A DNA stretch of 64,000 bases, from assembly GCA_002709915.1 (NCBI GenBank), contig PARF01000088.1, positions 1 through 64,000 of the forward strand, written 5' to 3'. Below the pieces are notes generated by a model that saw only the letters and a list, made by a program, of their open reading frames with translations, did no database searches and was not told the DNA's origin. The stretch comes from Roseibacillus sp. Its GTDB lineage: Bacteria > Verrucomicrobiota > Verrucomicrobiia > Verrucomicrobiales > Akkermansiaceae. This document shows, piece by piece, positions 1-64,000 of the stretch. Positions within the stretch are counted from its first letter, which is position 1, and each line of letters opens with the position of its first letter. Made by a program: the position numbers and the translations under genes.

Positions 1-2
1 CA

Positions 3-1691
3 TTACCGCAGGAGGTTCCAAGCACTCACAAGGGCCTGAAGGCCTGCCATTTCAATCGAGGAATCAATTCCTGCGCCCCAGATCAAGCTACCATCATCAT
101 GTTTCAGCTGTACGTAGGCTGCAGCGTCCGAGCTGGATCCATCCCTAAGAGAATGAGAACGATAATCGGTGAGGACAAAGTCCTTCTTCCCATCTTCCTC
201 AAGCGCGTGGACCAGCGCATTGATGGGCCCATTCCCCCGTCCGGCGATAATCCGCGACTCTTCACCAAAACGAACCTCAGCACGGCAACTGACCGTGCCC
301 CGCTGATCAGGATCCTGCTCAAGCTCGTAGCTGACGACCTGAAGGGGCTCTACGACATTGGCAAAATACCGGAAGAAGGCGTCCTTCACCTCCGCCGGAT
401 TCAGCTCCCTGCCAAGCTGGTCCGCCAGATCATAGACTTGCTTGCCGACCTGTGGGTGCATCGTTTTGGGAAGGTCGAATCCGTATTCGCGATCAAGAAT
501 ATAGGCCACGCCCCCCTTCCCTGACTGAGAATTGATTCTAATGATTGCCTCATAACTCCGGCCAATGTCCTCAGGGTCGATCGTAAGGTAGGGCACTCCC
601 CATTTCACAGAGTCTCTATTTGCCTCCGAAATATCACTCTTACGCCTGTCGAATCCCTTCTTGATAGCGTCTTGATGACTTCCGGAAAAAGCGGTGAACA
701 CGAGTTCTCCTGCATACGGCTGCCGATCAGCCACCTCCATTCGTGTGGTGCGCTCGTAGACTTCTCTGATTCTGGGCAGATCCGTAAAATCAAGGCCAGT
801 TTCTATCCCATGACTGTTCATGTTGAGCGCCGCAACCACGATATCCAGATTCCCGGTTCGCTCGCCGTTCCCGAACAGTGTCCCCTCAACCCGATCTGCC
901 CCCGCCAAAAGGCCGAGCTCGGTAGCAGCGATTCCAGTCCCCCTGTCGTTATGCGTATGAAGAGAAACCTGAACACTCTCCCTATCCTTCACGTTCCGAC
1001 AGAACCACTCAATCTGATCGGCATGCACGTTTGGGGTCGTCCACTCAACTGTAGCAGGGAGATTCAGAATGACCGGCTTGTCAGGGGTCGGCTGCCATAC
1101 GTCCATAACTGCCTCGCACACCTCCAGCGCAAACTCCAGCTCTGTGTCTGAAAACGATTCTGGCGAATACTCGAGGTCTACATTGGTGCCCGGCACAGTT
1201 GGGATCAGCTCCCTGACTATCATGGCCCCATCAACCGCCATTTGTCTGATATCCTCCCGGCTGGCATCACCGAACGTAATCCGCCTTTGTAAAGGGGACG
1301 TCGAATTATACATGTGGACGATTACATTCTTTGCCCCATCAATCGCCTCAAAGGTCCGTCGAATCAAATGTTCTCGAGCCTGTACGAGAACCTGCACCTT
1401 GACTCCTTCCGGAATCAGATCGTCATCGATAAGGCGTCGAAGGAAGTTAAATTCGGTCTCCGAAGCAGAGGGAAACCCTACCTCAATCTGGGTGAATCCG
1501 ATCTCAACCAGCAACTCAAACATTTCGAGCTTTTCCTCCACGCTCATTGGAACCGGGAGAGCCTGGTTGCCATCCCTCAGGTCCACGGAACACCACACTG
1601 GTGCCTTGGCTAGCGTCCGGTCAGGCCATTGGCGGTCCGCAAGCCCAACTTCAGGAAAGGGCCGATACTTACGGATCTTTTCTTTATTCAT
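3..1691 (-). CDS. leuA: 2-isopropylmalate synthase (long, fungal/actinobacterial-type LeuA)
   Basis: VWCSVDLRDGNQAL, HTHNDRGTG and GNGERTGN motifs; ORF opens at 1739 but the internal ATG at 1691 (MNKEKIRKYRPF) is the more likely start. Confidence 0.95.
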   Translation of the reverse strand: MNKEKIRKYRPFPEVGLADRQWPDRTLAKAPVWCSVDLRDGNQALPVPMSVEEKLEMFELLVEIGFTQIEVGFPSASETEFNFLRRLIDDDLIPEGVKVQVLVQAREHLIRRTFEAIDGAKNVIVHMYNSTSPLQRRITFGDASREDIRQMAVDGAMIVRELIPTVPGTNVDLEYSPESFSDTELEFALEVCEAVMDVWQPTPDKPVILNLPATVEWTTPNVHADQIEWFCRNVKDRESVQVSLHTHNDRGTGIAATELGLLAGADRVEGTLFGNGERTGNLDIVVAALNMNSHGIETGLDFTDLPRIREVYERTTRMEVADRQPYAGELVFTAFSGSHQDAIKKGFDRRKSDISEANRDSVKWGVPYLTIDPEDIGRSYEAIIRINSQSGKGGVAYILDREYGFDLPKTMHPQVGKQVYDLADQLGRELNPAEVKDAFFRYFANVVEPLQVVSYELEQDPDQRGTVSCRAEVRFGEESRIIAGRGNGPINALVHALEEDGKKDFVLTDYRSHSLRDGSSSDAAAYVQLKHDDGSLIWGAGIDSSIEMAGLQALVSAWNLLR

Positions 1692-2013
1692 GATCAGGTC
1701 GGGTGAGCTGATAGTTATCTTTCGGCACGGTCTTGGCAATCGTATCGGACGCTGTTCGCCCTGTCAGGCAGGAGACATTGCTGAGCCAGTAGACACTGAC
1801 AAGGACTAGCACCCGAGCTGCGACACAAAAAAAAGAGGTGCTGGAGTCCAACCGTTCACGGCTGGCAGGATTTGCACGGGGCGCTGGCCCTGTCGAGGTA
1901 AAAGGATAAAGCCGGGATGCTCCACCTCGATTCATCCCTTCATAATTCAGGCTCATGAATGGAAAAATCTCTCTTTAGGTGCCTGCCGTCTTGCCGAATC
2001 GCTCTGCATACCT

Positions 2014-2847
2014 TTGCGTAAGGGCAGGCCATATGGTCTGCGCATGAAAGATTCTCCCCGGCTTCTGGCCTCAAAAATCATCCACGATTTCGAGCGTGTT
2101 CTCGTCGCCTTCTCCGGCGGGATCGATAGCACTCTGGTTCTGAGAGTCGCTCGCGAACAACTCGGAGCCAACGCGGTAGCCATTACCGCCGTGTCTCCAA
2201 GCCTTGCCAAAAGCGATCTAGAAGCCACCCGGAGCCTCGCCGCCGAGATTGGAGTTGCGCACGAAGTGGTCCAGAGCCGGGAAACCGAAGACCCTCGTTA
2301 CCAGCGTAACGACTCCCAGCGGTGCTATTTTTGTAAGACCAACGTTTACCAATGCATGATCGAATACGCGAAGGCGGAAGGCTTCCAGTGGATTCTTGAT
2401 GGCACTAATGCTGATGATCTTGGCGATCATCGCCCTGGTCTGCGAGCCGCAAGAGAGCACGGTGTCCGCAGCCCGCTACAGGAGGCTGGTATAGGGAAAG
2501 GGGAAATCCGCGAATGGGCCCGCCAGCTGGGCCTCTCAAACTGGAACCGACCAGCTAACGCCTGCCTCTCCTCCAGAGTTCCCTACGGTTCGGAGGTCAC
2601 TCCAGAGAAGCTCGCACAGGTTGAAAGAGCTGAAGCGTCGCTTCGGGCGCTGGGATTTCGCGAGCTTCGAGTCCGACATCATGACCAGATAGCTCGTATC
2701 GAGGTGAGTCAGGATGAACTCCCCCTCGCCGTGGAACAGAGCGATCAGATCACGAAGGCGATGAAGGAGGCAGGATTTCCATACGCCGCTCTCGATCTGG
2801 CGGGATTCCGCTCGGGAAGCATGAATGACGTCCTTAGGAAAAAATGA
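2014..2847 (+). CDS. larE: LarE-like ATP-dependent sacrificial sulfur transferase
   Basis: PP-loop FSGGIDSTLV; CYFCKTNVY; followed by larB and larC; start uncertain (ATG also at 2044). Confidence 0.92.
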   Translation: MRKGRPYGLRMKDSPRLLASKIIHDFERVLVAFSGGIDSTLVLRVAREQLGANAVAITAVSPSLAKSDLEATRSLAAEIGVAHEVVQSRETEDPRYQRNDSQRCYFCKTNVYQCMIEYAKAEGFQWILDGTNADDLGDHRPGLRAAREHGVRSPLQEAGIGKGEIREWARQLGLSNWNRPANACLSSRVPYGSEVTPEKLAQVERAEASLRALGFRELRVRHHDQIARIEVSQDELPLAVEQSDQITKAMKEAGFPYAALDLAGFRSGSMNDVLRKK

Positions 2848-3608
2848 ACCCCGAACGCATCGAACGACTACTCAATCAGGTCGCAGCGGGGGATGTGACG
2901 GCTGCCGATGCGCTGGAAGAACTGCGTGATTTCCCATATCAAAAACTCGATCATACAACGATCGACACCCACCGGGAGCTCAGGCAAGGAACGCCGGAAG
3001 TAGTCTTCGGCGCGGGAAAGAGTGGGGAGCACCTGGTTGAAATTCTCGACCGGATTTATAAGAACCATCACCGGGCCCTCGCCACCAGGGTCTCCCGCCG
3101 GAAGGCTAGAATTGTGGAAGAAGCGCTACCAGAGGTCCGCTATGACAGACTTTCGCGTCTGCTCGCTCTGGGGCCCCGCCCAGAGGCAAAGGCACATCCC
3201 TACGCGGTTGTCGCATGCGCAGGCACCTCCGATCTGCCCGTCGCTGAGGAAGCATCCCAGACCCTCGAGTTCCTTGGTCATCGGGTAGAGCGCCTGACGG
3301 ATGTGGGAGTAGCCGGATTGCACCGGCTTCTGGATAAGTTCGAGGCTCTCCGAGAAGCGCATGTAGTAATCAGCGTTGCCGGCATGGAAGGTGCTCTCAC
3401 CAGTGTCATTGGAGGATTAGTCGCGTGCCCTGTGATTGGTGTTCCCACAAGTGTGGGATATGGAATCTCCAGAGGGGGCGAAGCTGCCCTGCACGCGATG
3501 CTTTCCTCATGTGCTTCTGGTGTCTCGGTAGTCAACATTGATAACGGATTTGGCGCCGCAATGGTCGCAAGTTTAATCATGCGATCTGGCATGAAAGACG
3601 CCGGTTGA
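2844..3608 (+). CDS. larB: LarB, nickel pincer cofactor biosynthesis
   Basis: C-terminal AIR-carboxylase-like region (VVACAGTSDLPVAEEA..., GMEGALTSVIGGL); 4-bp overlap with larE. Confidence 0.92.
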   Translation: MNPERIERLLNQVAAGDVTAADALEELRDFPYQKLDHTTIDTHRELRQGTPEVVFGAGKSGEHLVEILDRIYKNHHRALATRVSRRKARIVEEALPEVRYDRLSRLLALGPRPEAKAHPYAVVACAGTSDLPVAEEASQTLEFLGHRVERLTDVGVAGLHRLLDKFEALREAHVVISVAGMEGALTSVIGGLVACPVIGVPTSVGYGISRGGEAALHAMLSSCASGVSVVNIDNGFGAAMVASLIMRSGMKDAG

Positions 3609-3646
3609 AGCTTTCCTTCGAGCCCGATACCCTTTCCAATCCCCGC

Positions 3647-4852
3647 ATGCGCACGGCTTACTTTGACTGTATCGCGGGAGCAAGCGGAGACATGATGCTT
3701 GGAGCGCTGGTGGATGCGGGACTGCCTACCGCCCAACTGGAAGCTGAACTCTCCAAGCTTCACCTGAAAGACTTTCACCTGCATATCAATCGTGTCTCCA
3801 AGAATGCCTTCAGCGCAGTCAAGGTCGATGTCCATGTGCGTGACGATGCTCCCGAACGTCACCTCGCTGACATTGTGAAGGTCGTCGAGGACAGCTCCCT
3901 GTCCACGAGTGTCAAAAAAACCGCCACAAGGATCTTTACTCGGATCTGTGAAGCGGAAGCTGCAATTCACGACTCTACCGTCGATAAGGTCCACCTTCAC
4001 GAAGTAGGTGGGGTCGATGCCATTGTCGATGTTTGTGGCACCCTCGCTGGACTTGAAGCTATGGGGATCGAGCAAGTTCGCGTATCTCCGTTTCCTCTCG
4101 GCCGCGGATTCGTCACTGGTGCACACGGTCAAATCCCTCTCCCTGCGCCGGCAGCTCTGGCGCTGATGAAAGGTTGCCCTATCGCTGGCAGCCCCATCGA
4201 TGCTGAACTTGTAACGCCAACCGGTGCTGCCGTTCTCTCGGAGGTAGCGGACGGGTTTGGGCCCATCCCACCGATGGCACTCGAGTCAATTGGTTACGGG
4301 GCCGGATCCAACGATCTGGACATTCCGAACGTCCTGCGCCTTCTCGTCGGTGATTCCGCAGACGGCTCCCGCCTTTTAACCGAAACTCTGATACAGCTCG
4401 AAACGAATCTCGATGACGAGTCTCCCGAACTGGTGGGCCATCTCTCCCTCCTCCTCATGGAAGCAGGAGCTCTTGATGTCTCAGTGCTTCCCGCCCAGAT
4501 GAAGAAAGGCCGGCCCGGTATAATTCTTCAGGTTCTTGCTAAACCACAGCAGGCCGACTCTTTGGAACACCTTCTCTTCCATGAAAGCTCTACGCTGGGA
4601 GTACGCCGTCAGGAAGTACAGCGGAATTCACTTCCCCGTCGTAGCGAGGTAGTGAAGACCAAGTTTGGGGACATCCGGGTTAAGATCGCAACCCTACCAG
4701 GCGGACAATGCCGGGTTACCCCGGAATATGAAGACTGCCGGGCAGCGGCCTCCGCAAGCGGAACCCCCATCCGGGAAATCTATCATCAGGTGGAGCACGA
4801 AGCTGCTCACACCCTGAATCTCCCACATTCTCATGATGGGCATGACCACTGA
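3647..4852 (+). CDS. larC: LarC, nickel insertion protein
   Basis: YFDCIAGASGDMMLGALVDAG N-terminus, VHLHEVGGVDAIVD; single uninterrupted ORF; ORF opens at 3605 (TTG). Confidence 0.92.
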   Translation: MRTAYFDCIAGASGDMMLGALVDAGLPTAQLEAELSKLHLKDFHLHINRVSKNAFSAVKVDVHVRDDAPERHLADIVKVVEDSSLSTSVKKTATRIFTRICEAEAAIHDSTVDKVHLHEVGGVDAIVDVCGTLAGLEAMGIEQVRVSPFPLGRGFVTGAHGQIPLPAPAALALMKGCPIAGSPIDAELVTPTGAAVLSEVADGFGPIPPMALESIGYGAGSNDLDIPNVLRLLVGDSADGSRLLTETLIQLETNLDDESPELVGHLSLLLMEAGALDVSVLPAQMKKGRPGIILQVLAKPQQADSLEHLLFHESSTLGVRRQEVQRNSLPRRSEVVKTKFGDIRVKIATLPGGQCRVTPEYEDCRAAASASGTPIREIYHQVEHEAAHTLNLPHSHDGHDH

Positions 4853-4927
4853 AGGAAAACGCCCTGCGGTAATGGGTTGCTCGCTATTTTCCGTTCCCTC
4901 CTCATTTCCGACGTGTAAGATTGAATC

Positions 4928-5293
4928 GTGCTCCAGATAGTCTTCAACGTGATTAGCGCCGCTGAGATCTCCCAACTCGGCACGCTGGAACAGCTCGAAC
5001 TACTTGACGAGTTCAAGGTCAAGGAAGAGGACCTCGAGAATCTGGAGGATGATCGCTTTGGAAGAATCGAGAGAGACAACAAGGTGCTCTTCCGGTTTCG
5101 TGCCAAGGAGTGGAGGTTCTATTTCGAAGTCCTCGATGACCACGTCAGGGTGCATCGCGTCCTTCACAAGAATACGTTTCAGGACTTTCTCTTTCGCTCG
5201 AAACTATCTTTCGGCGCAGAAGACGAGGAGCTCGCGCAGTCCAAGCAATTCTGGCACCTGATCGAAGAAGGCCGCAACGCGGACCCAAGTTAG
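4928..5293 (+). CDS. Small protein with RelE/ParE-toxin-like pattern
   Basis: GRIERDNKVLFRFRAKEWRFYFEVLDDHVRVHRVLHKNTFQDFLFRS resembles RelE/ParE beta-sheet core; no adjacent antitoxin-like ORF. Confidence 0.5.
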   Translation: MLQIVFNVISAAEISQLGTLEQLELLDEFKVKEEDLENLEDDRFGRIERDNKVLFRFRAKEWRFYFEVLDDHVRVHRVLHKNTFQDFLFRSKLSFGAEDEELAQSKQFWHLIEEGRNADPS

Positions 5294-5367
5294 TTCTGAC
5301 GAGCTCCAGGCTGCAATTCGAGAGGCCGGAATTCCCGTTTCCGGACGGTTTGCCGGAACAGAGCAAC

Positions 5368-6336
5368 TTAAGCTCCTTCCTCGTCCGCCTTCTCCTCTGC
5401 TTCTGGCTCTGGCTTATTGTCCTCCTTGTAACGGAGCAGAGAGGCGAACTCAGCGGGAAGAGGCTGTCCACCTCCGAGGGATTTTTTCCATAGACCACAG
5501 AGGGCCACACCTTCCTGCAGGAGAAAATATCCTGTCGAATTAGGATCCTCATCCTCAGTACCCCATAGTTGAATGGCAAGGCGAACCTCATCGTTGCCCT
5601 TGATGACCCTAAGGCACGCGAGTGCGGCCTTTTGCGTCAGTTCCTCAGAGGCCGTGTAGTCCGCAGTAAAAGCGCCATTAAATGCAATCAGAGCATCGGT
5701 ATCCCTGCCCAGCCCCTCCAGGGCAAGTCCATGACAATACTTCAACTGAGCCAAGTGCTCTCCGATCCACTTTTTCTCGGCGAGAAGCTCTTTTACAAGC
5801 GCATCGAGACGGGGCCAGCTTTTCGTCCGCACCGCATCCCACACAGCGTAAACTTCCAGCTGGTTACGCTGATGCTCACGTTCAAGGGTGTCCGCCTGAT
5901 ACACGTCCAGCAGCTTTTTGAGCCCCTCGAGGTCCTCAAGCTTGCGGCAAGTCTCAAGCTCATAGAATCCTGCCAAGACGCTGTAATTCCCCCGGATTTC
6001 ATCGAGCGTTTCAAAAGCCTCCTTACATGCAGCGAATTTCTCCCGCGCTCCTGCATAGTCCCGGCTCTCGTAGAGATCCATTGCTTCCTTGAAGACGGGA
6101 GGCTCGAAGAAATACACCGATTTAACTGCTGATCGCTTGATCCGGCTCCGGTTCAGACTTTGTGGAGTAGTCTTGTATTCGATCTGAGTCGTACTTGCTG
6201 CAGTCATCCAGACTTTGAGAACGTCCTCCTGCTTGCTTACCGGCTCAGTGTATATGATGACTCCCATCGCATCTGCTGCGACAACTTTTACCCCGGAGGC
6301 GAAGAGGAGCATGAGGCTTAAAACTAACTTGGTCAT
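5368..6336 (-). CDS. Secreted TPR-like protein
   Basis: N-terminal signal peptide; helical repeat composition; last gene of ExbB/ExbD/TPR block. Confidence 0.6.
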   Translation of the reverse strand: MTKLVLSLMLLFASGVKVVAADAMGVIIYTEPVSKQEDVLKVWMTAASTTQIEYKTTPQSLNRSRIKRSAVKSVYFFEPPVFKEAMDLYESRDYAGAREKFAACKEAFETLDEIRGNYSVLAGFYELETCRKLEDLEGLKKLLDVYQADTLEREHQRNQLEVYAVWDAVRTKSWPRLDALVKELLAEKKWIGEHLAQLKYCHGLALEGLGRDTDALIAFNGAFTADYTASEELTQKAALACLRVIKGNDEVRLAIQLWGTEDEDPNSTGYFLLQEGVALCGLWKKSLGGGQPLPAEFASLLRYKEDNKPEPEAEEKADEEGA

Positions 6337-6371
6337 ATCGTGATTCTCTTAGGGTTTGAGGAGCTAGCTTT

Positions 6372-9371
6372 TCACTTTGGCTTCTCTTCTACGATCTTGG
6401 TTACCGAGGAATGCCCCTCATAGCGGTTTACGAGATCACGCACAGACTCCCAGAGCTCTTTTTCCTCATCCTTCATCTGCCCCAGAAGATGCTCCGTGGA
6501 TTTACGGAACTTGTATCCGATCTCGTAAGCTTGCTGGTGATCGTCACCATTGTCGCGCTCCCACACCAACTCCATCACTCTCTTCATCGAGGGTGCTGAT
6601 ATCCGGATTAGTCCCGTGTAGCTGGCCCAGGTATTGTTATAGGCAACAATCGCGTCCTCACGCATTCCACGCTTGTCGTAGGACTCCGACAGGAAGAAGG
6701 AGGTCTCTGCAGCGTATCGCCGGAATCCTTCCGTGGTCAGATACTCCTTGGCTCGAGTTGTAACGAGATCCCAGTCCTTCTTAGCCGCAAGAATACTTAC
6801 GATCCGATAAAGAGCTCTCTCCTTTTGTTTTTTCTGAGGAGCGTTATTGAAGATGTGCTCCAGACTTTCGACCGCCTTCTGCTTCTCGGTCGGGCTTGTT
6901 GATTCCCCAAGGATATCTGCCAATCCAAAGTTCGCGTTGAACCGGTAGGACTGGTCCTCCCGCCTGACCACCTCGCTGTAGTAGGGGAGCGCATTCCTTG
7001 GGGTACTGGTCATTTCGCGGAGGTAATCCCCGACGCGCACGAGCACATAGTTCGTCAACTGAGCTGGCTCGAACTCGCCTTTCAGATCCCTGAAAAGGAC
7101 TCCTACCATGGCATCTGCCGCGCGTTTCTCGTTGGCATTTTCTTCCTTGTCGGCCTTCTTCCCTTTTTCCTCAAAGACAGTGATGAGGGCAATCCGAAGC
7201 AAGGCCTGAGCTTCCTTGTTTCCCGAGTCGATTCCGGGAAAATTGTAATAGTGCTCTTTGAGGTCATCTTCCGTGTGACTCGCTAGGTATGCCCGGGTGT
7301 AAGAGTTGATCGCCTCTTCCAATCCAAAAGCTCCGGCAACAGAAGCGAGTTCTGCGATGACCCCCTGTAGTCGTTCCAGAGCTTCTTCCTCCCGGCCTAC
7401 AACTGTCAAAGGGTGAACCCCCGCGACCGCTGTCTGGGCCTTATATGGAGAAGCGGATCCGTGGTCTTTCCAGAACTCATCATAGTAGGGAATCGCATCC
7501 TTCACCCGTGGGTTTTCTTTTTTCCCTCGTTTCTCCGGACCCAGGAGTCCTACCAGATAAAAGAGGGATTCACCCACCACGATGGTATTTTCCCGCCTCT
7601 TGGCGAGTTCCATTGCCTTCTTATAGTATGTCTCCGCGGGGTCCCACTCCTCCTGGGTCTGGAGAACATTGCCTTTGAGATTGAAGGCCATGTCCATGAT
7701 ATCGCTATTGGGAAACTCACTTTCTAGCCGATTCAATTTAACCAGCGCCGGGTCCAGTTCGTCTTCGGCAAAATGACAGTTCGCGCGGTCGTAAAGGGCA
7801 AACGGAAGATAAATATTCTTCCCAGGGTCTGGGTATTTGGAAAGGAACACATCGAGGAGTTCGGCCGCCTTTCCCCAGTATTGGAGTCGGGAGAGGTTTG
7901 AACCCTGGAAATAGAGTGACGCCATCCGGAACTGGCTCTTCTCATACATCTCCACGTGTTCATCGAGGAACTTGCGCGCAACATCATACTTGGCCGTGTA
8001 GTAGTAGCTCCCCCCAAGAACGTGGAGGCAGATATCGTGTTGCTTGGAGGGAGAAGCCAGCTTGGGCAGCATCACGGTCGCAACTTCGATGCACTTCTCA
8101 TATTCCCCCTCCATGAAGAGGCTGGTCAGCATCATGCTGCGGACTGACTCCACATGCTTGCTATCGGGGAAGGTTTTGAGGAAGAGGCTCCCATACTTCT
8201 CGGTTACAAGAACTTCCCCGATAATCGCTGAGGTTCTTACCAGATTGTAGAGATTCTCTTCACGCTTCTCTGCCTTGTTGTGATAAAGTTCCAGTTGCTC
8301 GTAGGCGGCGAAAGCTCCACGCACGTTGCCATACTGTTCGTGGATGTATGCGGTAGCGGCAGTCGCAAAAACCTCGTAGGGGTTCCCAGACGCCCATTGC
8401 TTCTTGAGCTCTTCAAGATCTGCCTCGAGCACCTTCTTCTCGATCTGCCGGTTGCTGCGAGGGGGATCCTGGAATGGATTTTCAAATGTGCCAACCTGAG
8501 CGAGGCGAGCTTTGATATCATCAATAGACGCCTTTGTGCTTGGCACCAGAGCGTATAGTTCAAAGGCCGACCTTTCCATTTCCGCAGCAAGAGCGTCTGC
8601 CGCCAGCTTCATCAACACCGGTGCGAAGCGGTGCATCTTGAACGGCTCGAGACGGATGTCCGAACGGTGCTTGCCAAGAAAGTCCATCAGCGCCTGTTCA
8701 TTCTGCTTTTCGATGACTGCCTCAACGAGGTCCTGGAACCCCACCATGATTCCCTCGTCTGGTGTGGGAAAGGTCTCCTTATTATCAATAGCGATTTCTA
8801 GATTTTCGATGCCCCCTGGAACCTGGAAGAGTTTGAAGTGCGCCTTGGACATGTTGACGTAGAACGCTCCCCGCGGATAAGAATCCTTCTTGGGATCACG
8901 CTCTTGCAGAAATTTTTTGTACATCTTGATGGCTACTTCCCAATCCTGAGCCCCAATAGCCGCATCTCCCCATTTGAGGAGCGCCTTCTTGTGGTAGAAA
9001 TTGAAGCTGCCCTGGGTTGCAGCATCCAATCCTGCTCCCCCAGCATTCTTGTTCGGATATTTCGTGTAGCAGGCCTTGAACGACTCCATCGCCTCTTCCC
9101 ACTGCCGCAGTTTGAGTTCGCAGTATCCCTTGTGATACCAGAACCAGCCAAAACGTGGTCCAAACAGGGTTTTAGCCCTGCCATCATACTGGGCAACCGC
9201 CTTGGCCAGAATCGCGTGCGCTTTCGCCCACTCTTTTGCCTTCATTGCGGTCAGCGAGTTCGCCCAGGCCGTTTCCACTCCTCCCTGCGCAAGAGATTTT
9301 TCAGGCAGACATAGAGATAGGCAGAGGGCCATCAGGCCACAAAGGATCCGGTTCTTTGGGAATTGAATCAT
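6372..9371 (-). CDS. Large secreted tetratricopeptide-repeat protein (999 aa)
   Basis: Signal peptide (MIQFPKNRILCGLMALCLSLCLPEKSLAQG) and many TPR-like repeats. Confidence 0.85.
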   Translation of the reverse strand: MIQFPKNRILCGLMALCLSLCLPEKSLAQGGVETAWANSLTAMKAKEWAKAHAILAKAVAQYDGRAKTLFGPRFGWFWYHKGYCELKLRQWEEAMESFKACYTKYPNKNAGGAGLDAATQGSFNFYHKKALLKWGDAAIGAQDWEVAIKMYKKFLQERDPKKDSYPRGAFYVNMSKAHFKLFQVPGGIENLEIAIDNKETFPTPDEGIMVGFQDLVEAVIEKQNEQALMDFLGKHRSDIRLEPFKMHRFAPVLMKLAADALAAEMERSAFELYALVPSTKASIDDIKARLAQVGTFENPFQDPPRSNRQIEKKVLEADLEELKKQWASGNPYEVFATAATAYIHEQYGNVRGAFAAYEQLELYHNKAEKREENLYNLVRTSAIIGEVLVTEKYGSLFLKTFPDSKHVESVRSMMLTSLFMEGEYEKCIEVATVMLPKLASPSKQHDICLHVLGGSYYYTAKYDVARKFLDEHVEMYEKSQFRMASLYFQGSNLSRLQYWGKAAELLDVFLSKYPDPGKNIYLPFALYDRANCHFAEDELDPALVKLNRLESEFPNSDIMDMAFNLKGNVLQTQEEWDPAETYYKKAMELAKRRENTIVVGESLFYLVGLLGPEKRGKKENPRVKDAIPYYDEFWKDHGSASPYKAQTAVAGVHPLTVVGREEEALERLQGVIAELASVAGAFGLEEAINSYTRAYLASHTEDDLKEHYYNFPGIDSGNKEAQALLRIALITVFEEKGKKADKEENANEKRAADAMVGVLFRDLKGEFEPAQLTNYVLVRVGDYLREMTSTPRNALPYYSEVVRREDQSYRFNANFGLADILGESTSPTEKQKAVESLEHIFNNAPQKKQKERALYRIVSILAAKKDWDLVTTRAKEYLTTEGFRRYAAETSFFLSESYDKRGMREDAIVAYNNTWASYTGLIRISAPSMKRVMELVWERDNGDDHQQAYEIGYKFRKSTEHLLGQMKDEEKELWESVRDLVNRYEGHSSVTKIVEEKPK

Positions 9372-9413
9372 GTCGTATGGGGTTTGTCGTCTGGGTAGAT
9401 TTTTTCTCAGAAA

Positions 9414-9462
9414 CCGGGCTGCCCGGCAAGAACACCAACGTCTAAGAAAGAATTTTCTTAGA
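9414..9462. promoter_or_regulatory. Two inverted repeats in exbD/TPR intergenic gap
   Basis: CCGGG-CTG-CCCGG (9414-9426) and TCTAAGAAA-GAAT-TTTCTTAGA (9441-9462). Confidence 0.4.
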
Positions 9463-9525
9463 TCCTCCCTGGAGCCTCCAGCACAAAATTACTACTCCGA
9501 GTAGCTGGAAGATGGCGTTAATACC

Positions 9526-10011
9526 CTATTTGAGCTGCTCGTCCTGGGCCACAAGATCCGTAAAGGTGACCGTACTAATATCGTGCTTGGCGAGGTGGTT
9601 GAGGACATCCGAGACAACTTGCTGCTCTGCCTCTCCCTCAACATAAACCTGAACGAGAGGCTTGTTGTTGCCCGCTTTTGCGGCGGCGGCGTAAATTTCG
9701 AGTCGCTGATCAAGCACAGGGAGGATCCGTTCAGAACCCTGCGCCTCGGTATCAAGAAGCTCCTCGGCAGCCCCGACGTTGGCATAGATATGTCCATCGT
9801 TGCTGACTTTGATAAAGAAGGGCTGGATGTCTGGCTGCGTCTCGGAAGGTGCAGCCGACGGAAGCGCCATGCTGTTGTCCCTCTCCTTCTGCTTAATGGT
9901 GGTTGTGACCAGAAAGTAAATCAGGAGAAGGAAGCAGATATCAATGAGGGGTGAAATGCTAAGCTCGGGCTTATCTTCCTCAAGGGCGGTAGCTCTACGA
10001 TGTCTGGCCAT
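9526..10011 (-). CDS. ExbD/TolR-family biopolymer transport protein
   Basis: ISPLIDICFLLLIYFLVTT TM segment with conserved Asp. Confidence 0.9.
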   Translation of the reverse strand: MARHRRATALEEDKPELSISPLIDICFLLLIYFLVTTTIKQKERDNSMALPSAAPSETQPDIQPFFIKVSNDGHIYANVGAAEELLDTEAQGSERILPVLDQRLEIYAAAAKAGNNKPLVQVYVEGEAEQQVVSDVLNHLAKHDISTVTFTDLVAQDEQLK

Positions 10012-10032
10012 GGAATCAGTTCTCCTTGTATG

Positions 10033-10503
10033 CTAGCTGCTACGGGACCAGAGGCTCACAAAGATAACTTCGTTGACGCCTGCTGCCGCCGCTGCACGAA
10101 TGACACGACGAACATAGGTAAAGTGCACTTTTCCATCAGCTCGAAGGTGAAGTCTGGGCTTCTGTCCCTTGAGGTCCCAGTTCTCCTTCTCCTTCTTAAT
10201 GAAGTCGACCAGATCATCGTCGTCCGCAAACACCTCCTTGCCGTCCGCCATGCGAAAACGGCCCTCCCCCGCAAACTCGTCGCTATAGACGTTAACCACG
10301 ATGCGACCCATCTTATCATTTTGCTTTTCGGAGTAACGCGCAATGGGCACCTGCACGCGCTTATCCATTTCCACGATGATAAGGGTGGCATTAACGATGA
10401 AGAAAATCAGCAGAAGGAAGACCATGTCGATCATGGGCGACATGTCGACCTGGGTATCATCCTCCTGCTGTTGCTGGCTAGCGCGCAGTTTATTGGAAGC
10501 CAT
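10033..10503 (-). CDS. ExbD/TolR-family biopolymer transport protein, second paralog
   Basis: VDMSPMIDMVFLLLIFFIVNATL TM segment with conserved Asp. Confidence 0.92.
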   Translation of the reverse strand: MASNKLRASQQQQEDDTQVDMSPMIDMVFLLLIFFIVNATLIIVEMDKRVQVPIARYSEKQNDKMGRIVVNVYSDEFAGEGRFRMADGKEVFADDDDLVDFIKKEKENWDLKGQKPRLHLRADGKVHFTYVRRVIRAAAAAGVNEVIFVSLWSRSS

Positions 10504-10551
10504 AGGTCGTGCTGATTAAGGGGCCAGAAAAGGAAGCAGCGCCGTCGTTAT

Positions 10552-11340
10552 TTAGACTGCGATTCCTTCCGGGATCTTGGCAAGATAGGCGTCCTGATTA
10601 ACGGTCTGGATAGAGGCATTGATCAACTCCTCGGAAGTATGGTGAGCTTCTGCCACCAAATTGTTTAACCTATTCTTGAAGAAGAAGTAGGAAATCAAGG
10701 AGGGGATGGCGGTCAACAGTCCCCAGAAGGTAGTCAGGAGTGCGATCTGGATGTCTCCTGCAAGCTGGGCGGGCTCGGCGGCACCAGTCGAGCTGAGGAC
10801 ACCGAAGGCGTTAACCATTCCATAAACTGTTCCGAACAGGCCGAGCATGGGAGCTGCCTGCGCAATAAGCGCGATGTAATTAATCCACACCATGTTCTTC
10901 CGGCTTTCGTTAATGGTGAAGTCTGCAACTGCATCCTCTACTCCATCTCTTCCAAGGTCCTCAGGCTTGGTAGCATCAATATTGGGCAATGAGTAGGCGA
11001 GCATCCGACCAAGGTAGCTCGGATGCGAGGCTGCGAGCTCAATCGCGGAGCGAACCCTGCAGTTCATCATATGATCGAGCAGGGCCGCCTTAAGATCATC
11101 GGGACAAAACTTCGGCTTGGTGAGATTGATAAAGTTGAAAACGCTGAGGGCAAGCAGGGCGATGATAGCGAGTGCTATGAGCCCCATAGGCCAGCCCCCA
11201 TCCAGAACCCACTTCTGGAGAGCATTCTTTTCACCCGTTGGCGCTTCACCCTGCGCCATGAGGCCAGGAGCCGAGACAAGGAGAGTAGTGAGCACTAGTG
11301 AAGAAGCGCTGAAGAGACCTTTCTTGGTTTTATAGATCAT
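10552..11340 (-). CDS. MotA/TolQ/ExbB proton channel family protein
   Basis: APMLGLFGTVYGMVNAF and LLTTFWGLLTAIPSLISYFFF motifs; upstream of two exbD genes. Confidence 0.93.
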   Translation of the reverse strand: MIYKTKKGLFSASSLVLTTLLVSAPGLMAQGEAPTGEKNALQKWVLDGGWPMGLIALAIIALLALSVFNFINLTKPKFCPDDLKAALLDHMMNCRVRSAIELAASHPSYLGRMLAYSLPNIDATKPEDLGRDGVEDAVADFTINESRKNMVWINYIALIAQAAPMLGLFGTVYGMVNAFGVLSSTGAAEPAQLAGDIQIALLTTFWGLLTAIPSLISYFFFKNRLNNLVAEAHHTSEELINASIQTVNQDAYLAKIPEGIAV

Positions 11341-11582
11341 GGTTGGTTCCGGGTTCTTGACGCGCGTCTTTGATGCTTGAAGCGCGGCGTGAGATTCTCC
11401 AAGGAGATGGGGGCGAGTAAAGGCTGGTTTTGAAAAATCTGCTGCCCCAAAAGGGGAGGATGCTAACTTAGGCTACGAATATCCGTTTATCCCTTAACAA
11501 AAGGGTCAAAGAGGAATGACCTGCCAGCTTCGGAAGCCCTCTCTCCCGGTATATTTTACGACATCGAATGGTTCATAGGCGT

Positions 11583-12236
11583 TCATGCCTTCCTGATTTT
11601 GACGGGAGATCGGCGCTTCGGGAACAAAGCCCGGCAAATTTCGCACACCCGCCCATCACATCCCCGAGCACTACAAAACTCCCTTCCATAGAAGATGATT
11701 TGCAGATGCAACTGGTTCCAGCTTTCCCGCGGGAACAGCCGCTTGAGAGCTCTTTCTGTATCTACAACGTTTTTCCCACTCGCCAACCCCCAACGTTGAG
11801 CGAGCCGGTGGATGTGAGTGTCTACCGGAAATGCAGGAACACCAAAAGCCTGTGAGATTACTACCGAGGCCGTTTTATGCCCAACTCCCGGGAGTGCTTC
11901 GAGGGCATCGAGGGAAGCTGGCACTTCTCCACCATGATTCTCCATGAGCATTTTCGAGAGCCCTGAGATCGCCTTCGCCTTCCGGGGAGCGAGACCGCAG
12001 GACCTGATCGCGGCCTTGATCTCCTTTTCTGGAACTTCCTGCATTTGCTCCGGTGTATCCGCGAGGGCAAACAGCGCCGGGGTCACCTCGTTTACACGCG
12101 CATCCGTGCACTGTGCGGATAGCAGAACGGCTATCAGGAGAGTGAACGCGTCTTTGTGGTCCAGAGGAACGGGTGTCTCCGGATAAAGCTCGGCGAGACG
12201 CCGGTGAATAAATTCTGCTCTCTCTGCTCTCGTCAT
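11583..12236 (-). CDS. nth: Endonuclease III
   Basis: LLSAQCTDARVNEVTPALF; LPGVGHKTASVV...VDTHIHRLAQRWGLA; C-terminal Cys cluster CSARGCDGRVCEIC. Confidence 0.96.
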   Translation of the reverse strand: MTRAERAEFIHRRLAELYPETPVPLDHKDAFTLLIAVLLSAQCTDARVNEVTPALFALADTPEQMQEVPEKEIKAAIRSCGLAPRKAKAISGLSKMLMENHGGEVPASLDALEALPGVGHKTASVVISQAFGVPAFPVDTHIHRLAQRWGLASGKNVVDTERALKRLFPRESWNQLHLQIIFYGREFCSARGCDGRVCEICRALFPKRRSPVKIRKA

Positions 12237-12257
12237 GTCATCGAGAGAGAGCCCGCC

Positions 12258-12986
12258 TCACAGAGAGGGATTGGCTGCATCTCTCTGTGCGGCCTGCACA
12301 ACCCTTTGTCGGCGAATTTTGGCGAGAGTTGCATAATACATCATTGCGCAGTGCGCATATTTGGTTCGTCCACGCAGAAGATTCGCCGACTGCTCCCAGG
12401 AACCCCATCGGATCACATTAATCTCAACATCACGAGTGGCCCACTTTCTCATCAGCTTCAACGTGGGATGATAGATATCAATCGTGTTTGTCCCTGCCAA
12501 CGAACGTCCATAGTCGTCGACGACATAGACGTGCGGAAGCCCCTTGATCCTGAATGCAGTTCCAACGGGATAGCGCGACCAGTCAGCGGCGGCGCTCCTG
12601 ACCCGGCCATACTTGAGGGTTGTGCCCATCGCGTTCAGGCGGCCTTCTGCACCTGCTTCATTCTCCTGATGCGAGTAAGACGTCGTGCGCACGAAACGAT
12701 GCCGCACCGATTCGCTATGGTAGGTAGGGCGGCCATGCCGGTCGACTGGCAAGGTCGAGGCCGAAGCCTTCACTGCCAGATCGACCTGAGCCGGCAAAAA
12801 CCCATCGACTTGCGGGCCGTTCGCAGAGGACCAGAGAGAGCGGAGCCATGCGGCTTGGGCAGGCTTCGCCGTTTCGCGCTTGCTCTGCGCGTCGGCCACC
12901 GAGGTCGCAGGCTGGAAAAAGCTGCAGCTAGGCAGGAAACCGATGGCAAGAATGGCCAACGCCAAATTGAGGAGCAGGACTTTCAT
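12258..12986 (-). CDS. 3D-domain lipoprotein
   Basis: Lipobox-like LPSC; YPVGTAFRIKGLPHVYVVDDYGRSLAGTNTIDIY resembles the 3D (Asp-Asp-Asp) domain. Confidence 0.65.
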   Translation of the reverse strand: MKVLLLNLALAILAIGFLPSCSFFQPATSVADAQSKRETAKPAQAAWLRSLWSSANGPQVDGFLPAQVDLAVKASASTLPVDRHGRPTYHSESVRHRFVRTTSYSHQENEAGAEGRLNAMGTTLKYGRVRSAAADWSRYPVGTAFRIKGLPHVYVVDDYGRSLAGTNTIDIYHPTLKLMRKWATRDVEINVIRWGSWEQSANLLRGRTKYAHCAMMYYATLAKIRRQRVVQAAQRDAANPSL

Positions 12987-13161
12987 GAAAACAGGCAGGG
13001 GGGCTTGATTGTCAATAAAACCAAGTGAGTGCTCGGCCGCATTTTTTAGTCTAACAAGCCCTCTCCCACAACACTTTATTCACAAAACTGTTCGCGTAAA
13101 GGATCACTCTTGGGAAAAGCGTGAACTCCAACTTGCCTTCTGAAAGATTGGCTCCCTTGAG

Positions 13162-14064
13162 TTGGGGCTTGGTCCCCGCGACTCTTCCTGCTTCCTTGAA
13201 CTGGTGACCCCAGTTCACTCGCTCATCGAGTATCTTCAGCAGCTTGCACGCCATGGCGAACGACACATTCGCCTCGATGAACAAGCCAAGGAGATCCTCC
13301 GTGAGAGGATCCGCAGAGGGAAACGCACGGTCAACGCGGCCCCGAGGCATCCTACAGGCGCCAAGGCAACGGATATTCACTCCAGCAAAAGGCAACCGGC
13401 TGAGGCTCCTCTCGTGAAACTTAAGGCAGAAGGCGGCAGCGCGATCGAGAAACTCACTTCTCTCAGGATGCAGGCCGAAACATGGGAACCTGCCCTTTCA
13501 CTGTCATCACTTCGCGACACCATGGTGTTTGCGACGGGCAACCCTGAAGCTGATCTAATGCTGGTTGGAGAGGCCCCAGGCTACGAGGAGGAGCGGCGAG
13601 GCCTGCCCTTTGTTGGAAAAGCCGGTCAAAAACTGGACCAGATCCTGATGGCGATGGGATTTTCCCGGGAGAGTGTCTATATCTCCAACATCTGCAAATT
13701 TCGTCCTGCCCTTAAAAACCAGACCACTAATAACCGCAAACCAACTCCTCTGGAGATGCAGGCCTGCCTTCCCTTTGTGAGAGCGGAAATCGAAATCGTC
13801 CGACCTAAATGTATTGTCGCTCTGGGCGGAACCGCGGCAGAAGGGCTCCTGAATTATGAAAATCAACCAGTAGGCCGCATGCGAGAGCGATGGCATGAAT
13901 TTGAAGGCATTCCACTCAGGGTAACTTACCATCCATCCTACCTGCTTCACAACGACTCGGCGGTTACTGAAAAACGCAAAGTGTGGGAAGATATGTTAAG
14001 CGTTATGGAGTTTCTGGAGATGCCGATATCTCAAAAGCAGCGCGCATTTTTTGCTAAAAAATAG
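13162..14064 (+). CDS. Uracil-DNA glycosylase superfamily protein, family-4-like
   Basis: GEAPGYEEERRGLPFVGKAGQKL; YISNICKFRP; IVALGGTAAEGLL; VTYHPSYLL; start uncertain. Confidence 0.88.
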   Translation: MGLGPRDSSCFLELVTPVHSLIEYLQQLARHGERHIRLDEQAKEILRERIRRGKRTVNAAPRHPTGAKATDIHSSKRQPAEAPLVKLKAEGGSAIEKLTSLRMQAETWEPALSLSSLRDTMVFATGNPEADLMLVGEAPGYEEERRGLPFVGKAGQKLDQILMAMGFSRESVYISNICKFRPALKNQTTNNRKPTPLEMQACLPFVRAEIEIVRPKCIVALGGTAAEGLLNYENQPVGRMRERWHEFEGIPLRVTYHPSYLLHNDSAVTEKRKVWEDMLSVMEFLEMPISQKQRAFFAKK

Positions 14065-14204
14065 GCGGCAGAAAGTTTCACGATACAGAAGTAAAATTTC
14101 TTGTACGAATCAAGGTGGATCCGTCGTTTCATCTTTGAGGCGGCTGACATCCTTTGCCAGCCCCGACCCTTTCTACTCTTCTTTGCGGTCTATAGAAAAG
14201 GTCC

Positions 14205-14239
14205 AGCCCCGCCGGATCGGTCTCCGGCGGGGCTTTTTT
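14205..14239 (+). terminator. Intrinsic terminator
   Basis: Perfect 12-bp stem AGCCCCGCCGGA / TCCGGCGGGGCT followed by TTTTT. Confidence 0.92.
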
Positions 14240-14351
14240 GTGTAACCCGGAATAACTGACGACTCAGTAGATCCTGCTGCAAATCCATTAAGCTTGTTTC
14301 CCGTAGTGCTGTTCTTTGACAATTGGCTCTTCGAATTCCAAGCTACCGCTG

Positions 14352-16451
14352 ATGGCCGATCATCCTTTCCTCGCTGAGAATTTCCACATTCCGTGGTCGC
14401 AACTGATCCCCGAAAAGGTGGAGGTCGATATAGAAGCTGGCATCCTTGAGGCTCAGCAGCGCATCGATGAAATCTGCTCCGTTCCTCAGGAGCAGTTAAC
14501 CTATGACAATACTTTTGCTGCTCTTGAAGCAGCCACCGAATCCCTCTCTCGTGGCTGGGGCAGGCTTAACCATCTCTCTTCTGTCCGAGACAACGAAACC
14601 CAGCGAAGCGCGCTGAACAAGATGCTTCCAAAGGTCACGGCCTTCCACGCCTCAATTCCCCTCAACGCTGAATTGTGGGCAACCTTGAAGTCTTTTGCGG
14701 AGTCCGATTCTGTCAAGAATCTCGACCCCGTATCAAAGCGTTTCGTTGAGGAAACCTGTGCAGAATTTCGCGACGCCGGGGCAGATTTACCTGCGGACAA
14801 AAAAGCGCGCATGGCCCAGTTGCAGAGTGAATTAGCTAAGGCCACAAAGAAGTTCGGAGAAAACGTCTTGGACTCCGTAAAAGAATGGGAACTCATTGTT
14901 GAAGACGAGACCCTGCTGGCAGGGCTGCCGGAGAGCAGCCGAGCGTCTGCCCGTGCGGATGCGGAGGCTAAGGGACTCGGTTCGCCAGAGGCTCCCTGCT
15001 GGCGTTTCAACATGCAATTTCCCTCCTTCTATCCAGTACTCCAATACGCAGATAGCGAAAAGCTGCGTAAGATGGTCTTTGAGGGAAGGGGTTCCATCGG
15101 GCGCAACGGCAAGTTCGATAATTCAACTCTCATCTGGGAAATAGTCCGGCTCCGCCAAGAAAAGGCAGAGCTGCTGGGATTCGCAAATTTCGCCGACCTC
15201 AATTTACAGCGCAGCATGGTTGGTAATGGCGCCAAGGCACTTGGTTTTGTTGAAGACCTCCATGCGCGCATCGTCGATGCGTTCCGCACGGAATGCCACC
15301 AGCTCGAAAGCTACAAGGCCCGCAAAACCGGTGGAGAACCGGCCCGTCTGGAGCCCTGGGAAGTATCCTACTGGGCAGAGAAACAGCGCAAGGAACAGTA
15401 TAATTTTGATGACGAAGACCTGCGCCCCTACTTCCAGGTCGACAACGTCATGAAGGGCCTGTTCGGTCTGACGAGCCGGCTCTTTGGAATAACAATCACG
15501 TCTCGCCAGAGTATCTTCCTGGAACCGGGGGATTCACCGTCCGAGGAAAAGGTCGAGGTATGGCACCCTGAGGTCAGCTTTTACGACTTGCATGATACGG
15601 AATCAGGCGAGCTCCTTGGCTCTTTCTATGCCGACTGGCATCCCCGGGAATCGAAACGCAGCGGAGCATGGATGAATTACCTCGAGACCGGGCTGCCCGG
15701 GACCGCAGACAATGAACGCAAACCGCATCTCGGGCTGATCACTGGCAACCTCACCAAGCCCATAGGCGATCAACCTGCTCTGCTCACCCACAGCGAAGTA
15801 GAAACGATTTTCCATGAATTTGGCCATCTTCTTCACCAGCTCCTCAGTGATGTTCCGGTGAAAAGCCTTTCCGGGGTAAATGTCCCGCGTGACTGGGTCG
15901 AGTTGCCTTCACAAATCATGGAGAACTTCTGCTGGGACCGGGACTCTCTCAACTTCTTTGCCCGACACCACGAAACCGCCGAGCCCATTCCCGAGGAGCT
16001 GTTTGAAAAAATGATCGCCGCCCGAAACTACCTGAGTGCCTCTGCCACCATGCGTCAGCTGGCACTGGGTAAGCTTGACCTCGAACTGCATACTCAGCCT
16101 TCCGCGTATCTCGATCGCGATCTAGACGAGGTCGACCACGAAATACTGGAGGACTACAAGGCCGTTCTGGGCTCGCCTACCCCAACCATCGCTCGCCAGT
16201 TTAACCATCTTTTCGATAGCCCCGGAGGATACGCCGCAGGCTACTACTCCTACAAATGGTCAGAGGTTCTCGACGCAGACGCGTTCACTCGCTTCAGGGT
16301 CGAGGGCGTGCTGAACCCTGACACCGGGCGGGCATTTCGAGATCATATCCTGAGTACGGGCAATTCACGCCCTGTGGACGAACTCTACCGTGAGTTCATG
16401 GGCCGGGACCCGGAGTTACAGCCACTGCTCGAGCGCAATGGATTAGCTTAA
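14352..16451 (+). CDS. M3 family metallopeptidase (oligopeptidase A-like)
   Basis: TIFHEFGHLLHQLLS zinc motif; PGGYAAGYYSYKWSEVLDADAF; ORF opens at 14316. Confidence 0.95.
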   Translation: MADHPFLAENFHIPWSQLIPEKVEVDIEAGILEAQQRIDEICSVPQEQLTYDNTFAALEAATESLSRGWGRLNHLSSVRDNETQRSALNKMLPKVTAFHASIPLNAELWATLKSFAESDSVKNLDPVSKRFVEETCAEFRDAGADLPADKKARMAQLQSELAKATKKFGENVLDSVKEWELIVEDETLLAGLPESSRASARADAEAKGLGSPEAPCWRFNMQFPSFYPVLQYADSEKLRKMVFEGRGSIGRNGKFDNSTLIWEIVRLRQEKAELLGFANFADLNLQRSMVGNGAKALGFVEDLHARIVDAFRTECHQLESYKARKTGGEPARLEPWEVSYWAEKQRKEQYNFDDEDLRPYFQVDNVMKGLFGLTSRLFGITITSRQSIFLEPGDSPSEEKVEVWHPEVSFYDLHDTESGELLGSFYADWHPRESKRSGAWMNYLETGLPGTADNERKPHLGLITGNLTKPIGDQPALLTHSEVETIFHEFGHLLHQLLSDVPVKSLSGVNVPRDWVELPSQIMENFCWDRDSLNFFARHHETAEPIPEELFEKMIAARNYLSASATMRQLALGKLDLELHTQPSAYLDRDLDEVDHEILEDYKAVLGSPTPTIARQFNHLFDSPGGYAAGYYSYKWSEVLDADAFTRFRVEGVLNPDTGRAFRDHILSTGNSRPVDELYREFMGRDPELQPLLERNGLA

Positions 16452-16466
16452 CGCAAAAGGTTGCTG

Positions 16467-17978
16467 TCAATTTTGGGCAGCCCGGAAGCGACTCGGAAGC
16501 CACGACGTTGCCACGACGTCCTCGATTTCCACTATCGCGCCCGAGAACCCCTGGGTATCAACTTCCATCTTATGTTGCAGGAGAAGCAGAGCCATCACGG
16601 CTTCGTGGCGATTGAAGGTAACGGGCCGGTTCCGCAACGCGTCCGAAATTTTCCAGTCATCACCAAGGTCTCTGGGCGCATAGGCTAGGACTCTGTGTTG
16701 CTCCGCTCGATCATGAAGGATGTAGCTCCGCCACTTCCCGTTATCGTATCCACTAATGTAGAGATCTGTAGGATGGAGCCAGACCCTCATTTCAACTGGA
16801 GCCTCCGGCTGACTGGATAGAAATTCTGTCCAAGGCAGATCTCCCACTTCCGCGAAAAATTCCCAGAAGACCTTTGGCATGGATCCCTCAGGAAGCAGCA
16901 AAAGCCTTCTGCCCTTCTCTCCCGGAGAGTCGATCTGGTAGAGGAACTGTGGCTTACCACCCTTTCCAAGTGCACGATCCTGCAAAGTAAGTTTGTAGGC
17001 GTCAGGCTTTGAGAGAGGTTTAAAATAGCGCTCAAACTTATTGCGGATGAGCTCTGATTCCCAAACAAATGGCAGAGCTGCCTGCGCGCTGGTTGCATTC
17101 AGGTAACCCCGCGCAACAGTCTCGGCTATCGCCGCTTCGGGATCATCTTTCATCAGCTGACTCAGGCCTCCTGTTTGAGGGCTTGTCAGCGTTAGCTCTT
17201 CTCCCACTTTTTCTCCGCCAGCAAGGAAGGTCCCAGTCCATAAAATGACCACCACGCTCAGCAGGGCGACCCCTGTCAGGGCGATCAGAACCGTGGTTTT
17301 TGGAAAGCTTCGAATGACCCCCGAACTCCCTGCGCCGGGCTGCGCAGAATTTGCCTCCTCGGTCCAATCCTTCTGACCGTGTCTCTCCCGCTGAAAGGCA
17401 TGTGCTATTTGGGCCGCTTCCCGCCGGACCAATACCCGAGCCTCAACTGGATTTGCCTTGATTGTCTCTTTGCTCGCACCCGTTTCCTGAGGGTCCAGAT
17501 GGACGACCTCAGAAGTGCTCTCTCCGATACTCCCTTGCCCTCCACCTGCGCTTACTTCACTGGATAAAGCTTCGGCGGATTGTTCCTGTTTGCTTTTAAG
17601 ATCTATATCCTCTTCTTCAGAGAGCAATTGCGCCTTCTCCTCATGCCGATTTAGCCTCTCATCCAAAACTCCCACGCTGTCAGCAAGAGCTTTCAGAGCT
17701 CTAGCGAGAGTAACATCGGTGGTGTCGCTCTCGGCGGATTCAGCAACGGGTTTCTTGAAGCGCTCGACGAGAAGGGCAGATTTATCCGCAACCGAACTCA
17801 AGTCTATCGGGGCAAATTCCTCCGGAAGAGCCATACTGACAGGAATTGCCATCTGCGTATCGCATTCCCTGTAGCGAACTTTTACCTGACACCCGGGGCA
17901 TATTTTTTCTGCTCTTGAGGTGAGCTCCTCAAAAGTAACTTCGGCGCCACAGGCAGCACATTTAAGGGTTACAGCCAT
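16467..17978 (-). CDS. Zinc-ribbon, single-TM hypothetical protein
   Basis: N-terminal CAAC...CPGC; TM segment VLIALTGVALLSVVVILW; ORF opens at 18050, start at 17978 (MAVTLKCAACG) preferred. Confidence 0.65.
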   Translation of the reverse strand: MAVTLKCAACGAEVTFEELTSRAEKICPGCQVKVRYRECDTQMAIPVSMALPEEFAPIDLSSVADKSALLVERFKKPVAESAESDTTDVTLARALKALADSVGVLDERLNRHEEKAQLLSEEEDIDLKSKQEQSAEALSSEVSAGGGQGSIGESTSEVVHLDPQETGASKETIKANPVEARVLVRREAAQIAHAFQRERHGQKDWTEEANSAQPGAGSSGVIRSFPKTTVLIALTGVALLSVVVILWTGTFLAGGEKVGEELTLTSPQTGGLSQLMKDDPEAAIAETVARGYLNATSAQAALPFVWESELIRNKFERYFKPLSKPDAYKLTLQDRALGKGGKPQFLYQIDSPGEKGRRLLLLPEGSMPKVFWEFFAEVGDLPWTEFLSSQPEAPVEMRVWLHPTDLYISGYDNGKWRSYILHDRAEQHRVLAYAPRDLGDDWKISDALRNRPVTFNRHEAVMALLLLQHKMEVDTQGFSGAIVEIEDVVATSWLPSRFRAAQN

Positions 17979-18147
17979 CGTCCAGTGATAGCAGGGACTA
18001 TGGCCCTTGCCGTGAACGCGATCTTGCCCGCGGCATCCCGTCGGAAACAAGGAAGAAGATTGCCCCCTCTAAAAACCATATCCTTACAGCATCCCGAGCT
18101 CTGTCGAAATCCCGGACGATTCCCCTCGAAACTGCACTAAGTGCTCT

Positions 18148-18354
18148 CTATTTGCCGGCAACATCACGACGCGCTGCCATTTTATCCGGATCCTTCTCCG
18201 CCGTGATCCTCTCCTCCGATTCTTCCGCGGCGGAGATTGCACTTGAAGGAGAGGTCCGAAGGTGACTCTCGATTGGCACTTCCCGGAAAAAGGTCAGTGC
18301 TAACCACACAAGAATCAGCGCTCCTGCTGAGGTAACGAAGAGTCGGAGGGTCAT
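18148..18354 (-). CDS. Small hypothetical membrane protein
   Basis: 68 aa with one N-terminal TM; competing overlapping ORF 18182..18412. Confidence 0.35.
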   Translation of the reverse strand: MTLRLFVTSAGALILVWLALTFFREVPIESHLRTSPSSAISAAEESEERITAEKDPDKMAARRDVAGK

Positions 18355-18479
18355 TCGAAATAATCTTCACCAAGGGAAGGCAGTAAGCGTCTCTTAAATA
18401 TAAGTTTTGCACAATCTATTTTCTCCGCAATTGGGTAGAGCAATAGCCAATCCTCACACAATCCGCACCCTAACGGACT

Positions 18480-19913
18480 CTAACGCCGCCCCAGGACGCA
18501 GGCATCCGAAGCAACGCCATAGCGGTCCACGCTACAAACCGCAACGGCGTCCGGAGAACCACTCAGGTTTACGCTCAGACTAGATCCATGCATCACCGCA
18601 TAGGTGTTCCAACTCCGGCCGTAACGAGCTTGGACAACATACTTCATGGTAGACGGAACCTTCGACCATTGCACGAGGGTCATCCCTTTACTGGTCATCG
18701 CCCGGGCGCGGGGTGCCCGGGGCCTCATCTTGCTTAACCACGGCATTGGTGGCACCAGAGCAGGGTGAGTGTAAATACTCTTGCTTAAGGCCGTGGTTAT
18801 GCCCCCTCGGTTTTCCATCAGGGCCTTCGAGCTCCAATGAACATGTCCGGCATAGTTTCGGCCTACGGTGCGAGAGAGTCGTAGCTGATTCACGATTTCG
18901 CTAGCTGGTCGGCCTGGATCCTCAGTAGACTTGATCCGAGCCGTTGCAAGTCCGGGCCACACGGGACGACCGCCTTGGGCTCGCCACCATTCAAGGAGCA
19001 GCGAGAAACTCTGAGGTCCCTTGATCCGCCAGTAGAGCTGGGGAGAAAGGTAATCGCACCACCCTGAAGTCAACCACTTCCAGGAGTCCGCAGCCAGATG
19101 TTCATAGGCGTTGATATGGGCGGTGGTTCCCCGGGGGACTCCTGGCTTCCAAATCCCAAAGGGGCTGATCCCGACGCGCACCCACGGCTTGATTCCCTTC
19201 ACTTTCCTATACATCCCCCGCACAAAGGAGTCCACATAGGCCCGCCGTTGCGCAGGTGTCTTGCCATCTGGAAAATCAGGGGTGGGACGCCCTTTGACGA
19301 GATCGGGATACGGGTAAAAATAATCATCAATATGGATTCCATCCACGTCGTAACGCCTCACCACATCGGCTATGACGTCCAAGGCTCGGCGCCTCGTAAA
19401 ACTGCTCGCCGGGTCCAGCCACCGATGGAGCTTGAAGTCGCGTATGATTGATGGGTGCGTCCGAGAAACGTGATCTGGAGAAACCCAGTGGTCCCGGTGA
19501 GGCGCTGCCCGGAATGGATTAAACCAGGCGTGAACCTCGATATTACGAGCGTGGGCCTGCTTGATGCAGAAGGCGAGTGGATCGTAGCCCGGATCTCTTC
19601 CCATCGTGCCTGTGAGCCATGGAGACCAAGGCTCAATCCGCGATCGGTAGAGGGCATCGGCCTGAGGGCGGACCTGAAAAATCACCGCGTTCATACGCAA
19701 TGAGGCCATACGATCCAGAATCCGGGTCAGCTCGGCCTGCTGCCGATGGGCACTCAGTCCCTTTCTCGAAGGCCAGTCAATGTTGTAGACGCAGGCGACC
19801 CACGCCGCCCGAAATTCTCGGTCGGGAGCCGGAGCTTTCTCGGTGCTTCCAACGTAACTCTGGGCCGCCGCACCGCAGACAAAGACTACCCATACAACTA
19901 ATGGTCGAAGCAT
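18480..19913 (-). CDS. Secreted glycosyl hydrolase family 10-like protein (YngK/DUF187-like)
   Basis: EFRAAWVACVYNIDWPSRKGL, VHAWFNPFRA, YDVDGIHIDDYFYPYP; signal peptide. Confidence 0.92.
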   Translation of the reverse strand: MLRPLVVWVVFVCGAAAQSYVGSTEKAPAPDREFRAAWVACVYNIDWPSRKGLSAHRQQAELTRILDRMASLRMNAVIFQVRPQADALYRSRIEPWSPWLTGTMGRDPGYDPLAFCIKQAHARNIEVHAWFNPFRAAPHRDHWVSPDHVSRTHPSIIRDFKLHRWLDPASSFTRRRALDVIADVVRRYDVDGIHIDDYFYPYPDLVKGRPTPDFPDGKTPAQRRAYVDSFVRGMYRKVKGIKPWVRVGISPFGIWKPGVPRGTTAHINAYEHLAADSWKWLTSGWCDYLSPQLYWRIKGPQSFSLLLEWWRAQGGRPVWPGLATARIKSTEDPGRPASEIVNQLRLSRTVGRNYAGHVHWSSKALMENRGGITTALSKSIYTHPALVPPMPWLSKMRPRAPRARAMTSKGMTLVQWSKVPSTMKYVVQARYGRSWNTYAVMHGSSLSVNLSGSPDAVAVCSVDRYGVASDACVLGRR

Positions 19914-20013
19914 CAGACCTGAACGTTTCAGGTTTCCTTACTATTTCCAAGGCGATTCGACGGACCTCCTTCCCACATCTGGCTCTCCAATAGTCCCCAA
20001 GATGATCCAGCTC

Positions 20014-21114
20014 CTACCAGTTCAGCCCATGAAGGGACTTCGGCAGAAACTTTCCGTCTTTCCGGATGAGCTTGCCGTCAAACCAGATTTCACCACCTCC
20101 ATGATCTCCGCGCTGGATACTCACCATGTCCCAGTGAACCTTTGACTTGTTACCATTGCTGGCTTCGTCATAGGCCTGCCCGGGGGTAAAATGAAAAGAC
20201 CCCGCAATTTTTTCATCGAACAGGATATCACGCATCGGCTCACGGATTTCGGGATTAAATCCCAGAGCGAATTCCCCGATGTAACGCGCACCTTCATCCG
20301 CATCGAGTATCTTGTTAATCTCCCGATCTTTGCCTTCTGCCTGTGCGTTTACGATCTTCCCCCTCTCAAATTCCAACCTGATGCCATCAAATGGGATGCC
20401 ATTGTAAATCGTTGCGGCGTTGTGAGTAATGACTCCATTGACCGAGTTCTTCACCGGTGCGGTAAAACACTCCCCGTCGGGAATGTTACATTCGCCCCCG
20501 CATGGAATCGCGGGAATATCCTTGATTGAGAATTCCAAATCGGTTCCTGGTCCCTTGATATGAACACGATCGGTCCTTGTCATCAGACGGCCCAGCGCGT
20601 TCATCGCGGGCTTCATGGCCTTGTAGTTCAGTAGGCAGACCCGGAAGTAAAAATCCTCGAATGCTTCCGTGCTCATTCCGGCCTGCTGGGCCATCGCCGC
20701 ATGCGGCCAGCGCAACACACACCACTTTGTTTTTTCCACCCTGTGACGTAGAACTTTGCGGGTATGCCCCTGAGCCAGATCCATTCGCCCCGCCGGCACA
20801 CCACTCAATTCCGCTATATTATGACTCCCTCGCACCGCAATGTAGGCATTCATATCCCGCATTTCGGCCATCCGGTGCTTGGCTATCAGCCGATATTGTT
20901 CATCCGTAGCGCCCGCCAGAAGCTCTCGTGCCACCCGCATGGAATTCATTGTTACGAACGGCACCGCGCCTCGCCGGCGCGCCTCGCGGACTAAAGCGAT
21001 CCCCACTTCCTCCGGAACGTCGTAAAGGTCAATGAGGACCTTTTCTCCCCTCTTGAGGTTTGTGGAGTGGCGAACTAGCTGTCCTGCGAGCTGATCAATG
21101 CGGGGGTCGTGCAT
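20014..21114 (-). CDS. M29-family aminopeptidase
   Basis: Collinear with thermophilic aminopeptidase architecture: [51 protein letters not shown]. Confidence 0.92.
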
Positions 21115-21368
21115 ACTTCCGGGAGCTTAAGGAGAGAATCTTATTTTGGCGATGTGCGATCCTGATGAATCGTGGCGATAACAAGCCAACGATGGTCATG
21201 CCGTGGGTTTTCCATATTCAAAGCTCCGGCAATATGTCCCTCTTCTTTATCATGAGCAAGTGAAAGGAGAGCACAGCAAAGCCCCTTGGCCCGTAAAAAT
21301 GAGCTACCTCAACGCTGGCTTTATTCCCTGCGCTTGTCTCACGAGGCATCCACTCCTAGCCTTCCGAG

Positions 21369-21953
21369 GTGATTCGTGTTGGTATTCTTGGCTCTGGCTC
21401 CGGCTCCAATATGCAGGCCATCCTCGATGCCATCCAGAATGGCGAATTGGAAGCTGAGATCGTCATCGTCCTCAGCGATGTCCCGGATGCCTACATTCTC
21501 AAAAGAGCGGAACAGGCAGGATTGCCCTCGGGAGTGATCGACTGCAGGGGCCTCAGCTCCAAGTTTCCGGAGGAAGCGCAGCGTGAAACCGCGGACATTC
21601 TTTCACAGGCTGGAGTGGAATTAATTTGCCTCGCGGGGTTCATGCGACTCCTCCGGCCACCCCTTCTCAGCGCTTTTCCCGGGCGAATCATCAATATTCA
21701 CCCCTCTCTGCTCCCCAATTTCCCCGGCCTCTGTGCGTGGACCCAGGCTGTTGAGGCAGGAGCTCACGAGAGCGGATGCACAGTACATTATGTCGACGCA
21801 GGAATGGACACGGGCACCATCATCGCTCAAGCCAGTGTCCCTGTTCTTCCCGATGACACCCCTGACCGTCTCCACGCCAGAATTCAAGAAGAGGAGCACA
21901 AGCTTTACCCAGCCGCGATTGCCCAGATTGCTGTAAAACTTGAGCGGGAATAG
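21369..21953 (+). CDS. purN: Phosphoribosylglycinamide formyltransferase
   Basis: ILGSGSGSNMQAIL; AGFMRLL; INIHPSLLPNFPG; GTG start. Confidence 0.95.
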   Translation: MIRVGILGSGSGSNMQAILDAIQNGELEAEIVIVLSDVPDAYILKRAEQAGLPSGVIDCRGLSSKFPEEAQRETADILSQAGVELICLAGFMRLLRPPLLSAFPGRIINIHPSLLPNFPGLCAWTQAVEAGAHESGCTVHYVDAGMDTGTIIAQASVPVLPDDTPDRLHARIQEEEHKLYPAAIAQIAVKLERE

Positions 21954-22084
21954 ACCCTTGGCAACGATCTGCCCAGAAAAACAGAGCTTTATAGCCTATC
22001 AACTGTTGATCGCCCTCTGAAGCGCTGTGCCCATCCCGTAAGTTTGCGATTTTCCCCCGGGCTGTTACGGGGTAACTCATCCCT

Positions 22085-23005
22085 GTGCTGCAAGCTTCCC
22101 TTCAGACCCTCCGGGCAACACTCAATGAGACAATTCTAGGCTCTGAGCGGGCAGCAGACCTGCTCCTTACCGCCTTGCTGGCTCGCGGCCATGCACTTGT
22201 GACGGGCCCCCCGGGGATTGGAAAAACATCCCTCGCCTCCACCCTCGCAATGTCTCTCGGCGGAATGTTCAAGCGGCTTCAATTTACCCCGGACCTGCTT
22301 CCTTCGGATATTATTGGCTACAATCTTTACCGGCAGCAAAGTGGTGATTTTGATTTCATCCCGGGGCCTGTGTTTTCGAACCTTCTTCTCGCCGACGAAA
22401 TTAATCGGGCTTCACCTCGAACACAGTCGGCTCTCCTTGAATCCATGAACGAGCGGCAGGTATCTGTGGATGGAGAAACCAAAAATCTTCCCGACCCCTT
22501 CCTCGTGGTGGCCACCCAGAATGATACCTCCTCCACCGGAACATTTCCCCTTCCAGAACCACAGCTGGACAGGTTCCTTCTTTCGATCCCAATGACATTG
22601 CCTTCGGAGGAGTGCCAGCTCGCCATCCTGAAACTTCATGGAGGTGGGTCTCCTCCTCACCCAGGGCACGCCCCTGAAGCCGTGCTCTCCATCGAAAATC
22701 TCACAATCCTCCAGAGGGAGGTCGCGGAAGTTCCGATCTCGGACAACCTTCAACGCTACCTTCTCGCTCTTTGCCAGACGGCGAGGTCCCTTACCGGCCA
22801 GGACCATGCCATCTCTGTCCGTGGTACTTTGGCGCTCCAGTCTGCCGCTCGGGCGTTTGCACTTCTTGAGGGGCAGAACGCCGTTCATCCCGATCACGTG
22901 CAGGCGGTCTATCCCCACGTTCTCCGTCATCGCCTTTTGACGGATGACACCATGGATCCAGATCCCCTTCTCAACGCCGCTCTGGATCAGACCCCTGTCC
23001 CCTGA
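22085..23005 (+). CDS. MoxR-family AAA ATPase
   Basis: Walker A GPPGIGKTSLA; LLADEINRASPRTQSALLESMNERQV; GTG start. Confidence 0.95.
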   Translation: MLQASLQTLRATLNETILGSERAADLLLTALLARGHALVTGPPGIGKTSLASTLAMSLGGMFKRLQFTPDLLPSDIIGYNLYRQQSGDFDFIPGPVFSNLLLADEINRASPRTQSALLESMNERQVSVDGETKNLPDPFLVVATQNDTSSTGTFPLPEPQLDRFLLSIPMTLPSEECQLAILKLHGGGSPPHPGHAPEAVLSIENLTILQREVAEVPISDNLQRYLLALCQTARSLTGQDHAISVRGTLALQSAARAFALLEGQNAVHPDHVQAVYPHVLRHRLLTDDTMDPDPLLNAALDQTPVP

Positions 23006-23095
23006 AGAGCTCCTCCGTTTCTTTCTGACTAGAAACCCGTTTGAGCGCACTACGATCTCAAATATCCACAAAACCTTAGCTCGAGCTTCCTTTTC

Positions 23096-24211
23096 ATGCT
23101 GACCCGCCGCGGTGCCATTCTCCTCGGGGCTTCCCTTGCCCTGATAACCCTTGGGGGGGTTCGAGCCGATGGTATTCTCATCACCCTTGGATTAAGCGGC
23201 GGCCTCCTGCTCACGGGAGCGTGGCTCCTCGTTCGGCAAAACCTTGACTCTCTTTCACTCAGTCTCCGGACACCGACGAGAGTCTACGCCGATCATCCTT
23301 TTGATCTGAGGGTTCTCCTGCATAACGAGCGCAGGGTTCTGGACGCTTTCCATATCACGATCGCGCTCAGACTCGCCGGACAGGTCGAAATCCGGTCCTT
23401 CGCCCCGTGGACTGCGGCTAATTCCGCCTCAGAAGTACACCTCCGGGGAACGATTCCCGGACGCAGTGCCCTGTCTGAACACGAATATTCTCTGAAAACA
23501 ATCATGCCCCTCGGGCTTTTTTCCCTGAAAGCCTCAGGGATGGTCTCTCACGAGATCCTTGTTTTTCCCCGACCGCTTACTCCGCGAGAACTTTCCACTC
23601 AGGGATCTCTTCATGATGCCTCCCTGCTCCCTGGCATCACGTCGGGCCAAGCTCCCGGGGAGCCGCGCGGAATCCGCCCTTGGCAGGCAGGAGACCCAGC
23701 CAAGCACATCCACTGGCCTGCCTCCGCGCGCTCATTCACCCGATGCCGGGGCCTGCGGGTCCGCGAGAATGACCCTCCGGGCTTCTATCCCCGACATTGC
23801 GTCGTCCTTTTCCACTCCTTTGGAATGTCGGGTCAATTGATCCGGGCGGATCGCTTCGAATGGGCTCTCTCACTCGCATGCGGAACACTGCGCCACCTCC
23901 GTGAACATGGCATTCCAACGACTTTTCTCGCTGATTTTAATCAATGGGAGCCTCTTCCGGTTATCTCCAGGAGTAGTTTCGGCAACCTCCTTGTCTCACT
24001 CAGCCGGGCACAACGCCGACATGACACCGAAGCTCATGACCTGATTCCCGTCATGGAGCGGATCGCGGATGATGACTCCCTCATTATCATCTCCGATATG
24101 CCCATAGAATCCTGGGCCGACACTCTCCCGAAAAGCCCCGCCATTCGTGTGGACATTCGCCAGCATAATTATGGGGCAAGGACGCTTAAGGTTCGTAGCC
24201 CCGCCTCATGA
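23096..24211 (+). CDS. DUF58 domain protein
   Basis: GEPRGIRPWQAGDPAKHIHWPASARS; located between MoxR and transglutaminase genes. Confidence 0.92.
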   Translation: MLTRRGAILLGASLALITLGGVRADGILITLGLSGGLLLTGAWLLVRQNLDSLSLSLRTPTRVYADHPFDLRVLLHNERRVLDAFHITIALRLAGQVEIRSFAPWTAANSASEVHLRGTIPGRSALSEHEYSLKTIMPLGLFSLKASGMVSHEILVFPRPLTPRELSTQGSLHDASLLPGITSGQAPGEPRGIRPWQAGDPAKHIHWPASARSFTRCRGLRVRENDPPGFYPRHCVVLFHSFGMSGQLIRADRFEWALSLACGTLRHLREHGIPTTFLADFNQWEPLPVISRSSFGNLLVSLSRAQRRHDTEAHDLIPVMERIADDDSLIIISDMPIESWADTLPKSPAIRVDIRQHNYGARTLKVRSPAS

Positions 24212-24251
24212 GCAAATCCCTTACCCTGCCCGGCTGACCGGAAAACCCCTA

Positions 24252-26006
24252 ATGCGCAGTATCTTTCTCGCTCTTACCGTTATCGCCGCCTACGCCCTGC
24301 TGCGCGGCTGGCCGGAAGAACTGCACCCTGTCCTTCGTAACTGCCTCGCCGTCCTCGTCCTCGTCCTGGGAATTGGCCTTTGGCAACGTCGGGTTAGGCC
24401 GGGAGGCACTGTTGCTCGATCTCTTCGACGACCTTCATGGTCCGATTACCTCGCGATCGGGCTTGGTATCTTGAGCATCGAATGCCTCTTCATGTGCTTC
24501 CTGACTGTGATCCCATCCCACGCCGAATCCGTATCGCTTCGTGTTGCGGAGTTGCTCTCCTCTCAAGGGCGTGAGCCCACTCAAACTAAATCCGACGAGG
24601 GCCTTTCCTCACACGGAGGCAGTATTTCCGGAAACTGGCTCTGGGACACAAGAGGGCGCCGCCCTCTTCCCCTCACCAGCAACGCGCGCCCGTCAAATAA
24701 GCCTGAGATTTTTTTCCGTCCGCGGGATCCTTCGACAACCGGATTCCTGCTTCGTAGAAGAACATACCTTCGCGCCTTCGCACTGGAGCGGTTTGATAAC
24801 GCGACATGGACACCCGTTGGAATGCCCCCCGCTTTACTCACTCCTGACGAAGGCGGCAGGATTAATCTGAACCAGCCGGAAACTCGCCCCGGCCCTCTGC
24901 TCAGGGGGGAAATTATTCAAGCCTCCCACCCACGTGGAGAAGACCTATTCACAGCTCCACAGGGAGCGGTCCAAGGCTGGGTGCCGCAACTTCGGCACGT
25001 AGACCCTGGCATTTTCCGCCTCAACCCGGCGAAGGATTCCGAAAAGGGATACACTTATGAGGTGGCCGCAAAAACCGTTACCCTTACTGGTCTCCTTGAA
25101 TCCGGTGAGCTCCCAAACCTCAGGTTTCCAGCTCTGCCTGAGGACTCTCCACGCTTGCAACTTCCATCCAGCGAAGAGCTCCGCGATCAAATCATCAACC
25201 TGTCCAGTAAGACGCTCGGCGATGCTGCTTCGCGGCTGGTCGGCCTGCGAAACCTTCTCTGGCAGGATTTCCAGTATTCTCTCGAGATCCAAAACCCCGG
25301 CGGAATCGATCCCATTCTGAATTTCTTACGAGACGAGAAACGAGGTCATTGCGAGTTCTTCGCCACTGCTGGCGCTCTCCTCTGCAGAGCCCTGAACATC
25401 CCCTCTCGTATTGCCTATGGCTGGAGCGGGGGTAAGTGGTACGAGGGGCCTGGATACCTGATGTTCCGCGCCAGTGAGGCCCACGCCTGGACCGAAATTT
25501 ATCTTGAGGGGATAGGCTGGGTCGTCTTCGACACCACGCCTCCAGGAGCGAGGACCCTGCTTGATGTTGCCGACGCCAACGAGCTGTTGCCACTGATGGA
25601 AAACGAGCAGCTCGACTTGGACTCTGCTGCTGCCGCCCAGGAACGTGCCAGAACGCTCTGGACGTATCTCGCCCTCAGCGCGGGGCTTGGCCTCCTACCC
25701 GTATGCCTCGGCCTGCTCCGCCTTCGGCGAAAATCACCATCAAGAGTGCAAATAGTATCAGAGGACCTCCTTCCGAACCCCCCGGGGTATCTCACCAGAT
25801 TCCGACACTCCTGCCGGGAGCACGGCCACCCCATGCCTCCCAGCCGCACCCTGCGGCAGCAGTTGGATTCGCTTGCAAAAAGCGATCGTGAGCCCGCCTT
25901 CGCGAAGGAGCTGCTGCAATATCACTATTCAATCACCTATGGGAACGATGCTCCCTGCAGGCAGCGGGAGTCCGATCTTATGAAGGCTATCAAACTCTGG
26001 TCCTGA
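24252..26006 (+). CDS. Membrane transglutaminase-like protein (TgpA-like)
   Basis: Catalytic region RGHCEFFATAGALLCRALNIPSRIAYGWSGG...EAHAWTEIYLEGIGWVVFDTTP; N-terminal TMs; ORF opens at 24147. Confidence 0.93.
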   Translation: MRSIFLALTVIAAYALLRGWPEELHPVLRNCLAVLVLVLGIGLWQRRVRPGGTVARSLRRPSWSDYLAIGLGILSIECLFMCFLTVIPSHAESVSLRVAELLSSQGREPTQTKSDEGLSSHGGSISGNWLWDTRGRRPLPLTSNARPSNKPEIFFRPRDPSTTGFLLRRRTYLRAFALERFDNATWTPVGMPPALLTPDEGGRINLNQPETRPGPLLRGEIIQASHPRGEDLFTAPQGAVQGWVPQLRHVDPGIFRLNPAKDSEKGYTYEVAAKTVTLTGLLESGELPNLRFPALPEDSPRLQLPSSEELRDQIINLSSKTLGDAASRLVGLRNLLWQDFQYSLEIQNPGGIDPILNFLRDEKRGHCEFFATAGALLCRALNIPSRIAYGWSGGKWYEGPGYLMFRASEAHAWTEIYLEGIGWVVFDTTPPGARTLLDVADANELLPLMENEQLDLDSAAAAQERARTLWTYLALSAGLGLLPVCLGLLRLRRKSPSRVQIVSEDLLPNPPGYLTRFRHSCREHGHPMPPSRTLRQQLDSLAKSDREPAFAKELLQYHYSITYGNDAPCRQRESDLMKAIKLWS

Positions 26007-26064
26007 GCCCCCCATAAAGCGCTTGGCGATCGCTCGTCCCAGTCCGAAACATAAGCCGTCCGAG

Positions 26065-26814
26065 TTACCCGGGCACAATTCCTTGCTCCCTCCCCGGGGA
26101 TTCCTTCGGTTTCGTGATATGCGGAGGCCGCAGGTAGAAAGGCTGGGGGGAAAGACGGGCCAGTTCTTCCCGCTCGTCGTCCGCCCGGCTCAACCAAGAC
26201 TCCAGGAGGAATGCCGCGCAGGGAAGCTCCGGACGAATCTGGTAGTCACCCAGCCCGAGGCGGCTCACCTCATCCAAGGTCACCAAAGCCTCCCCATCCT
26301 CCACTGCCCTCTGAACCCTCTCCTCAAATTTAAGGTGATCAGAGAGGACCGGAGCTGCCAGCAACCTGCCATAATTAAGATCGACTGTAAAAAATGTGCC
26401 TCTCCGGGCATCGCCCAAGGCAACACACTTCCCACCAGATCGGACCGTAGGCAGGCTCTCCAGCGAAGAAATCCCTACCGTAGGGCAGCGGTGGACAATC
26501 CCTATCCCCTGTCCCGCTGCGATTCCCACCCGTGCGCCGTTGTAACTACCTGGTCCAGTGCCAACGACAACCAGCTCTATCCTCCCCTCTCCAGCGAGAT
26601 CCAAAATCTCCCCAAGGGGCTCCATTAGAAGCTCTGAGGGCCGTCTCGATGCCTCAAATTCCACAGTCTTGATCAACTCGCACCCCCGGGCGAGAGCCAC
26701 CGATCCCCGGCTACTGGTCGTCTCGATCGCAATGGTGTAAACCGCTACCACGCCCTGATGGTAGACTTCACCGTAAAGTCTCCAATCAAGAAACGATTCG
26801 AAATCTTCATCCAT
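26065..26814 (-). CDS. tsaB: tRNA threonylcarbamoyladenosine biosynthesis protein TsaB
   Basis: YTIAIETTSSRGSVAL; GTGPGSYNGARVGIAAGQGI; true start probably at the internal GTG codons before AVYTIAIETT. Confidence 0.85.
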   Translation of the reverse strand: MDEDFESFLDWRLYGEVYHQGVVAVYTIAIETTSSRGSVALARGCELIKTVEFEASRRPSELLMEPLGEILDLAGEGRIELVVVGTGPGSYNGARVGIAAGQGIGIVHRCPTVGISSLESLPTVRSGGKCVALGDARRGTFFTVDLNYGRLLAAPVLSDHLKFEERVQRAVEDGEALVTLDEVSRLGLGDYQIRPELPCAAFLLESWLSRADDEREELARLSPQPFYLRPPHITKPKESPGREQGIVPG

Positions 26815-26909
26815 TACGTCTTGCGCGTTACGGTCTATGCCGCTTTTTTCTCGGAGCGCTTCGTCCCGTTCCGGGACCAGCCATACACTTTCTATCCAAA
26901 ATTTAATCT

Positions 26910-28040
26910 GTGTCCGACTACGCCAAAGGCCTCGAAGGGGTTACCGCCAACGAATCTGTTCTTTCAAACGTCGAAGGCCTTGAGGGTCGCCTCTCCTACC
27001 TCGGCTATCACATCGATGATCTCGTAGAGCACTGCTGCTACGAAGAGGTGGTCTATCTTCTTTACCACCGGGAACTGCCAACACTCGCTCAACTGGAGTC
27101 CTTCAAGCAGGATCTGGCCAGCAGGCGGGCGATACCACAGGGAGTCATTGACTATCTCAAGGCGGCCCCAAAAGAAGCCGGGCCCATGGACGTTCTGCGA
27201 ACCGCAGTCTCAATGCTTGGGCTTTACGACGACCGGGCAAAGATCGGCGAGCCCGACCATGCTGCAAACCGTGAAGTCGCCATGTCCTTGTGCGCTCAGG
27301 CAGGAACCATTGTAGCTTACTTCCACCGCGCCCGGCAGGGGCTTGAGCTTCCTCCCATTCGCGAAGACCTTTCGGAGGCAGGTCATTTCATCTACCTCTA
27401 CACGGGAGAGGAGCCCGGAGAGCAGGCCACCAGGACCCTCGACGTTGCATACATCCTGCATGCTGATCACGGGATGAACGCGTCTACCTTCTCGGCTCGC
27501 GTCACTGTTGCGACCCTCTCCGACTTTTACTCTGCTATCACATCCGCGATTGGTACTTTGAAGGGCCCTCTCCATGGCGGTGCGAATGAAGGTGTCATCA
27601 AAATGCTCGAGGAGATTGGGTCCGTAGACAAAGTAGATGCCTATATCGAAGATGCCCTCGCCAACAAACGCAAGATCATGGGTATTGGCCACAGGATTTA
27701 CAAAGTTCTCGATCCGCGTGCTCCTCACTTAAAGCGTATGGCCCGGAAGTTGACCGAAGAACTCGGAGAACCAAAGTGGGTGCAGATGTCAGAACGCATT
27801 GCCCAGCTCATGGAAGAGAGAAAGGGATTAAACGCCAATGTCGATTTTTACTCTGCTACCGTCTACTACTCGTTGGGTCTTCCTACAGACCTTTTTACTC
27901 CGATCTTCGCTATTGCCCGGATGAGCGGATGGACCGCACAGGTCATGGAGCAGCTTGAAGACAATCGTCTTTACCGTCCGCTAACCGAATACGTCGGCCC
28001 TCAGGAGCTTTCCCCGGTTCCCCCAATCTCCGAGCGCTAG
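26910..28040 (+). CDS. Citrate synthase family protein
   Basis: HADHGMNASTFSARV; GPLHGGANEGVIKML; IMGIGHRIYKVLDPRAPHLK; SATVYYSLGLPTDLFTPIFA. Confidence 0.95.
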   Translation: MSDYAKGLEGVTANESVLSNVEGLEGRLSYLGYHIDDLVEHCCYEEVVYLLYHRELPTLAQLESFKQDLASRRAIPQGVIDYLKAAPKEAGPMDVLRTAVSMLGLYDDRAKIGEPDHAANREVAMSLCAQAGTIVAYFHRARQGLELPPIREDLSEAGHFIYLYTGEEPGEQATRTLDVAYILHADHGMNASTFSARVTVATLSDFYSAITSAIGTLKGPLHGGANEGVIKMLEEIGSVDKVDAYIEDALANKRKIMGIGHRIYKVLDPRAPHLKRMARKLTEELGEPKWVQMSERIAQLMEERKGLNANVDFYSATVYYSLGLPTDLFTPIFAIARMSGWTAQVMEQLEDNRLYRPLTEYVGPQELSPVPPISER

Positions 28041-28408
28041 GCCGTCTTCAGCATCAACATTCGCGCTCCTACAAGAATCAGGAGGAGCCCGAATAGGCGG
28101 GTGAGATGCTGATTGCTCATGTTTCTCATGAGCTCTGTTCCATACCACGCCGCTACCGCCGCGCCCAGGCCCGTGAAGGCAACCAGCCTCCAGTCAATCA
28201 GATCACTTTTCCGAAGGACGTGATTTGCTGTCCCAGCCAGCGCGGTCACGACCACGACCGCAAGGGATGTGGCAACTGCATGCTTCTGGCTCATTCCGAG
28301 AGCGAGGACAAAAGCGGGGACCATGAGAATTCCTCCACCCACTCCGCAAAGAGCTCCAGCCAATCCTGCGGCTAATCCTACGATAAGCCCTGTTATGACG
28401 ATTTTCAC
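28037..28408 (-). CDS. Half-size TauE/SafE-family membrane protein
   Basis: GLAAGLAGALCGVGGGILMVPAFVLALGMSQKHAVATSLA; 123 aa only. Confidence 0.85.
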   Translation of the reverse strand: MKIVITGLIVGLAAGLAGALCGVGGGILMVPAFVLALGMSQKHAVATSLAVVVVTALAGTANHVLRKSDLIDWRLVAFTGLGAAVAAWYGTELMRNMSNQHLTRLFGLLLILVGARMLMLKTA

Positions 28409-28470
28409 TCTCTCAGGGCATCACGACTGGACCGTTTATCAAGAACACGTTTTCAAAGTTCGCCTCTTCG

Positions 28471-29598
28471 TCACGCGCTCTTCCTTGAGGAACTCTTTCC
28501 GATTCCCATGGTAAGTTCGGCGACGAGCCGATGGAGAACCATTCGGGGATCCAGCTGGGTCGTGACAAGAGACTTATCCGCATTGAGGGCTGATTCCAGC
28601 GCTTTACTCATCTCGCCGATAGTCACTTGTCCGGCTTTACGGACCGCGAAGAAAAGCCCCCATGCGTTAACGCTCCCGCTCTTTGTCCGGGGCAGCCACG
28701 CAATATCGCCATCCGGCAGCTGGTTCAGCGCCGAGGTAAAAGAGCGCCCATTATGCGTTGGCAACCTGGGATGAGAATCGAGGAGCACACGCGCCATGAA
28801 TAGATTGCGAATGGTGGGGATGATTGCCGCACGCATAAGCCCGATGGCGCTTTCGCCTTTCTCTAACTGGGCATCAACCAGAGAGATCGCCCGCGCCGTA
28901 TCCCGGCTCTCGAGAGCCCTCCCGATTTCCCAGACCACTCCTTTACGGCTGAGGGGAACAATCAGGCGGACATCCTCTAACTCGATAAGCCTCCTGTCCC
29001 CGAGATAAAGGCTGAGTTTCTCCAGTTCGTTGCCGATCTGACGGGTCTCTTCCCCAGCCATCTGGACAAACAAGTCCAATGCTTCCTGCTCGAAGGCGAG
29101 TTCCAGCTCCTTGGCCCGGGTGGTCACCAGCAACGCTACTTCATCCTCCCAGCCGTCCTTTGAAACATCGATCTTGTCGAATGTCGCAACCTCGCCGTTT
29201 TTTTGCAGCCATTTGTAAAATCCGCGGCGCTTATCGATTGCCGCCGAACTGATAAGAAACGTTACCTCGTTCCCAATGCCCGCCTTCAACACCTCAAGTA
29301 GGTCTTCCACTCCCTCCTTGGCCCTTTCCGACCCACCGGTTCGGTCATCAGCCAGAAAATTTGCACCCTTGAGCCATACGATCTTATCGGCTCCAAAGAA
29401 CCCGACGGTTTGCAATGCCTCAATCGTCCTCGCGCAGGCACGGTAGGCTTCCTCCGCATTCGCTGCGGTCCCCTCGATCACATCGTTCGTGAACTCCTCT
29501 GCCTCTCCAACGGGCTTAAGCTCATTGAAAAGCGCAAGCGCCTCCTCCGACACCCGGCCTTCATCGGTACCAATGACAGCATGAACCGGTCCTGACAT
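28471..29598 (-). CDS. holA: DNA polymerase III subunit delta
   Basis: HolA-like architecture: FFGADKIVWLKGANFL, TFLISSAAIDKRRGFYKWL, AGEETRQIGNELEKLSLYLGD. Confidence 0.85.
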   Translation of the reverse strand: MSGPVHAVIGTDEGRVSEEALALFNELKPVGEAEEFTNDVIEGTAANAEEAYRACARTIEALQTVGFFGADKIVWLKGANFLADDRTGGSERAKEGVEDLLEVLKAGIGNEVTFLISSAAIDKRRGFYKWLQKNGEVATFDKIDVSKDGWEDEVALLVTTRAKELELAFEQEALDLFVQMAGEETRQIGNELEKLSLYLGDRRLIELEDVRLIVPLSRKGVVWEIGRALESRDTARAISLVDAQLEKGESAIGLMRAAIIPTIRNLFMARVLLDSHPRLPTHNGRSFTSALNQLPDGDIAWLPRTKSGSVNAWGLFFAVRKAGQVTIGEMSKALESALNADKSLVTTQLDPRMVLHRLVAELTMGIGKSSSRKSA

Positions 29599-29765
29599 GT
29601 CTATATGCTAGAATGGCCGTTAGCAGCCCAGCAAGCCCACACGAGAGCATGCGTGGGCAGGCACGACACTTAACAAGGCCTGAATGCGCACCAGGTGGAA
29701 CAATATCTGCTCACTTTGTGTTTCACTACCCCACCGTTTTGGGCTAGCCTTCCCCTCCCCGACCT

Positions 29766-30419
29766 ATGAAGTTACTTTCCCTGTTTACTCTCTGCGTCAC
29801 GCTTACCATTCCCTCTCAGGGTGCGTTAATTATCACAGGTGTGTTCGATGGGCCATTATCGGGCGGTAGGCCGAAAGGGGTCGAACTATTTGCGACTGCC
29901 GATATTGTCTCCCTGTCCAATTTTGCGGTGGGTAGCGCAAATAATGGAGGAGGAACAGACGGTGCTGAATTTTTTCTGCCTGACCAGCCACTCTCGGCCG
30001 GACAGTTTTTTTACGTGGCGTCGTCTGATATCGGATTCGAAGATTTCTTTGGCTTCCCGGCGGGAGCTATTTCAAACGCTCTTTCGATTAATGGCGACGA
30101 CGCTATTGAACTCTTCTCTGCCTCCGCTGGAGAAACCGTGATTGATGTGTTCGGGGATATTGGCACTGACGGATCGGGTGAGCCCTGGGAGTATACGGAC
30201 GGCTGGGCCTATCGGGCTAATGGACTGCCTGCCAATGGCGGAACCTTCGACGCTGCTAACTGGACCTTCTCCGGACGCGATGCGTTGGACGGCGAATCAT
30301 CTAACGCGGATGCCGCATCCCCAATACCGGTTGGCACATGGCAGATCCCGGAGCCGACCTCAGCCCTGCTCGGAGCCATTGGTGTCGGTCTTTTATGTTT
30401 CCTCCGGAGGAAGCCCTGA
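29766..30419 (+). CDS. Secreted PEP-CTERM protein, lamin-tail-like
   Basis: Signal peptide; C-terminal IPEPTSALLGAIGVGLLCFLRRKP (PEP motif, TM, basic tail). Confidence 0.88.
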   Translation: MKLLSLFTLCVTLTIPSQGALIITGVFDGPLSGGRPKGVELFATADIVSLSNFAVGSANNGGGTDGAEFFLPDQPLSAGQFFYVASSDIGFEDFFGFPAGAISNALSINGDDAIELFSASAGETVIDVFGDIGTDGSGEPWEYTDGWAYRANGLPANGGTFDAANWTFSGRDALDGESSNADAASPIPVGTWQIPEPTSALLGAIGVGLLCFLRRKP

Positions 30420-30968
30420 TCGGTCAGCTCTCGGTGATTCCAACAAAGGGGCATCAGGCCCCGACTCCCGGTGTCTCTTGGCCGCTGTTCTCGCTCTGGC
30501 CTCACGGAAGAAGCGCTGAAGGAGCTCTACACATTCATCTTCGAGCACCCCTCCGGTCGTCTCACAGCGATGATTCAAAGGAGGATTGGACTCTAGGAGG
30601 TTGATCCACCCCCCGGCCGCTCCCGCCTTCAGATCAGGGCACCCGAACACCACGCGCTCCGGACGACAGTGAACAATAGCTCCTGCACACATCGGGCACG
30701 GTTCCTTCGTTACGTAGAGAACACACTTCTCAAGCCGCCAGTCTTCCAACCTGCTCTGTGCTGCAGTCAACGCCAGCATCTCAGCGTGAGCTGTGGCATC
30801 ACGAAGAGTCTCAACCTGATTCCAGCCCCGAGCGATAACCTCTCCCTCCATCACCACTACGGCCCCAATAGGCACTTCTTCCGCGGCATAGGCCTTGTGG
30901 GCCTCTCGCAAGGCCTGCCCCATGAAATAGGCATCGCTGGCGAGGTCGATAATCAGGTCTTCACTCAC
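30393..30968 (-). CDS. tadA: tRNA adenosine(34) deaminase
   Basis: ATAHAEMLAL and KEPCPMCAGAIVHCRPERVVFG. Confidence 0.93.
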   Translation of the reverse strand: MSEDLIIDLASDAYFMGQALREAHKAYAAEEVPIGAVVVMEGEVIARGWNQVETLRDATAHAEMLALTAAQSRLEDWRLEKCVLYVTKEPCPMCAGAIVHCRPERVVFGCPDLKAGAAGGWINLLESNPPLNHRCETTGGVLEDECVELLQRFFREARARTAAKRHRESGPDAPLLESPRADRSGLPPEET

Positions 30969-31038
30969 TCACAAGAAGCAAGCACAATGACACGAGTTGC
31001 CAAACCCTGAAGTTGTCCACGCAACAAATATCAAGGCC

Positions 31039-31067
31039 GGCTTCCCAATGCGAAGGAATGGGAAGCC
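31039..31067. promoter_or_regulatory. Inverted repeat upstream of rpe
   Basis: GGCTTCCCA-11 nt-TGGGAAGCC, about 35 nt before the rpe start. Confidence 0.35.
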
Positions 31068-31101
31068 TTGAAAAGTAGCGCTGGCTGGTTAAAAGGACCA
31101 C

Positions 31102-31776
31102 GTGAAACAATGGAGCAACGCCGACCGCATCGTGGCACCCTCGGTATTAGCTGCAGATTTTTCCCGCATTGCGGAAGAATGCTCGAGAGCGATCACTGCT
31201 GGCGCAGACTGGCTGCACCTCGACGTCATGGACGGGCATTTTGTTGAGAATATCTCGTTCGGACCGGCAATGGTGGAAGCTATTCACGCGACCAATGACA
31301 TTTTCCTTGATGTGCATCTGATGATCGAGAGACCAGACCATTACGTCCCACGATTTCTCGAAGCGGGGGCGGACCTCATCTCCGTTCACGCCGAACCAGA
31401 GGCTCATCACGACATAGCTCGCACCTTGGAGATGATTCAGCGTGGGGGTTGCCAGAGCGGTATCGCTCTGAACCCAGCCACCTCCCTGGAAGCAGTGGAT
31501 CCGTATCTTGATCAGATTGACTTGCTTCTGGTCATGACTGTTGTCCCAGGGTTCGGGGGGCAGGCGTTCATACCGGAAGTCCTGCCCAAGGTAGAAAAGG
31601 CGGCAAAGATCAGGGACGAGCGGTCCCTCTCTTTTCATATCGAGGTAGATGGCGGTATCGATCCAGAGACCGCTCCGGCGGCCACAGGCGCGGGAGCAAA
31701 CGTGTTGGTTGCAGGCTCCTCGACCTTCAAGGCTCCTGACATTGGCGAAGCGATCCGTGCGATCCGGGACGCCTGA
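31102..31776 (+). CDS. rpe: Ribulose-phosphate 3-epimerase
   Basis: PSVLAADFSRI; DWLHLDVMDGHFVENISFG; MTVVPGFGGQAFI; EVDGGIDPETA. Confidence 0.96.
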   Translation: MKQWSNADRIVAPSVLAADFSRIAEECSRAITAGADWLHLDVMDGHFVENISFGPAMVEAIHATNDIFLDVHLMIERPDHYVPRFLEAGADLISVHAEPEAHHDIARTLEMIQRGGCQSGIALNPATSLEAVDPYLDQIDLLLVMTVVPGFGGQAFIPEVLPKVEKAAKIRDERSLSFHIEVDGGIDPETAPAATGAGANVLVAGSSTFKAPDIGEAIRAIRDA

Positions 31777-31887
31777 CACCCTCCTCCTGCTCATGGAGGA
31801 CCACTTTTGCCAGACCAGACGAGCCCGCGTTAGCGCCTAGTCGACTTTTGCTGGTGGGAGACTTGCAACCCCCGCTAATTTAACCGC

Positions 31888-33384
31888 ATGCCACTTCGTC
31901 TTCGAATTTCAATTGCTCTCGCTGCCGCACTATTGCTGGATCCGGCACATTCCCGGGCGGAGGATCCCCCAACAAACCATCCAAATATTCTTCTTCTTCT
32001 CGTTGATGATTTAAAGCCTGCGCTGGGCTGCTATGGCGACCCATATGCCAAGACCCCCCATCTGGATCAACTAGCCGCGCGAGGCCTGAGATTCGACCTC
32101 GCTTACTGTAATCAGGCCGTTTGCGCTCCATCTCGATTTACCCTGATGCTGGGAGCCCATTCCACAGCAACCGGACTCTATGGGCTCGGCCATAAGCTGC
32201 GACGTTCCATGCCAGAGGCCATCACCATGCCCCAATTCTTTGCCAAACATGGCTACTACACGGAATCGATGGGTAAAATTTTTCATATCGGCCACGGGAA
32301 TGAGGGAGACCCAGAATCCTTCAGTGTCCCGCATTTCCACGACAAGGTCATCGAGTATCTCGATCCCGCCAGCACCGGAGGGGGAAAGCTCACCCGGGAG
32401 GAAGCCTACTTCACCAACCAGAAGCTCGACCAGATTCGCTCTCTCCCGCGAGGTGCCGCATTTGAAGCAACAAACTCTCGCGATGAAGACTATGCGGATG
32501 GAAGAGTTGCGGCCGAGGCCATAAAGCGGCTGCGGGCGGCCAAGACCCGGAAGGGTCCATTTTTCATGGCCGTCGGTTTTGTCCGCCCACATCTACCATT
32601 CAGCGCTCCACAGAAATACTGGGACCTTCACGACCCGTCCAAGTTCCCTCTCTCTCCCTTTCCGGATCATCCACAGGGCTCCCCGGGAATCGCTCATAAG
32701 CGCGCCGGGGAAATCGCCATGTATTCTCCAGTTCCTCAAAAGAACGAGGACTACACAGAAAAACTGAAGCGCCAGCTCATTCACGGCTACTACGCGAGTG
32801 TCAGCTACATGGACGCACAAGTAGGAAAAGTCATGACGGAGCTGCACCGCCTGCACCTTGCCAGCAATACCATCGTCGTTCTGTGGGGAGACCATGGCTT
32901 CCATCTGGGAGACCTTGGCATCTGGACGAAGCACACGAACTACGAGCAGGCAACCAGGATTCCCCTCATTATTGTGGCACCCGGTGTGACATCGAAAGGG
33001 GCCTCCACTCGGCAGCTGGCAGAAAGTGTAGACCTCTTTCCAACCCTTGCGGAGCTCAGTGGCCTGCCCCAGCCAGAGGTCCCCCAGCCGATTAGCGGCA
33101 AAAGCCTCCTCCCGGTTCTCAAGGATCCCTCTGTCCGAGTGCGGGACCATGCCTTCCACTGCTATCCACGGAGAGGAGGAGTCATTGGCAGGGCCATCAG
33201 GACGGAGCGATTCCGGATGGTCGAATGGAAAAAGCCCGGGGCTCCTGCCAAGACTGCCCAATTCGAACTTTATGACTACGGGGAGAGCTCCGTAGAGCAG
33301 AAGAACCTCGCGACGAAAAACTCCGATAGGCTTTCTAAGATGAAAGGAATACTCGCCCGCTACCCTGAAGCAAAACGGCGTTAA
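31888..33384 (+). CDS. Secreted type I sulfatase (iduronate-2-sulfatase-like)
   Basis: LLLVDDLKPALGCYGD; AVCAPSRFTLMLG (CxPSR formylglycine motif); WGDHGFHLGDLGIW. Confidence 0.95.
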   Translation: MPLRLRISIALAAALLLDPAHSRAEDPPTNHPNILLLLVDDLKPALGCYGDPYAKTPHLDQLAARGLRFDLAYCNQAVCAPSRFTLMLGAHSTATGLYGLGHKLRRSMPEAITMPQFFAKHGYYTESMGKIFHIGHGNEGDPESFSVPHFHDKVIEYLDPASTGGGKLTREEAYFTNQKLDQIRSLPRGAAFEATNSRDEDYADGRVAAEAIKRLRAAKTRKGPFFMAVGFVRPHLPFSAPQKYWDLHDPSKFPLSPFPDHPQGSPGIAHKRAGEIAMYSPVPQKNEDYTEKLKRQLIHGYYASVSYMDAQVGKVMTELHRLHLASNTIVVLWGDHGFHLGDLGIWTKHTNYEQATRIPLIIVAPGVTSKGASTRQLAESVDLFPTLAELSGLPQPEVPQPISGKSLLPVLKDPSVRVRDHAFHCYPRRGGVIGRAIRTERFRMVEWKKPGAPAKTAQFELYDYGESSVEQKNLATKNSDRLSKMKGILARYPEAKRR

Positions 33385-33410
33385 CTGCACTTCTACCTGC
33401 AGGCCAGCTG

Positions 33411-34286
33411 CTAATTTCCAGTAGCAATCAACAACCCCTCCTCATGCAGGAATTCCTCCATTCTTCCCATCGTTGTCCAATATTGGCTGTTGTCTCCCCG
33501 TGGGTTGAAGAATCCGTGTTTCTGGCCCTCTGAGACAAACAGGTAACAGGAACGTCCTCTCTTCTCCATCCGGGCTTTGAAAAGCTTATGCCCGGCGGGA
33601 GGCGTTGTGGTATCTGCGGATCCTACCTGCACGAGCGTGGGAGCAGCCAAGGCGTGCACGTGCTCCACCGGAGAGAGTTCGCGGTATCGCTGTTTCAACT
33701 TTGCGTATCCGTATCCTTTCCGCGAGGTGTCAATGACGGGGTTAAAAAGGGCCATTGCCGCCGGAATAAAGACGGGTTCTCCCTCCCGGACATCATCGTG
33801 ATCAGCAATCAAGCCGCAGCAGGCAGCAAGGTGACCCCCCGCCGATCCTCCAGCTGCAACAATTTGATCCCGATTTACGCCTTGGCTCTTCGCGTTGCGC
33901 CAGATCCACCGAATAGCGGCCTTGGCATCAGATACGGCCTCAAAAGGAGAAGTCTTGTGCCGGCTCTGAACCCGGTAATCCGCGCAGTAGGCCACTACCC
34001 CAAGGGACGCCAGCCTCGTAGCCTGTGGATGAAACTGCGTGGTAGAGCCCCCAACCCAGCCTCCCCCAAAAAAGAAGACCACTGCGGAGCGGGTATCTCC
34101 CGCTTTCCACCCCTTCGGCCGGAAAATCTCGATTCCTAGTTCGGCCTGTTCCGTCTTGCGGTAGACAACAACCTCATCAGGCTTCCGGACTTCGGGTTTT
34201 GGAGCACTAAACGCAGCATGGCTAAAGGCCAGAAGAGAAATGGTCAGAATCGAGCGCATGTGGCATTCTCCCCCCGCGGCTCCCAA
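33411..34286 (-). CDS. Secreted alpha/beta hydrolase
   Basis: VVFFFGGGWVGGSTTQF, IVAAGGSAGGHLAACCGL, EGQKHGFF. Confidence 0.9.
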   Translation of the reverse strand: MGAAGGECHMRSILTISLLAFSHAAFSAPKPEVRKPDEVVVYRKTEQAELGIEIFRPKGWKAGDTRSAVVFFFGGGWVGGSTTQFHPQATRLASLGVVAYCADYRVQSRHKTSPFEAVSDAKAAIRWIWRNAKSQGVNRDQIVAAGGSAGGHLAACCGLIADHDDVREGEPVFIPAAMALFNPVIDTSRKGYGYAKLKQRYRELSPVEHVHALAAPTLVQVGSADTTTPPAGHKLFKARMEKRGRSCYLFVSEGQKHGFFNPRGDNSQYWTTMGRMEEFLHEEGLLIATGN

Positions 34287-34347
34287 GGGGCGAGGAAAAG
34301 ATACCCCCTCTTCCCTTCCGCTAGCTCTTGGCCTGACCCTATTCTTG

Positions 34348-35022
34348 ATGCAAAAGATTCCTCGCGCCCTCCTCTACGATTTCGATGGTCTGATCGTCGA
34401 CACCGAATGGCCGATCTACCAAGCTTGGCTCCAGACATTTCAAGATCACGGCCATGCACTACCTCTGGAAGTCTTCAACCAGTGCATCGGAACCGACTTC
34501 GAGACTTGGTCTCCAAAAACTCATCTGGAAAACCTGACTGGTGCTCCTATTGAATGGTCTTCTCTAGACGATGCCCGTCAGGCTTCCATCGAAAAGAATC
34601 TGGAGGGAGCCCAGGCCATGACTGGAATTCCAGAAGCTGTGGAATGGGGCAGGAAATCCGGATTCCTAATGGGGGTGGTTTCCAGCTCATCGCATCGCTG
34701 GGTCGATGGGTGGCTGAGCAAAATCGGCCTTATAAAGCAATTCGATATCACCGTCTGCCGCGATGATGCTCCTCGGATAAAGCCAGCCCCCGACCTCTAT
34801 CTCGAAGCCGCTCAGCGCTTGGGCGTCGACCCCGCATCCTGTCTTGTCATCGAAGACTCGGTCAATGGGATCAAATCGGCCAAGGCGGCCGGAATGGCCA
34901 ATGTCGCAATTCCCAATCGCGTCACCTCCTGTTGCGATTTCTCTGTTGCGGACTACGTAATTTCCAGTGCACGGGAGCTACCCGCGGTCATCAAACGCAT
35001 CCACGTGGAAGAGGAAAATTGA
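34348..35022 (+). CDS. HAD-superfamily hydrolase, phosphoglucomutase-like
   Basis: LLYDFDGLIVDTEW; VSSSSH; KPAPDLYLEAAQRLGVDPASCLVIEDSVNGIKSAKAAGM; ORF opens at 34240. Confidence 0.92.
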   Translation: MQKIPRALLYDFDGLIVDTEWPIYQAWLQTFQDHGHALPLEVFNQCIGTDFETWSPKTHLENLTGAPIEWSSLDDARQASIEKNLEGAQAMTGIPEAVEWGRKSGFLMGVVSSSSHRWVDGWLSKIGLIKQFDITVCRDDAPRIKPAPDLYLEAAQRLGVDPASCLVIEDSVNGIKSAKAAGMANVAIPNRVTSCCDFSVADYVISSARELPAVIKRIHVEEEN

Positions 35023-35216
35023 CGAGTCCCTGCTACGAGAATGGCCGTGGCGGATTGGGGGCGGTAGTTAACCGCGTGACGAGCACACGAGAAGGATGAG
35101 GCCACGCAGGTGGCAGCCAGAAAGATGTGGTTCCATGTCCCCGACTGTAAATTCTTACATAAGATAGCAATCGCAGGAAAGGGCGCCTGCATCCTTCGCC
35201 TGTTCCAAGGGCTCCC

Positions 35217-35840
35217 TCACGCCTTACCCGTTGGAGCACCGGTGACGCCACTATTGCGGTGACGGAGCCACACTGACACCTCCTCCATCGCCCGGGCCCG
35301 ATGGCTCAGGCCGTTCTTAATTTGCGAGCCCAACTCTGCAAACGACTCGCATTCGCCCATTGGAACGAAAAGAGGATCGTAGCCAAACCCGGCATCGCCT
35401 CGAGGCTTTTCCAGAATCCGTCCTTCTACACTGCCCGAGAACTCCTCCAGAATTTCCCCATCTTCAGCCAGCACCATGACGCAACGAAACCTTGCGGTTC
35501 TACCGTCCTTTACCACGCCCTCGAGCTCTGACAGCAGCTTGGCATTATTTTCTGAGTCTTTTGCCTCAGGTCCGGCATAGCGAGCCGAGTAAACACCCGG
35601 CCTTCCCCCGAGAGCATCAACTTCAAGACCCGAATCATCCGCCAGAACTAATGACCGCGTCATGCTGCTGATAGCCAATGCCTTAAGCTCTGCATTCTCA
35701 AGAAAGGTGCATCCCGTCTCCTCAACATCGGGAGCCTCCGCAAACGCCGTGAGGTCAGAGACGTTATATCCCTCCCCCAGTATTGATGCTATTTCTTCGG
35801 TTTTATGTATATTCCGTGTTGCGACCAGTAAGGGGACCAT
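35217..35840 (-). CDS. rdgB: XTP/dITP diphosphatase (RdgB/HAM1)
   Basis: LLVATRNIHKTEEI; VLADDSGLEVDALGGRPGVYSARYAG; GFGYDPLFVP; SHRARAM; ORF opens at 35870. Confidence 0.94.
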   Translation of the reverse strand: MVPLLVATRNIHKTEEIASILGEGYNVSDLTAFAEAPDVEETGCTFLENAELKALAISSMTRSLVLADDSGLEVDALGGRPGVYSARYAGPEAKDSENNAKLLSELEGVVKDGRTARFRCVMVLAEDGEILEEFSGSVEGRILEKPRGDAGFGYDPLFVPMGECESFAELGSQIKNGLSHRARAMEEVSVWLRHRNSGVTGAPTGKA

Positions 35841-36134
35841 TACTCCATCCTCCTCAACTGCTCCGCTCAATAAAGGGCGAAAACGGGCTATTTGGCCTTC
35901 GCACCGTTTAGAAGGGTGATCGCTCCATCAGCAGTCCTAACCCCGTGGTCAGATTGAGGTCCCTGCGTGGCCTTTGGAAAATAAGGTTCTCGCCAAGAAA
36001 AAAATAAGAAATTCTCTGGTGAGTATCCCCTGCCCTTCTCAATATCTATCGCTACAGATTTTCCCAACTTAGGATTCACAGCTCGGTTCAGACCTCCTTA
36101 GTCTCCCGGTCAACAAGTAACAGATTCTTCGCTC

Positions 36135-36204
36135 CTTCTCTTCGGAGAAGAGTGATAGAGGCCCCGCCGTGGTTTCGGTGCTACCGCGGCGGGGTTTTGC
36201 TTTT
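36135..36204 (+). ncRNA. Candidate 3' end of a small RNA: UUCG hairpin plus intrinsic terminator
   Basis: CTTCTC-TTCG-GAGAAG (36135-36150), then CCCCGCCGTGGT...ACCGCGGCGGGG-TTTT (36162-36198); no sense CDS immediately upstream. Confidence 0.4.
36162..36204 (+). terminator. Intrinsic terminator
   Basis: 12-bp stem with one G-U pair followed by TTTTGCTTTT. Confidence 0.88.
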
Positions 36205-36272
36205 CCCCCTTTGCGAATGGCTCGTGGGGAGGCCACTTGCCTTCCTGCTCAAGATCAGAGACAAACACCCAT

Positions 36273-37526
36273 ATGAAGCCATTTGCGGTCATCTTGTTTC
36301 TGGTTCTAATTCCCGGGCTCTCCACGGCGACAAAGCCCACTCCCCGAGAGCTACCGGTCGCGGATCCTGCTGCGGCAGGAATGTCCCCGGAAAAGCTCCA
36401 ATTGGTAGGAGATAAGGTTCGGTCTCTTATCCATGAAAATCGCATTGCTGGAGCCTCCGTGATGGTGACCCGAAACGGAAAAATTGTCTACTCGGAGACC
36501 TTTGGGCTCCGAGACATCGAAAACAATAAACCCATGGAGTCAGACACCATCTTTCGTATCTACTCCATGACAAAGGCTGTTACTTCGGTTGCGGCAATGA
36601 TGCTGGTTGAGCGCGGAGCCCTTCGCCTTGAGGACGCCGTCTCCAAATACCTGCCTGAGTTTAAGAACGCCAAGGTCTGGAAAGACGGAAGGGAAATTCC
36701 TCCAAAAAACCCCGCCACGATCAAAGATCTCTTGTGTCACACCTCGGGCTATTCCTACGGAAATATCGGCATTCAGGCGATCGACGAGGCGCATAAGGAG
36801 AACGGCTCACTCCTGGAGACAATCCCGCTTTCCAAGTTTTGCAGACAGGCCGCGCTCATTCCGATGGCCTTTGAACCCGGAGAGCGTTGGCTTTACGGAA
36901 TTTCTACGGATCTTCTGGGCGCCGTAGTGGAACAAGTTTCCGACATGACTCTCGATCGATTCTTTCAGTCTCAGATTTTTACTCCTCTTGGCATGGTTGA
37001 CACTGGCTTCGTAATCCCAGAGGACAAAAGATGGCGGCTGGCTGCGGCTTACGACTCCAACAAAAAAGGAACATTAAAAAGAAGGACTACGGACCTTTTT
37101 ACTTATAGTGCCAAGACCCGGATGCTGTCAGGGGGTGGGGGCCTTGCTTCGACGATCCGTGATTACACCCGCTTTCTGCAGATGATAGTTAATGGGGGGG
37201 AGCTGCATGGATATAGGATCCTCCAGAAGAAGACCGTAGAAGAAATGACCCGTAATCACCTTTCTGGGCCGGCGATGCCCATAAGATTCCCAGGAAACTT
37301 GAGGCACGGCACAGGATTTGGCCTGGGCTTCTCGGTCAAGGTTAGCCAGAAAGATTGGAATCAGGCAGGACGCCTCGGCGAATACGGCTGGGGGGGAATG
37401 CTAAGCACTCACTTCTGGATTTCTCCGGCTGATCAACTCGTCGTTGTCACCATGGAGCAAACCTTCCCCTTCGACTTCCTTCTCGAAGATGCTCTCAAGC
37501 CACTGATTTACAATGCGATTGAATAA
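36273..37526 (+). CDS. Secreted serine hydrolase, beta-lactamase class C family
   Basis: SMTKAVTS (SxxK), LYGISTDLLG, GWGGMLSTHFWISP; signal peptide; ORF opens at 36237. Confidence 0.93.
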   Translation: MKPFAVILFLVLIPGLSTATKPTPRELPVADPAAAGMSPEKLQLVGDKVRSLIHENRIAGASVMVTRNGKIVYSETFGLRDIENNKPMESDTIFRIYSMTKAVTSVAAMMLVERGALRLEDAVSKYLPEFKNAKVWKDGREIPPKNPATIKDLLCHTSGYSYGNIGIQAIDEAHKENGSLLETIPLSKFCRQAALIPMAFEPGERWLYGISTDLLGAVVEQVSDMTLDRFFQSQIFTPLGMVDTGFVIPEDKRWRLAAAYDSNKKGTLKRRTTDLFTYSAKTRMLSGGGGLASTIRDYTRFLQMIVNGGELHGYRILQKKTVEEMTRNHLSGPAMPIRFPGNLRHGTGFGLGFSVKVSQKDWNQAGRLGEYGWGGMLSTHFWISPADQLVVVTMEQTFPFDFLLEDALKPLIYNAIE

Positions 37527-37628
37527 CGGGCTCTCCGCCATTTTCCAGCACAACTCAGGCGCAGGGCGCTTGCTCTGCTACGGCTTATCTGCCACTTTCC
37601 CGCCCCGTTTCAGCACAAAGAACCCCCT

Positions 37629-40178
37629 ATGAGTGACCGACGCAAACCTTACCCGTTCGATACTTTCGAGGCAAAGTGGCAGGGGCGTTGGGACGAGAGC
37701 AAGGCGTTCCGCATGCCCGGGCCAGGCGACCCTGACTTCGATAGCACCGCACCCAAATTCTATGCCCTCGACATGTTTCCGTATCCGAGCGGAGCTGGGC
37801 TCCATGTAGGTCACCCCGAAGGCTACACCGCCACGGACATCATCACTCGCTACAAGCGTAAGAACGGCTTCAACGTTCTCCATCCGATGGGGTGGGATGC
37901 ATTCGGCCTGCCCGCCGAGGAGCACGCCCGGAAAACCGGAGAGCATCCAAGAATCAATACACAGAACAACATCAACAACTTTCGCCGCCAGCTCAAGATG
38001 CTGGGCTTCTGTTACGACTGGGAACGCGAGGTAAATACCACGGACCCTGAATACGTCCGGTGGACACAATGGATCTTCCTGCAGATTTACAATAGCTACT
38101 TTGATGTATCTTCCCAGCGAGCCCGGCCCGTTTCCGAACTGGAGGACCAGGGGTGGACTAGGGAGCAAATCGACAGGGTGCGACTTGCCTATGTAGCAGA
38201 GGCCCCCGTGAACTGGTGCCCGAGCCTTGGAACGGTACTCGCGAATGAGGAAGTCTCGGAGTGGGAAGAAAAGGGGCACGCCGTAGAGCGGCGTCCTCTC
38301 CGGCAGTGGATGCTTCGTATAACTGCATACGCGCAGCGGCTCATCGACGAACTCGAGAATCTCGACTGGCCTGAGGGAATCAAGATGCTCCAGCGCAACT
38401 GGATCGGACGATCCGAGGGAGCGCGCGTGATTTTTCCGCTGGTCCCCCCTAACGACGCAAAAATTGAAGTATTTACTACCAGACCGGACACCCTTTTTGG
38501 CGCTACCTATATGGTTCTCGCCCCAGAACACCCTCTGGTAGACCAGATCACTACAGAATCGCAACGAGAAGCCATCACCTCTTATCGTAGGCTTTGCGCG
38601 ACGAAGTCTGAGATGGAACGCGGAGAGCTCAACAAGGAGAAGACGGGGGTCGCGACGGGGGCTTTTGCCGTCAACCCGGTCAATAACAAACCTATCCCTG
38701 TATGGATCGCTGATTACGTCATGATGGGTTACGGTACCGGGGCCATCATGGCAGTGCCTGCCCATGATAGCCGCGATCTTGAATTCGCGACAAAGTTTGA
38801 CCTGCCTGTAGTTCAGGTAGTTGAGCCTGAAGATGACACGGCTTGGGAGGGGTTCACGGGCAATGGTAACGCAGTGAACTCAGGGTTTCTTGATGGAATG
38901 GCAACTCCTGACGCTCAAAGAGCAATCAAGGAATGGCTCGAGGAAAACGAGCATGGTAAAGCTCAGGTTAACTACAAGCTGCGCGACTGGCTTTTCTCCC
39001 GTCAGCGCTACTGGGGCGAACCCTTTCCCATCCTCTGGAAGGATGGCCATCATGAAGCTCTATCAGAAAGTGAATTGCCTCTGCTTGCTCCGGAGCTGGA
39101 AGACTACAACCCCTCCGGAGAACCCGAGCCCCTGCTCTCAAAAGCCACTGAATGGGTAGAGGTCGCCGATGGGAAAAGGCGTGAAACAAACACAATGCCT
39201 CAGTGGGCCGGGTCATGCTGGTATTATCTGCGTTATTGCGATCCGAAAAATAGCGAGCGTTTTGTTTCTTCTGAGGCCCGAGACTATTGGCTAGGAGGCA
39301 AAGGACATGCAGGTGGCGTGGATCTTTACATCGGAGGGACTGAGCACGCAGTGCTGCATCTGCTTTACGCCCGCTTCTGGCATAAAATCCTGAATGACCT
39401 CGGACATCTCAATACGGCCGAGCCGTTTCAGAAGCTCGTCAATCAAGGCCTGATCATGGGTGAAGACGGCCGCAAGATGTCCAAGTCGCTCGGCAACGTC
39501 ATTAACCCTGATGACGTAGTTGCAGAATATGGCGCCGACGCATTCCGGCTCTACGAGATGTTCATGGGCCCTCTCGAGCAGGTAAAGCCATGGAACACGC
39601 AGGGTGTCGAGGGGGTATCGCGCTTCCTTGCCAAGGTCTGGCGAGTCGCAATGGTCATCACTCAGGAGGGCGAGTGGGCGCGTGGGAACAAACTTGGCGA
39701 CTATCCCGGGGAGCCCGAGCTCCTTAAAATCATGCACGCAACAATCAAGAAAGTCGGGGAGGACATCGAGAAACTTCGATTTAACACAGCCATCTCACAG
39801 ATGATGGAATGTATAAACGCCTTTACTTCTGGGAATGAAGTCCCTCACGATCTTTTCCGCTCCTTCCTTATTCTGCTCAACCCTTTTGCCCCTCATCTCA
39901 CTGAAGAACTTTGGGAGAGGCTAGAATATGAAGGCTCCTGTCTCGAAGCAGACTGGCCCACCTGCGACGAGTCCCTGCTGGTGGAAGATGAGATCGAGAT
40001 GGTTGTTCAAGTGAACGGAAAAGTCCGGTCACGGATACAGGTGGCTGCTGCGGCCGCGAATGAGGAATTAGAATCATCCGCACTGGCGGACTCCAAAATT
40101 ACGGCGCTTATAGAGGGCCTGGAAGTCCGGAAGGTCATCATTGTCCCAGGCCGACTGGTCAATATAGTGGCAAACTGA
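37629..40178 (+). CDS. leuS: Leucine--tRNA ligase
   Basis: [18 protein letters not shown] (HIGH region); [17 protein letters not shown]; full-length 849 aa. Confidence 0.98.
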
Positions 40179-40227
40179 GATATTCTTTCGGATTGGCGAT
40201 TGAGCCCTCCACCGCTACCTCTCAGCC

Positions 40228-41124
40228 ATGCTTCGCGTTAACGGAGAGCTAATCGACCCGAATCTTCTCGAGGACGCCTTTGCCCGGATCAAATCCGAAG
40301 CCGAGGCCCGCCTCCAGGTATCTTGTTGCGAGAGGGATCCAGAGTTCATGGAGCAGGCGGAGGAAGAGGTCATAGACTCCGTCTTAATCGCGCAGGAGGC
40401 CGAGGCTCAATTCCCCGATCTTCCCGAAGAGGAGATTAAGGAACGCCTTGAGAGCACCCTGAAGGAATATCGTAAACATGGGGCGAGCTGGGACATGTTG
40501 GAGGCGCAGCGCGACAGTCTTCAGGATGAGTGTGAGGCCAACTTGCGTATGGAGAAATTTCTCGACGGGGTTCTGGAGGGTCAAACTGATGTCTCCGATC
40601 AGGAGGTCCAGAACTACTACAGGAACAATGAAAGAGAATTCCGAACTACGGCCGAGGTGCGCGTGCTTCATTTCATGAAGTCTCTTGAAAAGCATGAGGA
40701 TCCTGTCCTCTTGCTGGAAGAGATGGGCGAGCTCCGGGAGGCACTTGTTGACGGTGCCAACTTCGAGGAAATCGCGAAGGTAGAAACCGAGAAAGAATCT
40801 GGAGAAATTGATCTTGGGTGGATCACCTTTGATCGACCATCGAACCCAATCGAATCAATCATGTTCACGATGCGGCTTGAAGAGGTGAGTCCCGTCATCG
40901 CCTATGAGCACTCCTACCACATTCTTAAGATCGCTGAGATCAAGCCGGCTACGGTTCGGGACTTTAATGAGGTCAAGGAGGACATTGCCCATCGGGTAGA
41001 ATTCGAAAAGCGCCGGAACGCGCTGCGGAAATTCGCTGCCAACCTCAGGGAAGGAGCCACCGTGGAGAAAGTGGATTTCAGCGGAGATGATGAGGAACAC
41101 GAGGAGGGCTCGCCTGAAAGATAA
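40228..41124 (+). CDS. Parvulin-type peptidyl-prolyl isomerase-like protein
   Basis: AEVRVLHFMK..., ESGEIDLGWITFDRPSNPIESIMFTMRLEEVSPVIAYEHSYHILKI; no obvious signal peptide. Confidence 0.8.
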   Translation: MLRVNGELIDPNLLEDAFARIKSEAEARLQVSCCERDPEFMEQAEEEVIDSVLIAQEAEAQFPDLPEEEIKERLESTLKEYRKHGASWDMLEAQRDSLQDECEANLRMEKFLDGVLEGQTDVSDQEVQNYYRNNEREFRTTAEVRVLHFMKSLEKHEDPVLLLEEMGELREALVDGANFEEIAKVETEKESGEIDLGWITFDRPSNPIESIMFTMRLEEVSPVIAYEHSYHILKIAEIKPATVRDFNEVKEDIAHRVEFEKRRNALRKFAANLREGATVEKVDFSGDDEEHEEGSPER

Positions 41125-41172
41125 GCCATTATTTCTGGGAATCGGAGAAAGATGCCAGTCCTTGGCCACAGC

Positions 41173-42078
41173 TCAATCCATCCATCCGTAACTTCGCATC
41201 CAATCTTCGAGACGCGCAGGCCACTTTTGGGATTCTCCAGTTCGGCCCAGACCATACCCATGGCCCCCCTTGGCATAAATATGGCAAGTCACCGGAACTC
41301 CTTTCTCCGCACACGCCGCTGCAAAGTCCGTGCCGTTTCGTAAAGGAACAGCTCGGTCATCTGCAGAATGAACGAGGAAAATCGGAGGGGTGCGTCTAGT
41401 GACTCGTGACGCCGTGTTGTTCCGGTCGAGCAATTCTTGAGAGGGCTCCAAGCCCAGTAAGTTTCTCACCGAGCCGCCGTGGCAATAGGGCTGCCCCATC
41501 GCAATCACAGGATAGCAGAGGATTCCAAAATCGGGCCGGCAGCTTACCAAATCGATGGGGTCCCTTGTCTCCTGCTTGAATGTATCATCAAACATCGTGA
41601 CGGCAGTAGAGCAGAGATGGCCTCCGGCCGAGAACCCCATAACCCCGATCCGGCCGACATCAACAGCCCACTTAACAGACATGGCTCTCATGGTCCGAAT
41701 CGCCCGTCGAACATCCATTTGAGGAACGGGATAATGATATCCAAGTGCCGGGTTGGCGCTAACTCTGTATTTGACCACCATGGCTGTTACGCCCCGTTTG
41801 GCGAACCACTCTGCAACTTGTCGTCCCTCGTGATCTGCTGCAAGGTTGGCATAGCCCCCGCCTGGCAGGATGACCACCCCCGTCCCATTCGGTTTTTCTG
41901 CCGGGAACAAACTGTATTGGGGAACCTCTATATGAGAAAATCTCCAATTGCTTCCACCAGTCTCGGTCCCTGCTGAAGGGCGTTTGGCTCCGGGAGCCTC
42001 TCCCGGCCAGAGATTAATCCAATCGCCGCCCCAAGCCGTAGGAGCAAATATTAAGAGAACCACGATGAGAACCTTCAC
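41173..42078 (-). CDS. Secreted alpha/beta hydrolase (acetylxylan esterase-like)
   Basis: VVILPGGGYANLAADHEG; GVMGFSAGGHLCSTAV; signal peptide. Confidence 0.9.
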   Translation of the reverse strand: MKVLIVVLLIFAPTAWGGDWINLWPGEAPGAKRPSAGTETGGSNWRFSHIEVPQYSLFPAEKPNGTGVVILPGGGYANLAADHEGRQVAEWFAKRGVTAMVVKYRVSANPALGYHYPVPQMDVRRAIRTMRAMSVKWAVDVGRIGVMGFSAGGHLCSTAVTMFDDTFKQETRDPIDLVSCRPDFGILCYPVIAMGQPYCHGGSVRNLLGLEPSQELLDRNNTASRVTRRTPPIFLVHSADDRAVPLRNGTDFAAACAEKGVPVTCHIYAKGGHGYGLGRTGESQKWPARLEDWMRSYGWMD

Positions 42079-42127
42079 GGCTGAAGCCTAGGCCACCTCT
42101 CATCAAGCACAAGAAGCAGGGTAGACT

Positions 42128-45100
42128 TCACGCCCCGATCCCAGAAGTTCTGCGGTAGGAAACCAGATAGCCAATAAAGGCCCAAAAGAGACTATTGGCG
42201 CCAATAAGGATTACCATCGCTCCCAAGCCATAAAGCGTTTCTACCGGCGGTGGGCCGGAGAATACCGGCAGGATCGCTATACATGATGCCGCCAGGCCCA
42301 CCGCAAGAGCCCAGCCGATAAATGACCTCACCTCCTTGAAAATAATCCGCCGTATCACTCTGTGTGCGACTCCGATAATATTGAGAACGGCAAACTCATT
42401 GTGCCGCTCGGCAAGATTGCGGGCGGTCACGATCCCGAGTCCTGTACTGCCCAGAATGAGGCCGAGGCCTCCCAGAACATGGAAGATGGAAATGTAGGTG
42501 TTCTGCACGCTGTTAAAGCCTTCGAGCCTTTCCTGTGTAAGAGTCACCGCGCCTCCGCGATCCGCAGTGGCTTTCTGCAGCGTTTCCAGAGCCTGCGCGG
42601 GGTCCCCTGAGGCGTCGGCTAGAAACAAGCGATACCCTTCCTGCGAAGGAAATAGCCTCAGAAAGGCCGCTTCATCTACTATCATATTCCCTTGAAAAAC
42701 GCTGTCGGCTAAGGATCCCACAATCTGCACCTCGAAATCCTTTCCTCGTTCATCTTGGTAAGTGATCCGGTCTCCCACTTTCTTTTTCAAAACCCACATC
42801 ATTGTTGTCTCATCAACAAAGGCAGGAAGTATTCTTGGCTCAGAATGTTGCCCCAGGAGCTTCCAGCCATCCTCCTTATCGGCCCCTTCGGCAACCGTCC
42901 TGATGGTGAAGGCCCCTCGCGCAGCCAAAGCGCTAGTGTCGGTTGCAATAAGCCGGGGACGGGCCGCCGTATTCAAATTAAAGCAACTTGCATCGTCCCC
43001 AACTCCCACCCGGAAAGGGTGAATAGTGCCAAGAATATTCCGCAGATCCCCGAGCTCAAAGTAATCCGGATCCTTCTTGGCATCAGCTGCTCGATTAATC
43101 GGGCTAGTGGTTTCGATCCATAGGCCAAATCCTCCGGCACCACTATCTTTTTCCACCCATTCTGCTCCAACGTGCTTTCTCGTGGCTGTAACAGCTATAA
43201 CGAGGAAGATCCCGCAAGCCATTGTTCCAACAACCACCAGACTGCGCGCTGGGCGGCGCACTCCGTTCAGGGTCGCCATCGCTTGAATAGACATCCGGGG
43301 ATATCTTTTTTTCGCTATGCGCTCTAACCGCACCCGGTAGGCCAGCAGCCCTGCAACGAGAAGAAACATTCCGGAGAGGAAAAAGGCCGCCTGGGCCCCA
43401 ATCGGCTCTCTTCCAAGAAGACATCCTGCGGCGGCAAGAACACAAAAAGTCGCTACAGACACAAGCCGCCATACAGGCCGGCGCCCCCGAACTTCCTCAG
43501 ATCCCGCTTCCAGCCGCATCGTGGCACTCCTCCGCGCCTGCTTCCGCATGGAATACCAGATCGCAGTCATCGCCAGAAAAATGAAACTACATAATCCGGC
43601 AGAAACACTATTGAGGTTTAGATGAAGGATGAAAAATTTGCCACTGCTCCCGTCACTCCATATCGTTTCCAGAAAACGAAGGATCCATGTCGAGTAGGTG
43701 ATCGCAAGTGCCAGCCCCACGGCCCCACTGACAAAAACAATCACGAATCCTTCCATCAGCCGCCATCGGAGAACCCTTCTCGGGGAAACACCCACCGCAG
43801 CAAGCAGCCCGCTCTCCCTGTTGCGCTGCTCGACGTTGAACCGAAAGAGCATCGCGGTCAGAGCAATCGAAGCGACAATCAAGAAAACGCTCATACTTAG
43901 GAAGAGACTTGCGATATCAACAGGAGATTTTGCTGCTGCCCTTGCTTCCTCTCCCAGATTTCGCAGGAGTAAGCCGGCCATCTCTGGCCTGAGGAGTGGT
44001 AGTAATTCGCTCTCCAGATCGCTGTTGGAGATCTCTGAAGTCGGGACGCGGAGCGCAGTAAAGTCTCCCCACCTGTTACCGAATAACTCTTTGCCCTTCT
44101 CTTCGGAAATAAACGCCTTTGGCGTTCCCCGGTAGGCGTCCCAGTAGTCCTCGTCCTTCTGCCGGATCCTGCCAAGGTCCAGAGGTAAGCCCGGAGCCCA
44201 GTCCTGTGCGTCCTCTGCCTCAGCCACACCCGGAAAATCCGGCATCCAAAGCTGATCTGCCGCAAGCCCTTCAAGTTTGATGCTCTGTCGCACCCGAAAA
44301 CTCGCCGTGGATTCTTCCAGCTGATTGCCCCGAACCAATTTAAAGAAGGACAAGCTTAGTTCCTGCCCCGGTTTCAGGTCGAGGTCTTCCGCCAACCACT
44401 CGTTGACCACGATGTCCTGCCCATTCATATCTTCGGGGAGGAAAGGGGCTCCCTCAGCCCGTAGTGCTGCCACCATGGAATAGGGAGTCTCCTTCCCGTT
44501 TGCCGAGTAGGTGTTAATGAGGTAACTGGTTACCGGCACCATCGCTGGGAATCGCTCCCGCACCACCCGGACAATCGGGTCCTCGAAGAAAATGCGGCTC
44601 GACCGAATCTCCGAAGCCCTTGCGAGAGGGACATCCACGAGGGAAAGCCCGTAGTCCTCAAGAGCCATCCGCCCTCTGATGCGGCTGACCAAATCTTCAC
44701 TATCCCAGGCTCCGCTCTCTGCAGAAGAGAGAAGAAGGAGGTTGGCCCGACCTTCTTGCTCGACCACCTGCTGTAATCGGCTGAGAGGCACGAAGATTGT
44801 GGGCACAGGCAGCTGAGTAGCCTGGAGATTGAATCGACCGAACTGGCTCGGTTCCACCACCTTCCGCACCTTCGCCCGAAAGCTAATGACGTCCTCCGCC
44901 TCGCCAGAGAGTGGAGCATCGCGAGAGAGCATTCCTGGCTCCTGCAGACGAAGAATAACTGAGTCTCCTTCCCCGAGATCCAAGGACTTCGCCAAATAGC
45001 TGTTTACGCCTAGTTCCCGAGACTCAAGGGCAACCGACTTATCTCCCTCTGGTGCAAAGGACCAGAAACGCTCATCGACTCCAAGGATCTGGACGCTGCC

Positions 45101-45406
45101 CTGCGTTCTTCCGCTTTTCGAGGCGCTGAGCTGGCCTCGGAGCAGAAGAACTGGCGCGGCCCGAAGTGCGTCGGTCTCAACATCATCTGCCAGAGCGTCC
45201 CGGAAAAACCCCTCCCCGGCCGCAAACACATGCCCTACCTGGCCGACACGCTGGCCCGCGACCTGACGGAGAGTTTCCTTCACGGAATCCCCGGCAATGA
45301 GGGCTCCGAGCAATACCGTCGCGCCCAGAACCGCGCCAGCACCTACCCCAAGATAGGACAACTTGTAATGCCAGATCCCGCGCCGGATGAACTTGAGCGC
45401 ATTCAT
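42128..45406 (-). CDS. ABC transporter permease, FtsX/MacB type (1092 aa)
   Basis: Two FtsX-like segments, including ESGLLAAVGVSPRRVLRWRLMEGF and NEFAVLNIIGVAHRVIRRIIFKE; overlaps upstream ATPase gene. Confidence 0.9.
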   Translation of the reverse strand: MNALKFIRRGIWHYKLSYLGVGAGAVLGATVLLGALIAGDSVKETLRQVAGQRVGQVGHVFAAGEGFFRDALADDVETDALRAAPVLLLRGQLSASKSGRTQGSVQILGVDERFWSFAPEGDKSVALESRELGVNSYLAKSLDLGEGDSVILRLQEPGMLSRDAPLSGEAEDVISFRAKVRKVVEPSQFGRFNLQATQLPVPTIFVPLSRLQQVVEQEGRANLLLLSSAESGAWDSEDLVSRIRGRMALEDYGLSLVDVPLARASEIRSSRIFFEDPIVRVVRERFPAMVPVTSYLINTYSANGKETPYSMVAALRAEGAPFLPEDMNGQDIVVNEWLAEDLDLKPGQELSLSFFKLVRGNQLEESTASFRVRQSIKLEGLAADQLWMPDFPGVAEAEDAQDWAPGLPLDLGRIRQKDEDYWDAYRGTPKAFISEEKGKELFGNRWGDFTALRVPTSEISNSDLESELLPLLRPEMAGLLLRNLGEEARAAAKSPVDIASLFLSMSVFLIVASIALTAMLFRFNVEQRNRESGLLAAVGVSPRRVLRWRLMEGFVIVFVSGAVGLALAITYSTWILRFLETIWSDGSSGKFFILHLNLNSVSAGLCSFIFLAMTAIWYSMRKQARRSATMRLEAGSEEVRGRRPVWRLVSVATFCVLAAAGCLLGREPIGAQAAFFLSGMFLLVAGLLAYRVRLERIAKKRYPRMSIQAMATLNGVRRPARSLVVVGTMACGIFLVIAVTATRKHVGAEWVEKDSGAGGFGLWIETTSPINRAADAKKDPDYFELGDLRNILGTIHPFRVGVGDDASCFNLNTAARPRLIATDTSALAARGAFTIRTVAEGADKEDGWKLLGQHSEPRILPAFVDETTMMWVLKKKVGDRITYQDERGKDFEVQIVGSLADSVFQGNMIVDEAAFLRLFPSQEGYRLFLADASGDPAQALETLQKATADRGGAVTLTQERLEGFNSVQNTYISIFHVLGGLGLILGSTGLGIVTARNLAERHNEFAVLNIIGVAHRVIRRIIFKEVRSFIGWALAVGLAASCIAILPVFSGPPPVETLYGLGAMVILIGANSLFWAFIGYLVSYRRTSGIGA

Positions 45407-46077
45407 TGCTTCTCCAATTGGCCCCCACGAAGTTCAAAGTGACTTCCCATCCTTCGGGCAAGATTACTATTGTGGGTAACAACGACCAGCGTCACTCCCA
45501 TCTCAGAATTCAGCCGCCCCAAAAGTTCCGCGACCACTTCTGTGGTCTCAAGATCCAGTGAGCCCGTAGGTTCATCCGCAAGAATCAACTTCGGCTTGTT
45601 GACGAGTGCCCGCGCAAGAGCAGCACGCAATCGTTCACCACCAGAGAGCTGGTGAGGAAAATGAGTGAGACGATCCTGCAGACCCACATTTTCTAGTAGA
45701 ATCTCCGCCCTTGTCGCGGTCTCTGACTCTGCTTCCTCCCAACCACCGGCAAGTCGAGGAAGCACAACATTTTCCAGAAGCGTACACTGCGGCAGCAGAT
45801 GATGGTGCTGGAAGACAAACCCCAGCGAGCGGTTCCGGAAGGTCGCGGCCTCTTCTGCGTCGAAGGATGACAGATCGTTGCCATCAATAAGTATCTGGCC
45901 CCCGCTTGGTTGGTCCAATGCGCCCAAAAGGTTCAGCAAAGTTGTTTTCCCACTCCCGGAAGGACCAACGACGGCAGCTGTCTTTCCCGATTCTACCTGA
46001 AACTCAATGCCCGTGAGGACGCGAACTGCCTCCTCTGGCATCTCATACACCTTGCTTACATTCTGAACGTCTATCAT
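45403..46077 (-). CDS. ABC transporter ATP-binding protein, LolD/MacB type
   Basis: GPSGSGKTTLLNLLGALDQPSGG; LSGGERLRAALARALVNKPKLILADEPTGSLD; ATGA overlap with ligase stop. Confidence 0.95.
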   Translation of the reverse strand: MIDVQNVSKVYEMPEEAVRVLTGIEFQVESGKTAAVVGPSGSGKTTLLNLLGALDQPSGGQILIDGNDLSSFDAEEAATFRNRSLGFVFQHHHLLPQCTLLENVVLPRLAGGWEEAESETATRAEILLENVGLQDRLTHFPHQLSGGERLRAALARALVNKPKLILADEPTGSLDLETTEVVAELLGRLNSEMGVTLVVVTHNSNLARRMGSHFELRGGQLEKQ

Positions 46078-47300
46078 TGCCGGATCACTTTCCACCGCTT
46101 GGCCTTTACTTCGTGACTAGGCAGTTCACCTGAGCCAACCGTTTTTACAGGAATTCTCATGGAAAAAACAGCACGGAGACGGGCCTCAAGTTCGCTCTCC
46201 GCCAATTCCCCCTCGAGAACCTCTATCGTGAGACTGACCTCGGGTAACGCGCCACGCTCATCAACCTCTACCATGTATTCGCCGATCCCATCCACCGCCC
46301 GCACAACCGCATCTATTGCGCTGGGATAGAGGTTGACTCCCCGAACCACTACCATGTCATCTGTTCTTCCAATAATGCCACCATGGAAACCAAGCGTGCC
46401 TGGCAGCTCCCCCTCGACGGTTACCGGGCGAACCAGGTCTCCCGTGCGGTATCGAACAAGTGGTGATCCATAACGCCCAAGAGTTGTTAATACCAGCTCT
46501 CCGACCTCTCCCGGAGCAACATGAGATCCTCTACCGACCTCGACGACCTCCGCATAATAGGCGTTAGGCGAAATTCGGAGGACCTCCGGGTTTTCCGGAT
46601 CGGTAACCGTTACCGGACCCGTCTCTGTCATCCCATGATGATCTACAACTCGAGCGTTCCACTCACCCTCAATCCGCGTCCGTACCTCCGGAATACTTCC
46701 CCCCGGCTCGCCACATACGACTAACGCCTCTACACCGAATCCCCCCACCGGGAGGGACATTTCCTTGCCGACGTTCGCAAGATGAAGAGCGTAGGTGGGT
46801 GTACACGCAATGAACTTCGGGCGATGACACTCGATCATTCGGAGGCGGTTCTCACTTGAAAGTCCTCCTCCCGGTATTGCCCGAATACCCATCTCTGTGG
46901 CGGCCTCAAAAGCAGACCAGAACCCAATGAAAGGGCCGAAAGAAAAGGGGAAAAAGCCACTATCCCCGGGAGCAGCCCCAGCCTGACTCCACACCCACTG
47001 CCACGATTTCAGGACCCAGTTCCAGCCCGCAGGATCATCCAGCCACACCAAAGGATTTCCCCGCGTTCCACTCGTCTGGTGAAACCGCGTGTAGTGTTCC
47101 AGCGGATAAGTAAGGTTCGATCCGTAGGGTGAATGCGCCTCGTGATCGGCCGCTAGCTCATCCTTTGTGGTGAACGGCACCCGGGTCCTGAACTCCTCGA
47201 GACTCTCTACGCCACGAAGACCCCCAAGCTTCACTGCGTAAAACGCATTGGCGGGCAGGATAGCTTCAAACAGATCGTTGATGGCGCTGAGGGGCATCAT
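46074..47300 (-). CDS. Phenylacetate-CoA ligase-like AMP-dependent ligase
   Basis: HQTSGTRGNPLVWLDD; VDHHGMTETGPV; VRYRTGDLV; GRTDDMVVVRGVNLYPSAID. Confidence 0.92.
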   Translation of the reverse strand: MMPLSAINDLFEAILPANAFYAVKLGGLRGVESLEEFRTRVPFTTKDELAADHEAHSPYGSNLTYPLEHYTRFHQTSGTRGNPLVWLDDPAGWNWVLKSWQWVWSQAGAAPGDSGFFPFSFGPFIGFWSAFEAATEMGIRAIPGGGLSSENRLRMIECHRPKFIACTPTYALHLANVGKEMSLPVGGFGVEALVVCGEPGGSIPEVRTRIEGEWNARVVDHHGMTETGPVTVTDPENPEVLRISPNAYYAEVVEVGRGSHVAPGEVGELVLTTLGRYGSPLVRYRTGDLVRPVTVEGELPGTLGFHGGIIGRTDDMVVVRGVNLYPSAIDAVVRAVDGIGEYMVEVDERGALPEVSLTIEVLEGELAESELEARLRAVFSMRIPVKTVGSGELPSHEVKAKRWKVIRQ

Positions 47301-47339
47301 TTCCGAAGTCTGTCCAATCTTCCCGGAGGGTTTCCCGTG

Positions 47340-47924
47340 CTATTGCTTCTCCTGAGACTCCACTGCCGTCTTTACCGGGGGAGCCCCATGAGATCCGGCA
47401 GGCTTGAACTTCACTACCATGAAGCCTCCTAAAGCCGCCATAAGGATCCCGCAGAAAAATTGCCAAGGAACCGCCGCGAGTCCACCTTCTGGACGGTCCA
47501 TGCATATGGAAACAACCGCATTCACCAGCGGAGCTCCGCAGAAAATAATCGACATCACCGAGATCGCCACCACCGCTGGACTCATCCCCCCTTTTGCTCC
47601 CGAAGCCATCGCAAGAAGAACGCAAAAAGCGCCGATCGCACCAAGAATCCCGGCAAATAGCGAAAGCCACATCCCCTTGCCTGGCATGGACCAGTCTGCT
47701 CCCTTGACGAGTAGAACCACCAGGGGCGCCATCACTGCTGTTATAAAGTACGCCAGCCCGACGAAGAGGAAGGCCTTGTAACGGCCAAGAACCTTGTCCT
47801 GCATTTCAACTTGTCCAGCATGAAGGAAAATACCGTAGAGGCCCCAGCAGGCCACGGTCATAAGAGCAAAAATGAGCCAGTTCATGGATTTCTTTTTCGG
47901 GGATGTGGGAAGGGGATTGCTCAC
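47340..47924 (-). CDS. Multi-TM membrane protein (EamA/DMT-like)
   Basis: About 5 hydrophobic segments; embedded in the collinear operon. Confidence 0.6.
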   Translation of the reverse strand: MSNPLPTSPKKKSMNWLIFALMTVACWGLYGIFLHAGQVEMQDKVLGRYKAFLFVGLAYFITAVMAPLVVLLVKGADWSMPGKGMWLSLFAGILGAIGAFCVLLAMASGAKGGMSPAVVAISVMSIIFCGAPLVNAVVSICMDRPEGGLAAVPWQFFCGILMAALGGFMVVKFKPAGSHGAPPVKTAVESQEKQ

Positions 47925-47932
47925 GTGAGGTA

Positions 47933-48382
47933 TCAGGACTTGGCTGCAGCTGCGGCTGCTTTGAGGTCATTTCGAATCGGTTCAGGAATCGGAACTGCGG
48001 AAATTTCTCCGTCTTTGAATTGGACGCAGGCAACTGCCACCTTTCCAGTTGCAATGGGATCATCCTCAGGGTCGAGGTAGAAGCGAAAACTGTAGCGAAC
48101 TGACCTTGTTCGAATTTCCTCGATAGTGACACGAATCTGCAGAACATCATCGTTGCGTGCCGGTTTTCGGAATTCACAACTGGCACTCACTCGCGGCCAT
48201 CCGATGCCCTGCTCAGCTTTTCGTCCGTGAACCGGGTGCCCTAAGCTCCGCATGAAAGCATGCTCAGCGGACTCCATATACCGGTAAAAGTTGGAGAAGT
48301 GCACGATGCCAGCAAGGTCTGTCTCATGGAACTCAACCCGCCGACTATGCTCATAGCAGTAACTGTTGCAGTCTTCCCTCAT
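47933..48382 (-). CDS. Hotdog-fold acyl-CoA thioesterase (4-hydroxybenzoyl-CoA thioesterase-like)
   Basis: RRVEFHETDLAGIVHFSNFYRYMESAEHAFMRSLG. Confidence 0.9.
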   Translation of the reverse strand: MREDCNSYCYEHSRRVEFHETDLAGIVHFSNFYRYMESAEHAFMRSLGHPVHGRKAEQGIGWPRVSASCEFRKPARNDDVLQIRVTIEEIRTRSVRYSFRFYLDPEDDPIATGKVAVACVQFKDGEISAVPIPEPIRNDLKAAAAAAKS

Positions 48383-49692
48383 AGCTTGCGGGGTACCGTC
48401 TTTGCACAGGCCCTCTCAGCAAGCTTGAGAAAACCATTCTTCATGACCTCAACACTATAATGTTGCTCCACTCCGCGGCGACCTCTTTTTCCCATCTCTG
48501 CCGCTTCGGCAGGGTCGGCTAGAAGTTCATCCCAGGCAGAAGCGAGTAGCCGGGGATCCCCGGGAGGAACTGTTTTGCCTCCACCTGTGATCAGCGCGAT
48601 CTCCTCGAAGGTCGAGCCCCCGGGATTCACTACCGGAACTCCACTCGCCATGGCCTCAATGAGACAGAGCCCGAAGGCTTCGGAATAACGCATCGGAGCC
48701 GAAAAGATTGTAAGACTCCCAAGAAAGCGGGCTTTCTCTTCTCGACTTACATTGGGCTCCCAGTCGACAAGGTGGCTAAGGCCCGCCTCCTCTATTTTTT
48801 CCTTCTGTTTCTGTACGAATGGCTCGTCTCCGAGAGGACACGACCCCGCGATCTTGAGCCGGCATGAAGGAAAGTTTCCTATCTCCTGAAACAGGAGATA
48901 GGCGTCCACCATATCCCCCAAGCCTTTATCCTGACTCATCCGCGACAAGAATCCAATCGCTTCAGGTCCATCCGTGGGACACTTCCCATAGCCCTCAAGG
49001 TTGATCCCATTGGGAAGTACTTCTATTTTGTCAGCTGGGAGGTCGAGGCGCTTAGACATGACCTCAGCGTAGAACCGGCTTGGGGCAATCAGCATCTCGC
49101 ACTCCGGAAGCCGCTCCTGCATTTCTTCCCAACACCCTTTCCGATATGGTTCAGGTAGAGTATCCAAAAAAGTGTCTTCTCCCTGGAAGAACGCTATCAC
49201 TGGAATATCACCAAGGTGCTTCTTTAGCTCTCTGGTCATTCCTGCAAAAAGCGCGGTCGAGAGGGCGATACATTCTGGTTGCTCATGGACCGCGAGCCAT
49301 TCGATCAGCTTTTCGAGCTCCTTTGTCAGACCGCTTTTCTCCAGCTGGAGCATGGATAAACACATCTCTCCCTGTTTTCTGGGGCTGGTCATATGGCTTC
49401 GGCTCGCTGCCTTTCGGAGCAACCCTGCACCATTCAATAGTGCGTCAAACCACCGCGGTGTATGCCTGAAGAAAGGAAATTTGCTCTGCAGATAGACGTT
49501 AATACCCCCGAAGAATATAGGAGCGTTCCCTACCTGCGGCGGACTTTCCTCATCCAGCTGCATCGGCAGATACATCGGCAGTAAAGCAACCTCGTGCCCA
49601 TTTCGATGCAGGGCCGTAACGAGGGTGTTGTCGCGCATGCATGCCCCGCAGTGGTAACTGCCTGTTCCCGCTGTCAGAAAGGTGACTTTCAT
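48379..49692 (-). CDS. Glycosyltransferase family 4-like
   Basis: C-terminal GFLSRMSQDKGLGDMVDAY and YSEAFGLCLIEAMASGVPVVNPGGSTFEEI. Confidence 0.9.
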   Translation of the reverse strand: MKVTFLTAGTGSYHCGACMRDNTLVTALHRNGHEVALLPMYLPMQLDEESPPQVGNAPIFFGGINVYLQSKFPFFRHTPRWFDALLNGAGLLRKAASRSHMTSPRKQGEMCLSMLQLEKSGLTKELEKLIEWLAVHEQPECIALSTALFAGMTRELKKHLGDIPVIAFFQGEDTFLDTLPEPYRKGCWEEMQERLPECEMLIAPSRFYAEVMSKRLDLPADKIEVLPNGINLEGYGKCPTDGPEAIGFLSRMSQDKGLGDMVDAYLLFQEIGNFPSCRLKIAGSCPLGDEPFVQKQKEKIEEAGLSHLVDWEPNVSREEKARFLGSLTIFSAPMRYSEAFGLCLIEAMASGVPVVNPGGSTFEEIALITGGGKTVPPGDPRLLASAWDELLADPAEAAEMGKRGRRGVEQHYSVEVMKNGFLKLAERACAKTVPRKL

Positions 49693-49713
49693 GCGGGTGG
49701 AGAGGACATCGTG

Positions 49714-50985
49714 TTACGTTACTGCTTGGGGAACCCGCCCGTGGGCGAGGGGCTCTGGAACCGAGGCTAATTCGCCTATAGCTTCCGCCAGAGGTGTATA
49801 GTCTTTTCCGTCAAGATCGCCAATCAAACAGTCAGTGAGCATAGGCCGGATTTCCTCGTGCCTTTTTATCAGTTCTCCAAAACTGAAGTTTTCATCGTAA
49901 AACGCATAAACCAGTTTCCGCATTACCTCAATCATGCCGCAAAGATCCTCCCCGTAATTCGAAAATTGCCCAGCAGAGACGTCTCCCTGTTCCAAAGCTT
50001 TGCCAATTGCGTCAGCTGCCATTTCCCCGCTTTTCAAGGCAAGGAAAACCCCTGATGAGAAGACCGGATCGAGAAAGGCAAAGGCGTCGCCCGCCATGAC
50101 CAGCCCATCGGAAGCGCAATGCTCCCCCCGGTAGGAGTATTCCCCAGTGACCCAGTACTCGCCAAACTGCTCACCCTCTCCGAGATGCTCCTTTATCCAG
50201 CTATTTTTTTCAATTTCACGCTCGTAGATTACCTTCGGGTCTCTGCTGTCGCGGTAGAGGTAATCTCTCTCAGCGACTATGCCGGAGCTAACGATATTGT
50301 TGCGTAGAGGAATGTTCCAAAACCAGCCTCGACCGTCGACATAGGCTACCGTAGTCGCCCCTTCGTCCAGGCCCTCATCACGCTTCGCGTTCTTGTAGAG
50401 AGTCCAGATCGCTATCTTGTTGAGCTTCGGATCCCGTTTTCTCCAACTCTTCTTCCTCAGGAACAAGGCATCGCGCCCAGTGCAGTCAAGAGTCAGCGGT
50501 GCTTCTAGAGTGTATTCCTGTCCGTCTTTCCCCTTCGCGGTGACGCCAACTACACGATCTCCTTCATAGTTGAAACCGCGCACTTCTGTTTCCTCACGAA
50601 CATCGACTCCCTTGGCCTCCGCATTCCGCAACAACATGTTGTCAAAGACAGACCGTTCAACTTGCCATGTCGTAGCGGCCGGGTGATCAAAGTGTTGAAA
50701 AAAGTAAAAGGGATCGGAGATTTTGCCATCTTTGGAGACAAACTGCACGCTGTGCTTCTTCACGAAGGCCTGCTTTTCCATTTCCTCCAGAACTCCCAGT
50801 CTTTTCAGAGTGAAATAGCAGAAGGGCATGAGGGACTCGCCGACGTGATATCGGGGAAACTTTTCTTTCTCCAGCAAGATGACCCGATGGCCTTTTTCCG
50901 CAAGAAGGGCGGATGCAGTAGATCCACAGGGACCTCCTCCGATGACAATTACGTCGCAGGGCTGTTTATCAACGGAAATATTCAT
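49714..50985 (-). CDS. Flavin-dependent halogenase-like oxidoreductase
   Basis: VIVIGGGPCGSTASALLAEKGHRVILLEKEKFPRYHVGESLMP; GRGWFWNIPL fits WxWxIP; GLVMAGDAFAFLDPVFSSGVFLAL. Confidence 0.87.
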   Translation of the reverse strand: MNISVDKQPCDVIVIGGGPCGSTASALLAEKGHRVILLEKEKFPRYHVGESLMPFCYFTLKRLGVLEEMEKQAFVKKHSVQFVSKDGKISDPFYFFQHFDHPAATTWQVERSVFDNMLLRNAEAKGVDVREETEVRGFNYEGDRVVGVTAKGKDGQEYTLEAPLTLDCTGRDALFLRKKSWRKRDPKLNKIAIWTLYKNAKRDEGLDEGATTVAYVDGRGWFWNIPLRNNIVSSGIVAERDYLYRDSRDPKVIYEREIEKNSWIKEHLGEGEQFGEYWVTGEYSYRGEHCASDGLVMAGDAFAFLDPVFSSGVFLALKSGEMAADAIGKALEQGDVSAGQFSNYGEDLCGMIEVMRKLVYAFYDENFSFGELIKRHEEIRPMLTDCLIGDLDGKDYTPLAEAIGELASVPEPLAHGRVPQAVT

Positions 50986-51536
50986 GGGTGGTGAAAATCA
51001 GGAATTATTTCGAGAATTCGGGCCAGACAGGCATCTTTTTGGCATTTCAGTTGGTTGTAACGACCAAAAAACAATCTTGCACAACCCAATGGGGATAATT
51101 TCGGCGGTAAGGCCTCGCGCGCAACCGAAAAATACCCCAGAGGCTGGCTTTTGTAGGCAACCCCGTTCTGGTTAAGGATCCCCCCCAAAGGCTGCTCACC
51201 CCGTAAAATCAATTTCTGAAGAGCTTGGGAAAAATTATCCAATTCAATTTCAATCACCCCGAATTCAGCAGCGCGCCCTGTTCCCTCTCCCTTAAGAATG
51301 ACCTCTCTGTAGTAGCATTCATCGGAATGTCCCTCAGCGAGAACCTCAAGAAGCATCCGCTCCCTATGAAACCGCTCCAGCGTTGACGTCATATCGCCCT
51401 CATGCACAAGGAGCGCCCGAAAAGGCTCTGGTATTTCCTCGGAAGAACGCCAGATGAACACCTCCGGGCTTAGCCCGGCACGCGCGAGGGCCTTGCTCAG
51501 AAAACCTTCAGAGGATGAATGCTCGTTTGGATTCAA
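50982..51536 (-). CDS. Chorismate lyase-like (UbiC/DUF98 family) protein
   Basis: RALLVHEGDMTSTLERFH; AEFGVIEIELDNF; LRGEQPLGGILNQNGV; ARLFFGRYNQL; ARILEIIP. Confidence 0.72.
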   Translation of the reverse strand: MNPNEHSSSEGFLSKALARAGLSPEVFIWRSSEEIPEPFRALLVHEGDMTSTLERFHRERMLLEVLAEGHSDECYYREVILKGEGTGRAAEFGVIEIELDNFSQALQKLILRGEQPLGGILNQNGVAYKSQPLGYFSVAREALPPKLSPLGCARLFFGRYNQLKCQKDACLARILEIIPDFHHP

Positions 51537-51617
51537 AGGGCTTTTGCGTTGAAGGAATCTCGGAAATCTTTAGCGACCGTCGCATTGCGAACCAACGATC
51601 AACACCTTGCTGCGACC

Positions 51618-52943
51618 TCAAACGATTCGATCCGTTTTGTGATGCTCGAGGAAAAAGTCGTGAAGTAGATTATCCACACAAAGCAGTCCATCTCGGCTCA
51701 GGACGATCGCATCATCGATCACCTCGAGAAGTCCCTCCTCAGTGAGCTCCTCCAGAGGACGGGCAAAACGATCAAGAATACTAATCTGGAATTTATCGCG
51801 GAAGTAGTCTGCCTTCACGTGCCCCAACTTCATCTGTAGGATAAACTCTCGTATCATGCGCTCCTCTTCATTCGTTCGAAACGCGCGCTTTACTGGCATC
51901 TTCTCTGTATCAATCGCAGCCACGTAATCGTCTATCTCGGTCAGGTTCTGGTAATGGACTCCCTGCACATGGGAAAACGAGGCCACCCCAAGCCCAACAA
52001 GATCTGCACCTCCCCACAAGGAGTCCCGATAGATAAATTTTGTTCTCTCAGGGTTCTTTACCGCCGTATACCCGGAACTGATCGTGTAGCCATTAGCTTC
52101 CAGCTCTGCAAATGCCTCCCTCACCCAGCGCCTCTTGGTTTCCCATCCCGCCACGGGGGCCACGAGGGCCCCACTCTCTTTCATATCCTTGTAGATGGTC
52201 GTATTATAGGGGATTTCCATCTGGTAGATGGTGATGCTGTCAGGAGCAAGTTTGAGCACCTGCTCAATGTTCTTCTGCCAGTTCTCCTCCGTCTCCTCCA
52301 GCATTCCCGCAATAAGGTCGATATTGATCTGGTCGAACCCTTCGGCCCTGGCCCGCTCGAAGGCCTTCCAAACCTCCTTGCTCCGGTGTGCGCGACCGTT
52401 GATCTCGAGGATCCGATCATCAAAGTTCTCAATGCCGAGACTCAGGCGAGTCACTCCGATCTCCTTGATCGCGGCCAGCTTTCCAGCGGTCAAAGTCCCG
52501 GGCTCACATTCGAAGGCAACCTCCTCTGCATCGTCCCATGAGAGGATGGCCTTCATTCGGTCGGTCAGGTCTGTCAACTGCCTGCCGGAAAGATACGAAG
52601 GGGTTCCTCCTCCGAAGTAAATAAAGTGCGGCTTGCGACCCGCGACCAGCGGCTTTGCTGCCAGCCTCTCTAACTCGGTAATGGTATGGTCCAAATAATC
52701 TCGGATCTCCTGCCCATTTTTGTCCGTATAGACACGAAAGTAGCAGAAGTGGCAGCGCCTGCGACAGAAGGGAATATGGTGATATAGTCCGAGTGGTGTC
52801 CCAGGAATGGGGTCTCGGTCATACGCCGCCCGCACTTCCTCCCCCTGGTCGCTGGACCAGAAGGAAAAGGGAGGGTAATTGGAAATAAAGTAGTTGCCCG
52901 CCCGGGTGGCCTTCTTAGTCGGAGGAGTGGCGGTTTCGCTCAT
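51618..52943 (-). CDS. HemN/HemW-like radical SAM protein
   Basis: HIPFCRRRCHFCYF (CX3CX2C); IYFGGGTPSYL; INIDLIAGMLEETEENW. Confidence 0.92.
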   Translation of the reverse strand: MSETATPPTKKATRAGNYFISNYPPFSFWSSDQGEEVRAAYDRDPIPGTPLGLYHHIPFCRRRCHFCYFRVYTDKNGQEIRDYLDHTITELERLAAKPLVAGRKPHFIYFGGGTPSYLSGRQLTDLTDRMKAILSWDDAEEVAFECEPGTLTAGKLAAIKEIGVTRLSLGIENFDDRILEINGRAHRSKEVWKAFERARAEGFDQINIDLIAGMLEETEENWQKNIEQVLKLAPDSITIYQMEIPYNTTIYKDMKESGALVAPVAGWETKRRWVREAFAELEANGYTISSGYTAVKNPERTKFIYRDSLWGGADLVGLGVASFSHVQGVHYQNLTEIDDYVAAIDTEKMPVKRAFRTNEEERMIREFILQMKLGHVKADYFRDKFQISILDRFARPLEELTEEGLLEVIDDAIVLSRDGLLCVDNLLHDFFLEHHKTDRIV

Positions 52944-53160
52944 GGTGTCGCTTTGGGCCTCTTGTCACCCCTGAGAGGGAAGCAGGATGGGCGAGAAAGA
53001 GAATAGCTCCCTTTTGCCGAAATTGGAATCTCGCAAAGTGATTACCCGGTTTCCGTGACCCAGAAGGTCTGAATACAGGAAAACCAGCCGCTGATCTCAC
53101 GCAACCGACCTTTGTTACCCTCTTTAATTTTGTCCATCTTTACTATCAGGCGAAAGCTTC

Positions 53161-54324
53161 TCAATGCGCTCCAATGCAAAACAGCGTCCCATCTGAGCCA
53201 CCTACCACGATTCTACCATTAGCAAATGCAAGATCGGAACTGATCCCCTCTCCCAGATCCACCCTCCAGATTTCTTTCCCGTCAACCGGATCGACTGCAT
53301 AAACTCTTCCGTCTCCAGATCCAAAAGCCACCGCATCCTTGAAGACGATCGCTCCGCCATCGATCCGGGAGCCGGTTTTGAATCGCCATGCTCTCTTGCC
53401 GCTCTCCCGGTCCACCGCATGGAGGTGCTTGTCACGAGAGCCGATAAACACATGTTTTGCGGTAACCGCAGGGGCCGCGTAAAACCCGAAGTCCTTATCT
53501 TCGTAAACCCACTTTGGGTCCTTTTTCGAAATGTCTACCGCAACTAGTTGGTTACCATAATTTGCAGAGTATACCATACTACCCATCGTCGCCACCGTGC
53601 CAATGATCTCCGCCTCCACCTCAACTTCATTGACGGCCTCTCCATTACTGACGTCAATCACATGCACCCTCGCATCGCAGCCACCAAGGACGATATTCTT
53701 CCCGTTCACCAAAGCCGGAGTTCCGTTGATCTGCTCCGCCGTTTCATATGTCCACGCTTCCGTGCCATCTTTCGTGCGCAGCGCCCGGCAGATCCCATCG
53801 TAACCGTTGACGACAATCCATGTCTCCTTCTCGTCCGGGCTCTGGATCAGTAAGCCACCACCCACGAACTTATCTGCAGCTTCGTATTTCCACAGCTCCT
53901 TACCTGTCTTCTGATCAAAGCAATAGAGGTAACGATCGCTCGACCCAATAAAGACCCGGCCGCCGCCCACAGTTGGTGGAGCCTCAATGGTGTCCTCCGT
54001 CTCAGCCTTCCAGCGCACCTTGCCGGTCCGCTCATCCACCGAGTAAAAAGTTCCCATTACCGTCCCTACAAAAACTGCTCCATCCGCAATTGCCGCATCA
54101 CCTACAATCGGGCCGTCAAGCACGGCATCCCAGCTAACTACCGGCTTGCGAGGAACATTGTCCGGAACACTGCCTTGTAAGGCGTTTCCTCCACGTGGAA
54201 TGGCCCAAGACTTTGTCTCTGCTTCTGCGTTTTCTTTCTCGGGGGCAGCGAGGCTAATCCCTGCCACAAGGAGAACATACGCTACGCTGACTGCCAAAAA
54301 ATTCGGGTAGGAGTAATTCATCAC
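53161..54324 (-). CDS. Secreted PQQ-like beta-propeller protein
   Basis: Repeated propeller blades (VDERTGKVRWKAETED, FDQKTGKELWKYEAAD, VDRESGKRAWRFKTGS); signal peptide. Confidence 0.93.
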   Translation of the reverse strand: MMNYSYPNFLAVSVAYVLLVAGISLAAPEKENAEAETKSWAIPRGGNALQGSVPDNVPRKPVVSWDAVLDGPIVGDAAIADGAVFVGTVMGTFYSVDERTGKVRWKAETEDTIEAPPTVGGGRVFIGSSDRYLYCFDQKTGKELWKYEAADKFVGGGLLIQSPDEKETWIVVNGYDGICRALRTKDGTEAWTYETAEQINGTPALVNGKNIVLGGCDARVHVIDVSNGEAVNEVEVEAEIIGTVATMGSMVYSANYGNQLVAVDISKKDPKWVYEDKDFGFYAAPAVTAKHVFIGSRDKHLHAVDRESGKRAWRFKTGSRIDGGAIVFKDAVAFGSGDGRVYAVDPVDGKEIWRVDLGEGISSDLAFANGRIVVGGSDGTLFCIGAH

Positions 54325-55481
54325 GTATCTTGGGTTGCAGCGCCACCAAAGGCGCTCTGATATAATACCGCAAAATCATCTCTTTTCATACTCCGAGGAT
54401 TGAACTGTCCAGTCCACTGTCTCGTAGCATCCTCTGCAAGCTCAGGAAACACGCCAGGATCGACTCCGCACTGCGCCAGCGGCGAGAGATTCGCCACAGT
54501 GAGCAGATGCTCAATCCAAGCTCGAACGCCCCAGTCCACCCCTCGGCAGCTTGATAGCAAGGTTCCATAATGCGCATAGGTCTCGCTAGCTTCCGGGGCT
54601 TCCTCGTTCAGCCCGATCACGTGAGGAAGCATCAGAGCCACCGCGTGGCCGTGGGCCAGCCCACACGAGGCCGTGAGTGGATTCGCCGAAGCGTGAGCTG
54701 CTCCCAACATACTGTTTTCGATCGCGAGCCCCGCGAAGGCGGATCCCATTAACATCGCGTTACGCTCGGAAGCCGATGCTTCACCCTTCAGAACAGGCTC
54801 GATCGCCAGGGAAATGTGAAGAAATGCCTCCCTTGAATATGCAGAAGAAAAGGAATTCCTACGTGTGCTTACCGCCGTCTCCAACGAATGCGCAAGAGCA
54901 TCCAGCGCTGTCAGGACCGCTACCCTGTGAGGCATCGAGACGGTCAGGTCCGGATCAAGAATAGCGTAAGTTGCAAGCGCAGAAGGGTCCCCGCAGGCCA
55001 TCTTCTCGTGAGATTGATCACGACTGATTACCGCGTAACTCTGGCATTCACTTCCTGTTCCAGAAGTTGTCGGTACACCTATAAAGGGGAGAAGAGGTGT
55101 TCGCGCTGCACCGTATCCCTTATAATCGCTCATAGCCCCACCGTTGGTCAGAAGGAAATTGCAGCCTTTCGCAGTGTCCATGCTACTTCCCCCACCCAGT
55201 CCCACAAAGCAGTCCGGTCCTACCTCCCGGGCAAATCTCATCGCGGCAAGAATATCGCTCTCTGCAGGATTCTCGCTTGTCCCATCATAAACAGTGCAGG
55301 CTATTCCTGCATCTTCCAGTAAAGTAACCGCCCGACCGGCATGACCTGCGGCAGCCACCCCTTGGTCGGTCACGAGCAGCACTTTCTGTCCCCCACTCTT
55401 GTGGACGCACGACGGCAACTCGGCTAGAGATCCCGGTCCGCCCACAAGTTGCGGACTGGGTCTGGTTGTAAAGGGCTCCAT
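54321..55481 (-). CDS. Iron-containing alcohol dehydrogenase
   Basis: VGLGGGSSMDTAKG; PTTSGTGSE; DALAHSLE; GLAHGHAVALMLPHVI. Confidence 0.95.
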   Translation of the reverse strand: MEPFTTRPSPQLVGGPGSLAELPSCVHKSGGQKVLLVTDQGVAAAGHAGRAVTLLEDAGIACTVYDGTSENPAESDILAAMRFAREVGPDCFVGLGGGSSMDTAKGCNFLLTNGGAMSDYKGYGAARTPLLPFIGVPTTSGTGSECQSYAVISRDQSHEKMACGDPSALATYAILDPDLTVSMPHRVAVLTALDALAHSLETAVSTRRNSFSSAYSREAFLHISLAIEPVLKGEASASERNAMLMGSAFAGLAIENSMLGAAHASANPLTASCGLAHGHAVALMLPHVIGLNEEAPEASETYAHYGTLLSSCRGVDWGVRAWIEHLLTVANLSPLAQCGVDPGVFPELAEDATRQWTGQFNPRSMKRDDFAVLYQSAFGGAATQDT

Positions 55482-55487
55482 TCTGAG

Positions 55488-56933
55488 TCAGCTCACTGCG
55501 GCAAGGTTCCCCTGTATAGCACGCCGCCGGAACAGAAACTCGAACAAATTACCTTCATGTGGCTGCTCCCACTGAACACGGTTGGTTGGGAAAGGGCCGA
55601 TGTTGAGCCGCTCGATATCGGACGAATTCATGAGATCGCGGATCCAGCCCGCATCGTCCGTCCAAGCTGAAACAACCAGTGTCTCTCCAATCTCACCAAG
55701 CATCTGGCCTTGCGGCATTTCCGTCACACTGGCGAAGGGAAACATGAATTCCGTGTTTGCGAGAGGATGCCCCGGGTCCGCGCAGGAAATCAGAGTTGGC
55801 CGCAGATAGGTCTGACCGTGCATTTCCACGAGGCGAGATCCGTTCCGGTAACGCGCCGTAACATCTTCGGCCCCCTCCACCTTTAGGTGCTCGTCAATAA
55901 GATCATTTATCGATCCAGCCCATTCGGTGTTCGAAAATCCACAGAGAAGCGCATCCTCATGATCTCTGGGAAGAGGTTCGATAGCCGCAAGATCCCGTGC
56001 TACAGCATCGGCCAGTTCATCTCGCCCGGATGAGACAAGAATTGCAGACGTGTTAATACAGCTTCGGCCCCCATTGGCCGAGATGGATTCAACGAGGGTT
56101 TCGGTATGGTCGGCCCACTTGCCGAGATAATCATCCCCGACAAGAACCTTGCTCCTCCCAGTGCCATGGACTTGGATACTCGGAAAGCCCGAATACTTGC
56201 GCACCGTGGCGTCACTGCCAAAGGCGATGCCACGGCCACAGCCCATGAGAATCGTATCTCCGCCCTCATGAGTCGTGGGATAAAACCCGAAAGCCTCTTT
56301 GGGAAATCCTGCGGCAATCAGAGATTGCACGATTCGTAGCGGAGTGAAGGGGTCTTCCCGGCCCGGCTTCAAGAGGACCGGAATCTTCAGAACCGGCGCG
56401 GGTAGCCACAGCGAGTTCACGGCAGGAGCGTTGCTGGGAAGAGAAACCCCCAGGGCGTCGGCCACCGGATAGAAATTCACCTCAAGATCATCGACTGCTG
56501 AGAGTCCCCGATCAAAAAGCTCCAGCGGAAGATTCCGGGTCAATCCACCAATCACCGTGCGGATCTGCGACATCGCGGCGTGAACCTTTCCCATGTTCAT
56601 TTTCACCAGTGTGTGGGGAAGCTTTGTCAGCGCTGACAGAGACTCGATATAATCCTGCGGGCTCTGGCTGCTGTTACCAAGAGGCAACTCTTCGTGGAGG
56701 AAGAGTTCAGCGGCAGCTTCGCAATAGCCCGCGAGGGTCTCAGCAGGCACGGCATCAAGAGCAGCCTTTGACTTCTCAAGATCGAGAATATCCCGTCGTA
56801 TCAGGCCGGGATTCGCCGTGTGGGTATAAACCGTGCTGTCCGCCGATGATTCCAGCTCAACCGTATCGAGACTATGATATTCCTCGCCGAGGCGCAGGAT
56901 AGGGATATGCGTTTCCTTACTCATGATGTTCAA
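55488..56933 (-). CDS. Aldehyde dehydrogenase / acyl-CoA reductase family protein
   Basis: Active-site SANGGRSCINTSAILV; collinear with ALDH superfamily. Confidence 0.87.
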   Translation of the reverse strand: MNIMSKETHIPILRLGEEYHSLDTVELESSADSTVYTHTANPGLIRRDILDLEKSKAALDAVPAETLAGYCEAAAELFLHEELPLGNSSQSPQDYIESLSALTKLPHTLVKMNMGKVHAAMSQIRTVIGGLTRNLPLELFDRGLSAVDDLEVNFYPVADALGVSLPSNAPAVNSLWLPAPVLKIPVLLKPGREDPFTPLRIVQSLIAAGFPKEAFGFYPTTHEGGDTILMGCGRGIAFGSDATVRKYSGFPSIQVHGTGRSKVLVGDDYLGKWADHTETLVESISANGGRSCINTSAILVSSGRDELADAVARDLAAIEPLPRDHEDALLCGFSNTEWAGSINDLIDEHLKVEGAEDVTARYRNGSRLVEMHGQTYLRPTLISCADPGHPLANTEFMFPFASVTEMPQGQMLGEIGETLVVSAWTDDAGWIRDLMNSSDIERLNIGPFPTNRVQWEQPHEGNLFEFLFRRRAIQGNLAAVS

Positions 56934-57013
56934 GGGAGCGGTCGAACGCTCCGTGGTCTTCGTTTCTCTTTGGTATGGTCAATTCCGAGTGACGTGTCTC
57001 TTTGTTCTGGCCC

Positions 57014-58084
57014 CTAATAAACGCCTTCAATCACCTGCTTGGTCCCGCTTTGGAAGGGCCGGACATCTCCGACTCCATCCCACGGAAATTCCCCACAAGG
57101 CTCTCTTCGAATTGCCTCATCCCGCTCAAGAAAGCGAGGCACAAAGAACTCCTTGGTCATTGTGGTCAGTTCCACCCGCCCATATTCTCCATATTCCATA
57201 TTACGGGTCGAATCCTCCGGATCCACAATCCGCAGAACTGCACGGGGCTGGGGCGCATAGTAAGTCAGACTGTACTCTCCAGGCTCCCGCTTCCTGCTGA
57301 TCGCAAGGCCCATCAAGGTATTGCCGTAGGTTGGGGCATAATTAATCTGGCCCTCCAATACTTCCTCCTCGATGAAGCGAACGTATTGAGGAGTCATCGT
57401 TGTTCCACCGGCAAACACACCTTTAATCCCACCATCAACCAGAGACATCCGCTCAGCGAGGCTTTCGAGCAACTTTGGTGTCGTAAAGAGGCACTTGATG
57501 TCCCGGTGACGAATAATGGTGACGGCCTGATCAATGACGTGCTCCTGGTACTTTCGGGCCATCGAGTATTCTCCATCCGCAATCAGTCGTTTCACCCAGC
57601 GGGGATCAAGATCGATGAAAAAGCAGGCTCCTCCTCGGCGGTTCGCGAGGTGCTCGATCGAAAGTCGCAAGCGCCTCGGCCCAGTGGGTCCCACCATCAG
57701 CCAGTTCCCCCCTTGAGGAAAAAAATCGGAAGGGTAGTGGTCACTGAACTCCGAGTAATCGGTCTTGTAATCGTCCCAGCCAATCCGCTGCTTCGGCATT
57801 CCGGTTGTCCCTCCGGTTTCGAAGACATTGAAAGGCCTTCCTTCAAACGCCTTGGGGATAAACCGACTTGGATCCTCTTTTCGGAGAACCTCATCGTCAA
57901 AGTTTGGAAATTTCTGGATATCCGCGAAGCAGGTCACCTCCGTCAGCGGGTCGAATCCAAGACTGGGAGCCCGGTCCAGCCAGTAGGGACACCCTGTTTC
58001 GGGAGAAAAGTGCCATTGCATGCTTTCCCGTACGCGCTCATCCAGAGCCGCGCGGGCTTCTTCCACAGTCAAATCACAACTCAT
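57014..58084 (-). CDS. AMP-dependent ligase, LuxE / phenylacetate-CoA ligase-like
   Basis: VFETGGTTGMPKQRIGWDD nucleotide-binding motif; APTYGNTLMGLA; overall acyl-adenylating architecture. Confidence 0.82.
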   Translation of the reverse strand: MSCDLTVEEARAALDERVRESMQWHFSPETGCPYWLDRAPSLGFDPLTEVTCFADIQKFPNFDDEVLRKEDPSRFIPKAFEGRPFNVFETGGTTGMPKQRIGWDDYKTDYSEFSDHYPSDFFPQGGNWLMVGPTGPRRLRLSIEHLANRRGGACFFIDLDPRWVKRLIADGEYSMARKYQEHVIDQAVTIIRHRDIKCLFTTPKLLESLAERMSLVDGGIKGVFAGGTTMTPQYVRFIEEEVLEGQINYAPTYGNTLMGLAISRKREPGEYSLTYYAPQPRAVLRIVDPEDSTRNMEYGEYGRVELTTMTKEFFVPRFLERDEAIRREPCGEFPWDGVGDVRPFQSGTKQVIEGVY

Positions 58085-58224
58085 ATCGTTTCAATCCCTT
58101 TTGTTCAGGCTTATCCCTACTCCTTTCTCACAATCCCGCAAGTCCCACGATCCCGCGGCGTGGCAAATTGTTTCGCTTTCCCGTAGTACTCGCTCTCTTG
58201 ACAGGTCTCGAGAGCCCCGGAGAA

Positions 58225-59871
58225 TTAGGGGAAAAACTTCTCCACCGTCTCCCGGCTGGGAGGCTTGGTGACCAAGGAGACGCCCACTAACGCCACTACC
58301 GAAGCAAGGCAGATGAAGGTAACGGGCATCACGCCAGCGATAAGGTATTCCCCATGCTTAGTAGCTCCAAACCACTGCTCCCCAGCCTTTCGCCCCAGAG
58401 CGTCGTGTATGAAAAGAGCCCATGTTCCAGCTGTCGCAATGACGCTTGCAAAAACTCCGGCCTTGGTCACTCGCTTCCAATAAACTGAGGCCAGCGCGAT
58501 TGGGAACAGAGCTGCGAATCCACTGAAGCACCAAACCCCGAGGCTGAAAACACTCGTGGGGCGGAAAAGGGAAATAACGTAGGTGATCGTGACAATAAGG
58601 ACAATGAATCCACGGCCGAGCCAGACCTTCTGACGGTCGCTAAACCGATCCTTGCCTGTCAGCGGCACTACAAAGTCATTGGTAAACATGCTGCCCACAC
58701 AGACGAACTGAGAATCCAGCGAGCTCATGATCGCTGCCAGCACTCCGGCAGAAAAGAGGCCTACAAGCAGGGGGCTGTCCATGAAAGTCTTCACCATCGC
58801 GCTCAGAACAGCGTTGGGATTGGGGTTCCCGTTAGGGAGCGGCGGGACCCGAAGATCGCCAGCTGCGTGCAGGCCAGCAGCCCAGATCCCAATGAGGATG
58901 CAGGGAATCCAGACTATCATTATGCAGAGAGGGTGTGCAATGACCGTAAGCTTGAAAGACTTTGCGCTCTTGGCCGTAAGCCAATGCTGGAAGAGGTGAG
59001 GGAACATTCCCACACTCAGAGGGACGAGCATATAGCTCATGAAATGCGCCGGCGTCATGAGCCCTTCTCTCGCTGTTTTTTCGGGCGCATGTTCCAAAGC
59101 TTTCTGTGAAGCCTCCGCAAGGCCTCCGAGGCCTTTCGCTATTACCAGAAATCCTACAAGGCCCATTACCATGAAGACGATCGTCTGGAACGTATTGGCC
59201 CAAGCGGCAGAACGTACTCCTCCTGAGAATACGTAAAATAAAACAATGGAGCTTATGACAAGCCCGGTAAGCCAGGGAGGAACGCTCCCATTAAGGGGGT
59301 GGGGGATCTCCTTCCCATTTGGTAAAATCTTGTCGGGCAGGGAAAAGGTATCCGGGAACATGCCCGCGGTGACTCCGGAGATGTAGTTGCCCGCTCCGAT
59401 AAGGCCCACCAGGAGGTACGGCACAATCAAGCCCACCAGGATCGGGAACATAAGGTAGCCCAGTCCCTTGGACTCAAAACGATCGCGGAAAAACTGGATC
59501 TGGGTGACATACCCATACTTTTTCCCAAAGCTCCACATCCGAAGGCCTACGACAAAGAAACAAGCCGCATGAATGAGCCCGGAGGAGGACGCCATGAGGC
59601 CGTAGGTTCCAATTCCAAGGCTGAAAGACTTGCCCGTCGAGCCCACGAGGGCGAAGGCCGTCATGGTCGTTCCGAAGACGGACATCAGCAGCATGAAAGG
59701 TCCGATCGAACGGCTCGCCACAAAGAAGTCCTTACTCGACCCACGAAAGAGCCGGCTCGAAATCCAGCCGAGGGCGAAGAGGGCCACCATGTAGCCGACG
59801 ATCACATAAAGTGGCGTGCGGCTAACCACCTCAGACGCGCCTATTGGGAGAGAGGTCTGCAAGAAATTCAT
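58225..59871 (-). CDS. Sodium:solute symporter family protein
   Basis: Multi-TM; GAGNYISGVTAGMFPDTF, AAIMSSLDSQFVCVGSMFTNDF. Confidence 0.94.
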   Translation of the reverse strand: MNFLQTSLPIGASEVVSRTPLYVIVGYMVALFALGWISSRLFRGSSKDFFVASRSIGPFMLLMSVFGTTMTAFALVGSTGKSFSLGIGTYGLMASSSGLIHAACFFVVGLRMWSFGKKYGYVTQIQFFRDRFESKGLGYLMFPILVGLIVPYLLVGLIGAGNYISGVTAGMFPDTFSLPDKILPNGKEIPHPLNGSVPPWLTGLVISSIVLFYVFSGGVRSAAWANTFQTIVFMVMGLVGFLVIAKGLGGLAEASQKALEHAPEKTAREGLMTPAHFMSYMLVPLSVGMFPHLFQHWLTAKSAKSFKLTVIAHPLCIMIVWIPCILIGIWAAGLHAAGDLRVPPLPNGNPNPNAVLSAMVKTFMDSPLLVGLFSAGVLAAIMSSLDSQFVCVGSMFTNDFVVPLTGKDRFSDRQKVWLGRGFIVLIVTITYVISLFRPTSVFSLGVWCFSGFAALFPIALASVYWKRVTKAGVFASVIATAGTWALFIHDALGRKAGEQWFGATKHGEYLIAGVMPVTFICLASVVALVGVSLVTKPPSRETVEKFFP

Positions 59872-60107
59872 CGCGTACTCCCCTCCTCTTCACTGTCTTC
59901 GGCCCAGGCTTCCAACCGGTGCGGCCACGCGTAGACACTTACGAACGCCCAGAAAGCTGCTGCCGTGATAGAATAACACATATGATACAGCAGGCCCTTA
60001 GGCATGAATCCGAAGACAAGGCTGGTCTTGTCCCAGTTCCAGACGTCCTGGTGCAGGACCGCCAGAGCTACGAATACTATCAAGCAGACGAGAACGGGCT
60101 TTTTCAT
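59868..60107 (-). CDS. Small membrane protein, DUF3311-like
   Basis: 79 aa, two TMs, 4-bp overlap with the symporter gene. Confidence 0.7.
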   Translation of the reverse strand: MKKPVLVCLIVFVALAVLHQDVWNWDKTSLVFGFMPKGLLYHMCYSITAAAFWAFVSVYAWPHRLEAWAEDSEEEGSTR

Positions 60108-60152
60108 GCGAATTAACGGATCGGGGAGAACGAGGCGTCCGGCCGGGACTGG

Positions 60153-62021
60153 CTACTCAACGGTCCCAATGGCATACAGATGGGTCTGGCTGGCTATGTA
60201 GACCGTGTCGTTGGCAACAACTGCGGAGCTGTAAATGGGGGCATGCAGCTCAATGGTCCCTAGGTGCTTCTTCTCTTTCGTGGCAGACAGGATGACGACT
60301 TCGCCGTCTTCCGTGCCCAGGTAAACCTTGCCGTCTGCGACCAAGGTAGATGACCAAACCCGGCTCCCGGTTTCGTGCACCCAGTATTGCTCGCCTGTCT
60401 TGGCGTCCACACAGTGGATATCGCCATCGTATTCCGCACAAATTACAAGGCCGTCGTCCGTTATGCTTGGGGTGGAAATGGAGCGGCCGATGCCTGAGCC
60501 GTCTCCATACTCATAAGTCCAAACCGCTTTGCCGCTGAGGTCACCTGTCGCGCTGGCGTCAACACAGCTGAGCATGCCGACTCCATCTCCGTGTTCCGGA
60601 TCCTGTCCGATGGCAAAATAGACCAGCCCCTCATGAATCACGGTCGTTCCGATGATGTCGTTGGGCCCCTTGAAGGTCGCATACTTGATTGGTGTCCCGT
60701 CCGGCTTCTGTCGGAAATGGACTGGGTTGCCATCGTAGCGCCAACGCTCCTTGAGAATCGGAATGCCTTCGTCCTCGTCCATCACGGGAACAGGATCGAA
60801 GCCATAGGCGAAACCATCGCCACCACCCCAGACCAGAACGTCCTCGCCCTTGGCCTTGCCGACCGCCGGAGAGCTCCAGCTCGCGTGGAGCACGCGCTCG
60901 GATACTCCGGAGATCTCCTCTCCAAGGAGCTTTCCGGTGTTCTTGTCGAGAGCGATCAGTCCAGGGATAAACTCCCCGGGAATATTAGTGTGAGACCAGT
61001 CGACCCCGTTCGAAGTCGACGTATAAAGAATGTCTCCATGGATCAAAGGCGAGCAGCTTGAGACATTGTGAGGGAACGCACCGACACCGTTATCCGCGTC
61101 GCGCATATCGAACACCCAGAGGATGTCGGCATAGGTCTCGTCAATCTTTGGTGCGCCCTCGGCAAAGGCTCCCTTGCGCCGTCCAATTGCCCCCTTGAGA
61201 GCATCCCCCTCAAGGCCCCCCTCAATCTGCTTGGTCAAGGATTCAACCAAGGTAGCGTTAGCATCGGAAAGGGTCCGGGTCTCGCCATCAACAGTAACAT
61301 CACGCGCCTTGGCTATTCCTGAGAGGCCTGCACCGTAATACTTTTGCTCGTCCTGAAACGGTCCATCATTTCCATCTGCGAGACCATTCATATCAAGGCA
61401 GACGACCTCACCACGGTTTGTCACTACCCATAATCGATCCTCTTCTACGGCAGGCGAGGAACAAAGTCCCACATACTCCCAGTCGCTGACCTTGCGAGCG
61501 CCGAGCTTGGGCGACACCAGCTGCCAGAGAAATTCACCGGTCTTCTCATCAAAACACATCAGGTTTCCACGGTCCACCACGTTGCGCTTGTCTCTGGGAG
61601 ATTCGTTGTTGGTTCCGGCAAAAACCTTTCCGAAGGCCACCGAAGTCGTTCCGTAGGATTGCGATCCCAACTTAGCCACCCAGCGAATATTTTTTGCCCC
61701 GGAGAGGTCTATTTCCTCCGTCTCGTCATCCATTTCCCCTGGGTTGACCTCCACTGGCAGGTTGGTCGCATTCCCAACCATGTTTCGCGATCCATCGCGA
61801 CCCCATGTGGGCCATTCCCGGGCTCCTCCGCCTGCTGACGCAGCGACGTTGGCCTCGGCTGAAGTACCGGAGTCTTCACTGGCCTCGGCGGGGGCCGCGG
61901 GGGCCTCAGGGCTAGTGCCTGCCTCGCTATCGGCAGCGGAGCCTCCCTTGTCCTGGCAGGATGAGAGAGCCCCAATGGTTCCCAAACCGATAATGAATGA
62001 ATAAATGAAATTAAGTTTCAT
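60153..62021 (-). CDS. PQQ-like beta-propeller lipoprotein
   Basis: Lipobox-like ALSSCQ; repeated blades (FDEKTGEFLWQLVS, VDAKTGEQYWVHETG). Confidence 0.92.
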   Translation of the reverse strand: MKLNFIYSFIIGLGTIGALSSCQDKGGSAADSEAGTSPEAPAAPAEASEDSGTSAEANVAASAGGGAREWPTWGRDGSRNMVGNATNLPVEVNPGEMDDETEEIDLSGAKNIRWVAKLGSQSYGTTSVAFGKVFAGTNNESPRDKRNVVDRGNLMCFDEKTGEFLWQLVSPKLGARKVSDWEYVGLCSSPAVEEDRLWVVTNRGEVVCLDMNGLADGNDGPFQDEQKYYGAGLSGIAKARDVTVDGETRTLSDANATLVESLTKQIEGGLEGDALKGAIGRRKGAFAEGAPKIDETYADILWVFDMRDADNGVGAFPHNVSSCSPLIHGDILYTSTSNGVDWSHTNIPGEFIPGLIALDKNTGKLLGEEISGVSERVLHASWSSPAVGKAKGEDVLVWGGGDGFAYGFDPVPVMDEDEGIPILKERWRYDGNPVHFRQKPDGTPIKYATFKGPNDIIGTTVIHEGLVYFAIGQDPEHGDGVGMLSCVDASATGDLSGKAVWTYEYGDGSGIGRSISTPSITDDGLVICAEYDGDIHCVDAKTGEQYWVHETGSRVWSSTLVADGKVYLGTEDGEVVILSATKEKKHLGTIELHAPIYSSAVVANDTVYIASQTHLYAIGTVE

Positions 62022-62045
62022 GTCTGAACTGTGTTGGATGTCGAT

Positions 62046-64000
62046 CTACTCGGAGGCAGAAAGTTTGATATTGTCGATATAAACGCGCTTTTGAACCTGT
62101 GGCGAGAAGGCGAAAATTCCGGGAGCTCCCTTTTCATGAACATCGTCGAGCTTGACCTCGATAGTCCAGTCTTCGGGTTCAGGCTGATCACGTAGCCACG
62201 CCTTGGCACGCACTGACCCCTTCCCGCTTTCCTCCCGCGAAACGTGAGTCTTGAGATGATACCAAGTGTTAGGGCGTATGGGAAATTTGACGCTCTCCTT
62301 CACCCTTTCATGATTGGAGCTGACCTCAAGGATACGTCGGTTCCCGTCCAATGTGATCAGGTAGCGCTGGTTCACGAGGCCGATTGTGGACATCACCCGG
62401 CGATTGCCGTCCGTCGCAACATCTGCTTCCAACACGTAATCACTCAACTCGGGATCGCCAAAGAAATTCATCGTTCTCTGGAAAAGGACATTGTCCAGCC
62501 GGTTAGCAATGACCTGACTGCCGTCGTGCTGGAGGACGTGCCACTTAATCCGGGCCCCAAGCCAGGGCAACGGTGGAAAGTTTACCGCTTCTCCTTTGTC
62601 GTTCTTCATGGGCAGAGGCGTTCCCTCAAAATCCGCCTCATAGCCAATGGTAGCAATCACCCGGCCGCGAGTTGTTGCGCTCATCCCATCGACGCTTGCC
62701 TTGAAAGCCCCCGCTGAGAGCTTCGCGTCGGGACCGGCGGAAAGGGTGTCTCCCTCGAAAGTCGCATCCACTTTTGCCTTCACTCTGGCTGTGGGCGGAA
62801 TGAAGGCTTCCCATTCTGCTCCCTCCATTTTTTTGACCCGACGACCCTTATCGTCGAGGCCCCAGATGGTGAAGGTCTGCTTGCTCCCAGGTGTCAGGGC
62901 AAACTCAGCCGGCACGATCTGAATCTGCGCGACAGGACCGACGTCCTCGGTTGCCAGCTCTTCTCCGGACGGGAGAGCTGCGCCGCCCTTTGTCCCGAAA
63001 CAGTGCAGACCGTCCTTCGTCATCAGGTAGCATTTCCCTGCCCACAAGGCCGGCGTGCCAAGACACGGTGTGTGAAGATGCAGCTTGGTAAGCTCTTCCG
63101 CGCCTTCCTCTCCGGGCTTGAGAATATAGAACATTCCGTCTGCCAGCGGCACATAGAGCTTCCCATCCCCGAAAGCCGGAGACGCGTGAAGCTGGTCTGG
63201 CCCAAGCTTCTTTTTCCAAACTGTTTCACCGGTATCGGCATCCACACAAAGCAGCTCACCGGTAGCGATCGTGCTGAAGATCTTGTTGCCGACCAAAGTT
63301 GGAGAACTCGTAAAAGCCACAAGGTCCTCATTACGCCACACCTCCGCGCTTGCAGGGAGAATAGCTGGTTTGCCCGAGTTGTATGTGGTGGGCACCTTGA
63401 GGCAGATCAGCCGCCCTTTGGCGGTTGTATCGATATTTTCCTTACCGTGGATCGCGATGATTTTGTCCTCTCCATACTTGAGAATCTGGGAATTCACTCC
63501 TCCCTTGGCAAACTGGAAGCGCCACAGCGGCTTTCCGGTCCGCATGTCGACGCTTGTGATATTTCCACAGCCGTGTCCGGTGTAGCCTACGCGGTGCCCT
63601 TCGATGGTCGTATATACCGGCATGGAGAACGAGCTGTCATCGGGGACGGTCCCCGGAGTGGAATACCATACCAGTTCTCCGGTAATTTTATCGAACGCGT
63701 AGAGTCGGTCACGAGCAGGACCCGTCGTGCCCCAGTTAGCGGTCACACAATGAGCAATCACAACCGGCCCTTGCAGCCCCAGGGAACCAGTTCGCCCGTT
63801 AGGGAAGGTCAGCCTTGCCAGTTTTTCCACCAGGGAATGCTCCCACAGCTTTTTACCGTCAGCGGTGAAGGCCATCAGCCGCCCATTTGAGCTCTGCAGG
63901 TAAACGTTTCCGGTTTCCGCGTCGACGATGGGAGATCCCACCGCGTAGCGGTTGTAGACCACGTCGCTGATGAAGTCGCTGAATCGATACTCCCATACGA
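62046..64000 (-). CDS. PQQ-like beta-propeller protein, truncated at window edge
   Basis: Blades FDKITGELVWYS, VDADTGETVWKKKLG; C-terminal DUF1080-like region; frame stays open to 64000 (VWEYRFSDFISDVVYNRYAVG). Confidence 0.9.
   Translation of the reverse strand, partial: VWEYRFSDFISDVVYNRYAVGSPIVDAETGNVYLQSSNGRLMAFTADGKKLWEHSLVEKLARLTFPNGRTGSLGLQGPVVIAHCVTANWGTTGPARDRLYAFDKITGELVWYSTPGTVPDDSSFSMPVYTTIEGHRVGYTGHGCGNITSVDMRTGKPLWRFQFAKGGVNSQILKYGEDKIIAIHGKENIDTTAKGRLICLKVPTTYNSGKPAILPASAEVWRNEDLVAFTSSPTLVGNKIFSTIATGELLCVDADTGETVWKKKLGPDQLHASPAFGDGKLYVPLADGMFYILKPGEEGAEELTKLHLHTPCLGTPALWAGKCYLMTKDGLHCFGTKGGAALPSGEELATEDVGPVAQIQIVPAEFALTPGSKQTFTIWGLDDKGRRVKKMEGAEWEAFIPPTARVKAKVDATFEGDTLSAGPDAKLSAGAFKASVDGMSATTRGRVIATIGYEADFEGTPLPMKNDKGEAVNFPPLPWLGARIKWHVLQHDGSQVIANRLDNVLFQRTMNFFGDPELSDYVLEADVATDGNRRVMSTIGLVNQRYLITLDGNRRILEVSSNHERVKESVKFPIRPNTWYHLKTHVSREESGKGSVRAKAWLRDQPEPEDWTIEVKLDDVHEKGAPGIFAFSPQVQKRVYIDNIKLSASE

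Follow-up and report, generated by a model that had tools for sequence, protein, structure and literature searches.

A conserved, apparently undescribed operon in Roseibacillus and other bacteria encodes a divergent chorismate-lyase-fold protein and a halogenase-like flavoenzyme

Gene organization of the locus

The window analyzed is a stretch of 64,000 nucleotides from Roseibacillus sp. (contig PARF01000088.1 of assembly GCA_002709915.1, which comprises 3.63 Mb in 93 contigs), and its closest named relatives were Roseibacillus and Akkermansiaceae MAGs. Two genes of this window, one for an FAD-dependent halogenase-like enzyme (the flavoenzyme) and the other for a divergent chorismate-lyase-fold protein (the lyase-like protein), are listed with their neighbors in Table 1. 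The original prediction, made from the sequence of the window, described these genes as a pair with a 4-bp overlap, and both open reading frames and the overlap were found exactly as claimed. In close relatives, the ends of matches to the two genes were 0–3 bp apart (i.e., abutting or nearly so), and in most relatives the genes were separated by approximately 10–100 bp. As judged from the 4-bp overlap, the pair may be translationally coupled.

Table 1. Features of the operon, listed in the direction of transcription
Feature	Position	Strand	Characteristics	Occurrence
Weak PaaK/LuxE-like adenylate-forming protein	57014..58084	-	Pfam AMP-binding 5.1e-5, below cut-off	Verrucomicrobia only
Divergent aldehyde-dehydrogenase-fold protein, acyl-CoA reductase-like	55488..56933	-	Pfam Aldedh 1.4e-10; PDB KauB 2.4e-9	
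Iron-type alcohol dehydrogenase	54321..55481	-	Pfam Fe-ADH 2.6e-46	29/70 loci, including Acidobacteria and Planctomycetes
BamB/PQQ-type beta-propeller protein	53161..54324	-	Pfam PQQ_2 5.2e-59	37/70 loci
HemN-like radical SAM enzyme, CxxxCxxC	51618..52943	-	Pfam Radical_SAM 1.8e-25, HemN_C	63/70 loci
Divergent chorismate-lyase-fold protein	50982..51536	-	184 aa, start TTG	
Overlap of lyase-like and FAD genes	50982..50985	-	4 bp, ATGA, read from sequence	
FAD-dependent halogenase-like enzyme	49714..50985	-	423 aa, start ATG	
GT4 glycosyltransferase	48379..49692	-	Pfam Glycos_transf_1 2.6e-20	52/70 loci
4HBT-fold acyl-CoA thioesterase	47933..48382	-	Pfam 4HBT_2 9.1e-14	49/70 loci
Small multi-pass membrane protein	47340..47924	-	EamA/DMT-like by eye, no Pfam match	38/70 loci
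PaaK-type aryl/acyl-CoA ligase	46074..47300	-	NCBIfam PaaK models 153–157 bits, below cut-off	39/70 loci
ABC transporter ATPase	45403..46095	-	Pfam ABC_tran 2.4e-35	Operon conserved
FtsX-type ABC permease	42128..45406	-	Pfam FtsX 2.4e-13	Operon conserved

The pair was seen to lie within a larger cross-phylum operon with genes for a radical SAM enzyme, a CoA ligase and a thioesterase, which had escaped the original prediction. This operon extends from position 58084 to position 42128 with all genes on the minus strand, and neither a flavin reductase nor a carrier protein was found within it. No gene accompanied the lyase-like gene more constantly than that for the HemN-like radical SAM enzyme; the cysteine motif of this enzyme was kept in 74/74 sequences where the region was covered, and scores below every NCBIfam equivalog cut-off make it look like an unnamed family. 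Likely catalytic residues were also retained in other members of the operon, including the catalytic-type Asp of the thioesterase (D22, 57/57 sequences) and the active-site-type Cys292 of the aldehyde-dehydrogenase-fold protein (30/30), the gene for which was confined to Verrucomicrobia loci.

Conservation and co-occurrence of the gene pair

The FAD gene was adjacent to the lyase-like gene and on the same strand in 61 of 70 loci that were collected with the lyase profile alone. These loci were from Verrucomicrobia, Planctomycetes, Acidobacteria and Armatimonadetes, as assigned by record titles, which are loose in some cases. Control genes taken from elsewhere in the window were absent from the 70 loci except for the operon's own neighbor, which occurred in 7. 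A core consisting of the radical SAM, lyase-like, FAD, thioesterase and ligase genes was retained in the planctomycete, acidobacterial and armatimonad loci, and in some families the operon was split into modules (i.e., radical SAM-lyase, FAD, and thioesterase-membrane protein-ligase).

Association of the two genes was also evident from their distribution in 289 genomes of the order (Verrucomicrobiales), among which orthologs were called at a threshold of 1e-100 that divides two clear score groups. Counted without regard to shared ancestry, both genes were present in 158 genomes, only the lyase-like gene in 7, only the FAD gene in 7 and neither in 117. Thus, presence or absence was concordant in 275/289 genomes, often while the genes were unlinked, and many of the 14 discordant genomes were fragmentary assemblies. 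Among the good-quality genomes of the order, the putative pathway was present in 113 of 225 or approximately half. In 15 further genomes, the lyase-like gene was found in 10, and the same 10 carried a close FAD ortholog that was linked in only 2. The possibility that the FAD gene is an optional tailoring gene, as Opitutae-type loci without a local copy might suggest, was dropped because 7 of 9 genomes that lacked the gene at the lyase locus held an ortholog elsewhere. An ortholog of the PaaK-type ligase was found in 8/8 genomes with both genes as opposed to 0/5 others, so that the ligase accompanies the pair even where it is unlinked, and distances between lyase-like proteins were correlated with those between flavoenzymes (r = 0.87); none of these figures takes shared ancestry into account.

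Adjacency in 61/70 loci and strong co-occurrence of unlinked genes already contradict the notion that these genes are neighbors by chance, which we regard as virtually excluded. These findings indicate that the two genes belong to a conserved cross-phylum pathway, which is apparently undescribed; a literature search of partial coverage revealed no described cluster that combines a lyase, a halogenase and a radical SAM enzyme.

Other arrangements were noted at individual loci. In three acidobacterial loci (L111, L112 and L113), the lyase-like gene directly preceded the PaaK-type ligase gene and no radical SAM gene was nearby. In three loci of one family (L159–L161), the PaaK ortholog was located, by eye, behind short-chain dehydrogenase-like and ROK-kinase-like genes rather than behind the thioesterase gene. 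A lipoyl-ligase-family protein (Pfam LplA-B_cat 1.9e-15) was encoded after the radical SAM and lyase-like genes in one genome (L147, positions 8892–9614). In one genome of another family (L047, positions 8642–14614), the FAD ortholog was situated between two more halogenase-like paralogs, followed by a gene for a voltage-gated chloride channel (CLC, Pfam 4e-69) that would suit halide supply, although this is a single case.

Folds and residues of the two proteins

Of the evidence for the UbiC-like label given to the 184-aa protein in the original prediction, that from predicted fold and profile alignment was favorable, and that from family models was not. Thus, neither this protein nor any of 19 homologs matched a Pfam family, including PF04345 and PF01947 (0/20), NCBIfam provided no support for the label, a profile of the lyase-like alignment matched no PDB sequence, and two divergent homologs used as queries revealed nothing useful. 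In contrast, a Foldseek search with the AF2 model (pLDDT 89) gave the DUF98 protein AF1396 as the best match (2nwi, E 8.5e-8, TM 0.65–0.76), followed by UTRA effector domains of GntR regulators and E. coli UbiC (1fw9, E 2.5e-4), and alignment of 69 homologs with E. coli UbiC by hhalign gave E 4e-6. The source genome was found to encode no Pfam member of the UbiC or Rv2949c-like families, and an Rv2949c-like comparison set sought within the phylum yielded one genome only.

Substrate-binding residues, which the original prediction had proposed to check, were largely in place. In UbiC, 4-hydroxybenzoate is contacted by Met34, Arg76, Leu114 and Glu155 (PMC7879144). The first three of these (mature numbering) were paired by hhalign with M49, R77 and L117 of the lyase-like protein, which were conserved in 90/90, 90/90 and 86/90 loci, respectively. 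E176, conserved in 88/88 loci, was set one residue off Glu155; A172, I174 and E176 are invariant and alternate in a manner that fits one face of a strand, and E176 is a likely candidate for the fourth contact. The lyase-like protein, with its divergent chorismate-lyase fold, is thus predicted to make 4-hydroxybenzoate. In an alternative that we consider rather improbable, a protein with the chorismate-lyase/UTRA fold would have no lyase activity and would instead bind an aromatic ligand or serve as partner of the radical SAM enzyme. The UTRA matches and lack of Pfam membership are in keeping with such a role, as are the replacement of UbiC Arg91 seen in the hhalign alignment, the newly invariant Glu91 of the lyase-like family and the near-constant proximity of the radical SAM gene. 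Opposed to it are the kept UbiC ligand-contact residues, the best fold matches, which were to DUF98 and, among enzymes, to UbiC, and the CoA ligase and thioesterase of the pathway, which fit an aromatic acid.

The flavoenzyme scored above the family cut-off of Pfam Trp_halogenase (1.6e-31) and reached the cut-off of no NCBIfam halogenase equivalog model. The best NCBIfam model was CmlS, which scored 198 bits where 900 are required; this indicates that the protein is not a CmlS and leaves room for the wider halogenase family. Its neighbors among PDB sequences were CndH, FasV, CmlS, PltA, Bmp2, ChlB4 and Mpy16. A structure model built from 14 homologs (pLDDT 83) gave FasV, CndH, PltA and Bmp2 as top Foldseek matches, alignment with PltA extended through the C-terminal region of the latter, and in a small tree the orthologs formed a single clade, sister to PltA/ChlB4/Mpy16, within characterized halogenases.

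The sequence elements GGGPCGSTAS, GWFWNIP and FVKKHSVQF, which had been picked out in the original prediction, were all located in the protein, and at the level of sequence the halogenase call was borne out. Thus, the dinucleotide-binding GxGxxG is represented by invariant G16, G18 and G21, and K77 aligned with the catalytic Lys position of CmlS, CndH, FasV, PltA, ChlB4 and Mpy16. This Lys was kept in 83/83 orthologs from the collected loci, WxWxIP (WFWNIP, residues 221–226) in 80/80 and the FxxPxxSxG tunnel motif (FLDPVFSSG, residues 304–312) in 79/79; the functional meaning of these motifs has been discussed previously (PMC8407142, PMC12871659). WxWxIP and FxxPxxSxG were absent from E. coli UbiI, UbiH and FixC. 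Since a Lys of FixC falls on or close to the K77 position in the alignment, this residue alone is not diagnostic of a halogenase. Absence of the Lys, as in a geranylgeranyl-reductase clade, had been named beforehand as evidence against the call; the Lys was present and the geranylgeranyl-reductase model TIGR02032 scored 117 bits, below its cut-off of 158.8, which favors a halogenase. Judged by its sequence, the flavoenzyme carries every signature of the two-component flavin halogenases.

The main rival is that the flavoenzyme acts in the same pathway as an oxygenase or dehydrogenase on a halogenase-type scaffold, with ring hydroxylation, oxidative decarboxylation or desaturation as candidate reactions and an oxidized rather than halogenated product; we hold this to be a substantial possibility, although of less than even probability. 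The missed cut-offs of the halogenase-specific NCBIfam models are consistent with this rival, and NCBIfam models for QhpG, LodB and GG-reductase (maturases, monooxygenases and reductases) also scored the protein, which places these enzymes in the same superfamily. Likewise, Cytophaga 3nix, annotated as a "flavoprotein/dehydrogenase" of unverified function, was among the close Foldseek neighbors, so that the motifs may also occur in enzymes other than halogenases. A broad, near-obligate distribution would also suit a conserved redox step, and it would be unusual for a halogenated specialized metabolite to occur in approximately half of the order as sampled. Against this rival stand three halogenase signatures that are invariant across phyla, the nesting of the clade among characterized halogenases and the proposal that WxWxIP prevents monooxygenation (PMC8407142).

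Proposed pathway and comparison with known systems

We propose, at about an even chance, that the pair belongs to a conserved pathway to a small metabolite derived from 4-hydroxybenzoate, in which one gene product supplies the aromatic precursor and the other performs the halogenation. As suggested by fold and residues, the 184-aa protein would cleave chorismate to 4-hydroxybenzoate and pyruvate, and the PaaK-type ligase would then convert 4-hydroxybenzoate to a CoA thioester. The ring of this thioester would be halogenated by the 423-aa two-component flavin enzyme in the manner of PltA, ChlB4 and Bmp2, with FADH2 from a flavin reductase encoded elsewhere and HOX traveling down the tunnel to Lys77, and the 4HBT thioesterase would free the acid. 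We infer the thioester step from the ligase and thioesterase of the operon and from likeness to carrier-acting halogenases. For the HemN-like radical SAM enzyme, methylation or some other modification of the ring is the probable role, guessed, like the CoA substrate, from genomic context. The dehydrogenases may reduce the carboxyl group, the GT4 enzyme may glycosylate the product, and the membrane and ABC proteins may export it. The pathway is thus built of known kinds of enzymes while its chemistry is putative.

A more specific reading, which we offer only tentatively, is that a dispersed, co-inherited and near-primary pathway, present in about half of Verrucomicrobiales and in three other phyla, yields a conserved halogenated metabolite derived from 4-hydroxybenzoate, with a halogenase that acts on aryl-CoA. 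Its parts would be the radical SAM enzyme, the chorismate-lyase-fold protein, a variant-B-like halogenase, the CoA ligase and the thioesterase. Were this reading correct, these cells would contain a halogenated small molecule as a standard component, and the flavoenzyme would be the first CoA-thioester-acting aromatic halogenase of its clade.

The pathway, if real, would assign two unnamed protein families to aromatic metabolism in 113/225 good-quality genomes and in four phyla, and would predict a metabolite, undescribed and possibly halogenated, in bacteria that are abundant in soil, freshwater and marine habitats and whose chemistry has received little study. It would also provide candidate halogenases that may use CoA thioesters without carrier proteins and a candidate HemN-like radical SAM enzyme that acts on a chorismate-derived aromatic. 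Enzymes have not been assigned to the natural production of organohalogens in soils and sediments (PMC4926216).

The closest parallels to the flavoenzyme are the variant-B halogenases PltA, ChlB4, Mpy16 and Bmp2 as well as CndH and FasV, which have the same fold, GxGxxG, aligned Lys, WxWxIP and FxxPxxSxG. Identity to these proteins is approximately 26–32%, and the orthologs of the flavoenzyme form a separate clade with 50–95% internal identity. PltA, Bmp2, Mpy16 and ChlB4 halogenate carrier-bound acyl thioesters, whereas the present operon encodes a CoA ligase and a 4HBT thioesterase and no carrier protein.

The original prediction drew a parallel to the chorismate lyase Bmp6 and the flavin-dependent halogenase Bmp5, which form bromophenols in marine bacteria, and the pairing of activities, with 4-hydroxybenzoate as presumed precursor, is indeed the same (PMC7918430). 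The parallel does not extend further. Bmp5, which works by decarboxylative bromination (PMC7918430, PMC8407142, PMC12871659), is a single-component enzyme with neither WxWxIP nor FxxPxxSxG (PMC12871659, PMC8407142), whereas the flavoenzyme has both motifs and thus differs from the Bmp5 type. A Bmp-like route to halophenols by decarboxylative halogenation of free 4-hydroxybenzoate is therefore quite unlikely; such a route would need no ligase, thioesterase or carboxyl-reducing enzymes, and the operon has these in addition to the radical SAM enzyme. Description of the route as non-homologous was also not upheld in that the lyase-like protein shares the UbiC/DUF98 fold.

Compared with UbiC (PF04345) and the Rv2949c-like/DUF98 family (PF01947), the lyase-like protein shares the predicted fold, equivalents of Met34, Arg76 and Leu114 and a conserved C-terminal Glu. 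It differs in the lack of a Pfam match, in structural identity of approximately 15–19% and, with respect to UbiC, in the presence of invariant Glu91 and loss of Arg91. Similarly, the radical SAM enzyme has the Radical_SAM and HemN_C domains and the CxxxCxxC motif of HemN, HutW/ChuW and STM4012 but scores far below each equivalog cut-off, and its genomic partner, in contrast with theirs, is a chorismate-lyase-fold protein.
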